A model generated the notes under the pieces. It made no database searches, was not told the DNA's origin, and worked only from the letters and a program-made list of their open reading frames with translations. This document shows, one piece after another, positions 1-64,000 of a stretch of 64,000 nt of DNA. How positions within the stretch are numbered: position 1 is the first letter of the stretch; the number at the start of each line of letters is the position of its first letter. The translations under genes and the position numbers were made by a program. Source of the stretch: Butyrivibrio sp. (GTDB lineage: Bacteria; Bacillota; Clostridia; Lachnospirales; Lachnospiraceae); contig JAFXTN010000037.1 of the NCBI GenBank assembly GCA_017535785.1, positions 248,001 to 312,000 on the forward strand. Reading direction: 5' to 3'.

Positions 1-1030
1 TTCTGATAGATATACCTTCGGTAGACGCAAGGATTTCATACTTATCATCAGCTACGTTCTTATTTGCGTTTGTGACTGTGACATTTTGGACACCGTCAGG
101 AACAGTAAAAACATTTCTGCTGGTCGTAGAAGAAGCTGAAATATTCCAGTATGAAGGTTCAGTGATGCTGTTACCGTTGATACCTTCAATGATCACAGAA
201 AGATCGTCGCCTTCTTCCACATCAAAGCTAACGGTAGTTCCGTGATAATCAAAAGAGTAAGTGCCTGCGTCATTTCCGTTTCCGCTTATTCCTAGACCGG
301 CCCATGTCGCAACGTCTACATTGTTGACTTTTATGCCTGTCTCATCGGCTTTCCACTCGTATTTTCTTACGACTTTATCCAGAGATTCTCCCTCTTTAAG
401 GCTTATATGAACCTTTTCACCGTCCCAAAGATCGAATTCCACAGTCTGATCCTTGGTCGAGTTGCCGTTTCCGTCAAGCTCGAGACCTTTTGCGGCAAGC
501 TCATCAAGATTGTATCTGACATTATTAAAGTCCAGACCTCCGATAGTGCCCGGCGCACTGTAAAAGACCTGGATATCATATGGCTCTGTGTTGGGAGTAA
601 CAGAAGGTGCATAGGGCACCTTAAAGATCTTCATTTCATTAAAAGAGGCGGAACCGAAGACTCTTTCAATCTCGTTCTTTATCTGCTGAACTTCTTCGTT
701 GACAAATTCTCTGTCTTTGTCGGTAAGGGTGCCGTTGGCACCTTTTACAGAGAGCTCATTGATTCTCTGAAGCATGTCGTGAACTTCGTTGAGATATCCG
801 TCCGCAACCTGAATAAAGCTGATTCCGTCCTGGATGTTCAGCATGTTCTGCCCCAGTCCGCGAATCTGCCTTCTCATTTTCTCACTGATTGCAAGCCCTG
901 CCGCATCATCCGCTGCACGGTTTATACGATAACCCGACGATAGCTTCTCAGCGGATTTTGCTTTTGTATTTGTTGTAATTCCCAGCTGGCGATGCGCAAA
1001 CATCGACGCCATATTGTGCTGTATTACCAT
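1..1030 (-). CDS. Flagellin, N-terminal part (gene runs off the left edge)
   Basis: The minus strand is open from an ATG at 1030 to the window edge (343 codons). The first 110 or so residues are the D0/D1 helices of flagellin: an N-terminal MVIQHNMASMFAHRQL, then KSAEKLSSGYRINRAADDAA, then GLAISEKMRRQIRGL, all hallmarks of the family. The rest in view is a variable surface domain rich in Asn, Gly and Thr. The C-terminal D0 helix lies outside the window. GAGGG six bases before the ATG supports the start. The protein is exported by the flagellar type III system and polymerises into the filament, so it has no signal peptide. A sigma-28-like promoter lies just upstream. hag or fliC would be the usual name, but paralogues are common in this family so I give no symbol. 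Confidence 0.93.
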   Translation of the reverse strand, partial: MVIQHNMASMFAHRQLGITTNTKAKSAEKLSSGYRINRAADDAAGLAISEKMRRQIRGLGQNMLNIQDGISFIQVADGYLNEVHDMLQRINELSVKGANGTLTDKDREFVNEEVQQIKNEIERVFGSASFNEMKIFKVPYAPSVTPNTEPYDIQVFYSAPGTIGGLDFNNVRYNLDELAAKGLELDGNGNSTKDQTVEFDLWDGEKVHISLKEGESLDKVVRKYEWKADETGIKVNNVDVATWAGLGISGNGNDAGTYSFDYHGTTVSFDVEEGDDLSVIIEGINGNSITEPSYWNISASSTTSRNVFTVPDGVQNVTVTNANKNVADDKYEILASTEGISIR

Positions 1031-1070
1031 ACATAACCCTCATGATCAAATTGGTGGATATCTCTATTAT

Positions 1071-1098
1071 ATATCGGGTAGAAGTGAGAGAAATCTTA
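1071..1098 (-). promoter_or_regulatory. Candidate sigma-28 (FliA/SigD) promoter of the flagellin gene
   Basis: Read on the minus strand there is TAAG, 16 bases, then CCCGATAT, close to the sigma-28 consensus TAAA-N15-GCCGATAA. It lies about 41 bases before the flagellin start, a sensible 5' leader length. The match is imperfect and the spacer one base long, so this is an inference. Confidence 0.5.
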
Positions 1099-1185
1099 GA
1101 TGTGATAATAAATATTTTTGTACCCTGTATATTTACAGAAAAATAGTTGTATAGAAATAATTCTGCAACAAATGCCTGGGCAAAA

Positions 1186-1214
1186 TTGCAAGAAAAGCTA
1201 GCAAGTGGTACAAT
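1186..1214 (+). promoter_or_regulatory. Candidate sigma-A promoter for the LytTR/kinase operon
   Basis: TTGCAA and TACAAT are separated by 17 bases and end 56 bases before the response regulator start. The spacing is ideal and both hexamers keep four to five consensus bases. Confidence 0.45.
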
Positions 1215-1270
1215 TATTTAATTAATAGGTTGTATCAATTGAATTACGCTTATAAGAAAAGAGATTTGGT

Positions 1271-1978
1271 ATGGGGAAAATATGTATTGGCATCTGCGAC
1301 GATCAGTCTGAGATCGTGGAAGAACTCGGTGAGCTGGTCAAAAAAGTCTTAGAGGAAATTCCTTTTAATGAATTGCGCATTCTTAAGAGTACTTCTCCTC
1401 TGAAAATCCTAAGAGAAATCAAAAATATTGATATTCTGTTCCTTGATATGGACATGCCGGAGATGGACGGAATAAAAGCCGGAAAGGAAGTGATGCTGGA
1501 GAATCCCGCATGCAAGATCATTATTGCTACTGCGAGAGAAGACAGGGTCAAAGAAGCCTTTTTTATATCGGCATTTCGATTTATCACCAAGCCTTTCAAG
1601 TATGAAGAGCTTAAGGAAGCTGTTATAACGGCACTGGAGGAAACTCCCGGCGATAATGAGATTGAAGCTTTCCGAGAAAGAGTGAGCTTCAATCTAAAGG
1701 AAAGGGATATATCCATGATAAGGGCCTATAACGGATACGTTGAGATCATGGTTGGCGACAACGTGTTCAGAAAGGACATATCTTTAAATGCGCTGGAAGA
1801 ACAGCTGGACGATCGCATTTTCTTTAGGATCAATAGGCAATACTTGGTAAATTTTAGACACATAAGTTCATATAAAAAAAATAAGGTGGTGGTCAATAAT
1901 AAGACATTTGTAATTTCTGTCAGACGACATAAAGAGTTTTTTAAGAAATACATGGAATACGATTTAAGATACAGTTAA
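1271..1978 (+). CDS. AgrA-type response regulator (REC + LytTR)
   Basis: This 235-residue protein has a receiver domain at residues 1-125. The acidic pair is in ICDDQ, the phospho-acceptor Asp is in LFLDMDMPEMDG, and the conserved Thr and Lys are in IATARE and ITKPFK. A LytTR DNA-binding domain follows at about 135-235, with the typical FFRINRQYLVNFRHI segment. It should be phosphorylated by the kinase encoded 9 bases downstream and bind direct-repeat promoters. This architecture is that of AgrA/ComE/PlnC regulators that answer to secreted peptides. The peptide gene at 3326-3409 is the obvious local candidate signal (inference). The ribosome site is weak (AAGAGA). Confidence 0.92.
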   Translation: MGKICIGICDDQSEIVEELGELVKKVLEEIPFNELRILKSTSPLKILREIKNIDILFLDMDMPEMDGIKAGKEVMLENPACKIIIATAREDRVKEAFFISAFRFITKPFKYEELKEAVITALEETPGDNEIEAFRERVSFNLKERDISMIRAYNGYVEIMVGDNVFRKDISLNALEEQLDDRIFFRINRQYLVNFRHISSYKKNKVVVNNKTFVISVRRHKEFFKKYMEYDLRYS

Positions 1979-1987
1979 GGGAAGAGT

Positions 1988-3304
1988 ATGGGAAAAATTA
2001 TATTGGTGGAACTGATTTTTTGTTTTGAGATTGTTAAATATTATATTGTTTATGCGCTATGCTCGAAGCAGAAGGTTGGGATAAAGAATAAAAAAGTAAT
2101 ATATATTTTATCGATAATGCTGGGTATGATTGGTTTGGTAGCAAAGAGCATGCCATTTGACGGCGCTTATGCATTGACACTATTTGGAGCGATAACACTT
2201 ATGTTTCTGAACATGGAGCATAAGATAAGTAATAGAATATGGAATAGTTTTATTATTATGATGAGTGTTACTGCTTTGGATAGCATATTTTACAATATAT
2301 ATACGAAATATGTGAGCAAGGATCTTTTTTCTGTAGAGTTTGATTATCTGATTTTGGATGGCTTTTTTGCTCTTCTTTTGGTGGGAGCTTATATTTGCCG
2401 ATTAGGAATAAATAATTATCTGCGTGGATTAATAAGCAGAAGACTTCATTTCTTTCTTAAAATAACGAGCATCATTGTAGATGCCTGCTTATGCCTGGGA
2501 GGAACGCATATTATCAGAACTTCAAACGGAGAAGGCTTCTATTTTGTTTTTGGAATAATAATGCTGTTAAGTGCGGCTTTTCTTGGTGCCCAAATAGTAG
2601 GAATGATAGATTTAAACAGTAGATTAAATGAAGGAATAAATCAAGAAAGGTTGTTACGGGAAATACAGAAAGAACATTATCAAAGCCTTATCAGAAAAGA
2701 TAAAGAAATCAGGAAGTATCGTCATGATATGTTGAATCATTTTATGGTTATAGAATCATATATTGAAAAAGGTAAGATGGATTCTGCCAAAGATTATCTC
2801 AACGAATTAAAGGGAGCTGTATTAGCTACAACTCAGAAAAAATATTGTGTGGGACATGATGTTATAGATGCTATATCTTGTTATTATCTTTCTGAGATTG
2901 AAGAGTTTGCTCGTATAACTGTTAGAGGAGTGGTTTCGGAAAATATTGGAATAAGTGAAATGTGCTTATGTACGGTATATTCTAATCTGTTGAAAAATGC
3001 AGTTGAAGAACTCCTAAGATTGAAAGAGCAAGATATAAAGAACCTTGATCTATTTGTTGAGTTCAAGATGGGGAAGCGTTATTTTGAAATAAAAATAAAA
3101 AATACTGCTCATCACAATACTGGTTTTGAAGGGATGAATACGTTAACTTCAAAGCTGGATGTAGGAAATCATGGTATTGGATTGAGCAGTATTATGTATG
3201 CAATTCAAAAAGAAAATGGTGCTATAACCCTCAATCAAGATGGAGGATTTGTTCTTGCAGATGCGGTTATCCCGATTAGAGAAGCAAAAACAATGGCGAT
3301 TTGA
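1988..3304 (+). CDS. AgrC-type peptide-sensing histidine kinase
   Basis: This 438-residue protein has six or seven hydrophobic segments in the first 215 residues, followed by a cytoplasmic kinase core. The phospho-acceptor His lies in RKYRHDMLNHF (about residue 245), as in the HPK10/AgrC group. The ATPase has an N-box YSNLLKNAVEELL and a G-box GNHGIGLSS of the GHKL type. No extracellular sensor domain is present, which fits recognition of a small peptide by the membrane segments. It follows the response regulator by 9 bases with GGGAAGAG as ribosome site, so the two are one operon. No AgrB-type protease is encoded nearby. Confidence 0.9.
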   Translation: MGKIILVELIFCFEIVKYYIVYALCSKQKVGIKNKKVIYILSIMLGMIGLVAKSMPFDGAYALTLFGAITLMFLNMEHKISNRIWNSFIIMMSVTALDSIFYNIYTKYVSKDLFSVEFDYLILDGFFALLLVGAYICRLGINNYLRGLISRRLHFFLKITSIIVDACLCLGGTHIIRTSNGEGFYFVFGIIMLLSAAFLGAQIVGMIDLNSRLNEGINQERLLREIQKEHYQSLIRKDKEIRKYRHDMLNHFMVIESYIEKGKMDSAKDYLNELKGAVLATTQKKYCVGHDVIDAISCYYLSEIEEFARITVRGVVSENIGISEMCLCTVYSNLLKNAVEELLRLKEQDIKNLDLFVEFKMGKRYFEIKIKNTAHHNTGFEGMNTLTSKLDVGNHGIGLSSIMYAIQKENGAITLNQDGGFVLADAVIPIREAKTMAI

Positions 3305-3325
3305 TTGACAGGTAAATTTTGTTAA

Positions 3326-3409
3326 TTATCCCCCGTTTCCGCTTGAACTTGAGTTTCCTCCAGATAATAATTCTTCTACAGCTTCCCAAATTGATGTACC
3401 TAAGTCCAT
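3326..3409 (-). CDS. 27-residue peptide facing the AgrC-type kinase (candidate signal peptide)
   Basis: An ATG at 3409 preceded by AAAAAAGGAGGTAAGCAATA opens a 27-codon frame ending in TAA at 3326, 22 bases from the convergent kinase gene. The ribosome site is the strongest in this part of the window, which argues that the frame is translated. Residues 1-15 (MDLGTSIWEAVEELL) should form a short amphipathic helix. Residues 16-27 are almost only Gly, Ser and Asn and end in Gly-Gly. There is no Cys, so it is not a classical AgrD thiolactone precursor, and no signal peptide. I infer it is a pheromone, a PSM-like peptide or an unmodified bacteriocin sensed by or controlled by the adjacent kinase and regulator. 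It is too short for routine gene calling. Confidence 0.6.
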   Translation of the reverse strand: MDLGTSIWEAVEELLSGGNSSSSGNGG

Positions 3410-3464
3410 TATTGCTTACCTCCTTTTTTGAGAAGATAGCATGAATTATGATGGATTACAATAG

Positions 3465-3549
3465 AAACTCCTTTAATGTTTGATATAGCTTATTAAGTGA
3501 TGTGTGTACGTAATACACTTAACAAGTAAAAAAAACGTTAAAGGGGTTT
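3465..3549. repeat. Long interrupted inverted repeat upstream of the peptide gene
   Basis: Outer arms AAACTCCTTTAATGTTT (3465-3481) and AAACGTTAAAGGGGTTT (3533-3549) are near-perfect inverted copies. Inner arms TTAAGTG (3493-3499) and CACTTAA (3516-3522) are nested between them. A T-rich tract follows on the plus side. It lies 56 bases upstream of the peptide start, so it could be a regulatory dyad, the 5' leader fold of the peptide mRNA, or a remnant of a mobile element end. The rest of 3550-4175, apart from the candidate small gene at 3763-3888, is AT-rich DNA in which I see no other convincing gene. Confidence 0.55.
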
Positions 3550-3762
3550 TTCTTTTTTGCTTTTTTGGGGTATGAGAAAATAAAGCAATAAATTGAAAAT
3601 TTGTTGCTTACAATCGGCTGATTGGAACTACGAAATATCTTATTATTTTGCTGTTTGTAAATTGTTGATTTTATTTCTGTAATAAATATAGCTTTCACTT
3701 TTGACGTTTACAGATTAAAAGTGTCATTCATAAACAAATTATTGATTTTAGAGGAAAGTTAT

Positions 3763-3888
3763 TTGCAAATAATGAGTGAATTAAACATATATAAGAATTG
3801 TGGCTTTTCTTTATGCAATCCACTTCATAAAGGAATAAACTACATAACTAAAAGATGGTTTTGGTGGAAGATGTTTTGCAAAGCATAA
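3763..3888 (+). CDS. Possible 38-41 residue Cys/Trp-rich peptide ahead of the biosynthetic cluster
   Basis: A frame starting at TTG (3763, with GAGGAAAG eight bases upstream) or ATG (3772) runs to TAA at 3886-3888. The product has three Cys, three Trp and a basic C-terminal half ending in KRWFWWKMFCKA. It lies on the same strand as the radical SAM gene, 287 bases upstream, with no other gene between. A modified precursor peptide is one reading. A chance frame is equally possible, because 40-codon frames occur by chance and no family is recognised. Confidence 0.27.
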   Translation: MQIMSELNIYKNCGFSLCNPLHKGINYITKRWFWWKMFCKA

Positions 3889-4175
3889 ACAGTATGAAGA
3901 ATAACTCATAATGTTGAGAAGACTAATTTTGGAATTAAATAATTGTACGTTGTTAATCTATGAAAGAAAACCATCTAAACGGATTAGAACATAAATAATT
4001 AGAAAATTTAAATAAGGTATCAATACGCATTCAGTAGAATCACAAAGCATCTTTATGTTAAATGTAGAAGCTTTGAAATAGGCCTATATTTTCTGGATGA
4101 GTGTTTTTGATATATAAGATATTCAGTCGCGAATGGATTTACTTTAGAAATAATGCACAAAGGAGAGACTATGTC

Positions 4176-5183
4176 ATGCAAGGCTACATAACTAAAAAAG
4201 GTATAATAGATGAAATAAAGATTCATTCTCATGGTAATACAAAATTTTGTAATCCTAACATGTTAGAAATCAACCCAGCTATTGGCTGCCAATTTGAATG
4301 CCAATATTGTAACGCATATACACAAGAGAAAGATAATTGTTTTAATGGCGTTGTCGTATATGAAGATTATCCTGAGTATTTAAGGTCATGGCTTAATGAT
4401 AACAAAAATGTCCTTGATAAAATCTTTTTCTACTATTCTCCTAAAATTGATTGTTTTCAAGATTGCTTAATAGAAACTGGGGTCACAGAAAAAATACTGG
4501 CGCTTTTTAAGGAATACAATGTGAAGTATTTTATGATTACTAAAGGCGGTGTTCCTAATGATGCTATTAAAAAACTCCTAATAAATTCTAAGGATCTTAA
4601 TCAAATTATCATAAGTTGTACAATGCCCAACGAAGATATTAGACGTATTCTGGAGCCGAATGCTAAATCGATAAGTGAAAGAATGGAGTTGGCGAGATAT
4701 TGTGTGGACAATGGAATAAGGGCAACCGGTATCTTCTCACCGATATTACCTATTGATAATTTGCAGTTCGTAAAAGATTATATAAAGAACTATATTGAAA
4801 TGGGTATCTATCATTTTAGAGTTGATTATACTGAAATATCTAGAGAAAGTTTAAGAAAACTTTGTGATTTACTTCCAGAATATAAAGAACAACTTGAAGC
4901 TGTGTATCTAGATAAGGATGCAACTATAACGCATTGGAAGGTGCCATATACAGAAAGGCAAATTGAAAGATATTGGCCATCTATGGAATATATGTGCAAT
5001 ACATTTAACGATTTGAAGAATTACGCGGAATCTATAGATGAGAGAGCTACAGTGAGTGTATGTAATTCGTTATGCACACAAGATAAATTATATAGGTTCA
5101 ATGATAAGTGTGTAAACCACGGAATCAATTGTATTGGATATATCATGAATGTCGAGAAGTATAATAAAGCAATGGGCAAATAA
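4176..5183 (+). CDS. Radical SAM protein of the spore-photoproduct-lyase type
   Basis: From the ATG at 4176 (AGGAG upstream) the protein has 335 residues, near the usual length of SPL-family enzymes. The CxxxCxxC motif that binds the [4Fe-4S] cluster and SAM is in IGCQFECQYCNAY (about residues 36-48). Later segments such as FMITKGG and IISCTMPNEDIRRILEPN match the SPL-like barrel. The C-terminus has four more Cys (VCNSLC, then C, then INC), which could bind an auxiliary cluster. It opens the AT-rich operon and is not near sporulation genes, so I infer it modifies an amino acid or peptide in the pathway rather than repairing DNA. An upstream in-frame GTG exists but has no ribosome site. Confidence 0.8.
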   Translation: MQGYITKKGIIDEIKIHSHGNTKFCNPNMLEINPAIGCQFECQYCNAYTQEKDNCFNGVVVYEDYPEYLRSWLNDNKNVLDKIFFYYSPKIDCFQDCLIETGVTEKILALFKEYNVKYFMITKGGVPNDAIKKLLINSKDLNQIIISCTMPNEDIRRILEPNAKSISERMELARYCVDNGIRATGIFSPILPIDNLQFVKDYIKNYIEMGIYHFRVDYTEISRESLRKLCDLLPEYKEQLEAVYLDKDATITHWKVPYTERQIERYWPSMEYMCNTFNDLKNYAESIDERATVSVCNSLCTQDKLYRFNDKCVNHGINCIGYIMNVEKYNKAMGK

Positions 5184-5263
5184 TAAAACAATATATATCA
5201 TTATCCATTAGTCATAGAAGATTGATGGATAATGATATATCAATCATAATTAGAAGAGGCAAA

Positions 5264-6502
5264 ATGTATACATTAAATATACTTGGAGATGGAAGAATAA
5301 CATTAGCATTACTTAAACGAATTATTGATTTTGGTTTGGATAAAAAAATTAAAAAGATAGTTGTATGGAAAAGAAACAAATATATTTATGAGCAAGGATC
5401 AATAATAGAAAAAACAGATACTATGTCCGAAGACATAATTGGAATCCATACATTAAATGCTTTGGGCGTAGATCGATATAACGAGATAAGAAAAAAAATA
5501 ATTTTTTGCCGGTATTCTTCAATTGAGGAACTTCAGCAAATAGATTTATGTAATAAAGAGTGTATATTGCTTATTTTAACAAAATATAAATTAAAGGAAT
5601 TGTTTTATATAAGCGATGATGAAAAATATAATTTCAACAATGATGTCCATGTTGAGTTGTTTAAAAAAAGATATGGGCTATTTTTTAGTATGTTGGATAA
5701 GAAGAATTATGATAATAAAAGATGGTATTTGGAATATTGCAGACTAAAAGAAAAATATGCGATTTATGATGCGAGATTGGATTACTTAAATAGTGAAATT
5801 GCGGTTGGATCAGATCGTTTATATAATTTGAAAGATTCAACTTTATGCATTAATAGTTTAGCTAATGTGCTAAAAAAGGACATTAGGATAAACGGATTGA
5901 TAATAAATATGGTTAATGAAGTGGATGCGACAAATTATATTTTATACAAAAGAATGAAATTGGATGTTACACATATTATCTCTCCGTGTGAAAATGATAA
6001 TTACAGAGCTAATTATTTTATGCGTAAGCATTTAGAAGATGAGGAATTGACGGATTTTAAGTTAAATGTGCTTGGCCCACATAATTATTTATGTTTTATT
6101 TCATCAGATATTATTGATGAGAAGTGGAATGATGATAAGAAAAAACAATATAAATTACTGTTGGAGAAAGTTCATAAGGAAGTAAGCGAATTTGGAGAGA
6201 AGATATTTGAGAAAAAGAGAAGTTCTGATGAGGATACGGTGGATGGATTATATGATGCTCTGCAAGCTGTAATTTGTAATTTGAAAGATAAAGTATTTAG
6301 GGCTTCATATTATTCGAAGAAATACGAACATTTTACAGGTATACCGGTAAGATTTGTGGATTCTAAATTTTTACCAGTTGAATCGATGATGGATTTTACT
6401 TCAGAGAATGTAAAGGAAAAATTTGATAAAGGCTTAAAGAGCCAAATTATCATTGATGATGTATTGGATGCAATTTTAAAGAAGGAAAAAACAGCAGTAT
6501 GA
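5264..6502 (+). CDS. Divergent lactate/malate-dehydrogenase-fold protein
   Basis: This 412-residue product starts at the ATG at 5264, with AAGAGG upstream. The N-terminus LNILGDGRITLALL resembles a Rossmann dinucleotide-binding loop. The segment LIINMVNEVDATNYILYKRM lines up with the NPVD region of LDH/MDH enzymes. LNVLGPHNYLCF occupies the place of the GEHGD loop that carries the catalytic His, and an Arg follows in NDNYRANYF where LDSARF is usual. The C-terminal helix also resembles that family. Identity is low and an insertion of about 80 residues (roughly 115-195) is present, so the substrate is unknown. I infer an NAD(P)-dependent 2-keto or 2-hydroxy acid step, but a non-enzymatic role cannot be excluded. 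The stop overlaps the next start in ATGA. Confidence 0.55.
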   Translation: MYTLNILGDGRITLALLKRIIDFGLDKKIKKIVVWKRNKYIYEQGSIIEKTDTMSEDIIGIHTLNALGVDRYNEIRKKIIFCRYSSIEELQQIDLCNKECILLILTKYKLKELFYISDDEKYNFNNDVHVELFKKRYGLFFSMLDKKNYDNKRWYLEYCRLKEKYAIYDARLDYLNSEIAVGSDRLYNLKDSTLCINSLANVLKKDIRINGLIINMVNEVDATNYILYKRMKLDVTHIISPCENDNYRANYFMRKHLEDEELTDFKLNVLGPHNYLCFISSDIIDEKWNDDKKKQYKLLLEKVHKEVSEFGEKIFEKKRSSDEDTVDGLYDALQAVICNLKDKVFRASYYSKKYEHFTGIPVRFVDSKFLPVESMMDFTSENVKEKFDKGLKSQIIIDDVLDAILKKEKTAV

Positions 6503-7716
6503 AAAGTGAGATGATACAGGACATTGCAGAGAGAAATGTGATTACTATTTTATCTACTAGAATAATAGCAGCGACTGGATATATGATGTTGACTCCATTT
6601 CTGTCAATAATGCTCTTGGCTAACGGAGTTAGCACGGCAAAGTGCGCATTAATAACAGCATTTTATACTTTTTCACAGACAGGGTTTATGATTCCGGCAG
6701 CTTGGATACTGAATAAGTTACATTACAAGAAAAGTATGATTTGGGGTAGATTGATAACTGCTATATTGGTTTTGGGGTATACATGGAGTAAAAATATTAT
6801 TATTTTGCTATCGATTAGCTTGGCAATAGGATTTGGTACATCATTATATAATTTAGCATGTAAGGGATATATTGGAATTATTTCAAGTGATAATAATCGA
6901 AAAAGACTCAACTTATTTGCTGCATATAATGTAGCTATGAATATAGGTTCATCATTAGGTCCATTACTAGGGTCGTTGATAGTGGCAAAAGATAGGTACA
7001 TGATCCTTCTGTTGGTAATAATAATAATGAATTTATTATCCGCCATAGTAACGGCTATCTTTATGAATAGAATAGAAGAAACAGATATAAGAAAAGTAGC
7101 AAATACAAATATGAGAGTATCTCAGTATCTGAACAAAGATTTTATTTCTCTAATTATTATTACAGTATTGCTACAAATATTATTTACGCAGATGTTTTCA
7201 GTTATGCCTGTATATTTTGTGCAGAATGAAATTAATATTTATTATTATACAATAATGCTGACAATTAATACGGTTGGATGTGTCATGTTGCAAACGCCAG
7301 TATTGTGGATTTCTAAGATGATTTTAAAGGAACGTCAAAAATACGGGCTATTTCTTGCTGCTATGATATATGTATTGGGTTATTGTTTTATGTATTTTTC
7401 AAATGAAAATAGTTTTTCTTTTTGTGTGTTAGGTGGCTTATTGACTATAGCAGAGTTGGTTTTAACGCCTTATCAAGACAAGTTGGTATCGGATTTGAGT
7501 AAAGATCCGATACTAATTAATTATTACATAAGTGTTTTTGGTGTGGCGTGGGCAATTGGAAAAGGATTAGGTAATTATATTGGAATAAAGTACCTAGAAT
7601 ACACTAATGATACAAATAGTTATTGGGCGTTATTGTCGATTGTAGGATTAACTATAGTAGTATTGATATTGTTTAGTAATAGAGGAAGAGGAAATCTATA
7701 TGCAGAAGCAGAGTAG
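6499..7716 (+). CDS. MFS transporter, probable exporter of the cluster product
   Basis: This 405-residue protein has about twelve hydrophobic segments and a charged loop in the middle (near residues 190-205, RIEETDIRKV), typical of the major facilitator superfamily. The start overlaps the preceding stop (ATGA), and the gene overlaps the following ATP-grasp gene by 17 bases, so translation is coupled. In operons with ATP-grasp ligases an MFS protein usually exports the dipeptide-like product and gives self-protection. That role is inferred here from context. Confidence 0.85.
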   Translation: MKSEMIQDIAERNVITILSTRIIAATGYMMLTPFLSIMLLANGVSTAKCALITAFYTFSQTGFMIPAAWILNKLHYKKSMIWGRLITAILVLGYTWSKNIIILLSISLAIGFGTSLYNLACKGYIGIISSDNNRKRLNLFAAYNVAMNIGSSLGPLLGSLIVAKDRYMILLLVIIIMNLLSAIVTAIFMNRIEETDIRKVANTNMRVSQYLNKDFISLIIITVLLQILFTQMFSVMPVYFVQNEINIYYYTIMLTINTVGCVMLQTPVLWISKMILKERQKYGLFLAAMIYVLGYCFMYFSNENSFSFCVLGGLLTIAELVLTPYQDKLVSDLSKDPILINYYISVFGVAWAIGKGLGNYIGIKYLEYTNDTNSYWALLSIVGLTIVVLILFSNRGRGNLYAEAE

Positions 7717-8932
7717 AGTATTATTAATTATAGAAAAAAATCCTTCTGGGTCATATGGAATACAGATGGCAAAGAGAATGGGGCTATATGTTATTTTTTT
7801 TTCTAATAATAAGTATTCCAATCGTCCGTCCGAGGAGGATAGACAGTATATTGATGAACTATATGAAATAGATACTAATAGTGATGATGATGTAATGCGC
7901 TTAGTTAAAGAAATATCAGTAAAGACAAAAATTGACGCAGTTATTACATTTATGGAGTATTATGTTCCATTGGTTGCCAAAGTTGCTCAGTATTTGGGGG
8001 TCAAGGGAAATTCAGTAGAATGCAGTATATGCACTCATGACAAATATGAAATGAGAAAAAAACTATATCAGAATGGTGCCTCGATTCCACAATATCTACT
8101 GTTTGATTCGTTGGAATCATTGCTTGAAGGTGTAAATATTATTGGTTATCCTAATGTTATCAAGCCAATAAATATGGCAGCAAGTCGTGCGGTTCTAAAA
8201 TCATGTAATAAAGAAGAAATGGTTACAAATTATGAAAAATTAATACAGGAGATTCCACCTTATGGTGTAATGAAAGAGGAAAGATACCTCTTGGAAGAAT
8301 ATGTTGATGGGCAGGAAATAAGCGTAGAAGCAGCTGTCGAAAATGGAAAGGTCAATATTATTGCTTTTACCAAAAAATATGTATCGAGTGGGAATCATTT
8401 TGTCGAAATGGGACATACAGTTCCATATAATGTTGATAATAAAACAAAAATGGAAATAGAAAGATGTGTATTAGAAGGAATCAGAGCTTTGGGGATAACA
8501 AATTCTATTACTCACTCCGAGATAAAGATTTCGCCTAAAGGCCCTAAAATAATTGAAATAGCTTCTCGCTTAGGCGGGGATCATATTCCTGATTTAGTAA
8601 ATTATGCATATGGAATAGATATGTGGAAAATGGCTATTGAAATAGCTTTAGGCGAGAAAATTGATTGCAATAAAGTAAAAAATGAGGCGGCGTCAATAGT
8701 TTTCTTGTCGGCAAATCCAGGAAGAATAATACGTATAGAGAATGAGGATTTAATAAAAAGGAAAGCTGGAGTTAAATTACTGCATCTTGAATGCTCAGTA
8801 GGTGATAAAGTGAGCAGTTTAGAAAACAGTTTAAGTAGAATTGGAGAAATAATAACTGTGGGTAATAATTGTAACGAGGCTGAGCAACTATCAAGTTGGG
8901 CTTTAAATGAAATTATTATAGAAACGAGGTGA
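7700..8932 (+). CDS. ATP-grasp ligase 1 (amino acid ligase type)
   Basis: This 410-residue protein has an N-terminal Rossmann-like domain (1-105). It continues with an ATP-grasp domain carrying the nucleotide-binding Lys segment VIKPINMAASRAV, the hinge LLEEYVDGQEISVEA, and the Mg-binding segment SEIKISPKGPKIIEIASRLGG. The C-terminal 90 residues resemble the extra domain of L-amino acid ligases such as BacD. Such enzymes join a carboxylate and an amine through an acyl phosphate. GAGGAAAT precedes the ATG, which lies inside the transporter gene. Substrates cannot be read from the sequence. Confidence 0.82.
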   Translation: MQKQSRVLLIIEKNPSGSYGIQMAKRMGLYVIFFSNNKYSNRPSEEDRQYIDELYEIDTNSDDDVMRLVKEISVKTKIDAVITFMEYYVPLVAKVAQYLGVKGNSVECSICTHDKYEMRKKLYQNGASIPQYLLFDSLESLLEGVNIIGYPNVIKPINMAASRAVLKSCNKEEMVTNYEKLIQEIPPYGVMKEERYLLEEYVDGQEISVEAAVENGKVNIIAFTKKYVSSGNHFVEMGHTVPYNVDNKTKMEIERCVLEGIRALGITNSITHSEIKISPKGPKIIEIASRLGGDHIPDLVNYAYGIDMWKMAIEIALGEKIDCNKVKNEAASIVFLSANPGRIIRIENEDLIKRKAGVKLLHLECSVGDKVSSLENSLSRIGEIITVGNNCNEAEQLSSWALNEIIIETR

Positions 8933-8938
8933 CAAACT

Positions 8939-10168
8939 ATGTATACAATTCTGTTGATCGGAATGGCAGAGAATTTTATTAAATACACACAACATAGAGA
9001 TGATATGCGCTTTCTAGTAATTGAAGAAAAAGATTTGTTCTATGCTAATAATTGTGAAGGTGTTAGATATAAAAATCTAATTGGCGTATATATCGGTGAG
9101 TATATGCATAGTACAGAATGCATTTCAATTGCAAGAAAACTGAATGAAGAAATGAAAATTGATGCAGTTATTCCTGGTAGAGACTATGCTGTTGAAACGG
9201 CTACTGCTATTGCAGAAGAATTAGGTGTTAATAGTTTGGGAATGGGAGCAGCAAAAGCATTAACAAATAAATTCTTGTTAAGAAATGCATGTGTTAAGGG
9301 GGATATTTTTCAACCTAAATATTGTAAAATAAATTCAGTTGAGGAATTAAAAAAATTTTGTAAAAATAATAAACCTGTGATATTAAAGCCTTCTAATCGT
9401 CAGGCTAGTTTGGGAATAAGCTTAATTACTGAGGATTCAGATATATTAGGGGCATATGAATATACTACTTCTGCAGATGAAGATAAACGAAGAATAGCAA
9501 TGCGTGATTTTAAAAAGGAATATATAGCAGAACAGTATATTGAAGGCGAAGAATACAGCACAGAGTTATTGGTGCTAGATGGAAAAATAGTATTTAGTAA
9601 TATTACGAAGAAAGATACTATGGAAAACGCTTTTGTTGAATTACAACATGTTGTTCCTGGAAACGACTATTTGTCTCCTAAAGCAATTAAGACGTTAGAA
9701 GAGCAGACCCATTTTTTGGTTAGTTTATTAGATGTAGGAAGTGGTATACTACATGCAGAATGGAAAATGAATAATGATATACCATATTTGATAGAATGCG
9801 CTGGAAGAATACCGGGAGATTATATATGCAGGCTTATTGGACTGGCGTTTGATATAAATTTTTACGAAGAAACATGTAATATATATTTAGGTTTATTTTC
9901 TAAACATATTGGACAACCTGTTAGATATGCTGTGAATAGGTATTTCACAGCAAAGGAAGGAAAGGTTATTGAGATACAGGGTAAAGAAAAATTAGATACT
10001 GAAAATGTCGTTCAGTACAATATAAACTATTCAATAGGGGAAGATGTTCCTGTAGTGAAATCTTCTTGGGATAGAATTGGAAACTTTATTATAGTGAATG
10101 ATAAAATTGAAGAATTAGAAAAAGAAAAAAGATTAATTCTAGATAGCGTAAAATTTATAACTGCATAA
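8939..10168 (+). CDS. ATP-grasp ligase 2
   Basis: This 409-residue protein has the same general plan as ligase 1 but is clearly different in sequence, so the pair is not a recent duplication. Visible elements are the Lys loop VILKPSNRQASLGIS, the hinge IAEQYIEGEEYSTELLVLDG, and the metal-binding HAEWKMNNDIPYLIECAGR. GAGGTG lies upstream of the start, six bases after the first ligase. Two non-identical ligases suggest a product of at least three joined units, or two alternative condensations (inference). Confidence 0.8.
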   Translation: MYTILLIGMAENFIKYTQHRDDMRFLVIEEKDLFYANNCEGVRYKNLIGVYIGEYMHSTECISIARKLNEEMKIDAVIPGRDYAVETATAIAEELGVNSLGMGAAKALTNKFLLRNACVKGDIFQPKYCKINSVEELKKFCKNNKPVILKPSNRQASLGISLITEDSDILGAYEYTTSADEDKRRIAMRDFKKEYIAEQYIEGEEYSTELLVLDGKIVFSNITKKDTMENAFVELQHVVPGNDYLSPKAIKTLEEQTHFLVSLLDVGSGILHAEWKMNNDIPYLIECAGRIPGDYICRLIGLAFDINFYEETCNIYLGLFSKHIGQPVRYAVNRYFTAKEGKVIEIQGKEKLDTENVVQYNINYSIGEDVPVVKSSWDRIGNFIIVNDKIEELEKEKRLILDSVKFITA

Positions 10169-10179
10169 AAGGGGAAACT

Positions 10180-11007
10180 ATGTTTTTTACAAAAGTAAAT
10201 GGATTAGGAAATGATTTTATTATAGTAGAAGAGAATGAAGAGAATATTAGTAACCTAAAAAAATGTGCTTCTAAAGTATGTAATCGTTATACTGGAATTG
10301 GTGCAGATGGAATCTTGGTTTTGTCGAAATCAACTGTAGCTGATCTTAAGATGACTATAATAAACTCAGATGGTTCAATAGCAGAGATGTGCGGAAATGG
10401 AATAAGATGTGTAGCAAAGTATGCTTATGAAAATAAAATTGTAAATAAAGAAGAATTTGAAATCGAGACATTGGCGGGAATTATGAAGCCCCAATTATTC
10501 ATTGAAAATGGAAAAGTAAGGGATGTAACCATAAATATGGGTTCACCATTTTTTGATAGTAATAAGTTGATTGCGAAAAAAAGCATTAAATCTTTAGTAG
10601 ATATTCCTGTTATTATTGGGAACAAAAAATATCTATGTAATAGCGTATTAATGGGGGTCCCTCATACAGTTGTTTTTGTAGATAATATAGATGACATAGA
10701 TGTATGTGAGTTAGGGTCAATTATCGAAAAAAATTCAATATTCTTAAATGGGACAAATGTAAATTTCGTTCAAGTGATTGATGAAGATACCTTGATAGTA
10801 AGAACATGGGAAAGGGGGGCTGGATATACTAAGGCATGCGGAACAGGAGCGTGTAGTTCAGCAGTAATATTTAACAAGATAAAATCACGACATAATAAAA
10901 TTTGCACAAAACTTCAGTTGGGTGAGTTATATGTAGAATGGACAGAAGAAGGTGTTTTGATGACAGGACCTGCAGAAACGGTATTCAAAGGGGAAATGGA
11001 GGTGTAA
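10180..11007 (+). CDS. DapF-family amino acid epimerase, second copy, in the biosynthetic cluster
   Basis: This 275-residue protein keeps both active-site Cys, in EMCGNGIRC (residues 68-76) and KACGTGAC (about 218-225), plus the GLGNDF, INSDG, NVNF and WERGAG segments of diaminopimelate epimerase. The Asn of the MGNPH segment, a substrate contact in known DapF structures, is Val here (LMGVPH). The canonical DapF at 26845-27768 keeps it. The genome therefore has a housekeeping DapF, and this copy is the last gene of the AT-rich operon, 12 bases after ligase 2. DapF-fold racemases such as CntK (histidine racemase of staphylopine synthesis) are known in metallophore clusters. I infer it supplies a D- or meso-amino acid to the ligases, or is a divergent DapF. 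Confidence 0.85.
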   Translation: MFFTKVNGLGNDFIIVEENEENISNLKKCASKVCNRYTGIGADGILVLSKSTVADLKMTIINSDGSIAEMCGNGIRCVAKYAYENKIVNKEEFEIETLAGIMKPQLFIENGKVRDVTINMGSPFFDSNKLIAKKSIKSLVDIPVIIGNKKYLCNSVLMGVPHTVVFVDNIDDIDVCELGSIIEKNSIFLNGTNVNFVQVIDEDTLIVRTWERGAGYTKACGTGACSSAVIFNKIKSRHNKICTKLQLGELYVEWTEEGVLMTGPAETVFKGEMEV

Positions 11008-11053
11008 TAAATCTTTGATTGTTTTTTTTGGGGGTCAACTAAAGTGTGTAAGA

Positions 11054-11611
11054 TCATTCCTTCGACCCTTTCCGCAGCTTAGTGCAGTATAGTGAGCTGA
11101 ACGATATACCGATCATTGCAACAACCTGGTTGTAGGGGGCAAGAAGGTAGAGTGCATGTTCTAGCTGCTCTTGTTTGTATTTCTTGGGATGGCCACCATA
11201 GTGGCCAGAGATACGGCGACCTTCTTGTGTTCGTTCTACAACCATGTCACGTTCAAACTCAGCGAAAGCAAGCAGGATGCTTCTTATTAGCTTACCTGTT
11301 GGAGACCTGTCCATAAGTCCCATGTTGAGTACATGGATATTGATGCCATGGCTGAGCAATTCTTCAATAAAACTGCTGCCTTGTGAAGCAGATCGAGCAA
11401 GTCGATTCAGCTTAGTAATCATAAGTGTGTCCCTAGGCTCTAAGGCTTTGCGAAGCTCGTTTAATTAGGGACGATCAAGCGTAACGCCGGTAAATGAATC
11501 ATAGAAAACAATCTTTGCACCGGCGGCTTTTAAGAGCTTTCTCTGAGCCTCCAAAGAGTTGCCTTCTCGTTCCTGAATCTTGGTGCTGACGCAGGCGTAT
11601 CCACATATCAT
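11054..11611 (-). pseudogene. Serine recombinase (resolvase/invertase) with an internal stop
   Basis: From the ATG at 11611 the minus strand encodes a 185-codon resolvase-length reading frame. Recognisable segments are GYACVST (catalytic Ser region), NSLEAQRKLL, TLMITKLNRLARS, and AFAEFERDMVVERTQEG, then a helix-turn-helix end. One in-frame TAA interrupts it right after TLDRP, at about 11465-11467, where a sense codon before LNELRKAL is expected. The Arg of the usual YARVS motif is Cys here. The reading frame is otherwise intact, so the decay is recent. The gene marks the right border of the AT-rich island and is probably a relic of the element that brought it. Confidence 0.82.
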
Positions 11612-11643
11612 TTTTGCTCCTTTTTCGTGAACATAAGTTATGA

Positions 11644-11838
11644 CTATTCGAATTGTTCATAGTAATCGATTCGTTCGCCGAGGTCTTCGATGAGAATCAA
11701 CTGGTTTCGTATGATTGGCTAGTTGCTGTAGGCTTTATATTGCCACTTCTCATAGAGGTCAAGAATTCTTAAGTAGAGTACCTTTGTATAAATGGATGGT
11801 TGAGAAATGGGCAATGGTATGCGGAATATTAGGAGCAT
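11644..11838 (-). pseudogene. Remnant of a small gene upstream of the recombinase
   Basis: On the minus strand a 65-codon frame from ATG 11838 to TAG 11644 has protein-like segments on both sides of a single in-frame TAG at 11719-11721: RILDLYEKWQYKAYSN before it and QLILIEDLGERIDYYEQFE after it. A CAG-to-TAG change would explain it. The frame precedes the recombinase by 32 bases on the same strand. I do not recognise the family, and the first 25 residues are hydrophobic and may not be genuine. Confidence 0.35.
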
Positions 11839-12464
11839 CTCGCAATATGTAAAAGAAAACTTCGATGATAATACTATTAATGAAATTTATGCTGTATCAA
11901 GTAGGTTACGTAATTTTTTGAGAATATGAGAGAATAAAAATGTCCCTAACAGCACGTATAGCCAAAACGGAGTTGAGGGGAATTGAATCCTAGCTCTGGA
12001 CAATCATTCCTACCAAATATAGAAACAATTCTACATGTGAACAGTAAAGCTAAGAGAACTCTTAAAAAGAGAAACTATTATTATATGAACCTGATAATTG
12101 GGACGAGAAAAACGATTCATCTTTTGAATTGGTGTTATTCGTCGCATGTTTTAACAGGAGTGATAAAGAGTAATTCCCAGAGGGGAAAAACTGTAAATAG
12201 TTGTAAAATAATATCCGACCTGTAAACAGTTGTATTGAAGAAAGAATATAATGAAAATCCTTTTACACATACACCCTGTAGATTTGGGGATGCCAATATT
12301 TCGACAACTATCGAGGAAAAAGTATATGAAAATTTCAGGTATCCGCAGCCTTCGGAGTGCGTATGCAAGATAACCGGAATCAGAGGCTCGAGTAACCTTT
12401 CTTTGGAGAGTATATTCAGAAATATTGTTGATCTTTTGCATATTGCATAGAAAGAGGGAAATAC
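11839..12464. other. Gene-poor junction between the AT-rich island and the core genome
   Basis: No gene is supported here. A plus-strand frame of 40 codons (11807-11929) and short frames at 11983-12450 look like debris or chance. They lack ribosome sites in the right place and match no family I know. Composition changes from AT-rich to the window average near 12300, marking the likely edge of the acquired DNA. Confidence 0.4.
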
Positions 12465-13583
12465 ATGACCTTTGAACCTCTGGCGGTTGAGCTTGATGAG
12501 AACGGAATCTCAGGTTTTATCAAGCGTTACCATTTTAAGACAAGTGAGAAAAAAGATATTGTGATGCTATATAGACAGCTTCACCCGAGAGTGCATGCGA
12601 GTTTCCATCATGTGATCGAGGGCGAGACTGTCTATGTTGTCGTTACGCTCGGAGATGCCTTCGACAGCTTTCAGGATTCTCTTTTGCAAAAAGGCGAGAT
12701 ACAGAAGGCGTTTATCGTCGATTGCCTCGGAACGGAGATGCTCTCGCTTGCTTATGAAGAGGTTGATAAAAAGATATTTGAAAAGACCGGACTTTACGTG
12801 GGAAGCTATGTCTTTGCGGGCAGCGATAAGATGCCGCTTGAAGAGCTTGCCGCTGTAATGAAAAAGCTTGGGCAAAAGATTGTAAAGTGTAACGAATCTT
12901 TTGTACTGGTTCCGAAAAAGAGCGTTGTCTTTTCCGCAAAGCTTCATAAAAGGAGAAGCAGGAAGCATTCAGACTGCGAGAATTGCAGCGCGGTCAGCTG
13001 CCCCATGAGAAAGGAACCCGCTGCGAAAAGAGCGGTTTCCAAGGATGATGACAAGAGCGGAAAAGGCCTTATCCACTTGTATACGGGAGAAGGAAAAGGA
13101 AAGACCACGGCAGCGATCGGTCTTGCCGTCAGGGCAGCAGGCGCCGGAAAGAAGGTTGTCTTTTCTCAGTTTATGAAGGGCAGAAAAACTTCCGAGCTTG
13201 TTTCGCTTGAACTTATACCGGGAATTACTGTTGTAAGAAGCGAGAAGGAGCTCGGCTGGCTCAAGCGAGACGATGAAGCACAGTGCGAGATGTTCCGCGT
13301 GGTTCATAACGAGATACTTGATAAGATCTCAGAGCATATCCAGAACGGCGAGTGCGACGTGCTTATCATGGATGAAATCACATACCCGTTTAACTACGGC
13401 GTTATAGATAAGAAGAAGCTTGAAGATATGATAGACAACAAGCCCGATGACATGGAAATTGTCATGACCGGCAGAAACGCCGACGAGCTCCTTTCAGAAA
13501 AGGCGGACTACATTACCTACATGGAAAAAATACGTCATCCGTATGATAAGGGAATTGATGCAAGGCGCGGAATTGAATATTGA
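12465..13583 (+). CDS. MetH-activation-like domain fused to CobA-type corrinoid adenosyltransferase
   Basis: This 372-residue protein has a C-terminal half (about 200-372) that is an ATP:cob(I)alamin adenosyltransferase of the CobA/BtuR type. It carries the P-loop YTGEGKGKTTAAIGLAVRAA and the acidic VLIMDEITYPFNYG. The N-terminal half resembles the vitamin B12-dependent methionine synthase activation fold found in Clostridia. It ends in a Cys cluster, CENCSAVSCPMR, that may bind a metal. The enzyme would transfer the adenosyl group of ATP to cobalt. The fused domain may present or reduce the corrinoid (inference). GAGGG precedes the ATG and a strong terminator follows, so the gene is probably monocistronic. 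Confidence 0.8.
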   Translation: MTFEPLAVELDENGISGFIKRYHFKTSEKKDIVMLYRQLHPRVHASFHHVIEGETVYVVVTLGDAFDSFQDSLLQKGEIQKAFIVDCLGTEMLSLAYEEVDKKIFEKTGLYVGSYVFAGSDKMPLEELAAVMKKLGQKIVKCNESFVLVPKKSVVFSAKLHKRRSRKHSDCENCSAVSCPMRKEPAAKRAVSKDDDKSGKGLIHLYTGEGKGKTTAAIGLAVRAAGAGKKVVFSQFMKGRKTSELVSLELIPGITVVRSEKELGWLKRDDEAQCEMFRVVHNEILDKISEHIQNGECDVLIMDEITYPFNYGVIDKKKLEDMIDNKPDDMEIVMTGRNADELLSEKADYITYMEKIRHPYDKGIDARRGIEY

Positions 13584-13593
13584 AGATGCTTTG

Positions 13594-13635
13594 GCGGACC
13601 GATTGCCGTGTAACGGCAATTCGGTCCGCTTTTTT
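13594..13635 (+). terminator. Rho-independent terminator after the adenosyltransferase gene
   Basis: GCGGACCGATTGCCG and CGGCAATTCGGTCCGC form a stem of about 15 pairs with a short loop, followed by six T. Confidence 0.92.
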
Positions 13636-13640
13636 ATGTG

Positions 13641-13668
13641 TTGACATTTAAAATAATCGTGTTATAGT
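13641..13668 (+). promoter_or_regulatory. clpB promoter
   Basis: TTGACA and TATAGT are 16 bases apart and end 44 bases before the clpB start, directly after the preceding terminator. No CIRCE or CtsR heptad operator was recognised beside it. Confidence 0.7.
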
Positions 13669-13712
13669 TGTAATAGAACAAGTATAACCTGGTTTGTTTT
13701 GAGGAGGAAATT

Positions 13713-16304
13713 ATGAATATACAGAAGTTCACACAAAAGTCCATAGAGGCTGTGAGCGGATGCGAGAAGATCGCCGTTGAATACGGCAATCAGGAGATTG
13801 AACAGGAGCATCTGCTCTATGCTCTTATGACAATAGAAGATAGCCTTATCTCTAAGCTTGTTGAGAAAATGGGCGTTGACACAAGCTCTTTTGTCAACAG
13901 GATCGAGCAGGCGATCGGCAAGAGGACCAAGGTTCAGGGCGGCCAGCCTTATATAGGAGCGCAGCTCAATAAAGCTCTTTTGTCTGCTGAGGATGAGGCG
14001 AAGGCGCTCGGCGATGCATACGTTTCCGTGGAGCATCTGTTCCTTGCGCTTATTAAGCATGCCAATAAAGAGGTAAAAGAGATTTTTGCTCAGTTTGGGA
14101 TCGACAGGAACAGATTTCTCCAGGTGCTTTCCGAGGTTAGAGGTAACAGGAACGTGACGACGGATAATCCCGAGGCGACTTACGATACCTTGAGCAAATA
14201 CGGAACAGAGCTTGTCGAGAAGGCCAAGAACCAAAAGCTTGATCCCGTTATCGGCCGTGACACCGAGATCAGAAACGTTATAAGGATCCTTTCCAGAAAG
14301 AGCAAGAACAATCCCGTGCTCATCGGTGAACCGGGTGTAGGTAAGACTGCGGTTGTCGAGGCACTTGCGCAGAGGATCGCGAGCGGCGACGTGCCCACAG
14401 CTTTAAAGGATAAAAAGATCTTTTCGCTTGATATGGGTGCTCTTGTAGCCGGAGCGAAGTACAGAGGTGAGTTTGAGGAAAGGCTTAAGGCAGTTCTTGA
14501 AGATGTGAAAGGCTCGGACGGTGAGATAATCCTTTTCATCGATGAGCTTCATCTGATAGTCGGCGCAGGTAAGACCGACGGCGCGATGGATGCCGGCAAC
14601 ATGCTAAAGCCCATGCTTGCAAGAGGCGAACTCCACTGCATCGGTGCAACAACGCTCAACGAGTACAGACAGTACATAGAAAAAGACGCAGCGCTTGAGA
14701 GACGTTTCCAGCCTGTTATGGTTGATGAGCCTACGGTTGAGGATACGATCAGTATCCTTCGCGGACTGAAGGAAAGATATGAAGTCTTCCACGGCGTTAA
14801 GATCATGGACAGCGCGCGTGTAAGTGCCGCGGTTTTGTCTAACAGATACATTTCCGATCGTTTCCTTCCCGATAAGGCGATCGACCTTGTCGATGAGGCG
14901 TGCGCGCTTATAAAGACCGAGATGGATTCGATGCCGGCGGAGCTCGATGAGCTCAATCGTAAGATCATGCAGATGCAGATCGAGGAGGCCGCTCTTAAGA
15001 AAGAGGACGACAGCCTCAGTAAAGAGAGATTATCCAACCTGCAAAAAGAGCTTGCCGATCTCAAGGAAGACTTTGATACCAGAAAAGCTCAGTGGGAGAA
15101 CGAGAAACAGGCAGTTGATAAGCTTGCGGCTATGCGTGAGCAGATCGATACGATAAATTCGGAGATTGCCATCGCGCAGAGAAACGGTGATTATGAGAAG
15201 GCCGGAGAGCTTCAGTACGGCAAACTTCCTGCTCTTAAAAAAGAGCTTGAGGAAGCCGAGGAAGCTGCTCACAAGAAAGAAGCCGACACAACTCTTGTTC
15301 ATGAGCGAGTTTCAGATGAAGAGATCGCGGGTATCATCAGCAGATGGACCGGAATTCCCGTAAATAAGCTTACTGAGAGCGAGAGAAACAAGACACTTCA
15401 CCTTGCAGACGAGCTCCACGGAAGAGTTGTGGGTCAGGACGATGCGGTTACAAAAGTATCTGAAGCGATCATGAGATCGAAAGCGGGAATCAAGGATCCG
15501 AGAAAACCTATAGGTTCATTCCTGTTCCTCGGACCCACAGGTGTCGGAAAGACAGAGCTTGCAAAGAGCCTTGCACAGTCTCTTTTTGACGATGAGAACA
15601 ATATTGTACGTATCGATATGAGTGAGTACATGGAGAAGTACAGTGTGTCCCGTCTTATCGGAGCACCTCCCGGATACGTGGGCTATGAGGAGGGCGGACA
15701 GCTTACGGAAGCCGTAAGAAGAAAACCTTATGCGGTAGTTCTTTTTGATGGGATCGAAAAGGCGCATCCCGATGTCTTCAACATCCTTTTGCAGGTGCTT
15801 GATGACGGACGTATCACGGATTCTCAGGGCAGAACAGTCGACTTTAAGAACACGATCCTTATCATGACTTCCAACATCGGCGCGCAGTATCTGCTTGACG
15901 GAATCAGCAGCGACGGAAGCATCAGCGAGGAAGCTGAGAAAGAGACCATGGAGGATCTGAGAGCTCACTTTAGACCCGAGTTCCTTAACAGACTTGATGA
16001 GATCATCATGTTCAAGCCTCTTACAAAAGAGAACATTGGCGGAATCATTGAGCTGATAATCGATGACCTTAACACGAGACTTGCAGACAGAGAGATCTCT
16101 ATAAAGCTTTCTAAGGAAGCAAAGGACTATGTCATAGACAACGCTTATGACCCTATCTACGGCGCAAGACCGCTCAAGAGATATATTCAGAAGTATGTTG
16201 AGACATTGTCGGCGAGACTTATCCTTGAAGATAAGGTTCAGCCTCATGACACGATAGAGTTCGGAGTGGAAAACGGAGAGCTCGTTGCACACAGTGCAAG
16301 ATAA
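13713..16304 (+). CDS. clpB: ClpB disaggregase with altered second Walker B motif
   Basis: This 863-residue Hsp100 chaperone has full family length. It contains the Clp N-domain repeats (1-145), NBD1 with Walker [10 protein letters not shown] and Walker B LFIDELH, and the long coiled-coil middle domain (about 400-530). NBD2 follows, with Walker [10 protein letters not shown], the pore loop [13 protein letters not shown] and the Arg finger region [13 protein letters not shown]. ClpB works with DnaK to extract polypeptides from aggregates. In NBD2 the Walker B reads [11 protein letters not shown], where the family has FDEIEKAHP. The catalytic Glu is thus Gly (codon GGG at about 15770), which should block ATP hydrolysis in that ring. 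The ribosome site is GAGGAGG. Confidence 0.95.
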
Positions 16305-16340
16305 AAGAAATATCTTTTGACTAAAAAATAAATGGAAAAA

Positions 16341-16397
16341 TCCCAAGAGCAGCTTATAGAGGGTAAGCTTTTAATGCTCTTGGGATTTTCCGTTTTT
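16341..16397 (+). terminator. Terminator after clpB
   Basis: TCCCAAGAGCA and TGCTCTTGGGA form an 11-bp stem enclosing a smaller AGCTTA/TAAGCT hairpin, followed by TTTTCCGTTTTT. The symmetry could also stop transcription from the opposite strand. Confidence 0.85.
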
Positions 16398-16450
16398 GGG
16401 TTTATTCGCGAAGATATAAGTCAGGCGACAAGTTTAACCGAAAAGAATTC

Positions 16451-16630
16451 TCAAACAAATTGATTTCTTTTCTCGTCGTATGAAAAACCTGCGTCCGACA
16501 ATTTCTTTTTGATCTCATCCAGCTCTTGTGCACTAATGCCCATGTCATCGGCGAGCGCTTCAAGGCTGCTGTAATTGTCTCTTAGTTTTGTGTTCAGATA
16601 ACTGAATAGCATGATCGGATCTTCCGGCAT
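16451..16630 (-). CDS. DUF4250 family small protein
   Basis: This 59-residue protein starts with MPEDPIMLFSYLNTKLRD, the signature of the DUF4250 family of Firmicutes. It continues with a helix-turn-helix-like SSLEALADDMGISAQELDEI. GGAGG lies seven bases before the ATG at 16630. An in-frame TTG two codons earlier is too close to the ribosome site. The function of the family is not known. Confidence 0.85.
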   Translation of the reverse strand: MPEDPIMLFSYLNTKLRDNYSSLEALADDMGISAQELDEIKKKLSDAGFSYDEKRNQFV

Positions 16631-16743
16631 CTTCAAACCTCCGTGGGTGTGATGTGCGGTTCATTCCGCCTCTTTTTAAAATATAAAAACATTATACCTC
16701 AAAACCCAAGATATTGGGATAGTTTTTTTATTACCACATTATG

Positions 16744-16773
16744 TTGAAACGGCTCTTTTTAAGGGTGTATAAT
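16744..16773 (+). promoter_or_regulatory. Promoter of the exopolysaccharide control operon
   Basis: TTGAAA and TATAAT are separated by 18 bases and end 42 bases before the cpsB-like start at 16816. Their presence rules out the in-frame upstream ATG at 16741 as the translation start. Confidence 0.7.
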
Positions 16774-16815
16774 AAATGTGAGTTATTGCCTAAAATAATG
16801 CAAAGAGAGAATAAA

Positions 16816-17541
16816 ATGCAAGCATCTGTAGATATACACTGTCACATAATGCCGGGAGTCGACGACGGCTCACGGGATATGGAAACAAGTTTAAAGATGC
16901 TGGAAATAGCAGCAAAGGAAGGTATCACGGACGTTATATTGACGCCTCACCACAAGCCGATGCATCATAACGTGAGTGTCGAGCGCAACAAGATCTACAC
17001 CAAAAGGTTGAGGGAAGCGGTGAGTAACGCCGGTTTAGACATCAGATTGTATTCCGGCAACGAGATATATTATAGCGATGAGACACAGAGGGAACTTGAG
17101 GAAGGTAAGATCTGTACACTTGCAGATACCGAGTACGTCCTAGTGGAGTTTCATCCGACCAATCCATACAGCGCGATAAGTAACGCTATCTATCAGATAC
17201 AGGGCGCGGGATTTATTCCGATAATAGCGCATGTTGAGAGATACAGCGACATTGTTTCGCATCCCGCTTATGTGGAAGAGCTTATCGACAAGGGTTGTTA
17301 TATTCAGATAAATGCTTTGTCCGTTATGGGTAAATATGGTTTTGGCATAAAGCTTTTTGTCAAAAAGCTACTTAAGAACAGGCTTGTGCACTTCGTTGCG
17401 ACGGATGCACATGATATACGCAGGCGTGCACCAAAGCTTGCGGATTGCAGATCTTATATCCAGAGGAAATATGGCAAGGATTACGCGGACAGGATCTTTT
17501 ACAACAATCCGATGAGCGTTATCCACGGCGAAATTATATAA
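16816..17541 (+). CDS. CpsB/YwqE-type protein-tyrosine phosphatase (PHP fold)
   Basis: This 241-residue protein begins with the metal-binding VDIHCHIMPGVDDGS and has further PHP motifs at LTPHHKPMHH, AHVERY and ATDAHD. This is the manganese-dependent phosphatase that removes phosphate from the tyrosine tail of CpsD kinases and so tunes capsule or exopolysaccharide export. The start follows GAGAG, and the first residues match the family's usual N-terminus. It heads a run of seven genes on the same strand, with CpsC and CpsD immediately downstream. Confidence 0.88.
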   Translation: MQASVDIHCHIMPGVDDGSRDMETSLKMLEIAAKEGITDVILTPHHKPMHHNVSVERNKIYTKRLREAVSNAGLDIRLYSGNEIYYSDETQRELEEGKICTLADTEYVLVEFHPTNPYSAISNAIYQIQGAGFIPIIAHVERYSDIVSHPAYVEELIDKGCYIQINALSVMGKYGFGIKLFVKKLLKNRLVHFVATDAHDIRRRAPKLADCRSYIQRKYGKDYADRIFYNNPMSVIHGEII

Positions 17542-17553
17542 ACACGGAGTGGT

Positions 17554-18270
17554 ATGAACAGAAAAGAAGACATTATAGAAATTAATCTTGGCGAGCTTTT
17601 ATCTGTTATATTGGGGCGAGCATTTTTGATCATCAGTGCCGGACTGTTTTTTGCTCTGGCAGGTCTTTTTATCAGCAAATTTGTTCTTCATCCCACATAT
17701 GAATCAACCACCAAGATCTACATACTGAATAAAGAGGAAAATCAGACCGTTACGTATTCGGACGTGCAGATATCCACGCAGCTCACACAGGACTATGCGG
17801 AGCTCATAAAGAGCAGATACGTTCTTGAAGAGGTTGCGCAGAGACTCAATCTTGTGGACATCACCTACGAGGATCTCGCAGATGTTCTCAAGGTGGACAC
17901 CCCTTCCGATACGCGTATCGTATCAATTACGGCAAGGGACGAGGATCCGCTCATGGCGATGAAGATCGCAAACTGTATCAGAGAAGTTGCGAGTGAACAC
18001 ATCACCAACGTTATGGATATCGATGCCATCAATGTAGCGGAGACAGCCAATGTTCCTACCAAGAAGGCAAGTCCCAGAGTCGGAAGATGGACCGTTATCT
18101 CCGGATTTTTGGGAGCGGTTGTTGTGGCATTCTTCGTTGTACTCGGATACCTTCTTGACGATACGATCAAGAATTCCGATGACGTAGAGAGATATCTGGG
18201 ACTCAGCACTATAGGTCTCATCCCGCTTTCACTTGAAGAGCAGGGCAAAAAGAAATCAAAGAAAAAATAA
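17554..18270 (+). CDS. CpsC/YwqC-type chain-length regulator (Wzz domain)
   Basis: This 238-residue protein has two membrane segments (about 25-45 and 175-200) flanking an extracellular Wzz-type domain. Its N-terminus IIEINLGELLSVILGR and the membrane-proximal PTKKASPRVGRW before the second segment are typical. It activates the CpsD tyrosine kinase and influences chain length. The C-terminal tail is short and Lys-rich. GGAGTGG precedes the ATG, 12 bases after the phosphatase gene. Confidence 0.87.
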   Translation: MNRKEDIIEINLGELLSVILGRAFLIISAGLFFALAGLFISKFVLHPTYESTTKIYILNKEENQTVTYSDVQISTQLTQDYAELIKSRYVLEEVAQRLNLVDITYEDLADVLKVDTPSDTRIVSITARDEDPLMAMKIANCIREVASEHITNVMDIDAINVAETANVPTKKASPRVGRWTVISGFLGAVVVAFFVVLGYLLDDTIKNSDDVERYLGLSTIGLIPLSLEEQGKKKSKKK

Positions 18271-18303
18271 GTGACTTTTTAAATACACAGAAACGGAGAT
18301 TCT

Positions 18304-19134
18304 ATGCAGAGCGCGAAGCTTCATTTCAGCCAGGCGGAAAACAATTATCAGGTAAAAGAAGCATATAAGACCCTTCGAAGTAACGTTGAGTTCAGCGGAC
18401 AGAACGTTAGAGTCATATCTGTCACAAGCTGCACTCCGGGCGAAGGAAAGACTACGGTCGCAATGGCTCTTGCAAGAGCTTTTGCCGAGGCGGGCAAAAA
18501 GACGATACTTGTCGACGCCGATATGCGTAAGTCAGTTCTTGTCGGACGTTACAAGACAGGCTCCGTAAGGCTTGGACTTACGCATTGCCTTGTTGGAAGA
18601 GAGAGACTTTCCAGCGTTATCTGCGAGACCGACACACCCAATCTTTATGTGATATTCAGCGGACCGGTCCCGCCGAACCCCAGTGAGCTTCTGGGCGGCA
18701 GGATCTTTAGTAAAGTCCTTGAGAATATGAAGCAGGTATTTGACTATGTGATCATTGATACGCCTCCTCTCGGAAGCGTTATCGATGCGGCCGTTGTTGC
18801 TAAGCAGTGCGACGGTACGATCATGGTCGTTGAGAATAATTCTATCAGCTACAGATTTGCTCAGAGGGTAAAAGATCAGCTTGATAAGGCCGGAGCTAAG
18901 ATGCTCGGTGTTGTTCTTAACAAGGTCGATCTTAACGGAAAAGGATATTACGGCCATTACGGTCATTACTATGGTAAATACTACGGTAAGTATTACGGAA
19001 AGTACTACGGTAACGGCAGTGACAATGACAGCAGTACAATGACAAGGCCCAGGGCTCCCGAGCCGGATACGGGACTTGATGACGACGATCTTGATGAACT
19101 CAATTATCTTGCGGGAGTTACAAGGAAAGACTGA
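18304..19134 (+). CDS. CpsD/YwqD-type BY-kinase
   Basis: This 276-residue cytosolic tyrosine kinase has Walker A SCTPGEGKTTVAMALA, Walker A' ILVDADMRKS and Walker B VIIDTPPLG. Residues 215-240 form a Tyr-rich tail made of repeated YYGK/HYG units, the site of autophosphorylation in this family. An acidic C-terminus follows. Together with the CpsB phosphatase and CpsC adaptor it forms the usual phosphorylation cycle for polysaccharide assembly. Confidence 0.92.
   Translation: MQSAKLHFSQAENNYQVKEAYKTLRSNVEFSGQNVRVISVTSCTPGEGKTTVAMALARAFAEAGKKTILVDADMRKSVLVGRYKTGSVRLGLTHCLVGRERLSSVICETDTPNLYVIFSGPVPPNPSELLGGRIFSKVLENMKQVFDYVIIDTPPLGSVIDAAVVAKQCDGTIMVVENNSISYRFAQRVKDQLDKAGAKMLGVVLNKVDLNGKGYYGHYGHYYGKYYGKYYGKYYGNGSDNDSSTMTRPRAPEPDTGLDDDDLDELNYLAGVTRKD
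18946..19014 (+). repeat. Tandem codon repeat encoding the tyrosine tail of the BY-kinase
   Basis: Variants of a 12-base unit (TAC TAC GGT AAG) are repeated about four times after two imperfect TAC-GG(T/C)-CAT units, giving eleven Tyr in 22 residues. Slippage here could change the number of phosphorylation sites. Confidence 0.75.
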
Positions 19135-19200
19135 ACATGGCGCATCCGTGCCGGCAATACGGGCATGAGTGGATGAGCTTTATATGTGTGGAGGAGACAA

Positions 19201-19671
19201 GTGAGAGGAAATATTCTCGGAATATTTTTTACAATACTGAGCGGAGTACTTGTGGCGCTTATAGTTTTCGCTTACGGAAGAAGTGACAGGCTTGCGCCTG
19301 AGTTTAGGTTTTCCACTGTTGGATTTATTTATGATTCCAAGACGACCGACAGGGATCTGCTTCAGGGGATCAATGCCTATGATTCCAAGGACGGCGATAT
19401 GACTAAGAGGATCGTTGTAGAGAAGGTTGTTCTTAACAGAGAAGCGGAAACAGCGGTTGTTTATTACGCGGTTGCGGACCACAGTGGCAATGTTGCCAAG
19501 CAGTCACGCGTTTTTCCCGCAGATATCAGAGATATAGATTTTAACGGAGATTCATCTGAGACTATGGAGGATCCTCTTTTTCCCAATATGGTCCCGGACG
19601 GAACACAAGGAGAAGGAGCTGTTGAAGGCGCGAGTGCAGAGGGCGCCTCTACAGATGATCAGGAGCAGTAA
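19201..19671 (+). CDS. Membrane-anchored protein with Ig-like (DUF5011-type) fold
   Basis: From the GTG at 19201 (GGAGG six bases upstream) the product has 156 residues. It has one N-terminal membrane segment (about 3-24) and an extracellular part with GINAYDSKDGDMTKRIVVEK and AVVYYAVADHSGNVAKQSR, the pattern of bacterial Ig-like repeats. The C-terminal 30 residues are acidic and Gly/Ala-rich. It lies between the kinase and the LCP gene, so I infer a part in anchoring or assembling the polysaccharide. No enzyme motif is seen. Confidence 0.65.
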   Translation: MRGNILGIFFTILSGVLVALIVFAYGRSDRLAPEFRFSTVGFIYDSKTTDRDLLQGINAYDSKDGDMTKRIVVEKVVLNREAETAVVYYAVADHSGNVAKQSRVFPADIRDIDFNGDSSETMEDPLFPNMVPDGTQGEGAVEGASAEGASTDDQEQ

Positions 19672-20730
19672 ATGAGGGGAAAAGGAAAAGTCTTTCTCAT
19701 TATCTGGGCAGTGTTTATGACGTTTATTGCGGGTGGACTTGTCGGATTTGAGATAATGAGAGTAATGGGAAAAGCTAATCTTGGTTCCAAATCCGCCACA
19801 TCGGCACCGATGATGGGGCAGCAGGATTCATATGCGGTTTCGAACGCAAGCACGGAATGGCAGGATGACTGGATCACATATAACGGTGATGTATATGATT
19901 ACAATGAAGATATAATTACTTTTTTAATAATGGGAATAGACAAAGATGATGAAGTTGTCTCGAAGGTATCTGAGGGTGGCGAAGGAGGACAGGCAGATGC
20001 GCTGTTTCTTCTTGTTCTCAACCCGCACACTCAGAAGATAAGCATTATAGGCATCAACAGAAATACAATGACCGATGTGGATGTTTATGATGAATACGGA
20101 AGGTATCAGACTACGGTAGAAGCACAGGTTTGTCTGCAACACGGTTTCGGTGACGGAATGGAAGAATCCTGTGAATATCAGGTGAAGGCGGTGTCCAGTC
20201 TTTTTTACCAGCTCCCGATTCACGGCTATGCTGCTATAAATATGAGCGCGATTCCTACGATAAACGATCAGGTTGGCGGAGTTGATGTTGTTGTTCTCGA
20301 GGACCTCACAAAGTTTGATAAGACACTGAAAAAGGGCGCTGAAGTTCATCTTGAGGGAAAGACGGCATATCATTACATAAAGAGCAGAGATATACACATA
20401 TCGGGCTCAAACAGTTCAAGGCTTGAAAGGCAGAAACAGTATATAAATGCTTTTATAAATGCTGCCAGAATTAAGTGCAGTGAAAATAATAACGCTGCAG
20501 TGGAGCTTTTTACGGCAATCGGAAGTAAGATGGTAACTAATATATCTGCCGATGAGATCTCATATCTTGCTCCGTATCTCGTATCGTATACGTTTAATGC
20601 GGATGACATCATATCAATTGACGGTGAAACTTCCAGGGATGGCAAGTATGAGGAGTTTAGAGTTGATGATGCCAGCCTCTATGAGACTATAATAGATGTT
20701 TTTTATGAAAAAATTGATCAAGCAGGCTAA
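19672..20730 (+). CDS. LytR-CpsA-Psr (LCP) family glycopolymer ligase
   Basis: This 352-residue protein has one N-terminal membrane segment (about 6-28) followed by an LCP domain. Typical segments are TFLIMGIDKDDE, ADALFLLVLNPHTQKISIIGINRNTM, a YAAINMSAIP element, and the Arg-containing SSRLERQKQYINAF. LCP enzymes move glycopolymers from a lipid carrier to peptidoglycan or protein at the outer face of the membrane. AGGAG precedes the ATG, which directly follows the previous stop. Its place in the cps operon suggests that it attaches the same polymer. Confidence 0.88.
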   Translation: MRGKGKVFLIIWAVFMTFIAGGLVGFEIMRVMGKANLGSKSATSAPMMGQQDSYAVSNASTEWQDDWITYNGDVYDYNEDIITFLIMGIDKDDEVVSKVSEGGEGGQADALFLLVLNPHTQKISIIGINRNTMTDVDVYDEYGRYQTTVEAQVCLQHGFGDGMEESCEYQVKAVSSLFYQLPIHGYAAINMSAIPTINDQVGGVDVVVLEDLTKFDKTLKKGAEVHLEGKTAYHYIKSRDIHISGSNSSRLERQKQYINAFINAARIKCSENNNAAVELFTAIGSKMVTNISADEISYLAPYLVSYTFNADDIISIDGETSRDGKYEEFRVDDASLYETIIDVFYEKIDQAG

Positions 20731-20734
20731 TGAA

Positions 20735-21535
20735 ATGTATACGAAAAGACGATATAGAATAATAGAGATGATAGCCGTAAAAGGACTCTTTTTACCGCTG
20801 ATGATAGTTTTTCTTATCGGATGTTCACGGAAGGATACAGATGCCGGACGTAACACCGCTTATGAAAAAAGTACTCTTCCGACGGAGCAGAAAACCGGAT
20901 TTGAAGACATCAAGAGCTTAAATGAGGATGCTTTTGCATGGCTGTACATTCCGGGGACGGATATAAATTGTCCCATTCTTCAGGATTCTGAAGGTGATGA
21001 TTCTTTTTACAAAAGTCATAACGAGTACAAAGAGCCTGATGAAAACGGGGCGATCCATATCGAGGCTGCAAATCTTAATGACATGTGTGATTTTAATGAA
21101 GTCATTTACGGATCATCGCCTAAGGATGGAACCGGATTTGCGCAGCTCAATAATTTTTTGGATAAAGAATATTTTGATGAGCACGAGTATGTACATGTAT
21201 ATATGGAGGATAACTCCCTTATATATTATATAATTGCCGCTTATACCCGTGATGATACAAAGCTTCTTGCACAGTATGATTTCACATATGCTTCCGGATG
21301 TATGGAGTTTATCAATGAGATCTACAGAAAAGGAGATGACTCTAAGATTATCAGGGATGGCTGCGAGACGGGGCTTAAACCCGAACATTTCCTTATTACG
21401 CTTACTACGGACAGCACCGATGAACCGGGAAAGCAGATGGTGGTTATCGGATGTCTGATGGGGGACGTAGCCGGGAAAATTGACAGAGATGTTGATTACG
21501 GAGATGAAGACGACATTAATATTCAGGCTGAATAG
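20735..21535 (+). CDS. Sortase-B-like lipoprotein lacking all three catalytic residues
   Basis: This product of about 266 residues has a signal sequence ending in the lipobox LIGC (Cys about 30), so it is probably a lipoprotein. The rest follows the class B sortase fold: FAWLYIPGTDINCPILQ, SFYKSHNEY, EVIYGSSPKDGTGFAQLNNF and FLITLTTDSTDEPGKQMVVIG. In active enzymes these segments read YGHN, TLxTC and R(x)VVV. Here the His is Ser, the Cys is Asp and the Arg is Gln, so transpeptidation is not expected. It may be a binding or scaffold protein for the neighbouring LCP system (inference). The start is uncertain: an upstream in-frame ATG at 20696 overlaps the LCP gene. Confidence 0.78.
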   Translation: MYTKRRYRIIEMIAVKGLFLPLMIVFLIGCSRKDTDAGRNTAYEKSTLPTEQKTGFEDIKSLNEDAFAWLYIPGTDINCPILQDSEGDDSFYKSHNEYKEPDENGAIHIEAANLNDMCDFNEVIYGSSPKDGTGFAQLNNFLDKEYFDEHEYVHVYMEDNSLIYYIIAAYTRDDTKLLAQYDFTYASGCMEFINEIYRKGDDSKIIRDGCETGLKPEHFLITLTTDSTDEPGKQMVVIGCLMGDVAGKIDRDVDYGDEDDINIQAE

Positions 21536-21584
21536 TAACACAAGGATAATGTTGTTTAGATAAAAGAACGGAGGCAAAAAAATT

Positions 21585-22442
21585 ATGAAAAAGATTCTGG
21601 CTCTTACAGTTGCAGGTACACTTTTGGTGACGAGTTCCGTATGTGTTTTTGCTGCGGAGGATACTACCGGTGAGAATACAGTTACGGAGGCTAATTCTGA
21701 CGTGGATCCCAGCCCGGATATAAAGGGGTTACAAGACAAGATCAAAAAACAAGAAGAACAGGCTCAGGCTGATAGGGAAAAGGCTGAAAAGGACAAAGCC
21801 GAACTAAATCAGAAGATAGGTGAGCTTAAATCAGTGCAAGAGGAACTTAGTAAGAAACTTACCACTCTCGCAAATGATAATAAAGAACTCGAACAGAAGA
21901 AAGCACAACTGACAAAGCAGCTTGAATCAACAAATAAGAGTCTTGACGCTGCTGTTAAAGCAAAGAATAAATACGAAGAAAAATATAATAATGCGACAGC
22001 CGCTCCCAAGAGAAGAGAGACTCCTTCAAGAGAGCAGGTGCTTAGCAAAAATAACGCAGTCGGTGACGGAAACGGCGGATACATCGCTCAGGGCGGACAT
22101 GTTCAGATCAACGGCGGAAAGAGCAATGTTACATTTACACTTTCAGCTCCCACAGCCGGTGTTCTGAGTTCTGCAAACAAGTATGCAAACAGTGTTGGCG
22201 GAACACTTCTTCACTGCGTAACAACAAGCTCACCCGGAGTTTCGTTTAAGACAGCAACAGTAAACTTCACTGTTACCGGCGTATATGCAAACGATACAAT
22301 CGCAGTATATCAGCTTCAGGGCAAGAATTGGGTTCAGGTAATGGTTACATCCATTACAGATAACCACGTAACCGTAAACCTTACACAGCACGGACCTCTC
22401 GCTTTCGTAAGAGTTGCAGCGGTTGCAACTGCAACACATTGA
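21585..22442 (+). CDS. Secreted coiled-coil protein with C-terminal beta domain
   Basis: This 285-residue protein has a signal peptide (about 1-23, cut after VCVFA) and a long coiled coil rich in Lys, Glu and Gln (about 48-130). A Pro/Arg linker follows, then a C-terminal domain (about 160-285) that is Thr/Val-rich and probably all beta. No catalytic motif is visible. The coiled coil resembles the spacer of peptidoglycan hydrolase activators, but no hydrolase domain is present. It ends the cps control operon and is followed by a strong terminator. GGAGG precedes the ATG. Confidence 0.72.
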   Translation: MKKILALTVAGTLLVTSSVCVFAAEDTTGENTVTEANSDVDPSPDIKGLQDKIKKQEEQAQADREKAEKDKAELNQKIGELKSVQEELSKKLTTLANDNKELEQKKAQLTKQLESTNKSLDAAVKAKNKYEEKYNNATAAPKRRETPSREQVLSKNNAVGDGNGGYIAQGGHVQINGGKSNVTFTLSAPTAGVLSSANKYANSVGGTLLHCVTTSSPGVSFKTATVNFTVTGVYANDTIAVYQLQGKNWVQVMVTSITDNHVTVNLTQHGPLAFVRVAAVATATH

Positions 22443-22454
22443 GATTAATAATTG

Positions 22455-22482
22455 AAAGCCACGCCAAAAGGCGTGGCTTTTT
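22455..22482 (+). terminator. Terminator of the exopolysaccharide control operon
   Basis: AAAGCCACGCC and GGCGTGGCTTT flank an AAAA loop and are followed by T residues, a perfect hairpin just after the stop at 22442. Confidence 0.93.
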
Positions 22483-22511
22483 CAATGTATACGCACAGTT
22501 TTGCGGTTTTA

Positions 22512-22520
22512 TGTTATAAT
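22512..22520 (+). promoter_or_regulatory. Extended -10 promoter of hisC
   Basis: TGTTATAAT, an extended -10 element, lies 51 bases before the hisC start and after a terminator. No good -35 box is seen. Confidence 0.5.
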
Positions 22521-22571
22521 ATCGTTGCTGTGCACATTTATCATACTGCGTGGCACTGCAAGGAGAATGCT

Positions 22572-23624
22572 ATGAGTTGGGAAGACAACGTACGAAAGGT
22601 AGTTCCCTATACACCGGGTGAACAGCCTAAGATTAAGAATATAATCAAGCTTAATACAAATGAAAATCCTTATCCGCCGGCACCTGCGGTTCAGGAAGCG
22701 CTTAAGAACATGGACGCGGAAGCTTTCAAGAAGTATCCCGATCCCACATGCGATGTGCTTGTTGAGGCGATAGCGGATTTTTATAAAGTCGGAAAAGAGA
22801 ATGTGTTTGTTGGAGTAGGTTCTGACGATGTTCTTGCAATGGCTTTTTTGACATTCTTTAATTCGGATAAGCCGGTTCTTTTCCCTGATATCACATATTC
22901 ATTCTATGATGTCTGGGCAGAGCTTTATAGGATTCCTTACAAGCAGCTTCCGCTACTTGATGATTTCTCTGTAAGGATTGAGGATTACTTTGGCGAGAAC
23001 GGCGGTGTTGTTCTGGCTAATCCCAATGCACCGACCGGCGCGCAGCTTCCGATTGATGCGGTTGAAGAAGTTATTAAGAACAATCCCGATGTAGTGGTTA
23101 TCGTTGATGAAGCCTATGCTGATTTTGGCGGACAGTCGGTTCTGCCTTTGATAGACAAGTATGATAACCTTTTGGTTGTTCAGACTTTTTCAAAGTCACG
23201 TTCAATGGCAGGAATGAGAATAGGTTATGCGTTTGGATGTAAGAAGCTTATCAAATATCTTCTCGATGTGAAGTTTGCTTACAATTCATATACAATGAAT
23301 ACCACTGCGCTTGAGCTTGGTGCTCTTGCGGTTAAGGACAAGGCTTATTTTGAAAAGACTGTCAGCATGATCATTAACACAAGAGAGCGAGTTAAGAAAG
23401 AGCTTATAGAGCTTGGATTTGAGTTTGCTGATTCCAAGACCAACTTTGTCTTTGCAAAGCACAAAGAGAAGTCGGGAAAAGAGATCTTTGATTACCTCAG
23501 GGCAAACAACATAATTGTTAGACGCTGGGATGCGCCCAGGATCAGTGATCACCTCAGAATCTCCATCGGTACCGATGAGGAGATGGATATTCTTATTGCA
23601 AAGCTTAAAGAATTCCTGGCATAA
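22572..23624 (+). CDS. hisC: Histidinol-phosphate aminotransferase
   Basis: This 350-residue PLP-dependent class I/II aminotransferase carries IIKLNTNENPYPPAPAV at the N-terminus, VGSDDVLAM, ANPNAPTGAQLP and IVDEAYADFGG. The PLP-binding Lys is in TFSKSRSMAGMRIGYA, and the C-terminal RISIGT completes the fold. It converts imidazole-acetol phosphate to histidinol phosphate in histidine synthesis. No other his gene is nearby, so a related aromatic or other substrate remains possible. The start follows AAGGAG. An earlier in-frame ATG would place the promoter inside the gene. Confidence 0.88.
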   Translation: MSWEDNVRKVVPYTPGEQPKIKNIIKLNTNENPYPPAPAVQEALKNMDAEAFKKYPDPTCDVLVEAIADFYKVGKENVFVGVGSDDVLAMAFLTFFNSDKPVLFPDITYSFYDVWAELYRIPYKQLPLLDDFSVRIEDYFGENGGVVLANPNAPTGAQLPIDAVEEVIKNNPDVVVIVDEAYADFGGQSVLPLIDKYDNLLVVQTFSKSRSMAGMRIGYAFGCKKLIKYLLDVKFAYNSYTMNTTALELGALAVKDKAYFEKTVSMIINTRERVKKELIELGFEFADSKTNFVFAKHKEKSGKEIFDYLRANNIIVRRWDAPRISDHLRISIGTDEEMDILIAKLKEFLA

Positions 23625-23650
23625 TCTTGTGATTGTAAAAAGAGTTTTTA

Positions 23651-23681
23651 GGATAATCTGCGAGACCTTCCGGATTATTTT
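23651..23681 (+). terminator. Weak candidate terminator after hisC
   Basis: ATAATC and GATTAT form a short stem around a GC-containing loop, followed by TTTTAT. Pairing is short, so termination may be partial. Confidence 0.3.
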
Positions 23682-23710
23682 ATATAATAAATTTAGGAGT
23701 AAGAGTTTTT

Positions 23711-24181
23711 ATGTTAAAGTATTTAATTGTTTTTTTGATCTCTATGGTTCCGTTGATAGAACTTAGAGTGGCTGTGCCTGTTGCTATCGAGATGGGACTA
23801 CCGATACTTCCAAGCTACATTGTCGCAATTATCGGTAATATGCTTCCGATGCCTTTTATTTTCTTCTTTGCAAGAAAAGTTCTTGAGTGGGGAAAAGATA
23901 AGCCGGTTATCGGAGGATTTTTTACTTTCTGTCTTGAAAAAGGACATAAGGGCGGAGAGAAATTAAAAGAGAAAGCCGGAAACAGCTTATATTGGGCACT
24001 TTTCTTGTTTGTAGGTGTTCCGATTCCGGGAACAGGTGCTTGGACAGGTACACTTGCTGCTTCAATCCTCGATATGGATTTTAAAAAGAGCGTTAAAGCA
24101 GTTGTTTGCGGTGTAATACTTGCAGGTATTATTATGGGACTTGGAACTAAGGCAGTACATCTTATATTCAGCTTGTTCTGA
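23711..24181 (+). CDS. COG2426 / small multidrug export family membrane protein
   Basis: This 156-residue protein has four to five hydrophobic segments, beginning LIVFLISMVPLIELRVAVP and containing the family signature FVGVPIPGTGAWTGTLAA. The family is annotated as small multidrug exporters, though the transported compound is not established. GGAG lies upstream of the ATG, with a TATAAT box at 23683-23688 that may be its own promoter. Confidence 0.82.
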   Translation: MLKYLIVFLISMVPLIELRVAVPVAIEMGLPILPSYIVAIIGNMLPMPFIFFFARKVLEWGKDKPVIGGFFTFCLEKGHKGGEKLKEKAGNSLYWALFLFVGVPIPGTGAWTGTLAASILDMDFKKSVKAVVCGVILAGIIMGLGTKAVHLIFSLF

Positions 24182-24208
24182 TCATTTAGCTGTGACAAAG
24201 GATTAAAC

Positions 24209-25084
24209 ATGGACGCATACACAGATTTTGCAACTGTATACGACACCTTCATGGATGAAACCCCATACGAAGTATGGGGTGATTTTGTCGTGGAGCTAAT
24301 AGAAAAGTACGGTGTGACCAAGCCGGTGCTTTCCGGCAGTGCCGGTGCGGAGCATGGTGGTCACGAGGTCTGCGATGGTAGTACCAGGACCGTGGACGCG
24401 CAGGCAGAGGAGGATTCCGAGGCGGCGCTTGAGGAAGAGAAAAATCTCATTGCGGAACTCGGCTGCGGAACAGGCTCTTTTACCATTAATATGGCGAAGC
24501 GCGGCTATGATATAATCGGTATAGATATGTCTTCCGATATGCTTGATATTGCAAGGAAGAAAACTCAGGCGGAAGGGCTTGATATTATGTACCTTGAACA
24601 GGACATGAGAGAGCTTGATCTTTACTGCACCGCGGGCACGATATTAAGCGTATGCGACAGCATCAATTATCTTCTTGCGGATGATGATGTTATAGAGACA
24701 TTTAAACTCGTTAATAATTTTCTTTTTCCTAAAGGAGTTTTTATCTTTGATTTCAACACGCTCCACAAATACAGAGATGTTATCGGAGATGTGACGATAG
24801 CGGAGAACCGCGAGGATTGCAGCTTTATCTGGGATAATTATTATCACGATGAACAGCATATCAACGAGTATGATCTTACGATATTCTACAGAGCCGGCGA
24901 GGGTGATGTGTTCAAAAGGTCCGTTGAGACGCACTACCAGAGAGGCTACACGCTTGATGAGATGAAAGCTTTTGTAGAAAAAGCCGGACTAAAATTTATC
25001 GATTGCTATGATGCGGATACGCACGAAGCACCGACAGATGAGAGCGAGAGAATATACATCGTTGCCGGAGAGTGCGGCAAATAG
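24209..25084 (+). CDS. Class I SAM-dependent methyltransferase with an inserted acidic linker
   Basis: This 291-residue protein has the N-terminal YTDFATVYDTFMDETPYEVW typical of small-molecule methyltransferases of Clostridia. SAM motif I is LIAELGCGTGSFTINMA, and motif II region IIGIDMSSDMLDIA follows. Between helix 1 and motif I is an insertion of about 38 residues (about 45-82), rich in Ala, Gly, Glu and Asp, which the core fold does not need. The substrate is unknown. The gene lies between a small exporter and a polytopic membrane protein on the same strand. Confidence 0.82.
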   Translation: MDAYTDFATVYDTFMDETPYEVWGDFVVELIEKYGVTKPVLSGSAGAEHGGHEVCDGSTRTVDAQAEEDSEAALEEEKNLIAELGCGTGSFTINMAKRGYDIIGIDMSSDMLDIARKKTQAEGLDIMYLEQDMRELDLYCTAGTILSVCDSINYLLADDDVIETFKLVNNFLFPKGVFIFDFNTLHKYRDVIGDVTIAENREDCSFIWDNYYHDEQHINEYDLTIFYRAGEGDVFKRSVETHYQRGYTLDEMKAFVEKAGLKFIDCYDADTHEAPTDESERIYIVAGECGK

Positions 25085-25112
25085 AGTTAGATATAAGGAT
25101 GGGGGACAATAC

Positions 25113-26807
25113 ATGATAATTGTAATACTCAGCTATATATACATCTTTATGGTTTGTCTTTTTGCGGGAGTAATGGTAAGGGAATCGCTTTCAAGATTTA
25201 TCTCCGTTCCCAAAACAGAGACGATCGGGATCACAGGCGTCATAACTACGGGGCTTGCGGTTCTCACTGTATATGCCGAGTATTTCAGTATTTTTTACAA
25301 GGTCGGAGCGATCTGTCATATCATCCTGCTCATGATCTTGTCGCTTGGAGCATATAAGTATCGCAGAAAGATCAGTGCGCTGCTTATAACCGTCAGAAAG
25401 AAATTCTATTCAAAAGAAGGTATCGTCTGCCTTATCATCGTGCTTATATCCGCGTATTTTACATCGCGCGGCAAATATCACACCGATACGGGCATCTATC
25501 ACGCCCAGGCAATCAGGGTACTTGAAGAGTACGGAGTCCTGAAAGGTCTTGGCAATTTCCAGTTACATTTTGCATACAACAGTTCATACCTTGCGCTCTG
25601 CGCGCTGTTTTCATTGAGCTTTGCTTTGCCGTTTGCGCTTCATACAATGACGGGCTTTTTCATGGCTCTTTTTACCTGTTATGCAGTGTGCGGCCTTATG
25701 AAATTCACATCGCGCAGCAGTCACGTTGCGGATATGGCAAGGCTTTCCATAGTTATCTACAGCATTACGGCGATCGAGTATCTTCAGTCGCCCGCGACGG
25801 ATTACGGAACCATGTACATGGTGCTGTACATAATGTGTGCGTGGATAGTTCATGCAGTTGAGAAAAAAGACAACGCGGACGATATTCCGGTTTACGGCTA
25901 TCTTTCCGTGCTCTCCATTTTTACAGTCAGCATGAAGCTTTCGGCAGCAGCCATCGTTGTGCTTGCGGTCGTTCCGTTTGTTCTTTTGGTAAAAAAGAAA
26001 GCGACAAAAGAGATATGGTCTTTTATAGCGATAGGATTTTTATCGTTCCTTCCGTATCTTATCAGGAACGTGATAATCTCGGGATGGCTCTTTTACCCGG
26101 TCGAAGCGATCGACTTCTTCAATGTTGTTTGGAAGATCCCCGCAGAGTATATGTGGCATGATTCCGCACAGATAAAAGTTTGGGGAAGATGTCTTTACGA
26201 CGTTAACAGATTGGGAGATGGAGTGTCTGTTTGGGCACCGATCTGGTGGGGAGAAAAGACCTTCTATGAAAAGCTCCTTATTGTATTCCAGGTTGCCGGA
26301 ACAGGAGCGGTGTTGCTCAATCTTTTGATAAGAACTGTAAGGAAAAAGATCCGTGCGGATGTGGCGGTATTTTACGTGACCGTGCTTGTGAATATTGCGA
26401 TGTGGTTTTTCACCGCGCCGTTTATCAGATACGGACTTGCGTTTCTCTTGATACTTCCCGTTTGCGCAGGCATGGATCTTGCGGAGAATATATTCAAAGG
26501 AAAGTCATTCCTTAGATTTGCTTGTGTCGTTATCGCGGTCGTTTGCATGGGAAATTGGACTCTTCACTATGCTAAGGTTGATAAGGATCATTTTGTGGCT
26601 CACGTGAAAGATGCTTTTTATGTGACGCCTGTTCCTTATGAAGATGCCAAGACCGATGTGATTGATATGAACGGGGAGACGGTTTATTGCTCCGCTCAGG
26701 AGGTTGTAAACAGTTATTATTACTGTCCGAATTCCTGTTATCTTGATATGGTAAAAAGAACTGAACTCATAGGAGAAACAATAGAAGAGGGCTTTAAAGC
26801 TAAGTGA
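25113..26807 (+). CDS. Polytopic membrane protein, GT-C-like
   Basis: This 564-residue protein has about thirteen hydrophobic segments. An early extracellular loop holds YHTDTGIYHAQAIRVLEEYG and GLGNFQLHFAYNSSY, which resemble the acidic loop of GT-C glycosyltransferase-like membrane proteins (LIC_10190-type). A short extracellular domain lies at the C-terminus. I infer a role in transferring sugars from lipid carriers at the outer face of the membrane, but no exact substrate. The start is at 25113 after GGGGG. An in-frame upstream ATG would overlap the methyltransferase gene. Confidence 0.65.
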   Translation: MIIVILSYIYIFMVCLFAGVMVRESLSRFISVPKTETIGITGVITTGLAVLTVYAEYFSIFYKVGAICHIILLMILSLGAYKYRRKISALLITVRKKFYSKEGIVCLIIVLISAYFTSRGKYHTDTGIYHAQAIRVLEEYGVLKGLGNFQLHFAYNSSYLALCALFSLSFALPFALHTMTGFFMALFTCYAVCGLMKFTSRSSHVADMARLSIVIYSITAIEYLQSPATDYGTMYMVLYIMCAWIVHAVEKKDNADDIPVYGYLSVLSIFTVSMKLSAAAIVVLAVVPFVLLVKKKATKEIWSFIAIGFLSFLPYLIRNVIISGWLFYPVEAIDFFNVVWKIPAEYMWHDSAQIKVWGRCLYDVNRLGDGVSVWAPIWWGEKTFYEKLLIVFQVAGTGAVLLNLLIRTVRKKIRADVAVFYVTVLVNIAMWFFTAPFIRYGLAFLLILPVCAGMDLAENIFKGKSFLRFACVVIAVVCMGNWTLHYAKVDKDHFVAHVKDAFYVTPVPYEDAKTDVIDMNGETVYCSAQEVVNSYYYCPNSCYLDMVKRTELIGETIEEGFKAK

Positions 26808-26830
26808 TCAGCTTTAAAGCCCTTTAAATT
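26789..26830 (+). terminator. Terminator overlapping the end of the membrane protein gene
   Basis: GGGCTTTAAAGCT and AGCTTTAAAGCCC form a 13-bp stem around AAGTGATC that spans the stop codon, followed by TTTAAATT. The convergent dapF gene ends 15 bases further on, so it may act in both directions. Confidence 0.78.
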
Positions 26831-26844
26831 ACATATATATTTTT

Positions 26845-27768
26845 TTAGAGATTGCTGATATCGATCTCTCCATCAAATACAGTTGTTGCGGGTCCTTCCA
26901 TGATAACGGGTGACTCGGGATCCTTGTCCCAGGAGCACTTGATCACACCGCCGAGAACATGCACATTGACGCTTGTTGCTGTCAGAAGATTTAATATGCA
27001 TGCAACTGTTGTTGCGCAGCAGCCTGTTCCGCAGGCGAGAGTCTCACCTGTTCCTCTTTCCCATACACGCATGCGAACATTGTTCATGTCATCGATAGAT
27101 ACAAACTCTGTATTGGTGCGGTTGGGGAACATGGGATGATTCTCAAACAAAGGTCCGATAGTATTTATATCGAACTCTGAAAGCTCGTCGTCCTCGGGAA
27201 GGAAAACAACACAGTGAGGATTACCCATTGATACACAGGTTACGTTCCAAGTCTTGCCAGCAACTTCGACAGGGACGTTTACAGCGAGTCTTCCGTAAGT
27301 CTCTGAAAGACTTGCAAATCGTGAGTTGTTGCTACTGAGCTGTTCGTCGGTCAGCGTTACCGGAACGCTTGCCGCATCAAGAATCGGTGCCCCCATATTA
27401 ACCTTGACCGATTCAACAAGCTCGTCTTCACCAATCTTAAGATCGATGTACTTGTTCTTTCCTGCGCTTACGATAGTAAGCTGCTGTTTGTCTGTGAGCT
27501 GTTTGTCATAGACATACTTGGCGACACATCTTATTCCGTTGCCGCACATCTCCGAACGAGTACCGTCAGCATTGAACATTTCCATCTCAAAGTCGATCTC
27601 TTCGTCATCTACCGGGTTAATGAAAATAACCCCGTCAGAACCTATTCCGAAATGTCTGTCGGAAAGGAAGCGAACGATTGATGGCTTCTTGTTCTGAGGA
27701 ACAACCTCCTTTGAGCCGTCGACATAGACGTAATCATTGCCGCAGCCCTGCATTTTCGTGAATTTCAT
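26845..27768 (-). CDS. dapF: Diaminopimelate epimerase (housekeeping copy)
   Basis: This 307-residue protein has all expected parts: KMQGCGNDYVYVDG, FNADGTRSEMCGNGIRC with the first catalytic Cys, SMGNPHCVVF, NTEFV, and WERGTGETLACGTGCC with the second Cys. It converts LL- to meso-diaminopimelate for lysine and peptidoglycan. It is divergent from dapL, the preceding enzyme in the aminotransferase pathway, so both are probably controlled from the shared 118-bp region. GAGGT lies before the ATG. It differs from the DapF-like protein at 10180 at the MGNPH segment and in base composition. Confidence 0.95.
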   Translation of the reverse strand: MKFTKMQGCGNDYVYVDGSKEVVPQNKKPSIVRFLSDRHFGIGSDGVIFINPVDDEEIDFEMEMFNADGTRSEMCGNGIRCVAKYVYDKQLTDKQQLTIVSAGKNKYIDLKIGEDELVESVKVNMGAPILDAASVPVTLTDEQLSSNNSRFASLSETYGRLAVNVPVEVAGKTWNVTCVSMGNPHCVVFLPEDDELSEFDINTIGPLFENHPMFPNRTNTEFVSIDDMNNVRMRVWERGTGETLACGTGCCATTVACILNLLTATSVNVHVLGGVIKCSWDKDPESPVIMEGPATTVFDGEIDISNL

Positions 27769-27822
27769 ACCACTACCTCTTTTATATCTGATTATTATTA
27801 TCCTTTATTATATACGAAAAAT

Positions 27823-27836
27823 GTATACAATTATAC
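27823..27836. promoter_or_regulatory. Small dyad between dapF and dapL
   Basis: GTATACAATTATAC contains inverted GTATA/TATAC halves in the divergent promoter region. It could be an operator or simply AT-rich promoter sequence. Confidence 0.3.
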
Positions 27837-27886
27837 AAAAAAGTAGTAGAATTTTTTAAAAATGGCATGAAAGTGAGGACGATTCA

Positions 27887-29113
27887 ATGTTTAGACCCAA
27901 CAGTGATTACTTGAAACTTCCCGGAAGCTACCTTTTCAGCACTATTGCCAAGAAGGTTAACGCTTATCAGGCAGCCAATCCGGATAAAAAGATAATAAGA
28001 CTCGGAATCGGAGATGTTATACAGCCCCTTTGCCCCGCAGTTATCGAGGCACTTCACAAGGCTGTTGACGAGCAGGCGGTTGCCGAGACCTTCAGAGGTT
28101 ATGCTCCCGATCTTGGATATGATTTCCTTCGCCATGCGATGGCTGAGAATGATTTCAGAAGCAGAGGCTGCGATATCGCTGACGATGAGATCTTTATCTC
28201 AGACGGTGCCAAGAGCGACTCAGGAAACATTCAGGAGATCTTTTCAAAAGACGCTAAGATAGCCGTATGCGATCCCGTATATCCCGTTTATGTTGATTCT
28301 AATGTAATGGCCGGAAGAACAGGCGATTACGATGAGAGCACAGGAATCTGGAGCAACGTTATCTACATGCCTTGCACAGCAGAGAACGGATTTGCACCCG
28401 AGCTTCCTACAGAGACACCCGATCTCATTTATCTTTGCTTCCCCAACAATCCTACAGGTAGCGCGATCACCAAGGATCAGCTTCAGGTTTGGGTTGATTA
28501 TGCCAACAAAGTCGGCGCTGTCATCATTTATGATGCAGCTTATGAAGCTTATATTTCAGAGGACAATGTTCCTCATTCAATCTATGAGTGTGAGGGCGCT
28601 AAGACTTGCGCTATCGAGCTTAGATCATTCTCTAAGAATGCAGGATTTACAGGACTTCGTCTTGGAGCAACGATCATTCCTCACGATCTTGTTGTTGATC
28701 ATGAGGGCAAAAAAGTTCAGATGCACAGCCTCTGGGCAAGAAGACACGGAACAAAGTACAACGGAGCTCCTTACATCGTGCAGAGAGCCGGGGAAGCTTG
28801 CTACTCGGATGCAGGTAAGGCTCAGATCAAAGATATGGTCGCACGCTACATGAAGAATGCAACATATATCCTTAACGGACTTAAGGATGCGGGCTACGAC
28901 GTATCAGGCGGTGTTAACTCGCCTTACGTATGGCTTCGCACTCCCAATAACATGACAAGCTGGGAATTCTTTGACTACCTTCTTGAAAACGCAAATGTAG
29001 TAGGAACACCCGGATCAGGCTTTGGACCTAGCGGAGAGCACTACTTCAGACTTACTGCTTTCGGAAGCTACGAGAACAGTGTGGAAGCGCTTGAGAGGAT
29101 CAAAAAGCTGTAA
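27887..29113 (+). CDS. dapL: LL-diaminopimelate aminotransferase
   Basis: This 408-residue class I/II aminotransferase of the DapL family has IIRLGIGDVIQPLCPAV, FRGYAPDLGYDFLRHAMAE, CFPNNPTGSAI and YDAAYEAYISE, with the PLP Lys in RSFSKNAGFTGLRLG. It makes LL-diaminopimelate directly from tetrahydrodipicolinate, bypassing the succinylated and acetylated routes. The product is the substrate of the divergently encoded DapF. GAGG lies upstream of the ATG and a terminator follows. Confidence 0.95.
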   Translation: MFRPNSDYLKLPGSYLFSTIAKKVNAYQAANPDKKIIRLGIGDVIQPLCPAVIEALHKAVDEQAVAETFRGYAPDLGYDFLRHAMAENDFRSRGCDIADDEIFISDGAKSDSGNIQEIFSKDAKIAVCDPVYPVYVDSNVMAGRTGDYDESTGIWSNVIYMPCTAENGFAPELPTETPDLIYLCFPNNPTGSAITKDQLQVWVDYANKVGAVIIYDAAYEAYISEDNVPHSIYECEGAKTCAIELRSFSKNAGFTGLRLGATIIPHDLVVDHEGKKVQMHSLWARRHGTKYNGAPYIVQRAGEACYSDAGKAQIKDMVARYMKNATYILNGLKDAGYDVSGGVNSPYVWLRTPNNMTSWEFFDYLLENANVVGTPGSGFGPSGEHYFRLTAFGSYENSVEALERIKKL

Positions 29114-29134
29114 TTGAAGTTGCAATGATCACAT

Positions 29135-29165
29135 GCCCCATGCCGATTTGGTGTGGGGCTTTTTT
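29135..29165 (+). terminator. Terminator after dapL
   Basis: GCCCCAT and GTGGGGC pair around an 11-base loop and are followed by six T. Confidence 0.87.
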
Positions 29166-29262
29166 GGTGCAGTAAACGGTGAAAAAGCTTTTTTGACACT
29201 GTTATGAGAATATATTAAAATAATGGATACGTATATTTTTATAGAAAATAGGAGTAACAGAT

Positions 29263-29769
29263 ATGGCATTATTAAAAAAATGGCGTGATATGGCCTACTC
29301 TGAGACTACTGACAAGGGTAGCCTTCAGAAATTATGGACAGAGTATTTTCAGAAGGAGCGTGACATCTACGCAGAGCTTCTTAAGAATCCCGATGATGTT
29401 GTAAAGGGAACAGTTAAGGAACTCGCTGACAAATTCGGTGTAGATATCATGACTATGACAGGATTCCTTGATGGTATCAACGATTCCCTCAAGACACAGA
29501 ATCCTATAGATGATATGGAAGAGGATACAGAAGTTAATCTCGGATTCGAGAAGGAACTTCTTTACAAGAATATGGTAAATGCCGGAGCAGACTGGCTTTA
29601 CAATCTTCCCGAGTGGGAGGCTATTTTTGATGAGGATAAGAGAAAAGCTCTTTACAAAGAGGAGAAGGCTTCTCATACAGTTGTAAAAGAGCAGAAGGTT
29701 TATCCCAACGATCCCTGCCCTTGCGGAAGCGGTAAAAAGTATAAAAAGTGCTGCGGTAAGAACGCATAA
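29263..29769 (+). CDS. SEC-C motif protein
   Basis: This 168-residue protein is mostly helical and ends in the zinc-binding SEC-C motif [19 protein letters not shown], as at the C-terminus of SecA. The N-terminal 120 residues contain [24 protein letters not shown], a conserved part of a small family found in Lachnospiraceae. The role is unknown. SEC-C tails bind SecB, ribosomes or other partners in characterised proteins. AGGAG precedes the ATG. thrS follows after 131 bases. Confidence 0.8.
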
Positions 29770-29777
29770 AAAGTAAT

Positions 29778-29900
29778 CACCGGACTCGTTGTTTTCGAGT
29801 CGTGGTGTACTACTTAGTTCCGGCGAGCGCTATGCGCGAGAGTGGAACTACAATAAATAATAACGGGCTGTACCCGGTTGGTATAGCAGAAGGAGATGTT
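29778..29900 (+). promoter_or_regulatory. Structured leader of thrS with three hairpins
   Basis: Three successive inverted repeats fill the leader. CACC-GACTCG pairs with CGAGTC-GGTG around a TTGTTTT loop (29778-29807). AGTTCC pairs with GGAACT (29816-29849). AAC-GGG pairs with CCC-GTT (29862-29879). The AGGAG ribosome site follows at 29891-29895. No terminator poly-T is present, so any control would be translational. A short T-box-like string AGAGTGGAACTAC occurs but the rest of a T-box is missing. Confidence 0.5.
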
Positions 29901-31784
29901 ATGAATAAAGAAGAGTATTTGGAAGTGTATCGTCACTCACTGGCACACATTCTTGCTAAGGCTGTTATCGAGCTTTACGGAAAAGAAGTACAGTACGCTA
30001 TAGGACCTCAGATCGACGACGGTTGCTATTACGATTTCGTACTTCCCAAGGCAGTAACACAGGATGATTTCAAGACCATCGAAGATAAGATGCGCGAGAT
30101 CATCAAGAGAAGAGAAGATTTCACTCGCAAAGAAGTTTCAAGAGCAGAAGCACTTGAAATGTTCAAGGATCAGAAGTTTAAGACAGAGCTCATTCAGGAT
30201 CTTCCCGAGGATGAGACTCTTACAGTATATTACACAGGCGATGATTATGTAGATCTTTGCCGCGGACCTCACGTTGAGAATTCACAGGAACTCATGAATG
30301 CCGCATATCAGATCAAGGCGGTTTCTGGAGCTTACTGGAGAGGCGATGAGAAGAGAGACCAGCTCTCAAGAATTTATCTCTATGCTTTCCCTAACAAGGA
30401 TGAGCTCAAGAAGCACATCAAGATGATCCAGGAAGCAATGGAGAGAGACCACAAGAAGATCGGTGCACAGCTTGATCTCTTCATGTTTGATGAGACAGCT
30501 CCCGGTATGCCTTACTGGCTTCCCAGAGGATGGAAGATGTATCAGGCACTTCTTAAATACTCCAGAGAAGTGCAGGAGAGACACGGCTACACTGAGATCG
30601 CAGCGCCCCTTGTAAACAACAAGAAGCTGTGGCTTATCAGCGGTCACTGGGCACACTATGTAAACAACATGTTCATGGTACCCGGTGTATCAGGATGGCT
30701 CAAGGCTGACGCTGAGATTCCCGGAATCCTCGAGAATATCAACGAGCCCGCAGAGGAGCCTAAGAACGTCAAGATTCAGGCAGGTTCTGTTCTCTACAAT
30801 CGTGAACAGGATGACACAATGGCTGCAAAGCCCATGAACTGCCCTAATGCCATGATGACATATAAGAGAACCAATCACTCCTACAAGGAGCTTCCTATCC
30901 GTTACAGTGAGTACGATGTACTTCACCGTAAGGAGAAGTCCGGACAGATGAACGGTCTTTTCCGTGTGCAGGAATTCCGTCAGGATGATGACCATACATT
31001 CGTAATGGAGTCTCAGATAAAAGAGGAGATCGCAGACGTTATCGCGATCGCAGACGAGATCTATTCAACATTCGGTGTTACTTACAGAGCTGAGTTCTCA
31101 ACAAGACCCGAAGATTTCATGGGTGATATCGAAGTTTGGAACAGAGCAGAGGCAGCCCTCAAGGAGATCCTTGATGAGAAGTACGGCGAGGGCGGATACG
31201 AGATCAACGAAGGTGACGGAGCTTTCTACGGCCCCAAGATCGACCTTCAGATCAAGGACGCGCTCGGAAGAGAGTGGCAGTGCGGAACCGTACAGCTCGA
31301 CTTCCAGCTTCCTCATAACTTTGGCCTTACATATCAGGCTCAGGATGGAACAATGCAGATGCCTGTAGTTATTCACAGAGCTATCTACGGATCACTTGAG
31401 AGATTCATCGGAATCATCATCGAGAACTTCAAGGGAGTATTCCCCTTCTGGCTCAGCCCTTATCAGGTAGGTATCGTACCTATCCGTGTAGAGCACAACG
31501 AGTATGCTAAGAAGGTTGAAGAGGCTCTTATGAATGCCGGAATTCGTGTTGAGGCTGATTACTCAGACAACAACATGAAGGAGAAGATCAAGAAGTTTAA
31601 GAATTACAAGGATCCATACATTCTTGTGATCGGAGATAAGGAAGCACAGGAGAACACTGTTTCTATCAATGTTCGCGGCTCCAACAAGCAGGTTCAGAAC
31701 GTACCTCTTGAGGCGCTTGTTGAGATGTGCAAAAAGATGAATGAGGAGCATACACTTGAACTTATCGACAGCTACGAAGCGTGA
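29901..31784 (+). CDS. thrS: Threonyl-tRNA synthetase lacking the TGS domain
   Basis: From the ATG at 29901 (AGGAG upstream) the enzyme has 627 residues. It starts almost directly at the editing domain HSLAHILAKAV, so the N-terminal TGS domain of about 60 residues is absent. Motif 2 (FRVQEFRQDDDHTF) and motif 3 (IYGSLERFIGIIIE) are present. The zinc ligands lie in MNCPN, the motif 2 DDH region and VIHRAIY. An insertion of about 40 residues (about 262-302, MVPGVSGWLKADAEIP and onward) lies inside the catalytic domain. It charges tRNA-Thr. A longer in-frame start at 29802 would translate the hairpin leader and is unlikely. Confidence 0.93.
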   Translation: MNKEEYLEVYRHSLAHILAKAVIELYGKEVQYAIGPQIDDGCYYDFVLPKAVTQDDFKTIEDKMREIIKRREDFTRKEVSRAEALEMFKDQKFKTELIQDLPEDETLTVYYTGDDYVDLCRGPHVENSQELMNAAYQIKAVSGAYWRGDEKRDQLSRIYLYAFPNKDELKKHIKMIQEAMERDHKKIGAQLDLFMFDETAPGMPYWLPRGWKMYQALLKYSREVQERHGYTEIAAPLVNNKKLWLISGHWAHYVNNMFMVPGVSGWLKADAEIPGILENINEPAEEPKNVKIQAGSVLYNREQDDTMAAKPMNCPNAMMTYKRTNHSYKELPIRYSEYDVLHRKEKSGQMNGLFRVQEFRQDDDHTFVMESQIKEEIADVIAIADEIYSTFGVTYRAEFSTRPEDFMGDIEVWNRAEAALKEILDEKYGEGGYEINEGDGAFYGPKIDLQIKDALGREWQCGTVQLDFQLPHNFGLTYQAQDGTMQMPVVIHRAIYGSLERFIGIIIENFKGVFPFWLSPYQVGIVPIRVEHNEYAKKVEEALMNAGIRVEADYSDNNMKEKIKKFKNYKDPYILVIGDKEAQENTVSINVRGSNKQVQNVPLEALVEMCKKMNEEHTLELIDSYEA

Positions 31785-33468
31785 TAAATTTATAGGCATA
31801 GCTTTTTTTGGCCTGACCATATATTTTTTGGTCAGGTCATTTATCTTGTCTTGGTCCATTGATATATGGTACGACGAGCTTTTTTCCATGGAGTTTTCCG
31901 CTTCTCCGGTAAAAGAGCTTGTGGCATATACCGCGCGCGATGTTCATCCTCCGCTTTACTACATGATCGTAAGATTTTTTACGCTCCTGTTTAAAGGATT
32001 GGGACTTACCAATTACGGAGGCGGCGGTATCGTGCCTGTTGAGACGGTTGCCAAGATCGTTTCGATCATACCGTTTATCCTGATCATTATTTATGCGCTT
32101 ACCAATATCAGAAAAAATTTCGGATGGATAACGGCAGGATTGTTTTCTTTTGCAATTGTAACTATGCCGGGACTTCCCGAGTACACGACTGAGATCAGAA
32201 TGTACAGCTGGGCGATATTCTTCGTTACGGCGACGCTCCTTCACGGCTTCAATCTAGTTAGGAATATGAACGGTGAAGGCAAGAGACTGTGGGATATCGT
32301 AAACGGTGCTGCAATGTTTTTATATGCAGTCTGTGCTTCATATACGCATTACTACGCAGCTATTTCCATAGGCGCGATCTACTTCACGATCCTCGTATGG
32401 ATGCTCAAGGTTTTCGTAAAGAATATGAAGTCTAAGGATGGTAGTATTAATTTCCGTCCACTCGCTGTAGTAGTAATTACCATGAATCTTGTTGTTGCAG
32501 CGTACATTCCGTGGGTATCGGTTCTTTTGTCTCAGGTTAATGCAGTGAGCAATAACTACTGGATACAGCCGGTCGGACTTCATACACTTGGAAGCTGCGC
32601 TAAATACATGTTTAGCGGATACTTTGTAAATCCTAAGGTTGCGGCCGCAAGTGCTATCATACTGTTTTCGCTTATCGCAGTTATATTTGTTTTGGTGATC
32701 GTTGAGCTTATAAAGGCAAAGAAGAGCATGGCGTCATCATCGGATAAAACTTCTGTAATGGTAGGCATTCCAGCAGCTTATTCGTACGTAGCATTTATGG
32801 TACTTCCGATGCTTATGTTTGTGGGATTACTTGCTTCGGTGATCATCAGACCTGTGTTCGTAAACAGATATATGGTTCCTGCGTTTGGAGCCTTCTGGCT
32901 CGCTGTTTCGATAGCGATCGGAAATATATTCGGCAATCTATCATTTAAGGGCGTAAAAGAGAAAATAACAGCAATTACGGCGGTGCTACTCGGAGTGGTT
33001 GTGCTCGTTGTAGGAATTGTTGATTTTAGGTCTTTCATTGGTAATGAAAAATATCGTATAGTAAATATGGTCAAGACCGTTGAACTTTTTGAAGGGCTCG
33101 ATGATGATACGGTGATCATCAGTAACTTTGATCATGTGCAGGCTCTTTTGTCCTATTATCTTAATGAGAACGGTATTGCCGGTGCATTTAAGGGTGATAC
33201 GCCTGCGCCGTATTCTATCTATCTTTACAAGGCAGAGGCGGAGCCGCTGATAAAAGAGAATGTTCCGGGGCTTTATTCTATCGAGGATTCCGCGGACATT
33301 TACAATTATCTTGAGGCGGGTAAGAAAGTTCTTTTCCTCGGAAGCTTTAACAGCAGGGAAGTGCTGCTTGAAGAGTGGAAAAACGACTACGGTATAACAT
33401 ACGAGAACAAGGGCAGTTACCTGATGGAGCGCTACTGGTTCGATGTATTTGAGCTTTCGATACAGTGA
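31756..33468 (+). CDS. GT39-like polytopic membrane glycosyltransferase
   Basis: This 570-residue protein has about eleven membrane segments. The first extracellular loop holds IDIWYDELFSMEF and YTARDVHPPLYYM, the acidic motifs of ArnT/PMT-type GT39 enzymes that use polyprenyl-linked sugars. A soluble C-terminal domain of about 120 residues follows. I choose the TTG at 31756 because AGGAG lies seven bases before it. An ATG at 31741 without a ribosome site is the alternative. The gene overlaps the end of thrS, and the acceptor is unknown. Confidence 0.72.
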   Translation: MNLSTATKRDKFIGIAFFGLTIYFLVRSFILSWSIDIWYDELFSMEFSASPVKELVAYTARDVHPPLYYMIVRFFTLLFKGLGLTNYGGGGIVPVETVAKIVSIIPFILIIIYALTNIRKNFGWITAGLFSFAIVTMPGLPEYTTEIRMYSWAIFFVTATLLHGFNLVRNMNGEGKRLWDIVNGAAMFLYAVCASYTHYYAAISIGAIYFTILVWMLKVFVKNMKSKDGSINFRPLAVVVITMNLVVAAYIPWVSVLLSQVNAVSNNYWIQPVGLHTLGSCAKYMFSGYFVNPKVAAASAIILFSLIAVIFVLVIVELIKAKKSMASSSDKTSVMVGIPAAYSYVAFMVLPMLMFVGLLASVIIRPVFVNRYMVPAFGAFWLAVSIAIGNIFGNLSFKGVKEKITAITAVLLGVVVLVVGIVDFRSFIGNEKYRIVNMVKTVELFEGLDDDTVIISNFDHVQALLSYYLNENGIAGAFKGDTPAPYSIYLYKAEAEPLIKENVPGLYSIEDSADIYNYLEAGKKVLFLGSFNSREVLLEEWKNDYGITYENKGSYLMERYWFDVFELSIQ

Positions 33469-33496
33469 TAAATATAAAAATGATTCGGAGAGAAAT

Positions 33497-34099
33497 ATGC
33501 TCAGAATGAAGAAAAGATTATTGGTACCGATTTTAATAATGACATTTATGACTGCGTTTTTAAGTGAGGCGGGTGCTGTTTCGGTGCATGCCGAGGAAGA
33601 ACTTAAGATCGCCAAGCAGTGTACTTTTGTTATTCCTGCTCAGTTTACTCCAAGCAGCGAGAAGAATCTTTTTATTGATAAGAGCTATCCCATGGAGTCG
33701 GGATCGATCAAGTACAGCGTTTATTACAACGGCATGGATGTGATCATGACCAACAGGGAGAGAGAAGAGGCCGAGAAAAAGGCTGAGGAAAAGGTAATAG
33801 ACAGTTCCGGAGAGATGACCAAGAAGGAATACGAGGAGCTTCTCTCTGCGAATTACAACAAAGAGTACGGAACGGATGTAGGATTTAATGTCACGGATTT
33901 TGATACCATCGAGATTGACGGGTTCCCCGGATACAAGATAGAAGCCAACTACAAGGTTGGTGATGAGGAACCGATATTCCAGACGGTCTACATGATCCGC
34001 TCAAGATACAGAACATTTACTGTTATTTACCAGCGCGCCGAGGACGATGAATGTTCGGAAAGCTTTGAAAAGAGCGCAAAGACAATTCACGTAATGTAA
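33497..34099 (+). CDS. Secreted protein of unknown function
   Basis: The start at 33497 follows GGAGA, giving 200 residues. A signal peptide (about 1-33, cut after SVHA) is followed by a mixed alpha/beta domain with TFVIPAQFTPSSEKNLF, FPGYKIEANYKVG and YMIRSRYRTFTVIYQRA. The middle (about 75-110) is a charged helix rich in Glu, Lys and Ala. I do not recognise the family. It follows the GT39-like gene by 28 bases and is probably transcribed with it. Confidence 0.7.
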   Translation: MLRMKKRLLVPILIMTFMTAFLSEAGAVSVHAEEELKIAKQCTFVIPAQFTPSSEKNLFIDKSYPMESGSIKYSVYYNGMDVIMTNREREEAEKKAEEKVIDSSGEMTKKEYEELLSANYNKEYGTDVGFNVTDFDTIEIDGFPGYKIEANYKVGDEEPIFQTVYMIRSRYRTFTVIYQRAEDDECSESFEKSAKTIHVM

Positions 34100-34104
34100 T
34101 ATAA

Positions 34105-34133
34105 AAGCCGGAGTGGCATTGCCGCTCCGGCTT
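34105..34133. terminator. Hairpin between convergent genes
   Basis: AAGCCGGAG-GGC and GCC-CTCCGGCTT form a stable stem between two convergent genes. Poly-T is poor on both sides, so termination is inferred from position. Confidence 0.6.
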
Positions 34134-34144
34134 CACTAATTAAT

Positions 34145-36949
34145 TCAATGCAAAAATTCAATTGATTTAAGGCTGCCCAGTCCGTCACCGGAAAATACGA
34201 GGTAGAGGGCGTGGGTTCCGCTCAGTTTACCGGAAAAGCGGCATTCGCCGGCGGTCCAGATGTTGGCATTGCTGACAGAAATCTTTCCGAGAGTTTCTCC
34301 GTCGAGTGACGTCTTAATCTTGAAATCGCCGTTTATATAGCCTCTGGTCTTTATACGAAGTCCCGTTACATCTTTAAGGTCAAAGTACTTAAAGCCGATC
34401 GTTGTTGTATCAACAATATCCTTGATGTGTCCCGGAGCGCAGCAGTCATCGCCGCCTTCCTGAACAACTCTTGGACATGATGATTCGACGTACATCTTGT
34501 GATCTTTGGTAAAGATGTTGCATGCAAGGTATGCGGGATACTCGCCGATATCGGAAAGAGGTCCGCCGTTAAGTCCGCAGGATGTGATCTCAACCTGAGG
34601 GATTGATCCGTCTGTTTTTATCTCAAGCTTCTCGGCGCAGCCCTGTCGGCTAAACCAAGTTCCGTTGGTATGTCTGTGATAGAAGATGTACCAATCGTCA
34701 CCGATCTTCTCAATGCTTCCGTGGTTGTTGGCTCCGTATGCGCTCGGAACTTCAGCATCTTTATATGTTCCGATATGCATGTCGCAGTTACTTACGATAA
34801 CTCCGCCGTAGGTAAAAGGTCCTTCGGGAGATTTGGAAGTAGCGTAGCAAAGCTCGTGCATAACTTCGGAAGAGTAGATGAAATAATAAGTATCTCTTAT
34901 CTTCCTGATCGAAGGTGCTTCGAAGAAAGCGTGGTTTTCAAAAGGTGTTCCCTGACTGTAGCAGTTGCCGGGAGCTACGAATTTAGGTGCCTTAACAATG
35001 GTGAGCATGTCTCTGCCAAGTACTGTAAGCATGGCGCCGTGTCTTGATCTGTCACCCTGTCCGCAGAAGCCTGTAAAGAGATAAGTAAGATCTCCTTCTG
35101 TGATCACGCCGGGATCAAACTGAGGCTCATCTGATTCCTTGTCGCCGAGCTTGGTTCCGTCTTCGTAGTGAACGTAGCCGTAGAATTCATAGTGACCTGC
35201 GGGAGTGTCGCTGACCGCAACGGAAACAACCGAAACCTTATCAAGTACATAGTAAAGATAATATCTTCCGTCGGGACCAACCGTTACATCGGGAGCGTAC
35301 AGGCACATGTGTCCGTCTTTATTAAGAGGGTCGCTTGTCTTTTCGTATATGACGCCCTCGTATTTCCAATTGCCGAGATCATCTAAGGGAGCAGACCAGC
35401 ATACGTAGTCGCCGAGGCAGAAGGTCTCTCCACCGTAGATATCGTGCGAACCGTAGATATAGATCCTATCGCCGAATACGTAAGGCTCTCCGTCAGGGAT
35501 ATATTCCCATGAAGGAAGATAAGGATTCACTGCCTGCTTTCTTGAGTTCTGTCTGATACCGCCTTCAATGCGAGAAGTAGCACCGTTTCCGAGGAACTCC
35601 ATCTCAGCTTTATTGTCTGATGTATATGGCTCCCATGTTGGAAGAAGCTCGTTGTCGCGCGTCTTTCCGTTGGGATTTCCTGTCTTTATAAAATTAGCAA
35701 AATAGTCGCACATCTGCTTAGCAAGGTCATAATGTCTTCCCTTGTAGAAGCGGCGGCATTTTGTGATCGAGTTAAAGAAGAACCACAGATCGCATGAATG
35801 GAAGGTTCCGGGATAGGGCTCTTTTTTATCTCCGTCCGAAGGAATGTCCGGATCGAAGCGATAGTAGTAAAAGTTTTGTTTGCTTCCGGCTTTACCGGCG
35901 CAGCCTATCACATCTTTTATTGAATGCTCAACAGTGTTGATGCCGTTTATTATAAATTCATCCGAGGTGTTTCCGAGAAGGATCGGAACGTTAAGGCTTG
36001 TTCCTTCTTTAAGTGCCTGAGTGGGATCACCCGTAACGAACTTGTCGTCTTTTACAGGAAAACATCTTCCCATTCCAAGAAGGTTGTCACCGTTTTCGGA
36101 TGAGACATATTCATTATATTTTTTCAAAAGATCTTTTGCGGAAAGCTTCTTTGCTTCTTCAAGACTTGCGATACCTGCGAATTTAAAGAAGTTCTCGCCC
36201 TTCTTTTCAGCATCGGAAAGAGAAAGCGGAGAAAAGATATCTGCGTCCTTATCGGGATGGACGATAACGCCGCTGAAGATGACAGCTCTTTTTATAAAAG
36301 AGTTATCGCCTGTGCAGGCAAGCTGATTGAGCACGCTTCCGCCACCTGCGGACTGGCCTGCTATAGTGATGGTATCGGGATCGCCTCCGAATGCCGCGAT
36401 GTTTTCATGTACCCAATTTATAGCCATTCTCTGATCGAGGAGACCGAAGTTTGCAGGAGCATCGGGTGAATCTGCAGTTATCTCGGGATGTGAAAGAAAG
36501 CCGAATACTGCGAGTCTGTAATTGAGAGAAACAACGACGATACCTCTGCTTGCGAGCTGCTCACCGTCAAATTCCATCTCGGAAGAATAACCCCACTGGA
36601 AGGCTCCGCCGTGGATCCACACAAGTACGGGAAGTTTTTCGTCAGCTCTTTTGGCAGGTGTCCAGATATTGAGGTATAAGCTGTCTTCGCTCATTGGAAC
36701 TTCGGGATCGACGAACCACTCGCGTGATGTGATGTCATCGCCTACCCCTGGCTGATCCTGATATGATATCGGTCCGAATTCGTATGCATTAAAAACGCCG
36801 TCCCAGTCCTTTGCGGGCTGCGGTGCTCTGAATCTGTTCTCGCCTATAGGCGGCTGTGCGTAAGGGATTCCCTTGTAAACCGTGATCCTTGGATCGGTGC
36901 CGGGAAGACCCTTTATTTCCCCATTTTTTACCTTAGTAGTTCTAAGCAT
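34145..36949 (-). CDS. Type B carboxylesterase fused to a GH43-like glycosidase
   Basis: This 934-residue protein starts at the ATG at 36949, after AAGGAGAAGG. Residues 1-490 are a type B carboxylesterase with the nucleophile in IAGQSAGGGSV, the oxyanion region WIHGGAFQWG and a His in GTFHSCDLWF. From about 495 to 800 a five-bladed GH43-type domain follows, with PDGEPYVFGDRIYIYGSHD, CLYAPDVTV and FFEAPSIRKI carrying the expected base, modulator and acid. The last 130 residues resemble a CBM6-like jelly roll. There is no signal peptide, so it should act inside the cell on imported acylated xylo- or arabino-oligosaccharides (inference). A tandem operator lies upstream. Confidence 0.87.
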   Translation of the reverse strand: MLRTTKVKNGEIKGLPGTDPRITVYKGIPYAQPPIGENRFRAPQPAKDWDGVFNAYEFGPISYQDQPGVGDDITSREWFVDPEVPMSEDSLYLNIWTPAKRADEKLPVLVWIHGGAFQWGYSSEMEFDGEQLASRGIVVVSLNYRLAVFGFLSHPEITADSPDAPANFGLLDQRMAINWVHENIAAFGGDPDTITIAGQSAGGGSVLNQLACTGDNSFIKRAVIFSGVIVHPDKDADIFSPLSLSDAEKKGENFFKFAGIASLEEAKKLSAKDLLKKYNEYVSSENGDNLLGMGRCFPVKDDKFVTGDPTQALKEGTSLNVPILLGNTSDEFIINGINTVEHSIKDVIGCAGKAGSKQNFYYYRFDPDIPSDGDKKEPYPGTFHSCDLWFFFNSITKCRRFYKGRHYDLAKQMCDYFANFIKTGNPNGKTRDNELLPTWEPYTSDNKAEMEFLGNGATSRIEGGIRQNSRKQAVNPYLPSWEYIPDGEPYVFGDRIYIYGSHDIYGGETFCLGDYVCWSAPLDDLGNWKYEGVIYEKTSDPLNKDGHMCLYAPDVTVGPDGRYYLYYVLDKVSVVSVAVSDTPAGHYEFYGYVHYEDGTKLGDKESDEPQFDPGVITEGDLTYLFTGFCGQGDRSRHGAMLTVLGRDMLTIVKAPKFVAPGNCYSQGTPFENHAFFEAPSIRKIRDTYYFIYSSEVMHELCYATSKSPEGPFTYGGVIVSNCDMHIGTYKDAEVPSAYGANNHGSIEKIGDDWYIFYHRHTNGTWFSRQGCAEKLEIKTDGSIPQVEITSCGLNGGPLSDIGEYPAYLACNIFTKDHKMYVESSCPRVVQEGGDDCCAPGHIKDIVDTTTIGFKYFDLKDVTGLRIKTRGYINGDFKIKTSLDGETLGKISVSNANIWTAGECRFSGKLSGTHALYLVFSGDGLGSLKSIEFLH

Positions 36950-36994
36950 AACCTTCTCCTTAGCTGCGTTATTTGTTGTCGTAACCATAGATAT

Positions 36995-37034
36995 ATTTTA
37001 TCTTGCCATAAAGTATTTTATCCAGTCATAAAGT
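36995..37034 (-). promoter_or_regulatory. Tandem 20-bp direct repeat operator upstream of the esterase-GH43 gene
   Basis: Two adjacent 20-bp units, 36995-37014 and 37015-37034, share 17 of 20 positions: ATTTTATC at one end and CATAAAGT at the other, differing only in the middle. Each unit is also a rough dyad (TTTAT/ATAAA). They lie 46-85 bp before the start codon. Side-by-side repeats with a spacing of two helical turns suit an AraC-type or other dimeric regulator. No such regulator gene is in the window. Confidence 0.6.
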
Positions 37035-37100
37035 GCGATTTGATGATTAAAGATTGCGAACTTTGATCGGACATTGATCATAGAAAAAAGAGAAAGAAGA

Positions 37101-37141
37101 CAAAAAAAGAAGCAGCACATGCATCACGCGTACGCTGCTTC
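37101..37141 (-). terminator. Terminator of the flavodoxin operon
   Basis: Read on the minus strand GAAGCAGC and GCTGCTTC pair and are followed by TTTTTTTG. The stem overlaps the last codons of the flavodoxin-like gene. Confidence 0.8.
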
Positions 37142-37666
37142 CAGATCTTTTATTTTCTTTTGAACTTCTTCCGCAAAGATGCGGGCTTTCAACATGTCCT
37201 GTCTGTCCGGATGTGTAGCGGCGTCATCGAACTGACTGAGCATGTAATCGATCATGCTGTCATCGCATTTACCGCGGCAGGACTCATATTTGTTTCGGAT
37301 CTGATAGGGCATTTTTCCTTGGCAGAAAAACGATCCCATATAGTTGTTGTCACCGGGGAGCCAAACAAGGGCATTTTGCTCGAGGTTCTTATAATAGCTG
37401 TCACTGTTACCAAGACCGCAGGTGCCGAATATGGCGACGTTCTTGTTGTGAAGCGAAGAAATGATATCTATTATCTCGAGACTGCATGAGCCTCTGTTAG
37501 CCCAAAATCCGATAAACACATTTTCGGCATCAAGACTTCCGTCCCAGCTGCGAACGTTAACGATCTTTTTCTTGCAGCCGGAAATCGGGAGCGCATCATA
37601 AATTTCCTGGGCCAGCTTTTTGGTGTTACCCGTTTCACTGGCGTAAACAATTAAATATTTTTCCAT
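37124..37666 (-). CDS. Flavodoxin family protein
   Basis: This 180-residue protein starts at the ATG at 37666. The phosphate-binding loop YASETGNTKKLA near the N-terminus is the flavodoxin signature. IGFWANRGSC and FGTCGLGNSDSYY form the later FMN loops. The C-terminal third is helical with two Cys near KYESCRGKCDD. It should carry electrons to a reductase that is not in the window. It follows the zinc-ribbon membrane gene on the same strand almost without a gap. Confidence 0.83.
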   Translation of the reverse strand: MEKYLIVYASETGNTKKLAQEIYDALPISGCKKKIVNVRSWDGSLDAENVFIGFWANRGSCSLEIIDIISSLHNKNVAIFGTCGLGNSDSYYKNLEQNALVWLPGDNNYMGSFFCQGKMPYQIRNKYESCRGKCDDSMIDYMLSQFDDAATHPDRQDMLKARIFAEEVQKKIKDLEAAYA

Positions 37667-37668
37667 AG

Positions 37669-38073
37669 TCACGACTTCTTCTGAAATTCTGTCAAACACT
37701 TAGGGCATCTTATTATTATCTGTCCCTTACCTCGGGGTATACGTATCTTCTGATTGCAGTTAGGACAAGTGTATATATGATATTTCTTGCGCGTATATAA
37801 TTCGGATCTGGTGCGCTTGAACAGTCCCGTTATCTTTTTAAATACTCTTTCAAAGCGTTCATTCTCTCTATATCTTGCTGAGATGTTGTGTGATAAGAGC
37901 CTGTAACAGTTGTACACCATGAGGGCTACCGCAATGTAATACAGAAATCCAAACGGCGTACATATCGATACAAGAAGATTGATAACTGCCAGTATCAAAA
38001 GAAACCGAGTAAGCTTATCCGTTCCGTATGAACCGTAGCGGCCTTGGAAAAAGCGAGAGAAAAAGTTTCTCAT
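37669..38073 (-). CDS. Small membrane protein with C-terminal zinc ribbon
   Basis: This 134-residue protein starts at the ATG at 38073 after AGGAG. Two hydrophobic segments lie at about 24-60. A basic cytosolic stretch leads to a zinc ribbon with CPNC and CPKC pairs (TCPNCNQKI and RCPKCLTEF). It is the first gene of a two-gene unit with the flavodoxin. Its function is unknown. Similar Clostridia proteins are annotated only as zinc-ribbon proteins. Confidence 0.75.
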   Translation of the reverse strand: MRNFFSRFFQGRYGSYGTDKLTRFLLILAVINLLVSICTPFGFLYYIAVALMVYNCYRLLSHNISARYRENERFERVFKKITGLFKRTRSELYTRKKYHIYTCPNCNQKIRIPRGKGQIIIRCPKCLTEFQKKS

Positions 38074-38274
38074 TTCCTGGTCTCCTTTTTTTGATTTTTT
38101 ATAAAAAAAACGGTGCCACAACCTCCACCGCTATAATGATTTTATGTTGACGGGACCGAAAATACAATGAATATAAGGGGAAATTAGTATTAAAAAACTG
38201 TAAAATAGCATAAACACTTAATTTCACATTTGACCTATTTATAATGTCAGCAACTATTGCAAAGTTCTTCTCGG

Positions 38275-38303
38275 TTGATTATTATTGCCGAAATAAATAT
38301 AAT
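38275..38303 (+). promoter_or_regulatory. trkA promoter
   Basis: TTGATT and a perfect TATAAT are separated by 17 bases, 87 bases before trkA. Confidence 0.65.
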
Positions 38304-38390
38304 GATAGAAGCTGTTTTTTTGTATTAATTCAATCGAATTTGAGCAAATAAATACATTATTTTTGAATAAAACAAAATGGGGAGGTCCTT

Positions 38391-39752
38391 ATGCATATTA
38401 TCGTTGTAGGTTGCGGTAACGTAGGACAGACGCTTACACAGCAGCTTAGCAAGGAAGGACACAACATAACTGTAATCGAAGAGAAGAGCAGCGTGGTTCA
38501 GAACGTTGTAAACAACTACGATGTCATGGGCATTGTAGGCAACGGAGCCAGCTATTCTATAATGAAGGATGCCGGTATCGAGTCAGCCGATCTTATGATC
38601 GCTGTAACTGATTCCGACGAGCTCAATCTATTGTGCTGCCTTATCGCGAAGAAGGCAGGTAACTGTCACACCATAGCCAGAGTGCGTAATCCTGTTTACA
38701 AGAAAGAGATCAACTTCATAAAAGAAGAGCTTGGTCTTTCAATGGTAATCAATCCTGAGGAGGCAGCAGCCTTCGAGGCGGAGCGACTTTTGAAATTCCC
38801 TTCCGCTACCAAGATCGAGACCTTTGCAAGAGGAAGAGCCGAGCTTGTAAAGTTTATTGTCGATGAGGATTCCAGACTGTGTGATAAAGCGCTCAAGGAC
38901 ATTCCTTCCGATCTTAAGAAGCACGTTATCGTATCCGTTGTTTCAAGAGGAACAGAGGTTTATATTCCCGACGGTAACTTTATACTTCATGCCGGTGATG
39001 AGATCACTATCTTCGGATCCAGCAGAAATACACTTTCGTTCTTTAAAAAGCTGGGACTGCCTACCGCCAAAGTCCCTTCATCAATTATCGTAGGTGGCGG
39101 TGAGACCGGATATTACCTTGCCAAACAGCTTATAGGCTTTGGCGTTAAGGTTACCATATTTGAAAGAGATGCCGTAAGATGCAAGGAGTTGTCGGATCTT
39201 TTACCTCAGGCTCTTATCATCAACGGAGACGGAACCGACAAGGACATGCTCATGGAAGAGGGCGTTACCAGCGTAGGATCTTTTGTAGCCCTCACCAACC
39301 TCGACGAAGAGAATATCATGCTTTCCATGTATGTTAAGAGCATCAATCCTAAGGCCAAGCTTATCACCAAGGTTCACAGGGTTAACTACGGCGACATCAT
39401 CGGATCTCTCGGAATAGGAAGTATCATCTATCCCAAGAACATCACAGCGGATAGGATCGTTCAATTTGTGCGCGGAATGAATGCGTCCAAGGACAGCAAC
39501 ATCGAGACTTTGTACAAGCTCAACGATGAGAGAGTTGAGGCTCTTGAATTTATCGTAAGGAGCGGAAGTCCTGTTATTGGAGTCCCTCTTGCACAGCTTA
39601 ATCTCAAGAAGGGAATTCTTATCGCGTGCATCAATCACTACGGAGAGATCATATCTCCCACAGGTGACAGCGTGATCAGAGACAGAGATTCCGTTATCGT
39701 TGTTACCACGCTTGCCGGATTAAAAGACATAAGCGATATATTGGAGAAATAA
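38391..39752 (+). CDS. trkA: Trk potassium uptake regulatory subunit
   Basis: This 453-residue peripheral membrane protein has two copies of the RCK unit. The first Rossmann fold starts MHIIVVGCGNVGQTL and the second starts SSIIVGGGETGYYLAKQL. Each is followed by a TrkA-C domain. NAD(H) or nucleotide binding by this ring gates the TrkH channel. GGAGG precedes the ATG, and trkH follows after two bases. Confidence 0.93.
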   Translation: MHIIVVGCGNVGQTLTQQLSKEGHNITVIEEKSSVVQNVVNNYDVMGIVGNGASYSIMKDAGIESADLMIAVTDSDELNLLCCLIAKKAGNCHTIARVRNPVYKKEINFIKEELGLSMVINPEEAAAFEAERLLKFPSATKIETFARGRAELVKFIVDEDSRLCDKALKDIPSDLKKHVIVSVVSRGTEVYIPDGNFILHAGDEITIFGSSRNTLSFFKKLGLPTAKVPSSIIVGGGETGYYLAKQLIGFGVKVTIFERDAVRCKELSDLLPQALIINGDGTDKDMLMEEGVTSVGSFVALTNLDEENIMLSMYVKSINPKAKLITKVHRVNYGDIIGSLGIGSIIYPKNITADRIVQFVRGMNASKDSNIETLYKLNDERVEALEFIVRSGSPVIGVPLAQLNLKKGILIACINHYGEIISPTGDSVIRDRDSVIVVTTLAGLKDISDILEK

Positions 39753-39754
39753 TA

Positions 39755-41200
39755 ATGAACTATTCAATGATAAGATATATCCTCTTCAGACTGCTTAGAA
39801 TAGTGGGACTTCTGTTCCTGCTTCCTCTTTTGGTCGCACTTATCTATAAGGAATACGACAGCGCGGGAGTATTTTGCGTTCTCTCTGCCGTATCTCTTTT
39901 GTTTGGATATATCGGATCTTACAAAAAACCTAAGAGCAGAGTTATATACGCCAAAGAAGGCTTTGCGATCACTGCGGTAGCATGGTTTGTAATGAGTCTT
40001 ATGGGCGCGCTTCCGTTTGTTATAACGGGAACCATCCCAAGCTACGTAGATGCTCTTTTTGAGACAGTTTCAGGACTTACGACAACGGGAGGAAGCATCC
40101 TCACTTCGCTTGACGGAATAGAGTACAGTGTACAGTTCTGGAGAACCTTTACGCACTGGATCGGCGGAATGGGAGTGCTTGTATTCCTTCTTGCGGTAGT
40201 TCCGCTTGCAGACGGCTACAGCATGCATCTTATGCGTGCGGAGAGCCCGGGACCCGTTGTAGGTAAGATCGTTCCCAAGGTAAAAGATACAGCTAAGATC
40301 CTTTATCTTATCTATCTTGGTATCACACTTGCTGAGATATTTTGCCTCATCCTCACGGGAATGCCTGTATATGACGCCATAACGATCTCTTTTTCCACAG
40401 TCGGAACCGGAGGTTTTGCGGTAAACAATGCGGGAATCGGTGGATACTCTACGCTCAGCCAGTCTGTTATCATTGTATTTATGGCGCTTTGCGGCGTTAA
40501 CTTCACGGTTTATTATTTCCTTCTTCACAAGAAGCCAAAGGAAGCTTTCAATATAGAAGAGGTCAAATACTACTTTGCGGTCATGTTTATTGCAGGTGCA
40601 CTTGTAGCTGTAGACATTTACAGAGCCGGTATTTTGGACAGCGGACGCATGTCGTTCCATCATGCGCTGTTTGCGGTAACTTCAGTCATGACAACGACCG
40701 GTTTCGGAACGTTGGATTTTGATAAATGGCCGATGTTCTCAAAGATGATCCTTTGTATTTTGTCATTGGTCGGAGCCTGCGCGGGATCTACAGGTGGTGG
40801 ATTTAAATTTTCAAGAGCACTCATCACTGTAAGAAATGTAAGGAACGAGCTTAATTTCCTCGTTCATCCCAAGGCGATAAAGAGAGTGTATATGGACGGA
40901 CACACCGTGGAAGGAACTACCGTTAAGTCGGTATCCGCTTATCTCGGACTCTATGTACTTACATTTATTTTTTCAACGATAATCGTTTCACTCGACAATT
41001 TTGATTTTCAGACGACGGTTACATCGGTTGCAGCTACGCTCAACAACATAGGACCGGGCCTTGGAATGGTCGGACCGATGGGAAATTATGCACAATTTTC
41101 CGTCTTATCAAAATTTGTTCTAATGTTTGATATGTTGGCAGGAAGACTCGAGCTTTTGCCTATATTCATAGTAATCAAGCTAAAGACCTGGAAGAGATAA
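39755..41200 (+). CDS. trkH: Trk potassium uptake channel subunit
   Basis: This 481-residue integral membrane protein has the repeated M1-P-M2 plan. Selectivity-filter segments are seen at VSGLTTTGGS, STVGTGGF, TTTGFGT and NNIGPGLG, one in each of four repeats. It forms the K+ pore controlled by TrkA, encoded two bases upstream. GGAG before the ATG lies within the trkA end. Confidence 0.92.
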   Translation: MNYSMIRYILFRLLRIVGLLFLLPLLVALIYKEYDSAGVFCVLSAVSLLFGYIGSYKKPKSRVIYAKEGFAITAVAWFVMSLMGALPFVITGTIPSYVDALFETVSGLTTTGGSILTSLDGIEYSVQFWRTFTHWIGGMGVLVFLLAVVPLADGYSMHLMRAESPGPVVGKIVPKVKDTAKILYLIYLGITLAEIFCLILTGMPVYDAITISFSTVGTGGFAVNNAGIGGYSTLSQSVIIVFMALCGVNFTVYYFLLHKKPKEAFNIEEVKYYFAVMFIAGALVAVDIYRAGILDSGRMSFHHALFAVTSVMTTTGFGTLDFDKWPMFSKMILCILSLVGACAGSTGGGFKFSRALITVRNVRNELNFLVHPKAIKRVYMDGHTVEGTTVKSVSAYLGLYVLTFIFSTIIVSLDNFDFQTTVTSVAATLNNIGPGLGMVGPMGNYAQFSVLSKFVLMFDMLAGRLELLPIFIVIKLKTWKR

Positions 41201-41286
41201 AAAAATTACAATCTAAAAAAAGTACATCTTTTGTAAAAAAAATGTATTGTGAAATGTGTCCAAAGTGTGATAAACTTCAGATTGAT

Positions 41287-41315
41287 TTGTGAAGTATTTA
41301 TAAAAAAAGTATAAA
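41287..41315 (+). promoter_or_regulatory. Candidate promoter of the secreted protein gene at 41351
   Basis: TTGTGA and TATAAA are separated by 17 bases, 35 bases before the start codon. Confidence 0.5.
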
Positions 41316-41350
41316 CTGCGATTGTAATTTAAACTGAATATGAGGTGACT

Positions 41351-41926
41351 ATGATGAAAATGAAGGGAATAGTGGTTACTGTTCTGGTCGTAGCACTGAT
41401 AGCTATAGGAAGTTTTATCGGATCTCTTGTTTATGCGGTCAGGATTGATGACAGCGGATCACATGGCAAGAAGGAGATCTATCATTCGGCGGAAGAGGTT
41501 CTTCTTAGTTTTATGGGAGATGACGCCGGCAGTGGTAAGAAGGGCAAGAGCGCCCAGGGAAATGCTAACAGTAGACTGACTCAGAGAGTAACGGTTATGT
41601 CAGAGGAAGAGGTTCTTCCTTACAGCGGAACTGTAACTAAATTACAGGATGCATTTTATCCGGGTACATATGAGATAGAGTTCAGCACACCGGCTTTATT
41701 GCCTAAGGAAGCTTCGGTTGAGGTTCAGATGGACGTCAACGAGGGCGAAGAGGTTTACATCCTTACAGGTAATAAGGAAACCGGATATACAGAGTATGCT
41801 GTTGTGACGGTTGATACCGGCAACATCGTCAAGTTCAATACAGATAAGCTTCAGACATATACGATATCAACAACCGATATCACAGCCGCTCAGAAGGCTA
41901 TGTCAGGAATTATCGGAGAATCATGA
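41351..41926 (+). CDS. Membrane-anchored extracytoplasmic protein of unknown function
   Basis: This 191-residue protein has an N-terminal hydrophobic segment (about 5-28) and a short Gly/Lys-rich linker (about 55-75). A beta-rich domain follows, with YPGTYEIEFSTPALLPKEA, VQMDVNEGEEVYIL and VKFNTDKLQTYTISTT. GAGG precedes the ATG at 41351. The end overlaps the convergent TraX-like gene by six bases. No family is recognised. Confidence 0.65.
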   Translation: MMKMKGIVVTVLVVALIAIGSFIGSLVYAVRIDDSGSHGKKEIYHSAEEVLLSFMGDDAGSGKKGKSAQGNANSRLTQRVTVMSEEEVLPYSGTVTKLQDAFYPGTYEIEFSTPALLPKEASVEVQMDVNEGEEVYILTGNKETGYTEYAVVTVDTGNIVKFNTDKLQTYTISTTDITAAQKAMSGIIGES

Positions 41927-42688
41927 TAAAGCATTACTCAGATACGATTTGATAAGGAATAAGATAAGAAGATGCGCGGGGTAAAAGGCGTAGAACAGAT
42001 ATTTCAATCTGCCTAGGTTTTTACCTCGCTTTCTATTGTACAAAAGTAAGATAAGAAATGCGAAGATCGAATACATTTCATTGTTTCCCGGAAGGAGAAT
42101 GATGTATCCGGCGAGCAGATTAAAAGGTGTATAGAATCTGAAAAGATAGAACACCGTTATAAGAGCTATTCCGCGATAACTGTAATCCATATGAAGAACA
42201 TAGGACAAAAGAGCTCCCGCAGCAAATACACATCCGGTTAATATCGGTGCGATGAGAAAGTGGAGTTCTTTTTTTGCGGAAAAAGAATTGATGGCTTCGA
42301 TCGCACATAGCACAAGAAGGCCTATAAAGAGAGTGAAATAGACGTTGTTATCATCAAGCTTTATAGAATTGTGCATGGCAAAGTCATACGGAAGTTCAGA
42401 GATTATACCGAAGATCAAAAGACTTATCGCATATTTTAGCTTGCTGTGAGTGTGGATAAAGCCTTCGACCAATAGAAAGCAAAAGATAGGAAATGAATTT
42501 CTTCCTATGCCTCGGAGTATCCTGTAGATAAGATCAAGCTCCTTATAAGAGATATTAATAGGCAGAATCCCTTCAGCTGCTAGCGGATAGATTATTGCAG
42601 CACCAATGTGATCGATAAACATGGTGATGCATGCGATTATCTTGAGCATGTTGCCGCTGAGCCTTGAGAATTCTGCCTTTTGATTCAT
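41921..42688 (-). CDS. TraX family membrane protein
   Basis: This 255-residue protein has about eight hydrophobic segments. Its N-terminal LKIIACITMFIDHIGAAI and GRNSFPIFCFLLVEGF are the TraX family hallmarks. TraX of F plasmid acetylates pilin. The many chromosomal homologues in Clostridia are uncharacterised membrane acyltransferase-like proteins. It follows thymidylate synthase on the minus strand by 17 bases and may be cotranscribed. Confidence 0.82.
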   Translation of the reverse strand: MNQKAEFSRLSGNMLKIIACITMFIDHIGAAIIYPLAAEGILPINISYKELDLIYRILRGIGRNSFPIFCFLLVEGFIHTHSKLKYAISLLIFGIISELPYDFAMHNSIKLDDNNVYFTLFIGLLVLCAIEAINSFSAKKELHFLIAPILTGCVFAAGALLSYVLHMDYSYRGIALITVFYLFRFYTPFNLLAGYIILLPGNNEMYSIFAFLILLLYNRKRGKNLGRLKYLFYAFYPAHLLILFLIKSYLSNALS

Positions 42689-42705
42689 TAAATGATTACT
42701 CCTGT

Positions 42706-43557
42706 TTAGATTGCGATCGGGATATCTTTAAGCTGTTCTCCCGCTACTTCGTAGCCTTCAAGTGAAACATCATCCCTTGTGAACTTATAGAAGTCCTTTA
42801 CATCGGGATTTAAATGGAACTTAGGTGCAGGAAGAGGCTTCCTTTGGATAAGCTCCTTGATGAGCGGAACGTGTTTGTCATAGATGTGGCAGTCAGCGAT
42901 AACGTGTACGAGTTCGCCTACATTCATATCGCAGACCTGTGCAAGCATATGTACAAGTACAGCATACTGGACAACGTTCCAGTTATTTGCAGCGAGAACA
43001 TCCTGTGAACGCTGATTGAGAACAGCGTTAAGTGTAAGCTTATCCTCGCCCTTTTTCTGAGTTACATTATAAGTTACGCTGTATGCGCAAGGATAAAGAT
43101 TCATCTCGTGAAGATCTGAAAATACATAAGTGTTGGTCATAATGCGTCTGCTGAAAGGATTGTTCTTAAGATCATAGATGACTCTGTCCATCTGATCGAA
43201 TTCACCTTCCTTGTAGATGCTCTTCTGGCCTATCTGATAGCCGTATGCTTTTCCGATAGAGCCTGTCTCATCTGCCCACTCATCCCAAATATGTGAGTGA
43301 AGATCGTTGATGTTGTTGCTCTTTTGCTGGTAGATCCAAAGGACCTCATCTGTAGCACTCTTAAGAGCAGTCTTTCTGAGTGTCATGATGGGGAATTCCT
43401 TTGAAAGGTCGTACCTGTTTACAACACCGAATTTCTTTATGGTGTATGCACTTGAGCCGTCAGGCCAGTGAGGTCTTACCTTTTCTCCCTCCGTAGATGT
43501 TCCGTTTTCCAGGATGTCTTTGCACATGGAAATAAAGATATCATCTGCTTTTGCCAT
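42706..43557 (-). CDS. thyA: Thymidylate synthase
   Basis: This 283-residue protein is a ThyA-type enzyme that methylates dUMP using methylene-tetrahydrofolate. Seen are the N-terminal Arg loop TLRKTALKSATDEVLW, the nucleophile Cys in LYPCAYSVTYNV, LNQRSQDVLAANNWNVVQYAVLVHMLAQ in part, and the Asp/His-containing VIADCHIYDKHV. The family motif PPCH reads YPCA here, as in a clostridial subgroup. AAGGAGG precedes the ATG. Its dihydrofolate product needs FolA, encoded at 46739. Confidence 0.92.
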   Translation of the reverse strand: MAKADDIFISMCKDILENGTSTEGEKVRPHWPDGSSAYTIKKFGVVNRYDLSKEFPIMTLRKTALKSATDEVLWIYQQKSNNINDLHSHIWDEWADETGSIGKAYGYQIGQKSIYKEGEFDQMDRVIYDLKNNPFSRRIMTNTYVFSDLHEMNLYPCAYSVTYNVTQKKGEDKLTLNAVLNQRSQDVLAANNWNVVQYAVLVHMLAQVCDMNVGELVHVIADCHIYDKHVPLIKELIQRKPLPAPKFHLNPDVKDFYKFTRDDVSLEGYEVAGEQLKDIPIAI

Positions 43558-43606
43558 TATGGATATCCTCCTTAACTATTTTTTCGTTAATTACTTCGCG
43601 ATATAC

Positions 43607-43744
43607 GCATGGCTTCACTGCGTTCTCGCCATGCTACGTCCCTTCGGAAATCGATATGCTCATTTCTTTCGCATATCTTTTTTCCTCAGGTCCGTTCGGT
43701 CATTTCATAAACACAGTATTTTGTGCAAGCACAATACTGTGTTT
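43607..43744 (-). other. Three consecutive hairpins between the beta-CASP gene and thyA
   Basis: The 198-base gap holds AAACACAGTATT/AATACTGTGTTT (43709-43744), GATATGC/GCATATC (43653-43677) and GCATGGC/GCCATGC (43607-43634). All have perfect arms. None has a poly-T tail on the minus strand, so they are not plain terminators. A structured 5' leader of thyA or a small RNA is possible. Confidence 0.5.
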
Positions 43745-43755
43745 ACTCATTCCCT

Positions 43756-45360
43756 TTATCGCGACCACTTATCGCAGAGTGAATTTATCTGGTCCGCAAA
43801 TTTTGCTTTGTCTTTGTTGGTCATACCTTCGCTCTTAGCTATGATGCCCATGAGTCTTGCACCTGCAGCCTTAAGTCTTGAGTAAACGTCAGAGATAAGA
43901 GTTGCCTCTTTCTTCTTGACGGGGATCGGAACGCCTTCTTTAATGAAGGTTCTGGAGATAAGATCAAATTCCGTTCCGCTGTAAGGAGCGTAGGTGTCGA
44001 ATCCGTATTCGTTTTTAAGACATGCTGCAAAAGAGGTGCAGACACTGTCTTCGCCGTGTACGATGAAAACTTTCTTGGGGGCTTTTTTCTTAAAGCCCTG
44101 GATCCATTCGATAAGACCGTCTTTGTCGGCGTGTCCCGAAAGACCTTCAAGTCTGCAGATCTCAGCCTTAACAGCGATCGTTTCACCGAAAAGCTTTATC
44201 TCATCGGCGCCGTCTATGATGGCTCTTCCTGTTGTACCTACCGATTGATAGCCTACAAAGAGGATAGTGCTGTCTTCGCGCCAGAGATTGTGCTTTAAGT
44301 GGTGTCTTATTCTACCCGCTTCACACATACCCGAAGCAGAGATTATAACCTTGGGTTCCGGATCTTCGTTTATCGCTCTCGATTCATCCGTTGTGATCGA
44401 AAGAATGAGTTCTCTGAATGTGATGGGGTTGATGTGTCTTTTTACAAGATCCATCGCTTCCTCATCGTAGCATTCAAGCTGATTTTGAGAAAAGATCTCG
44501 GTTGCCTCTACGGCAAGCGGGCTGTCTACATATACGGGGAAATGAGGGTTGGTTTTAACAAGTCCTTCCTTCTTTATCTTACGTATAAAGTAGAGCATTT
44601 CCTGAGTACGACCTACTGCAAAAGAGGGTATGACAACATTTCCGCCTCTTGCAAAAGTACGATCTAAGATCTCGGCGAGATCGTTTATATAATCCGGCTT
44701 CTCGTCCGTATGGAGTCTGTCACCGTATGTTGATTCCATTACTACATAATCGGCTTCTTCGGTAAATTGAGGATCCCTGATAAGCGGCTGATCCTTGTTT
44801 CCGATATCGCCGGAAAATACTATCTTCTTGGTTACGTTCTTCTCGGTGAGCCACACTTCAATGCTGGCGGAACCGAGGAGATGACCTATATCCGTAAATC
44901 TGATCTTGACGCCTTCGCAAATATCGATCTCATCGCCGTATCTGCATGGCACGATCATCTTGATGGTCTTCTCTGCGTCTTCCATAGTGTAGGAAGGTTC
45001 CATCTGCTGGATGTCTTTACTACGTTTAGCCTTTCTGTTGCGCCATTCCGCTTCCTGCATCTGAATATGTGCACAGTCTCTGAGCATTATGTTGCAAAGA
45101 TCGGCTGTGGCTTCTGTTGTGAATATCTTTCCTCTGAATCCTTTTGCGTAAAGAAGAGGAAGGTTGCCCGAATGGTCTACATGGGCATGTGTTAGAAAAA
45201 CATAATCAATTTCGGGAGCCGAAACGGGAAGAGGAACGTTTTCAAAATAGTCTTTTCCCTGTTCCATTCCGTAGTCGATAAGAATGTTTTTTCCGCAGGC
45301 AGATATAAAATGACAACTGCCCGTAACCTCGTGATCTGCGCCAATAAAAGTCAGTTTCAT
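43756..45360 (-). CDS. Beta-CASP metallo-beta-lactamase protein (RNA-processing type)
   Basis: This 534-residue protein has the metallo-beta-lactamase core, with GADHEVTGSCHFI, LTHAHVDHSGNLPLLYAKGF, DIGHLLGSASIEVW and VFSGDIGNKD. A beta-CASP domain follows, with IPSFAVGRTQEMLYF, ISASGMCEAGRIRHH and a late GHADKDGLIEW. Such proteins are zinc-dependent RNA endo- or exonucleases related to CPSF/YSH1. The last 60 residues form an extra helical tail. GGGG precedes the ATG. It is divergent from the DUF3048 lipoprotein gene. Confidence 0.88.
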   Translation of the reverse strand: MKLTFIGADHEVTGSCHFISACGKNILIDYGMEQGKDYFENVPLPVSAPEIDYVFLTHAHVDHSGNLPLLYAKGFRGKIFTTEATADLCNIMLRDCAHIQMQEAEWRNRKAKRSKDIQQMEPSYTMEDAEKTIKMIVPCRYGDEIDICEGVKIRFTDIGHLLGSASIEVWLTEKNVTKKIVFSGDIGNKDQPLIRDPQFTEEADYVVMESTYGDRLHTDEKPDYINDLAEILDRTFARGGNVVIPSFAVGRTQEMLYFIRKIKKEGLVKTNPHFPVYVDSPLAVEATEIFSQNQLECYDEEAMDLVKRHINPITFRELILSITTDESRAINEDPEPKVIISASGMCEAGRIRHHLKHNLWREDSTILFVGYQSVGTTGRAIIDGADEIKLFGETIAVKAEICRLEGLSGHADKDGLIEWIQGFKKKAPKKVFIVHGEDSVCTSFAACLKNEYGFDTYAPYSGTEFDLISRTFIKEGVPIPVKKKEATLISDVYSRLKAAGARLMGIIAKSEGMTNKDKAKFADQINSLCDKWSR

Positions 45361-45498
45361 GTAATCACCCCATTAGTTTTCTTAAACTCTTTTTAGCATA
45401 ACACAATTTCAATGTGGAAAAAATAGGGCAGATTTGGTAGAATAGATACAATTAATTGAAAAATTAATTAAAAAAAATAAAGGAGACTAGATTAGAAA

Positions 45499-46638
45499 AT
45501 GCTTTTAAGAAAAAAAGGGAAGAGAACGGCTATTATCATAGCATGTATTCTTGCTTTCGGATCTTTATCAGCATGCGGACCCGAAGACGGTAATGCCGAT
45601 TCATCTTTACAGGCATCATTTGAGCCCATTTCTCAGGAAGCTGATTCTTCAACAGAGAGTACATCTGAGGAGACGACAGAAGAAGAGTCTTATGAGATTC
45701 CTGAAGGAATGTACTTAAGTGAGTTAACTGGTGAGCCTATCAGTGAAGAGATCAAGGATCAGCGTCCTATCGCTGTAATGGTCGACAATGAGAAGATGGC
45801 TCTTCCTCACTACGAATTAGCCAATGCTGACGTTGTTTATGAGATCATGAACAGTACCAAGAACGATCGTATTACAAGATTTATGGCTATCGTTAAGGAC
45901 TGGGGCAAGATTGAACAGCTTGGAAGTATCAGAAGTACACGTCCTACAAATATCATACTTGCATCTGAGTGGGATGCGGTGCTCTGCCACGATGGAGGAC
46001 CTCCGGTCCACAACGATCCATATTTTAAGAATCCTTGGGCTGAGCATTTCTCTGGTACTTTCTCACGTGTAAATAACGGTAAGAAGAGAGAGTTTACTGA
46101 ATACATTGTAAAGGGTGACCTTGATAAGAACTTCAAGAACTCAGGATATTCAACAACTTACAACGAGTATGCTAACGAGGGAAGTCACTTCAACTTTGTT
46201 ACTTACGGCAAGGAGATCAAGCTTGATGAGAAATATTCAAGATCTTATCCTGCTAAGAACGTTACACTTCCTTTCAAGCACACAGGAACTCAGCTTAAGT
46301 ACAATGAGGATACCAAGGAATACGAGCAGTATGAGTACGGCGCTCGTCACGAGGATGCTGATACAGATGCTCCTCTTTCATTCAAGAACGTAATCCTTCA
46401 GAATTGTTCATTTAACGAGCTTGATAAGAACGGATATCTTATCTACAACTGCGTTGGAAACGGTAACGGTTGGTACCTTACAAACGGTTTAGCCAAGGAT
46501 ATCTCATGGGTTAAGGACGGTTTGACAGGTGTTACAAAGTTCTATGATGAGAACGGTGATGAGCTTCAGATCAACACAGGTAAGACTTACATCAGCCTTA
46601 TTCCTGAGGACTCATGGAGCAATGTTGTCTTTGAATAA
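45499..46638 (+). CDS. DUF3048 (YerB-like) lipoprotein
   Basis: This 379-residue protein has a signal sequence with lipobox LSAC (Cys 26) and a Ser/Glu-rich linker. The DUF3048 domain follows, with RPIAVMVDNEKMALPHYELA, IMNSTKNDRITRFMAI, GSIRSTRPTNIILASEW and HDGGPPVHNDPYF. YerB of Bacillus is a lipoprotein of uncertain function. The conserved Asp, Arg and His suggest a ligand or enzymatic site. AGGAG precedes the ATG, and a terminator follows. Confidence 0.87.
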   Translation: MLLRKKGKRTAIIIACILAFGSLSACGPEDGNADSSLQASFEPISQEADSSTESTSEETTEEESYEIPEGMYLSELTGEPISEEIKDQRPIAVMVDNEKMALPHYELANADVVYEIMNSTKNDRITRFMAIVKDWGKIEQLGSIRSTRPTNIILASEWDAVLCHDGGPPVHNDPYFKNPWAEHFSGTFSRVNNGKKREFTEYIVKGDLDKNFKNSGYSTTYNEYANEGSHFNFVTYGKEIKLDEKYSRSYPAKNVTLPFKHTGTQLKYNEDTKEYEQYEYGARHEDADTDAPLSFKNVILQNCSFNELDKNGYLIYNCVGNGNGWYLTNGLAKDISWVKDGLTGVTKFYDENGDELQINTGKTYISLIPEDSWSNVVFE

Positions 46639-46669
46639 TTGAATAAGTAAAATATATAAATGTATAATA

Positions 46670-46695
46670 AAAGGTGTCCTTTTGGGACACCTTTT
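46670..46695 (+). terminator. Terminator after the DUF3048 gene
   Basis: AAAAGGTGTCC and GGGACACCTTTT form a perfect hairpin with a TTTT loop region and a T tail. Confidence 0.9.
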
Positions 46696-46738
46696 GTTGT
46701 ATTATGAAAAAGAAGTCTAATATACGGAGGAGTAATTT

Positions 46739-47230
46739 ATGAAAGCTATCGTTGCGGTTGACAGCAATTGGGCAATAGGTAATAAGGGCCAGCTCCTTGT
46801 GAGCATACCTGCGGATCAGAAAGACAACTTCAGACGCAGAACATCAGGCAATACCATAGTTTATGGAAGAAAGACTTTGGAGACATTCCCTCAGAAGATA
46901 GTCCTTCCGAACAGAAGAAACATCATTCTTTCAACAAGACAGGGCTATACTGTGAAGAATGCAGAAGTTGCTCATAACAGAGATGAGCTTATGGATCTTA
47001 TAAAGAATGAGAATTCCGATGATGTGTATATCATAGGCGGTGAGACGGTCTACAAGCAGTTCATTGATGATTGCGATACAGCTATCGTTACTTTTATCGA
47101 TAAGGCATATGAGGCTGATGCTTATTTCCCCAATCTTGATAAGGATCCCAACTGGGAGCTTGTTGAAGAGAGCGATGAGCAGGTTTACTTTGACATCACA
47201 TATACTTACAGGATCTACAAGAAGAAATAA
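46739..47230 (+). CDS. folA: Dihydrofolate reductase
   Basis: This 163-residue protein has MKAIVAVDSNWAIGNKGQL, GNTIVYGRKTLETFP, NIILSTRQGY, VYIIGGETVYKQFI and a C-terminal ITYTYRIYKK, all in family order. It reduces dihydrofolate to tetrahydrofolate with NADPH and so serves ThyA, encoded 3 kb upstream on the other strand. The acidic substrate residue of the active site is expected at about Asp26 in PADQKDNF. CGGAGGAG precedes the ATG. Confidence 0.93.
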   Translation: MKAIVAVDSNWAIGNKGQLLVSIPADQKDNFRRRTSGNTIVYGRKTLETFPQKIVLPNRRNIILSTRQGYTVKNAEVAHNRDELMDLIKNENSDDVYIIGGETVYKQFIDDCDTAIVTFIDKAYEADAYFPNLDKDPNWELVEESDEQVYFDITYTYRIYKKK

Positions 47231-47272
47231 AAACTTTGCTTTTCCACTTTGGATCACGGAGGCAGGCATTAT

Positions 47273-48181
47273 ATGGAAAAGAGAGCACTTGTACTAATAA
47301 ACAGATCGGCCGGAACGGGTAAAGCGGGCAATAATACATTAGCCATTGCAACAGGACTTGCCGAGAGAGGCTACGAGCCCATAGTATATCCGATAATACC
47401 GGGGACCGGACTTACTTCCGAGACAATAATAGGAAGGTATGACGGGAAGGTCGAAAAAATAGTATGCAGCGGCGGCGACGGAACACTTAATCACGTAGTC
47501 GGTGCTGTTATGGATATGAAAGAAAAGCCGGAAATTGCATATATCCCCGCGGGCAGTACCAATGATTTTGCCAAGGGGCTCGGTATTCCGAGTGTGCATT
47601 CGGCTGCTATCGAAGTGGCACTCGACGGATATCCTTTTTCTTATGATGTCGGAAGGATGAACGACAGGTATTTTAACTATGTTGCGGCTTTCGGAGCTTT
47701 TTCCAAAGTGAGCTACGCGACTGACCAGGATCTTAAGAATATCTTAGGCTACGCTGCCTATGTTATAAGTGCGATCTCCGAACTGCCACAGAGCCTTGGC
47801 TACAACACGCACATGAAGATCGAGGTCGACGGCGAGATCACAGAGGACGACTATGTATTCGGTGCGGTATGTAATTCCGGATCGATCGGTGGAATGAACA
47901 TATTCGGAAAGACCGATGTTAAGCTTGATGACGGAGAGATGGAACTTTTGCTCATACATGCTCCCAAGAACATCATGGAATTTAATGAGATCCTCGGCGC
48001 TCTTGCGACCAATATCGAGAGCAGCAAGCTTATCACCGTTAAGCAGGTTAAAAATGTGAAGTTTAAATCCGAGACGTTTTGCGAATGGACGATCGACGGA
48101 GAATTCGGCGGAGCATCCAAGGAGACGGATATAAGCGTTATAAATAAGGCGATAACCATAAAGGTTAAGCATAAAAAGTAA
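47273..48181 (+). CDS. Diacylglycerol/lipid kinase family protein
   Basis: This 302-residue protein starts at the ATG at 47273 after GGAGG. The DAGK catalytic domain contains LVLINRSAGTGKAG, KIVCSGGDGTLNHVVGAVM and IPAGSTNDFAKGLGIP. The second domain has the FGAFSKVSYATDQ and CNSGSIGGMNIF segments. It should phosphorylate a lipid such as diacylglycerol or undecaprenol at the membrane face, like DgkB, YegS and relatives. The exact lipid is not readable. Confidence 0.87.
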   Translation: MEKRALVLINRSAGTGKAGNNTLAIATGLAERGYEPIVYPIIPGTGLTSETIIGRYDGKVEKIVCSGGDGTLNHVVGAVMDMKEKPEIAYIPAGSTNDFAKGLGIPSVHSAAIEVALDGYPFSYDVGRMNDRYFNYVAAFGAFSKVSYATDQDLKNILGYAAYVISAISELPQSLGYNTHMKIEVDGEITEDDYVFGAVCNSGSIGGMNIFGKTDVKLDDGEMELLLIHAPKNIMEFNEILGALATNIESSKLITVKQVKNVKFKSETFCEWTIDGEFGGASKETDISVINKAITIKVKHKK

Positions 48182-48194
48182 GAACGGATAAACA

Positions 48195-49133
48195 ATGGCT
48201 TTTTTATACGAGAAAAAGAAAAGTAAAAAAGACGATCATGAATATATAGAGATAACGGGCTTTGAAGGAAACGGAGAAAAGCTCGTTATACCCGATAGCA
48301 TAGAGGGGCTTCCTGTCGAGGCGATAGGAAACCACTCTTTTTCAGGAAGAGAAGATATTGTAAGCGTTGAGATCCCTGAGAGCGTAAAGACGTTATACGG
48401 ATTTGCTTTTCACAATTGCAAGAATCTTGAAAGGATCGCTCTGTTCGACAGTCTTGACGATTACTACGACGGAGTGTGCAGGCAATGTGACAAGCTTAAG
48501 ATAATCGATATCACCGTAAACAACAGTTGGTATGAGGTTATAAGGAACTTTCTCGCGGACAGCGACAGGACGCTTGAATTCAGGATACATATAAAGACAG
48601 ATGAGGGCTATGATGAGGCAAGACTCACCTTCCCTGAATTTGTCTATGATTTTAATGAGAATACAATGGCGCGCACCATACAGTTTTCGATAGCGGGCTC
48701 CGGCTATGCATACAGAGAGTGCGTTGACAGAAGGAGCATTGATTACAGAGAATACGACAGGCTTTTTGATAAGGCGGTCATAGACGGTAATGCACTGTCT
48801 GAGAACATCGCGATCGGAAGACTTATCTTTCCGAAAGATCTGCTTGTCGGATACAGGGCCGTTTATGAGAAATACGTCAGAAAGAACGGCGCCGGAATTT
48901 TATGCAGGCTCATCGATGATGAGAATGAAGACGAGAGTTTGGAGCTTGTGAAAGCTCTTTTGACATACAGATGCGCGGATGCGCAGGAAACTGAAGATGG
49001 CGATAAACTTCTGAAGGATGTCGATATAGATAAGGCTATTGAGCATGCAGTTAAAAGCGGAAAGACACTTTTTTCCGCGGCTCTTATGGACGCCGGTGCG
49101 CCCAAGGGCGGGGCGATGGAGTTTACGCTTTGA
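48195..49133 (+). CDS. Leucine-rich repeat (BspA-like) protein
   Basis: This 312-residue protein has two or three LRR_5 repeats (about 18-100), for example LVIPDSIEGLPVEAIGNHSF and SVEIPESVKTLYGFAFHNC. A C-terminal region (about 110-312) follows, with a final ankyrin-like helix pair KSGKTLFSAALMDAGAPKG. No signal peptide is present, so it should be cytosolic. It is the first of three tightly spaced genes with a VWA-like protein and a MoxR-type ATPase. Confidence 0.78.
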   Translation: MAFLYEKKKSKKDDHEYIEITGFEGNGEKLVIPDSIEGLPVEAIGNHSFSGREDIVSVEIPESVKTLYGFAFHNCKNLERIALFDSLDDYYDGVCRQCDKLKIIDITVNNSWYEVIRNFLADSDRTLEFRIHIKTDEGYDEARLTFPEFVYDFNENTMARTIQFSIAGSGYAYRECVDRRSIDYREYDRLFDKAVIDGNALSENIAIGRLIFPKDLLVGYRAVYEKYVRKNGAGILCRLIDDENEDESLELVKALLTYRCADAQETEDGDKLLKDVDIDKAIEHAVKSGKTLFSAALMDAGAPKGGAMEFTL

Positions 49134-49142
49134 GGTTGATCT

Positions 49143-50507
49143 ATGGTTGCAGAGGGAAGTAAGAAAAGGATTGAACTGAGCGAGATGGGCTGCAGGGTCT
49201 TGGATGCGTCGAGAACCGAGCTCTTTATTGCTATGAGATTTATGAGCGCTGCTCTTTCAAGTCTTTCTTACGAGATGGATCTTTCGACGACGAGTGTTGG
49301 TACGGATGCGGTCAGCATAAGGTTCAATCCTTCTTATATATTTAAGCTGTTTACGGAGGAGCCTGCGAGGCTCAACAGGACGTACATGCATATGCTGATG
49401 CACTGCATTTTCAGGCACATGTACACATCGGGAAGATACGAGGATGAGCGGATCTATGATCTGTGCGCAGACATCGTTGTTGAGTCGATCCTTGATGACA
49501 TGGACTACAGATGCATTTATAGGATTTCTTCCGACTATCGAGACAGATGGTATGAGACTCTTGAAAAAGAACTCAAGGTCCTAACGGTAGAAAAGCTTTA
49601 TCGGTATTTTTCTGAGGAGCATCCGATAGAAGATCCCGATGAATTTGAGAAGCTGGAAAAAGAGTTTTGGGCGGACGACCACGGCTTTTGGAAGAGGCTT
49701 CCAAAGGACGATCCGCCGCAGAATGATGATGAAAAGAAAAATGACAACGTGCACTTCATTTCTCCTAACCGCATGAAGCTCATTGAGGATAAGGAAAAAG
49801 ACTGGGAGAAAGAGGGAAAACGTCTTCAGACCGAGATAGAGACGACGGGCAAAAAAGCCAGCGACCGCGTGGGAAAGCTTTCGTATATATTAAAGTATGA
49901 AAATACCGAAAGGACCGACTATCGCGAGTTTCTGGATGATTTCATGGTCATTCGGGAAGAAACGATCATCGATCCCGATTCTTTTGACTATGGGATGTAT
50001 GCGTTCGGTATCGATATGTACGGCAATATGCCTCTCATAGAAGAAAACGAGCACAGGGAAGTTAAGAAGGTGCAGGAGCTTGTGATAGCCATCGATACTT
50101 CCGCGTCGTGCGAAGACGGATTGGTTCAGCGTTTTCTTAACGAGACTGCGTCGATCCTTTTGTCCGGTGATGATTTCTTTAGGAAGATCAAGATACATGT
50201 GATCCAGTGTGATGATGAAGTCAAAAGAGATGATGTCATCCTTTCCGTCGATGACATGAAAAAGTATTCGGACGGCGTGCATGTGGAGGGCGGATACGGA
50301 ACGGATTTCAGACCTGTCTTTTCACATGTTGAAAAGCTCATAGAAAAAGAAGAACTGACGAATTTAAAAGGGCTGATCTATTTTACGGACGGCTACGGAG
50401 TTTATCCGAAAGAAGCGACTAAGTACGAGACGGCGTTTGTATTTGCCAAGGATGAAGACTATAACGACAGCGAGGTGCCTAACTGGGCGCAGAAGCTGTA
50501 TATCTAA
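49143..50507 (+). CDS. DUF2201-type putative metallopeptidase with VWA-like domain
   Basis: This 454-residue protein has an N-terminal domain with HMLMHCIFRHM in the place of a HExxH helix; the Glu is missing, so peptidase activity is doubtful. A charged helical middle (about 160-265) leads to a C-terminal VWA-like domain with a metal site LVIAIDTSASCEDG and ends near YFTDGYGVYP. Such proteins work with MoxR AAA+ ATPases, encoded here ten bases downstream. GAGG precedes the ATG. Confidence 0.82.
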   Translation: MVAEGSKKRIELSEMGCRVLDASRTELFIAMRFMSAALSSLSYEMDLSTTSVGTDAVSIRFNPSYIFKLFTEEPARLNRTYMHMLMHCIFRHMYTSGRYEDERIYDLCADIVVESILDDMDYRCIYRISSDYRDRWYETLEKELKVLTVEKLYRYFSEEHPIEDPDEFEKLEKEFWADDHGFWKRLPKDDPPQNDDEKKNDNVHFISPNRMKLIEDKEKDWEKEGKRLQTEIETTGKKASDRVGKLSYILKYENTERTDYREFLDDFMVIREETIIDPDSFDYGMYAFGIDMYGNMPLIEENEHREVKKVQELVIAIDTSASCEDGLVQRFLNETASILLSGDDFFRKIKIHVIQCDDEVKRDDVILSVDDMKKYSDGVHVEGGYGTDFRPVFSHVEKLIEKEELTNLKGLIYFTDGYGVYPKEATKYETAFVFAKDEDYNDSEVPNWAQKLYI

Positions 50508-50516
50508 GAGGGCGTT

Positions 50517-52031
50517 ATGAATATTAAAGAAGCAAAAGATGAGATCAAAAATGCCGTGAGGGCATATCTTGAAAAGGATGAGGCGGGACAGTACGAGATT
50601 CCTGTTGAGAGACAGCGCCCTGTGCTGCTCATGGGACCTCCCGGAATCGGTAAGACCGCGATCATGGAGCAGATAGCGCATGAGCTCGGAATAGGGCTTG
50701 TTTCCTATACGATCACGCATCACACGAGGCAGAGTGCGATCGGACTTCCGATGATATCAGAAAAAGAGTACGGAGATAAAAAGTATTCAGTTACCGAATA
50801 TACGATGAGTGAGATCGTTGGTTCTGTCTATGACAAGATCGAGCAGACGGGGATCAAGGAGGGAATTCTTTTTCTTGATGAGATAAATTGTGTATCCGAG
50901 ACACTGGCGCCTACGATGCTTCAGTTCCTTCAGTACAAGACCTTCGGAAGCCACAAGGTTCCTGACGGCTTTATCATTGTGACTGCAGGTAATCCCGCTA
51001 GATACAACAAGTCTGTCAGAGAGTTTGATATCGTTACGCTCGACCGTGTGCGCAAGATCATGATAGAAGAGGATTTTGAGTCTTGGAAGGAATATGCTTA
51101 TAAAGAGGGCGTTCACGGCGCGATCATGGCGTATCTTGAGATAAAGAAGGACAATTTCTACAGTATCAAGAGTGATGTCGACGGAAAGAGTTTCGTGACA
51201 GCCAGAGGCTGGGAGGATCTTTCACGTGTCATAAAGGTTCATGAAAAGCTGGGTATCCCGGTTGATAATAAGCTCACGGATCAGTATTTGCAGGATAAAG
51301 AGATCGCAAGGGATTTTGCTGATTATTATGAGCTTTACCACAGATACAACGAGCTGTATAAGATCCCGGATATTCTGGAGGGCAGATTCCCTGAAGATCT
51401 GGCTTCGATAAGAAAAGGATCTTTCGATGAAAAGCTCAGTATCATCGGACTTCTTACAGATAAGCTCATGGATGAGTTCAGGGATTATTCCAAGAGTGCG
51501 GCAGTGCAAAAGCTCGTGTATGAGACGGTAAAAGAGTATGTTGCTACGGCAGGGGCTGAAGCTTTAGAGGATTCGAAAAAATTCTTGGCTGACAAGATCG
51601 ATGAAATAGAGAAAAAGACTGCGCACGACGCGGAGGCGGGATTATTGAACCGCGAGGAAGAGAGCGAGCGCAGGATTGCGGTGGCGGCGCTAAGAGAATG
51701 TCTTAAGGAAGTAGAAACGGGAGGTGTTGCAGCCGCAAAGAGCTGGTTTGCTGCTCGCGAGTCCGAAAGGCAAGAACGTATCAAGGTTACAGGCGAGCAT
51801 CTTACAAACAGTTTTGATTTCATGGAGAAGGCATTCGGAAACGAAGAATCGCTGACAGGTAGCCAGGAAATGGTCATCTTCCTTACCGAGCTTTCAAATG
51901 CATATCACAGTCTTAAATTTGTGAGAGAAACAGGAAACGAAGCATATTACAAATACAACAAGTTGCTGTTATTAAACGACAGAAAGCAGGAACTGAGTCG
52001 TGAGATCATGTCAATTATGACCTTGACGTGA
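50517..52031 (+). CDS. MoxR-type AAA+ ATPase
   Basis: This 504-residue protein has Walker A LLMGPPGIGKTAIM, Walker B GILFLDEINCV, sensor 1 FIIVTAGNPARYN and an Arg finger region FDIVTLDRVRKI. A long helical C-terminal region (about 250-504) is unusual for simple MoxR proteins. MoxR ATPases act as chaperones that insert metals or remodel partner proteins with VWA domains. The partner is most likely the preceding gene product. Confidence 0.85.
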   Translation: MNIKEAKDEIKNAVRAYLEKDEAGQYEIPVERQRPVLLMGPPGIGKTAIMEQIAHELGIGLVSYTITHHTRQSAIGLPMISEKEYGDKKYSVTEYTMSEIVGSVYDKIEQTGIKEGILFLDEINCVSETLAPTMLQFLQYKTFGSHKVPDGFIIVTAGNPARYNKSVREFDIVTLDRVRKIMIEEDFESWKEYAYKEGVHGAIMAYLEIKKDNFYSIKSDVDGKSFVTARGWEDLSRVIKVHEKLGIPVDNKLTDQYLQDKEIARDFADYYELYHRYNELYKIPDILEGRFPEDLASIRKGSFDEKLSIIGLLTDKLMDEFRDYSKSAAVQKLVYETVKEYVATAGAEALEDSKKFLADKIDEIEKKTAHDAEAGLLNREEESERRIAVAALRECLKEVETGGVAAAKSWFAARESERQERIKVTGEHLTNSFDFMEKAFGNEESLTGSQEMVIFLTELSNAYHSLKFVRETGNEAYYKYNKLLLLNDRKQELSREIMSIMTLT

Positions 52032-52134
52032 CAAGTGGGCAGATGTTAACATTTTAAAAGATTTTACACCAATCCGACTAATGGAAAATTAGGTTGTTAA
52101 AGTCTAAAAAACGCGTAGTAAAGGAGTTTATCTT

Positions 52135-53250
52135 ATGAATGAGACCGGTAGAAAACCAGCAGTTACCGCCAAGAATATTATAAGAGTTTTGTCGGTAATT
52201 GTTATTATCATTTTCTTTTGTCCGACATTTTTGGTTTCTTGCTCGGGTCAGACAATTGATGTATCGGCAATGAATGTGGTTGGCGGTATCAAATCCTATG
52301 GAGAATCCGTAGTTAAGCCACAGCCATTGTTATTGATCTGCCTTTTATTACCTATCGCTATTTTTGTGATTCTTTTTCTTAATAAGAAATTTACTGATGA
52401 TAAGGCAGCGCTTATCACTGCAATCTGCGCAGCGGTTGATCTTATCGTTTGGATCATTTTCAGAGTTCAGGCCAAGAAGGCTGCATTAAAGAATTATTGT
52501 ACATTTAAAGTGACAGGATGGTATGTTTTTAATATCATTTTCCTGATCTGCATTATCGCGTTGGCAGTTCTGGTATTGTTTAGAGTTATCCATATGCAGG
52601 AAGATCTTGTCGTGCGATTCAGAGGTTCAGGTGCACAGGATGCATTGAACCAGATGGCGTCAGCTGTAAAAGGACTTGCGGAGAATGTTTCTGCAAACGT
52701 TGGCAATGGCGGAGTTCCCAAGGAAGATATCATGGGCTACTGCGCTAAGTGCGGAACACCTCTTATCTTTGGTGATAAGTTCTGTACATCATGCGGAAGA
52801 CCTGTTCCCGAGGATATCATCGCTGAGGCTGAGGAAGAAAGAAGAGCAGCAGAAGAAGCGAGACGTGCCGCAGAGGAAGCAAGACGCGCAGAAGAGGAAG
52901 CCAGAAGAGCTGCGGAAGAAGCTGCTCGCAGAGAAGCTGAGGAAAGAGCAAGAAGAGAAGCAGAAGAGAGAGCTAAGAGAGAGGCTGAAGAGAGAGCCAG
53001 AAGAGAAGCTGAAGCAGAGGCAAGACGTGCCGAAGCAGAAGCAAGACGCGCCGAAGAGGCTGCAAGACGTGAGGAAGAAGCCGCAAGACGTGCAGAGGAA
53101 GTAAGAGTTGAAACAGATGAGCTTACTGAGAAAGAACTCTCTAAGCTTGCATACGGTTCAAGTCCCAGACCTGCATTTTGTTCAAGATGCGGCGCTAAGC
53201 TTGCAAGCGATGCAGTATTCTGCTCAGCATGCGGAACAAAGATAGTTTAA
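52135..53250 (+). CDS. Membrane protein with two zinc ribbons and a long Ala/Arg/Glu helix
   Basis: This 371-residue protein has an N-terminal membrane part with four hydrophobic segments (about 15-155), and a zinc ribbon YCAKCGTPLIFGDKFCTSCG near 200. About 95 residues of almost pure Ala, Arg and Glu follow (about 228-325), expected to be one long charged helix. A second zinc ribbon, FCSRCGAKLASDAVFCSACG, forms the C-terminus. The role is unknown. The helix could hold the two ribbons apart. AAGGAG precedes the ATG. Confidence 0.78.
   Translation: MNETGRKPAVTAKNIIRVLSVIVIIIFFCPTFLVSCSGQTIDVSAMNVVGGIKSYGESVVKPQPLLLICLLLPIAIFVILFLNKKFTDDKAALITAICAAVDLIVWIIFRVQAKKAALKNYCTFKVTGWYVFNIIFLICIIALAVLVLFRVIHMQEDLVVRFRGSGAQDALNQMASAVKGLAENVSANVGNGGVPKEDIMGYCAKCGTPLIFGDKFCTSCGRPVPEDIIAEAEEERRAAEEARRAAEEARRAEEEARRAAEEAARREAEERARREAEERAKREAEERARREAEAEARRAEAEARRAEEAARREEEAARRAEEVRVETDELTEKELSKLAYGSSPRPAFCSRCGAKLASDAVFCSACGTKIV
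52820..53100 (+). repeat. Low-complexity codon repeat for the Ala/Arg/Glu helix
   Basis: Irregular repeats of GCA-GAA-GAA-GC(A/G)-AGA type triplets run for about 280 bases within the gene. They are a coding repeat, not a CRISPR or satellite, and could recombine. Confidence 0.6.
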
Positions 53251-53278
53251 TATTTCGGTTGATCAATGATAGTCAAAA

Positions 53279-53308
53279 ATCCCCGGCCTTTGAGCTGGGG
53301 GTTTTTTT
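53279..53308 (+). terminator. Terminator after the zinc-ribbon protein gene
   Basis: CCCC-GGC and GCTGGGG pair around a short loop and are followed by seven T. Confidence 0.85.
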
Positions 53309-53367
53309 GGGGATATATCTTTTGAAAAAAAGATCATATAAATACTTTACTTTTTAGGAGGACAGAA

Positions 53368-55026
53368 ATGTTTTGTGGAAAATGTGGGGCTGAGAATGAT
53401 GGGAATTCCATGTTTTGTAAAAACTGTGGAGCGCCATTAACTCAGGTACGAAAAGCGCAGGGTGCAAAGATTGTACCTAAGAGTGATTCGTTTGATGGGG
53501 GAAACAGTGCGGAGTCAAGCGCGGCACCGATAAAGCTGCCTAAGCTTTCACCCAAGATCATCGGAGCTGTTTTTGCAGCTATTGCAGCTCTTTTGGTTAT
53601 CATTGCTATCGCCGTAAATGCTTCAATGACGATCAATATCAACAAGTATCTCAAGATCAAAACAGAGGGTGTTGACGGATACGGTAAGGCAAGTGTAGAA
53701 GTAGATTGGGATGCCATCGAAGAAAAGTACGGAACAAGATTGGAGTTTACTAAGAAGGGTCAGAGTGAGTACGGCGGATTCGCAGGACTTATGAAGCCGG
53801 TTGAAGGCGTGATCGATGCCGTTGATATAAAGGTTGATCCTACAAGCAAATTATCAAACGGAGATGAGGTTAAGTACACTATCAAGGTGAACGAAGAGCT
53901 CAGCGAGTGCGTTAATTGCAAGATCAAGGCAAAAGACGGAACCTATAAGGTTTCAGGACTTGCCGAGGTTGAAAAGTTTGATGCTTTTGCGGATGTAAAT
54001 CTTGTTTACAGCGGAATTGCTCCCAATGGCCATGCGGAATTGGAATACAACGGAGAAGAGCTTAGCTCTCATAACTATAGAATTGAAAATAACAACGGAC
54101 TCAGTAACGGAGATAAAGTCAAAGTTACTATCGATGAGGATTTCATTGATGCTTATGCGGAGGAGCACGGAAAAGCTCCCGAAACTTTGGAAAAAGAGTA
54201 CACTGTTGAGGGGCTTAGCAGCTTCGTAGCCAAGATCTCCGAGATAACAGACGAAGGTCTTTCAAGCATGAAGAGCCAGGCAGAAGATGTCTTCAAGGCA
54301 AGAGCCGCTCAGAACTACGGAGAAGGCGAAGAGCTTAAGAGCCTTGATTATATCGGTGATTATCTGCTTACCGCTAAGGGAAACAGCGGTAATTATAATT
54401 ACCTCTATCTGGTATATAAAGCTGAGATCCATAACAGCTACAAGACTTATGATAAGGTCAATGAAGTATATTGGTACACAGCATTTAGAAATCTCATGAC
54501 AGACGGAGAAGGAAAGCTTGTTGTAGATACAAACAGCTATGATATTCCAAGCCACAGGGTTGAGATCGATTCAAAAGTCAGCTCAGGCTGGTTCGGAACA
54601 AAGAGCTGGTATTACTACGGATTCGCATCTATGAACGATCTGTATAAGGAAGTAGTCACAACAAAGATCGACGCCTATAATCATGAGGACAATATAAACG
54701 GTGATGAGGCACCTACAATATCTGACAGTGAAGCAAAGGGTGAGGGAAATGCGGATTATCTTTTGCCCAACAGTGATAAGGAACTCATTTCTGAAGACGA
54801 TCTTGAAGGCTTCGATGCAGAAAAGTGTAAGCTTGCCAGAAATGAGATCTATGCCCGCCACGGCAGAAAGTTTAAGGATGAAGAATTACAGTCATACTTT
54901 GATGCCAAGGAATGGTATGAGGGAACAATAGATCCCGATGATTTCAATGAAGAATCTTTGTCTGAAACAGAGATAAAAAATAAAGATACGATCGTTAAGT
55001 ACGAAGAGGAAAAAGGTTTTAGATGA
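53368..55026 (+). CDS. Zinc-ribbon membrane protein with YARHG domain
   Basis: This 552-residue protein begins with the zinc ribbon [20 protein letters not shown]. One membrane segment lies at about 70-90, and an extracellular part has two repeated beta domains (about 95-280). The C-terminal YARHG domain reads [25 protein letters not shown] is an extracellular module of cell-envelope proteins. The next gene, an amidase, overlaps by four bases, so the two are coupled. AGGAGG precedes the ATG. Confidence 0.83.
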
Positions 55027-55880
55027 TCATAAAAAAGGTAAAGGGCATTCTTGCTCTGAGCGCAGCAGTACTTCTTGTTGCGTGTGGAAATGAATACGGA
55101 ACAGGCGAAGAAAGCTCTTTTGCCCCCGGTATTGAAACTGAGGCTGCTCAGGAAGAATATGAGCAGGATGATATCATTGCCACCGAAGACTTGGGCTTGG
55201 AGGATTCAAGTGCCGAGGCTTCTTCGGTGGAGCCGGATGCATACAGCAACGGGAAAATTGTGGTGATCGATGCGGGGCACCAGGCAAAAGCCAATAATGA
55301 AAAAGAGCCTATCGGGCCCGAATCAAGCGAATTGAAAACAAAGGTTTCGGGAGGAACCGTCGGAGTTGCGAGCGGTCTTTACGAATACGAGCTGACGCTA
55401 CAGGTAGCTCTTAAGCTTAGAGATGAGCTTGAAGAACGTGGCTACGAGGTTGTCATGGTCCGCGAGACTAACGATGTGGATATCAGCAATTCTGAGCGTG
55501 CGCAGTTTGCAAATGCCAATCACGCAGATGCTTTTATCCGCCTTCATGCGAACGGAGCCGAAAGTCCAAATGTCAACGGTGCAATGACGATCTGCCAGAC
55601 TGCAAAGAATCCGTACAATGCCAATATGTATGAAGAGAGTAAACGACTTGCTACATGCGTTCTCGAAAACATGGTTTCGGCAACGGGATGCAGAAAAGAA
55701 AAGGTTTGGGAAACGGATACCATGACCGGTATCAACTGGAGCGAGGTTCCTGTGACAATAGTTGAGATGGGATATATGACCAATGAAAAAGAAGATCTTT
55801 TGATGGCGTCGGATGACTACCAGCAGAAAATAGTGACAGGTATCGCAAACGGTCTGGATTTCTATTTTGAAGAAGATTGA
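55023..55880 (+). CDS. N-acetylmuramoyl-L-alanine amidase lipoprotein
   Basis: This 285-residue protein has a signal sequence with lipobox LVAC (Cys about 21) and an acidic linker. The Amidase_3 domain follows, with the zinc ligand His in VVIDAGHQ, a Glu in [12 protein letters not shown], a His in [11 protein letters not shown] and a Glu in [14 protein letters not shown]. It cuts the amide bond between muramic acid and the stem peptide. The start overlaps the YARHG gene in ATGA. The pair probably remodels the cell wall. Confidence 0.9.
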
Positions 55881-55937
55881 AAAAACTATTGTATTTATCT
55901 TCGCTGTGGTGTATAACCATACTTAGTAAAAATATAT

Positions 55938-56022
55938 AGACGGGAGCTTGTATTACAGGCTGAGAGGAAGGTGTGACCTTCGACCGAGAACCTGATTTGG
56001 ATAATGCCAACGTAGGGATGCC
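55938..56022 (+). promoter_or_regulatory. TPP riboswitch (THI element)
   Basis: The aptamer has GGGAGCTTG, CAGGCTGAGAGG, CGACCGAGAACCTGATTTGGATAATGCCAACG in outline, and GTAGGGATGCC, the conserved core that binds thiamin pyrophosphate. A terminator-like hairpin follows, then the thi operon, so high TPP should stop transcription. Confidence 0.95.
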
Positions 56023-56043
56023 TATTTAATGGGAAACTAATGC

Positions 56044-56078
56044 GGAAGCTTACTGAAACAGGAGCTTCCTTTTCTTTT
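56044..56078 (+). terminator. Expression-platform terminator of the TPP riboswitch
   Basis: GGAAGCT and AGCTTCC pair around a 13-base loop and are followed by TTTTCTTTT. It lies 22 bases after the aptamer, the expected layout for transcriptional control. Confidence 0.8.
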
Positions 56079-56154
56079 GCTCAAAATTCGGAAAGCTCCT
56101 TGACGCGGCTTGCGTACTATCGTGCATTTACAGGCCCGTCAAAAGGAGAATCTT

Positions 56155-56661
56155 ATGAAGAATTCAAAAGTACTACTCAAAATGGTAACACTGGCAATGT
56201 TTGTGGCACTCGGAGTTGTTATCTCTCCGATACTCAGAGTTGAGGGAATGTGTCCGATGGCACATCTTATCAACATCACGTGCGCGGTATTTATGGGACC
56301 GGTTTATGCGCTTGTCTGCGCAGTACTCATCGGCATCATCAGGATGATGACAATGGGAATACCGCCGCTCGCTCTTACAGGAGCAGTGTTTGGCGCAACG
56401 CTTTCGGGAATCCTCTACAAGGTTTCGAAGGGTAAGATCATCGCTGCAGTCCTTGGAGAGATCATAGGAACAGGGATCATCGGCGCGATCGTTTCATACC
56501 CCGTCATGACCTATCTCTGGGGAAAAGAGGGGCTTACACTTTTCTTCTACGTGCCATCATTTATCATGGGAACACTGATAGGCGGAAGCATCGCATATCT
56601 GCTACTCAAGAGGCTTGCCGCAACAGGAATGCTTAGAAAGATACAGGACAGTCTGACATGA
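56155..56661 (+). CDS. thiW: ThiW, thiamin-precursor ECF transporter S component
   Basis: This 168-residue protein has five or six hydrophobic segments, and its N-terminal LAMFVALGVVISPILRVEGMCPMAHLIN fits the ThiW family, described here in shorter pieces as VALGVVISP and EGMCPMAHL. ThiW is a substrate-binding S subunit for a thiazole precursor that uses a shared ECF motor encoded elsewhere. It is the first gene after the TPP riboswitch, consistent with salvage feeding thiM. AAGGAG precedes the ATG. Confidence 0.88.
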   Translation: MKNSKVLLKMVTLAMFVALGVVISPILRVEGMCPMAHLINITCAVFMGPVYALVCAVLIGIIRMMTMGIPPLALTGAVFGATLSGILYKVSKGKIIAAVLGEIIGTGIIGAIVSYPVMTYLWGKEGLTLFFYVPSFIMGTLIGGSIAYLLLKRLAATGMLRKIQDSLT

Positions 56662-57437
56662 ACATCTGTAAAGATTTAAAAGAAAGATCACCGCTCATTC
56701 ACTGCATCACGAATCCGATCTCGATAATGCAGTGTGCGAATGCTGTACTTTTACTGGGGGCGCGACCTATCATGGCGGAGCACCCGGACGAGGTCAGAGA
56801 GATCACGGCGAGTGCGAAAGCTCTTTTGCTCAACTTCGGAAACGTAACGAGAGACAGGCTCGAGGCTATTAAAATCTCGTACGACGAAGCCATGCAAAAA
56901 GAGATCCCCGTTGTTATAGATGCGGTGGGCGTCGCTTGTTCGGAGCTTAGAAGGGCTACCGTAAATGAATTACTGGGAAAAAGAAATCCCAAAGTGCCGA
57001 TGCTCGTTAAAGGCAACTATTCGGAGATCAGAGCTCTTTTGGATGAGGGATACAAAGCTTCGGGAGTCGACGCTGACAAAAAGCTTACTTTTGAAGATAT
57101 GCTCGATCCGGCAAAAGAGCTTGCGAAGAAGCTTGACGTGATCGTGCTTGCAAGCGGGGAAAAAGATATCGTGACTGACGGAGGTAAAACTGCGGTCATA
57201 GCAAACGGAAGCAAAAAGCTTGGAAGCATAACGGGAACGGGATGTATGCTTGGAGCAGTTTGTGCAAGCTTTTTCTCATTGCAGAGCGATATCGATTCTA
57301 TCGTGTGGGCGACGGCGGCCTTCGGAATAAGCGGAGAGAACGCTGAAGGCGACATGTTCCTTATGCGTTTGTTTGATGCTATAGCTGAAATAGACGACGA
57401 TATGATTGAAGAGAGGAAGAAGGTCACATGGGTTTAG
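56658..57437 (+). CDS. thiM: Hydroxyethylthiazole kinase
   Basis: This 259-residue ribokinase-fold enzyme has LIHCITNPISIMQCANAVL at the N-terminus, RPIMAEHPDEV and PVVIDAVG. Its anion hole region is GSITGTGCMLGAVCASF. It phosphorylates the thiazole alcohol imported by ThiW. The ATG overlaps the thiW stop (ATGA). Confidence 0.93.
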   Translation: MNICKDLKERSPLIHCITNPISIMQCANAVLLLGARPIMAEHPDEVREITASAKALLLNFGNVTRDRLEAIKISYDEAMQKEIPVVIDAVGVACSELRRATVNELLGKRNPKVPMLVKGNYSEIRALLDEGYKASGVDADKKLTFEDMLDPAKELAKKLDVIVLASGEKDIVTDGGKTAVIANGSKKLGSITGTGCMLGAVCASFFSLQSDIDSIVWATAAFGISGENAEGDMFLMRLFDAIAEIDDDMIEERKKVTWV

Positions 57438-58060
57438 ACAGAAAACAGCTTAAGCTCTACCTTGTCACAAACAGCGACGGAAAGAGCGAGGAGGAGTTTC
57501 TTACTGCTCTTGAAGAAGCGATAGAGGGCGGAGTTACTTTTGTTCAGATTAGGGAAAAGAATAAGAGCACTGCTGAGTATATAGATTTAGTCAGCAAGGC
57601 TCTTGAGATAACAAGAAAGCACAACGTTCCGCTTGTTGTGGATGACAGAGTTGATGTCGTTCTAGCAACGGGTGCTGACGGCGTACATGTGGGAAGAGAA
57701 GATATGCCTGTTGAAACGGCAAGAAAGATCCTTGGCTCCGATAAGATAGTTGGTGCAACAACAAAGACCGTTGAGCAGGCACTTGCCGCATACAAAGCCG
57801 GCGCGGACTACCTGGGAGTCGGTGCTATATATCCGACAACGACAAAGGTTAAAACGGTGCTTACTTCCACGGATACGCTTAATGACATCTGCAATGCGGT
57901 TCCTGTTCCTGCCAATGCGATCGGCGGACTTAACAAGGACAACCTTGGAGTTCTTAAAGGAATTCCCATCGCAGGGATATGCGTAGTGTCTGCGATCATG
58001 AAGGCAGAAGATCCAAGGAAGGCTGCAGCGGAGCTTGTAAAGGCAGTTGAAGAATTATAG
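57428..58060 (+). CDS. thiE: Thiamine-phosphate synthase
   Basis: This 210-residue TIM barrel has LYLVTNSDG, FVQIREKNKS, PLVVDDRVDVVLATGADGVHVG and YLGVGAIYPTTTK, with the C-terminal phosphate loop near GICVVSAI. It joins the pyrimidine and thiazole phosphates. The gene overlaps thiM by ten bases. Confidence 0.93.
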   Translation: MGLDRKQLKLYLVTNSDGKSEEEFLTALEEAIEGGVTFVQIREKNKSTAEYIDLVSKALEITRKHNVPLVVDDRVDVVLATGADGVHVGREDMPVETARKILGSDKIVGATTKTVEQALAAYKAGADYLGVGAIYPTTTKVKTVLTSTDTLNDICNAVPVPANAIGGLNKDNLGVLKGIPIAGICVVSAIMKAEDPRKAAAELVKAVEEL

Positions 58061-58071
58061 AGAGGTGTTTT

Positions 58072-58869
58072 ATGAAGGTAGTTTTATCGATCGCGGGAAG
58101 CGATAGTAGCGGCGGGGCCGGGATCCAGGCGGATCTTAAGACTATGACCGCTCACGGAGTATATGGGATGACAGCGATAACGGCGCTCACAGCCCAGAAT
58201 ACAACAGGGGTTACAGCTATCATGGAATCCACACCGGAGTTTCTTGGGCAGCAGATCGAGGCGTGTCTGTCAGACATTCCCTGCGATGCGGCCAAGATAG
58301 GAATGCTTCCTACCAAGGAGCAGGTGGAAGTTGTGGCGGATAAGCTCAAGAAATTTGGGGTAAAAAATCTTGTGCTTGATCCGGTAATGGTTGCGACAAG
58401 CGGAAGCGTACTTATGAAGAATGAGACAGCTGATGCTATGGCGAAATATCTTTTTCCCATCAGCCGCGTAATAACGCCCAATATACCTGAGGCTACGGCA
58501 CTTACGGGAAAAGAGATAAAGACAAGGACAGATATGGAAGAAGCAGCCAAGGAGCTTGGAGAAGCTTACGGCTGCGGAGTTCTTATAAAAGGCGGACACA
58601 GTATAGAAGATGCCTGCGATGTGCTTTATGAGGAAGGGAAGATAACTTGGTTTGAGGGGAAAAGAATTGAGAGCAGCAACACTCATGGAACGGGATGCAC
58701 GCTCTCGAGCGCAATAGCAAGTAATCTGGCGCTTGGTCAGGATCTGGAAGACGCTATAAGAAATGCCAAGACCTACATTTCTGACGCAATCGCTGCGGGG
58801 CTTGACCTTGGAAAGGGCTCAGGACCGCTTGATCACATGGTACGGAGGGATGAACATGGTTCAAATTAA
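58072..58869 (+). CDS. thiD: Hydroxymethylpyrimidine (phosphate) kinase
   Basis: This 265-residue ribokinase-fold enzyme has VLSIAGSDSSGGAGIQADLK, the hallmark of ThiD, and the catalytic HGTGCTLSSAIAS segment. It makes HMP-PP for ThiE from the HMP-P supplied by ThiC. Its end overlaps the thiS start by 14 bases. Confidence 0.94.
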   Translation: MKVVLSIAGSDSSGGAGIQADLKTMTAHGVYGMTAITALTAQNTTGVTAIMESTPEFLGQQIEACLSDIPCDAAKIGMLPTKEQVEVVADKLKKFGVKNLVLDPVMVATSGSVLMKNETADAMAKYLFPISRVITPNIPEATALTGKEIKTRTDMEEAAKELGEAYGCGVLIKGGHSIEDACDVLYEEGKITWFEGKRIESSNTHGTGCTLSSAIASNLALGQDLEDAIRNAKTYISDAIAAGLDLGKGSGPLDHMVRRDEHGSN

Positions 58870-59050
58870 CGGGGAAGAATATCAATTCGATAATAAGAAA
58901 CTGGTTTCATTTCTTGAAGAACATAACTATGACAAAGCAAGGATAGCTGTTGAGATAAATGAGGAAATAGTGCCTAAGGCCAATTATGATGAGACGGTTC
59001 TTATGAGCGGTGATGTTGTTGAGATTGTGAGTTTTGTCGGAGGAGGCTGA
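58856..59050 (+). CDS. thiS: Sulfur carrier protein ThiS
   Basis: This 64-residue beta-grasp protein ends in VSFVGGG. The terminal Gly-Gly is adenylated by ThiF and turned into a thiocarboxylate that donates sulfur to the thiazole. GGAGG within the thiD end supports the ATG at 58856 rather than the ATG two codons earlier. Confidence 0.92.
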   Translation: MVQINGEEYQFDNKKLVSFLEEHNYDKARIAVEINEEIVPKANYDETVLMSGDVVEIVSFVGGG

Positions 59051-59051
59051 T

Positions 59052-59687
59052 ATGATCCCGACGAAAGAAGAATTTTATAATGCGCTTGTTTGTCGGCACG
59101 GAGCGGATTATCAAAAGAAATTTGACGAAGCTTGTGTTGCGATATGCGGGCTCGGAGGGCTTGGATCCAACATAGCGATATGTCTTGCAAGGGCAGGCGT
59201 GGGGAATCTGATATTGATCGACTACGATGTCGTGGATGTTTCAAATCTTCACAGGCAGCAGTACAAAGCTTCGCAAGTCGGAATGAGCAAGACGGAAGCG
59301 CTTTTGAGTAATTTAAAAGAGATAAATCCTTATATCAATATTGAGACAAAGCAGATCAAAATGACTGAGGAAAACGCGATGGAACTGGTTGAGGAGGCGG
59401 ATATTGTATGCGAAGCCTTTGACGATCCCGTGTGCAAAGCAATCCTCGTTAACGAGGTACTTGAAAAGGCACCTGACAAATATGTGCTTTCAAGTTCCGG
59501 AATGGCAGGTTTTGGGAGTGCGAATCTGATTTCTACAAAGAAGATTTCAAAACGATTTTTCTTATCCGGAGACTCTGTGAGTGATGTAAACGACGGAATA
59601 GGGCTGGTTTCTTCAAGAGTGATGGTATGCGGTGCACATGAGGCTCATATGGTATTGAGGATACTTATCGGTGAAAAGGATGCCTGA
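59052..59687 (+). CDS. thiF: ThiS adenylyltransferase ThiF
   Basis: This 211-residue E1-like enzyme has the nucleotide loop ICGLGGLGSNIAICLARAG and LIDYDVVDVSNLHRQQ. It activates the C-terminus of ThiS. The zinc Cys pairs of longer ThiF/MoeB proteins are absent, as in the short clostridial subgroup. It starts at 59052, just past the thiS stop. Confidence 0.92.
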   Translation: MIPTKEEFYNALVCRHGADYQKKFDEACVAICGLGGLGSNIAICLARAGVGNLILIDYDVVDVSNLHRQQYKASQVGMSKTEALLSNLKEINPYINIETKQIKMTEENAMELVEEADIVCEAFDDPVCKAILVNEVLEKAPDKYVLSSSGMAGFGSANLISTKKISKRFFLSGDSVSDVNDGIGLVSSRVMVCGAHEAHMVLRILIGEKDA

Positions 59688-59732
59688 TGGATTGAATGAG
59701 ATTTCGAAAGGCTATTGATAGGAGATGGAAAA

Positions 59733-60500
59733 ATGGCAGAGGATAAGTTAATTATTGGAGGAAAAGAATTTAATTCCAGATTTATTCTGGGTTCCGGTAA
59801 ATATTCAATGAAGTTGATCGAGGCGGCGACACGTGATGCGGGAGCTGAGATCATAACACTTGCTGTTAGAAGGACCAACACAAAAGATAATGAAAATATT
59901 CTGGATTATATTCCAAAGAATGTGACGCTGCTTCCAAACACAAGCGGTGCCAGAGATGCAAAAGAAGCAGTGAGGATCGCAAGACTTGCAAGAGAGCTTG
60001 GATGCGGTGATTTCGTAAAGATCGAGATCATGCGCGATACGAAATATCTTTTGCCTGATAATTACGAGACCGTAAAAGCTACAGAGATCCTTGCGAATGA
60101 GGGCTTCATAGTAATGCCTTACATGTATCCGGATCTTAATGTGGCAAGAGAATTAAAGGATGCGGGAGCGGCTTCCGTGATGCCTCTTGCTTCGCCTATA
60201 GGTTCCAATAAAGGACTTGCCACAAAAGAGTTTATACAGATCCTTATTGATGAGATAGATCTGCCTATAATCGTGGACGCCGGTATCGGAAGACCTTCAC
60301 AGGCTTGCGAGGCGATGGAAATGGGTGCGGCTGCTGTTATGGCAAATACGGCACTTGCAACGGCAGGTAATCTTACTCTTATGGCTTCAGCTTTCAAGGA
60401 TGCAATAGAAGCGGGAAGAAAAGCGTATCTGGCAGGAGTTGGAAGGGTTCTGACCCGAGGAGCAAGTGCTTCCGATCCTCTTACAGGCTTTTTGTATTAG
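59733..60500 (+). CDS. thiG: Thiazole synthase
   Basis: This 255-residue TIM barrel has [31 protein letters not shown] and [17 protein letters not shown]. The phosphate loops [19 protein letters not shown] and [10 protein letters not shown] follow. It condenses deoxyxylulose phosphate, dehydroglycine and the ThiS thiocarboxylate. AGGAG precedes the ATG at 59733. Confidence 0.94.
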
Positions 60501-60509
60501 GAGGTTGTC

Positions 60510-61763
60510 ATGGAAAACAATTATTTATTTGATTCAGACAATCTTTCGGAAGTGGGACTTGAACGCAAGCATAGAATTGAAAATGATCCTTCTGTCAGAA
60601 CAGACCATATGGCTTATCTTCCGGGAATGGATATTATCGAGTCGGATGTTTGCAGAAATGTGATGGAGCATTTTGATACGTATGATCACAGCAAGTATAC
60701 CGCCAAGGACGTGCGAAGGGCTTTGGATAGTGAGAGGTGTTCCATTGAAGATTTTAAAGCACTTCTTTCACCGGCGGCGGAGCCTTTTTTGGAAGAGATG
60801 GCAGTCAAGGCGCAGCGCGAGACGAGTAAGCACTTTGGAAATACAGTGTATCTGTTTACGCCTATATATATCGCAAATTACTGCGAAAATTACTGTGTAT
60901 ATTGCGGCTTTAATTGCTATAACCAAATTAAGAGAATGAAGCTTTCATACGAACAGATCGAGCATGAGATGAAGGTTATTGCAGACAGCGGTATGGAGGA
61001 GATCCTGATCCTTACGGGAGAAAGCCCTGTAAATTCAGACGTTCAATATATTGGTGAGGCCTGCAAGATAGCAAGAAAGTACTTCCGCATGGTGGGTATT
61101 GAGATATATCCGGTAAATGTAGAAGACTACAAATATCTTCATGAGTGCGGCGCCGATTATGTGACGGTATTCCAAGAGACTTACGATTCCGATAGATATG
61201 AACAACTGCATCTCATGGGAAATAAGAGAGTTTGGCCGTACAGATTTGACGCTCAGGAGAGGGCTCTTATGGGAGGAATGCGCGGAGTTGCTTTTTCTGC
61301 GCTTTTGGGCCTTTCGGATTTTAGAAAAGATGCGCTTGCCTCAGCGTTACATGTGTATTTTCTGCAAAGAAAATATCCACATGCTGAGATGTCTTTATCA
61401 TGTCCAAGGCTTCGCCCAATCATAAACAATGAGACGATCAATCCGCTTGACGTAGGAGAAAAGCAGCTATGTCAGATTATCTGTGCCTACAGGATTTTCC
61501 TGCCTTTCTGTGGAATAACGGTTTCTTCGAGGGAAAATGCGGAGTTCAGAAACGGCATTGTAAAGATAGCGGCTACGAAGGTATCCGCGGGTGTGTCCAC
61601 CGGAATAGGTGATCATGAGAATAAGTATTCCGGCAAAGAGATTGATGAAACATCGGGTGACGAACAGTTTGAAATATCCGACAGTCGCAGCCTTGATGTG
61701 ATGTATAAAGATATTTCGGGAGAAGGACTTCAACCGGTATTCAATGACTATGTATATGTATAA
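60510..61763 (+). CDS. thiH: 2-iminoacetate synthase (tyrosine lyase)
   Basis: This 417-residue radical SAM enzyme has the cluster-binding NYCENYCVYCGFNC and the ThiH-type TGESPVNSDVQYIGEA. It cleaves tyrosine to dehydroglycine and p-cresol, which marks an anaerobic thiazole route instead of the oxygen-dependent ThiO. GGAGG precedes the ATG. Confidence 0.93.
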   Translation: MENNYLFDSDNLSEVGLERKHRIENDPSVRTDHMAYLPGMDIIESDVCRNVMEHFDTYDHSKYTAKDVRRALDSERCSIEDFKALLSPAAEPFLEEMAVKAQRETSKHFGNTVYLFTPIYIANYCENYCVYCGFNCYNQIKRMKLSYEQIEHEMKVIADSGMEEILILTGESPVNSDVQYIGEACKIARKYFRMVGIEIYPVNVEDYKYLHECGADYVTVFQETYDSDRYEQLHLMGNKRVWPYRFDAQERALMGGMRGVAFSALLGLSDFRKDALASALHVYFLQRKYPHAEMSLSCPRLRPIINNETINPLDVGEKQLCQIICAYRIFLPFCGITVSSRENAEFRNGIVKIAATKVSAGVSTGIGDHENKYSGKEIDETSGDEQFEISDSRSLDVMYKDISGEGLQPVFNDYVYV

Positions 61764-61781
61764 AAAGGAGAAAGATTAGTA

Positions 61782-63089
61782 ATGAGAGATTTTGCAACAC
61801 AGATGGAAGCAGCAAGAAAAGGCATCATCACAAAGGAGATGGAGACGGTAGCCAAGAAGGAGTACCGTGAGCCTGAGTTTATCAGAGCACTTGTGGCAGA
61901 GGGAAAGATAGCGATCCCCGCTAACAAGAATCATAAGTGCATCGATCCCGAGGGCGTAGGCTCAATGCTCCGCACCAAGATAAACGTAAACCTTGGAGTA
62001 TCTAGAGACTGCAAGGACTACGATATTGAGATGGAGAAGGTTATGGCGGCTGTAAACATGGGAGCCGAGGCTATCATGGATCTTTCAAGCCACGGAAACA
62101 CACAGCCCTTTAGACAGAAGCTCACATCATCATGTCCCGCTATGATCGGAACAGTACCTATCTACGACAGTGTTATCCACTATCAGAGAGATCTTGCCAC
62201 ACTTTCAGCACAGGACTTCATTGATGTAGTAAGACTTCATGCGCAGGACGGCGTTGACTTTGTGACTCTTCACTGCGGAATTACAAGAAAGACGATCGAG
62301 CAGATCAAGAAGCACAAGAGAAAGATGAACATCGTTTCAAGAGGCGGATCACTTGTATTTGCCTGGATGTGTATGACAGGAAATGAGAATCCTTTCTATG
62401 AATACTATGATGAGATCCTTGAGATATGCAGAGAGTACGACGTTACCATTTCACTCGGCGATGCCTGCAGACCCGGATGCCTAGCCGATGCCAGCGATGT
62501 ATGCCAGATCGAAGAGCTTGTAAGACTTGGAGAGCTTACAAAGAGAGCTTGGGAAAAAGACGTACAGGTAATGGTTGAGGGTCCCGGCCACATGCCGATG
62601 GATCAGATCGAAGCCAACATGAAGATACAGAATACGATCTGCATGGGAGCTCCTTTCTATGTACTCGGTCCTCTTGTTACCGATATCGCTCCCGGATACG
62701 ATCACATCACATCTGCAATAGGAGGAGCCATCGCGGCAGCTTCAGGTGCAGCATTCCTTTGCTACGTAACACCTGCTGAGCACCTTGCACTTCCCAATGT
62801 CGATGACGTTAAGCAGGGGATCATCGCTTCCAAGATCGCTGCTCACGCAGCGGATATCGCTAAGAAGATCCCTCACGCAATGGACAGAGACAACGCTATG
62901 GGTGATGCCAGAAGAGTCCTTGATTGGGATAAGCAGTGGGAGTGCGCTTTGGATCCCGAGACAGCCAAGAAGATCCGTGATGACAGATCTCCCGAGTTTG
63001 ACGACACATGTTCAATGTGTGGTAAGTTCTGCGCTGTACGCAGCATGAACAAGGCACTTGAGGGAGAATACGTAGATATTCTGGGATAA
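61782..63089 (+). CDS. thiC: Phosphomethylpyrimidine synthase
   Basis: This 435-residue radical SAM enzyme of non-canonical type carries its cluster Cys in [14 protein letters not shown] near the C-terminus. [28 protein letters not shown] and [16 protein letters not shown] are conserved. It rearranges aminoimidazole ribotide to HMP-P. It is the last gene of the thi operon and is followed by a terminator. Confidence 0.95.
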
Positions 63090-63108
63090 TTTGAATACTG
63101 ATTTCAAC

Positions 63109-63143
63109 AAGCCCGCATGGTTAACAGCTATGCGGGCTTTTAT
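63109..63143 (+). terminator. Terminator of the thi operon
   Basis: AAGCCCGCAT and ATGCGGGCTT form a 10-bp stem with an 11-base loop and are followed by TTTATATT. Confidence 0.9.
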
Positions 63144-63229
63144 ATTAAATTAGATCAAGAAAAGACATTAATTTTGGTATGTTTTATTTGTGCAAAATTG
63201 TGATATCATAATATTCATCAACAAAAATG

Positions 63230-63251
63230 AACTATTTTAATATAAATAGTT
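63230..63251. promoter_or_regulatory. Perfect dyad upstream of leuA
   Basis: AACTATTT and AAATAGTT flank TAATAT, a perfect 8-bp inverted repeat 41 bases before the leuA start. It may be a repressor operator at the promoter. Confidence 0.4.
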
Positions 63252-63291
63252 TAAAAATAATCAAATTTACATCCGGAGGGATAAGAATATT

Positions 63292-64000
63292 ATGAAAAAT
63301 TTCGAGAAATACCAGCGTCAATATTTTATGCCGCCTAAGTGCACATACGAGTGGGTTAAGAAGGATTATGTAGATCATCCGCCCATCTGGTGCAGTGTTG
63401 ACCTTAGAGACGGAAACCAGGCACTTATCGAGCCCATGAGTCTAGATGAGAAGCTTGAGTTCTTTACTATGCTGGTTGATCTTGGATTTAAAGAGATAGA
63501 GATCGGATTCCCTGCAGCTTCAGAGACAGAGTTTGAGTTTGCAAGAACTCTTATCGAGAAGAACATGATCCCCGATGATGTTACTGTTCAGGTTCTTACA
63601 CAGGCAAGAGAGCACATCATCAAGAGAACATTCGAGGCTGTACAGGGTGCACCCAGAGCGATCATCCACCTTTACAATTCTACATCTGTAGCTCAGCGTG
63701 AGCAGGTGTTCAAGAAGAGCAAGGAAGAGATCAAAAAGATCGCGATCGAAGGAGCTAAGCTTCTTGATAAATTAGCAAAAGAGACTACAGGTAATTTCTC
63801 TTTTGAGTATTCACCCGAGAGTTTCCCCGGAACAGAGGTTGATTACGCAGTAGAGGTTTGTAATGCGGTTCTTGATGTATGGAAGCCTACCAAGGAGAAC
63901 AAGGTTGTCATCAACATCCCTACAACAGTTGAGATCGCAATGCCTCACGTATTCGCTACACAGGTTGAGTATATAAGCAAGAATCTTAAGTATCGTGACG
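63292..64000 (+). CDS. leuA: 2-isopropylmalate synthase, N-terminal part (runs off the right edge)
   Basis: The first 236 codons are present. [17 protein letters not shown] contains the metal and substrate loop of the DRE-TIM metallolyase family, and [18 protein letters not shown] and [18 protein letters not shown] fit the long LeuA subgroup. It condenses acetyl-CoA with 2-oxoisovalerate, the first step to leucine. GGAGG precedes the ATG. The C-terminal regulatory domain lies outside the window. Confidence 0.93.

Follow-up and report, generated by a model that had tools for sequence, protein, structure and literature searches.

In the window, that is, the whole stretch of 64,000 nucleotides of Butyrivibrio sp. 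DNA analysed here, we identified an operon of six plus-strand genes encoding, in order, a radical SAM enzyme, a lactate dehydrogenase (LDH)-like protein, an MFS protein, two ATP-grasp ligases and a DapF-like protein (Table 1). On balance, we lean towards the view that this operon directs the NRPS-independent synthesis and export of a small peptide or pseudo-peptide containing a diaminopimelate (DAP)-like amino acid. The DapF paralogue would set or invert the alpha-centre of the DAP-like amino acid or a derivative, the radical SAM enzyme would modify one of the building blocks by radical chemistry, and the LDH-like enzyme would interconvert a 2-keto acid and a 2-hydroxy acid. The two ligases, of the L-amino-acid-ligase (LAL) type, would then couple the pieces through acyl phosphates, yielding a dipeptide, a tripeptide or a peptide capped with a hydroxyacyl group, and the MFS protein would export the product.

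All six reading frames are intact, and the same-strand operon described in an earlier, sequence-only reading of this DNA is real. Its further claim that the gaps are mostly shorter than 15 bases holds at four of the five junctions, which overlap or are tight (<15 bases), but not between the radical SAM and LDH-like genes, where 80 bases contain a hairpin (z −8.5; none of 200 shuffles folded equally well). No Rfam family matched at gathering scores within positions 1–14000. Pfam backed five of the six operon proteins, the exception being the LDH-like protein. The MFS protein is a probable exporter. None of the six proteins was matched by PADLOC, and a role in anti-phage defence was rejected on this ground.

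Table 1. Features of the AT-rich island and its surroundings (window coordinates)
Feature	Position	Strand	Evidence
Insertion relative to congeners	1078..12120	.	G510/G1327 homology and GC profile; right edge approximate
LytTR response regulator (receiver and LytTR DNA-binding domain)	1271..1978	+	Pfam PF00072 1.8e-15, PF04397 2.6e-14
GHKL sensor histidine kinase	1988..3304	+	Pfam PF14501 1e-11; 86% amino acid identity in congener G342
27-codon peptide gene (MDLGTSIWEAVEELLSGGNSSSSGNGG)	3326..3409	-	Shine-Dalgarno AAGGAGG; kept beside the same kinase in G342
Radical SAM enzyme	4176..5183	+	PF04055 6.7e-10; CxxxCxxC = C38, C42, C45
Intercistronic hairpin, radical SAM/LDH-like	5193..5240	+	21 pairs (19 Watson-Crick, 2 G-T); -26.5 kcal/mol
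LDH-like protein	5264..6502	+	NCBIfam TIGR01771 E 4e-4, far under cut-off; alignment to an LDH
MFS transporter, putative exporter	6499..7716	+	PF07690 4.2e-23
ATP-grasp ligase 1, L-amino-acid-ligase type	7700..8932	+	PF13535 2.8e-22, LAL_C2 5.6e-13; PDB 3vot 7.5e-27
ATP-grasp ligase 2, L-amino-acid-ligase type	8939..10168	+	PF13535 2.9e-19, LAL_C2 9.1e-10
DapF paralogue	10180..11007	+	TIGR00652 281 bits vs 114.65 cut-off
Serine recombinase remnant	11054..11611 (approx.)	-	PF00239 4.9e-15 on 11054-11422; in-frame stop breaks frame

As judged by their profile and structure matches, both ATP-grasp proteins are of the LAL type. PF13535 and PF18603 scored over the Pfam gathering scores in both ligases, which share 26% identity, and their best solved-structure matches were LALs (BL00235, then BacD); the E...E..R of the ATP-grasp core is kept in both, as in four relatives. 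TabS and BacD belong to the same ligase class, but the operon has two ligases plus the radical SAM and LDH-like proteins, and ligase 1 scored 71.7 bits against a cut-off of 850 for the BacD model. The tabtoxin pathway likewise draws on paralogues of lysine-pathway enzymes and on an exporter. In an engineered pathway described in the cited passage, the LAL TabS and a stand-alone epimerase yield L-Cys-D-Val (PMC13338154). Dapdiamide, a small pseudo-tripeptide with two amide bonds, is made independently of NRPS by a route that has an ATP-grasp ligase in it (DdaF, alongside the amide synthetase DdaG), as the excerpt cited describes (PMC12568646). The DdaF profile does match ligase 1 (E 2e-15), yet the score of 56.5 bits, where 840 is the cut-off, means that ligase 1 is not a DdaF, and DapF, radical SAM and LDH-like steps go unmentioned for dapdiamide in the same excerpt.

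The housekeeping DapF is encoded at 26863–27768, 16 kb off. The operon's paralogue conserves the catalytic C71 and C220 and keeps N62, N193, E211 and R212 in its pocket, but carries V160 where all 30 compared DapFs (a non-random set: 29 remain of the 30 top-scoring loci once the operon's own copy is removed, and the housekeeping DapF completes it) have Asn. This position is Asn 157 in Haemophilus influenzae and 164 in Anabaena, and the Asn here binds the distal carboxylate of the substrate, according to the passages cited (PMC12039745; PMC8225329). Of the distal-carboxylate pocket (three Asn and an Arg), the paralogue therefore has one Asn replaced by V160 and the other three residues kept. 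DapF-fold racemases outside lysine synthesis and beside biosynthetic genes are described, in the parts of the sources cited, for PddB (PMC8225329) and for CntK and HisR (PMC11602996). As with these and DcsC, the operon has a second DapF-fold protein among biosynthetic genes, and the O-ureido-serine racemase 7vdy was among the matches of the paralogue. However, PddB retains neither the Arg nor any of the three distal Asn, by the account cited (PMC8225329), as opposed to the replacement of one Asn only here. Because of this single replacement, the substrate of the paralogue is probably closer to DAP than that of PddB; since four of the five distal-pocket contacts remain, the protein may be a plain DAP epimerase after all. 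With a single pocket change, its substrate choice is directly testable.

The retention of N62, N193, E211 and R212 means that DAP may remain the substrate of the paralogue, as it would if the operon tailored the cell envelope, with the ligases, the DapF paralogue and the MFS-like protein modifying or recycling the meso-DAP-containing peptides of peptidoglycan and no compound being secreted. We regard this as unlikely, given that the ligases match LALs acting on free amino acids, that no Mur ligase family was found for either ligase among the matches listed (for ligase 1 in NCBIfam, the best 25 of 29), and that the operon is foreign, rare cargo. Furthermore, we know of no role of radical SAM or LDH-like proteins in peptidoglycan tailoring. 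An MFS exporter is also part of staphylopine systems, which would suit the synthesis of a staphylopine-like or other metallophore, although we hold this to be very improbable. The part that CntK, a DapF-fold racemase, plays in staphylopine synthesis points the same way, as far as the cited passage goes (PMC11602996). However, an opine dehydrogenase and a nicotianamine-synthase-like gene are both absent among the six genes; as Pfam and NCBIfam show neither of these required genes, a staphylopine-type cluster was rejected. To our knowledge, staphylopine synthesis also needs no LALs. The suggestion in the sequence-only reading of an exported amino-acid-derived small molecule is partly supported, but not in the form of a staphylopine-type metallophore.

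The LDH-like protein appears to be a diverged protein with LDH catalytic residues. It has no Ldh_1 Pfam match and scored 19.8 bits against a cut-off of 303.55 with the L-LDH equivalog TIGR01771. Its C-terminal half aligns to an LDH (L002) with 38.1 bits, exceeding all 1000 shuffles (maximum 25.8), and keeps R185, D245, R248 and H273, positions that we take to be the LDH catalytic residues, their alignment being to this single protein, an Ldh_1 by Pfam; the N-terminal half does not align. L002 and L003 were its only two matches, both weak, and neither was accepted as an orthologue, L002 being an ordinary LDH by Pfam and the L003 frame looking similar by eye. No relative was found in plasmids, and none was confirmed among 25 candidate stretches in genome contigs or six in viral contigs. 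The single-sequence structure model was uninformative (mean pLDDT 32).

The Radical_SAM domain of the first operon protein scored 39.8 bits against a cut-off of 29.5, and C38, C42 and C45 were invariant in all 13 aligned sequences. NRPS genes adjoin five of its 12 relatives (L020, L021, L023, L025 and L026); the other seven appear to give no support for a biosynthetic context, and the neighbour of one relative (L022) had no Pfam match. One relative (L019) is 55% identical, and the contig ends inside its gene; its upstream neighbours differ, being a dTDP-sugar-isomerase frame and a transposase. In the genome of L019, no match to the LDH-like protein was present and ligase 2 matched one ATP-grasp at 24%, in another context. 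The one plasmid match of the radical SAM enzyme (25%) was a PA0069-family protein, its sole PHROGs match was phrog_13321, whose function is not assigned there, and its pattern pair A2 gave 48 candidate stretches in viral contigs, none confirmed. Pattern scans miss relatives without exact 7–8-residue stretches, so negatives from them are weak. The pyrrolysine proteins PylB, PylC and PylD are likewise a radical SAM enzyme, an ATP-grasp and a dehydrogenase. Ligase 1 matches PylC weakly (29.1 bits against 248.3), but the operon ligases look LAL-type, and PylB and PylD are absent from the complete NCBIfam lists (E 0.01) of the radical SAM and LDH-like proteins; a PylBCD-type set was therefore rejected.

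Co-occurrence of the six families in other genomes, proposed as a check in the sequence-only reading, was not observed: no second window protein was found at E 1e-4 in 16 neighbourhoods, four of ligase relatives and 12 of radical SAM relatives. By family, one of the 16 (L014) pairs a ligase, a distant relative, with an adjoining MFS gene. Because the LDH-like protein has no findable orthologue, this outcome reflects a lack of relatives and not a scattering of them. No cluster related to the whole operon was found, and the six genes as a selected unit therefore lack comparative support. The same reading had known no characterised cluster with this combination, and we found none described in the one open-access library searched.

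Upstream of the operon lie a LytTR response regulator, a GHKL kinase and a 27-codon peptide gene; the earlier reading included none of these three genes, nor the setting of exchangeable cargo. In a congener (G342), this sensor pair and peptide recur, with an unrelated cargo ahead of the same right-hand gene. Judged by this comparison, the six-gene operon is one exchangeable cargo behind the sensor pair and peptide. Control of the cargo probably lies with the sensor pair, for which the peptide might be the signal. The short peptide gene adjoins the GHKL kinase and LytTR regulator, as in AgrBDCA-type systems, and no AgrB-type peptide-processing protease was found among the ten window proteins compared with Pfam. 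A 36% identical kinase in G1356 is not followed directly by a peptide gene of this kind. Given that 0.8 kb separates the peptide gene from the radical SAM gene, that the peptide gene is conserved in G342, and that graspetide ATP-grasps act on peptides (PMC8939145, in the part cited), the 27-residue peptide might be the substrate of the radical SAM and ATP-grasp enzymes in a ribosomal peptide pathway. We give this hardly any credence: G342 keeps the peptide and sensor pair with other cargo genes and no match to the radical SAM enzyme (E 1e-15) or LDH-like protein (E 1e-3), both ATP-grasps appear to be LAL-type, and the peptide gene is on the opposite strand to the operon. Its retention in G342 without the operon led us to reject it as a RiPP substrate.

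Returning to small-peptide synthesis and export, a more specific and rather doubtful proposal is that the operon encodes a new NRPS-free route, in which a radical SAM-modified or keto-acid-derived block and a DAP-like amino acid from a retuned DapF would be joined by two ligases, the product being exported to act as an antimetabolite or a signal. In this proposal a peptide-sensing switch would be conserved, and the operon would be one among several cargoes that can replace each other behind it. If true, radical SAM enzyme, dehydrogenase, tandem amino-acid ligases and retuned DapF would make up an unexplored logic for small secreted peptides, and further cargoes could be found next to the switch.

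GC content was 0.272–0.366 in all ten 1-kb segments spanning 1001–11000 and 0.400–0.506 in the other 54, and GC3 was 0.20–0.28 in the operon versus 0.53–0.55 in CobO and ClpB. The operon is foreign in composition. Because low GC runs across 1001–11000, the AT-rich island takes in the LytTR regulator, the GHKL kinase and the peptide gene along with the six genes. The operon is AT-richer than its right flank, as had been claimed for both sides, but not than its immediate left flank, the island starting at about 1,080. CobO was matched in 32 of 79 congeners, and the site was compared in ten of these, using the 14 frames nearest CobO in each (one locus, L102, is 4.4 kb only). Homology to G510 stops at window position 1077 and restarts at 12464, with 137 bp between in G510, which is an empty site without the insertion. 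G1327 matches 12121–12237 and then 12403 onward, and the first of these matches makes a position close to 12,120 the probable right edge.

The decayed recombinase noted earlier at the right border was confirmed as a minus-strand serine-resolvase frame with an in-frame stop, and its PHROGs matches were to invertase/integrase families. AT-rich foreign DNA adjoining a broken recombinase, with no relatives of the gene set found, would also fit decaying or non-functional cargo with no current product. We think this quite unlikely, since none of the six frames is broken, neighbouring genes overlap or are separated by short gaps, and the DapF paralogue, the radical SAM enzyme, the ligases and the LDH-like protein retain their catalytic residues.

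The gene calls bore out the six-gene operon that the sequence-only reading had proposed. In gene order, Pfam assigned Radical_SAM (rSAM), no family (the LDH-like protein, 5264-6502), MFS_1, ATP-grasp_4 + LAL_C2 in each of the two ligases, and DAP_epimerase (the DapF paralogue). Four of the five junctions were tight, with two overlaps (4 and 17 bases) and two gaps (6 and 11 bases), whereas an 80-base gap separated the rSAM and LDH-like genes. The AT-rich hairpin in this gap, which lacks a T run, may serve in processing or stability, or may be a small mobile repeat. The AT-rich block noticed in the sequence-only reading was real but extended further, to a sensor pair, comprising a LytTR response regulator and a GHKL kinase (Pfam), and to a peptide gene. 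In 1-kb windows, GC content was 0.272-0.366 throughout 1001-11000 (ten windows) and 0.400-0.506 in the remaining 54; GC3 was 0.20-0.28 in the six operon genes, 0.285 in the kinase, 0.45 in the regulator, and 0.53-0.55 in CobO and ClpB.

Comparison with congeners revealed that the insertion site is exchangeable, with one sensor pair and peptide but different cargo in the window and in G342. In G510, only 137 bp, lying between a flagellin gene and the CobO gene, separate the homology ends (window 1077 and 12464), so the G510 site is unoccupied, and about 11 kb has been inserted in the window. The flagellin was identified by the flagellin domains found in the window genome's own copy. Since G1327 still matches window 12121-12237, as well as from 12403 onward, the insertion's right edge probably lies near 12,120. 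At the right border lie a serine recombinase interrupted by an in-frame stop and a gene fragment whose whole counterpart had no Pfam family; by eye, this gene has a P-loop-like GIRGSGKT. In G342, homology from the left spans the regulator, kinase and peptide gene, breaks off at window 3409, the first base of the peptide gene's start codon, and resumes at 12465; other AT-rich genes replace the operon in between. Within up to 14 frames nearest CobO, a flagellin-like gene was found in G510, G1327 and G1340, and no sensor pair, peptide or operon was found upstream of CobO in 10 congeners.

Features of the window and of the cargo in congener G342
Feature	Position	Strand	Remarks
Six-gene operon	4176-11007	+	
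27-codon peptide gene	3326-3409	-	between kinase and operon; AAGGAGG nine bases before ATG
TACACTTAACARGT, candidate regulator site	about 3512-3527		also in G342; about 110 bases upstream of peptide gene
Imperfect inverted repeat	3489-3499/3516-3526		one arm overlapped by TACACTTAACARGT in the window
Intercistronic hairpin	5193-5240		rSAM/LDH-like gap; 21 pairs (19 Watson-Crick, 2 G-T); z -8.5
Gene fragment	12253-12429		part of a 358-residue gene, whole beside CobO in G327
G342 cargo: second LytTR regulator	L036+L037 (whole cargo at about 19443-26040 on the reversed joined stretch)		
G342 cargo: 761-residue protein	L036+L037		weak solute-binding match
G342 cargo: ABC ATPase and partner protein	L036+L037		partner of 320 residues, without Pfam family
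G342 cargo: signal peptidase	L036+L037		

The peptide is retained in G342 with GTSIWEAVE identical, and a back-translated pattern scan found this core in 2 of 194 relatives, exactly the window's own genome and G342. Kinase matches at E 1e-40 occurred in 3 of 79 congeners, namely these two and G1356, whose kinase is 36% identical and has no peptide gene of this kind directly behind it. Two instances of the AAGGAGG-before-ATG pattern were counted in the window, against a chance expectation of 0.16. Ahead of its Ser/Gly-rich end the peptide has an LSGG stretch (LSGA in G342), which we take to be a candidate double-glycine-type cleavage motif; the peptide is possibly a signal peptide with a cleavage site of this type. 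Position and shared inheritance suggest that the sensor pair and peptide control the operon, and the same sensor pair before other genes in G342 would fit a general switch.

The DapF paralogue shares 34% identity with the housekeeping DapF at 26863-27768, the only other DapF above cut-off in the genome. Compared with 30 DapFs (the housekeeping copy plus 29 others, drawn from the 30 loci that scored best across 100 family genomes), it retains N11, N62, C71, N193, E211, R212 and C220, carries V160 at a position that is Asn in every one of the 30, and departs at further positions invariant in the 30, e.g. 13, 15, 189 and 195. Excerpts of published work describe the DapF distal carboxylate as bound by three Asn and one Arg, and the distal amine by Glu (PMC12039745, PMC8225329); one of five distal contacts is therefore lost through V160. 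Retention of the other four argues for a DAP-like substrate, perhaps with an altered distal end, as more likely than an unrelated one. In PddB, by contrast, all three distal Asn and the Arg are lost, according to the excerpt of PMC8225329, while only one Asn is lost here.

The LDH-like protein had a single NCBIfam match, L-lactate dehydrogenase, at E 4e-4, far under the cut-off. Its residues 183-251 align with an ordinary LDH (L002; Ldh_1 by Pfam) at 38.1 bits, versus 25.8 for the highest of 1000 shuffles, and R185, D245, R248 and H273 line up with the LDH catalytic positions. The N-terminal half does not align to this LDH, which is about 110 residues shorter. No relatives were found among 200 family genomes beyond its own, and 392 order genomes gave, besides its own, only two matches (30-31% over 72-73 residues).

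Matches to the rSAM protein at E 1e-15 were confined to 2 of 391 class genomes, its own included, and in the genus of its best relative only that relative matched (1 of 138 genomes). In the genome-contig collection, 12 loci were confirmed out of 223 candidate stretches. The rSAM of L019, from a Lachnospiraceae MAG, is 55% identical; its contig stops inside the gene, with a dTDP-sugar-isomerase frame and a transposase (under the Pfam cut-off) upstream. The remaining 11 are 23-28% identical with an N-terminus longer by 67-96 residues, and NRPS genes (Pfam) directly adjoin the rSAM gene in five of them (L020, L021, L023, L025 and L026), which come from Firmicutes, Chlorobiaceae and Prolixibacteraceae MAGs. 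The two ligases share 26% identity; for both, BL00235 was the top match among solved structures and BacD the next. Ligase 2 had matches at E 1e-20 in 5 of 398 phylum genomes, its own included, and at one of these loci (L014, genome G1023) an MFS gene overlaps the ligase gene. These NRPS and MFS neighbours place the rSAM subfamily often, and such ligases at times, in biosynthetic settings.

At the level of families, two of the operon's (MFS and ligase) adjoin in L014; at the level of individual proteins, no second window protein was found at E 1e-4 at any of the 12 rSAM loci (three contigs being only 3-6 kb) or near the four ligase 2 relatives. No relative of the whole six-gene cluster was found in the genomes and contigs searched. 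Searches of one open-access literature library for family combinations and single families turned up no characterised cluster with this six-family set. Judged from sequence, the operon would be a ligase-based small-peptide cluster whose enzyme classes are all known individually and whose combination appears to be new. Its product is most likely an exported, NRPS-independent peptide or pseudo-peptide. The LDH-like enzyme may supply a 2-hydroxy acid, a possible cap for the peptide because E-64 provides a precedent for ATP-grasp ligases that couple an amino acid to a non-amino acid (excerpt of PMC12568646).

L014 is possibly another ligase-based small-peptide cluster. By eye, its stretch 9102-11569 (-) holds a LAL-like ATP-grasp gene and the MFS gene, followed by transketolase-like and amino-acid-synthesis-like genes.
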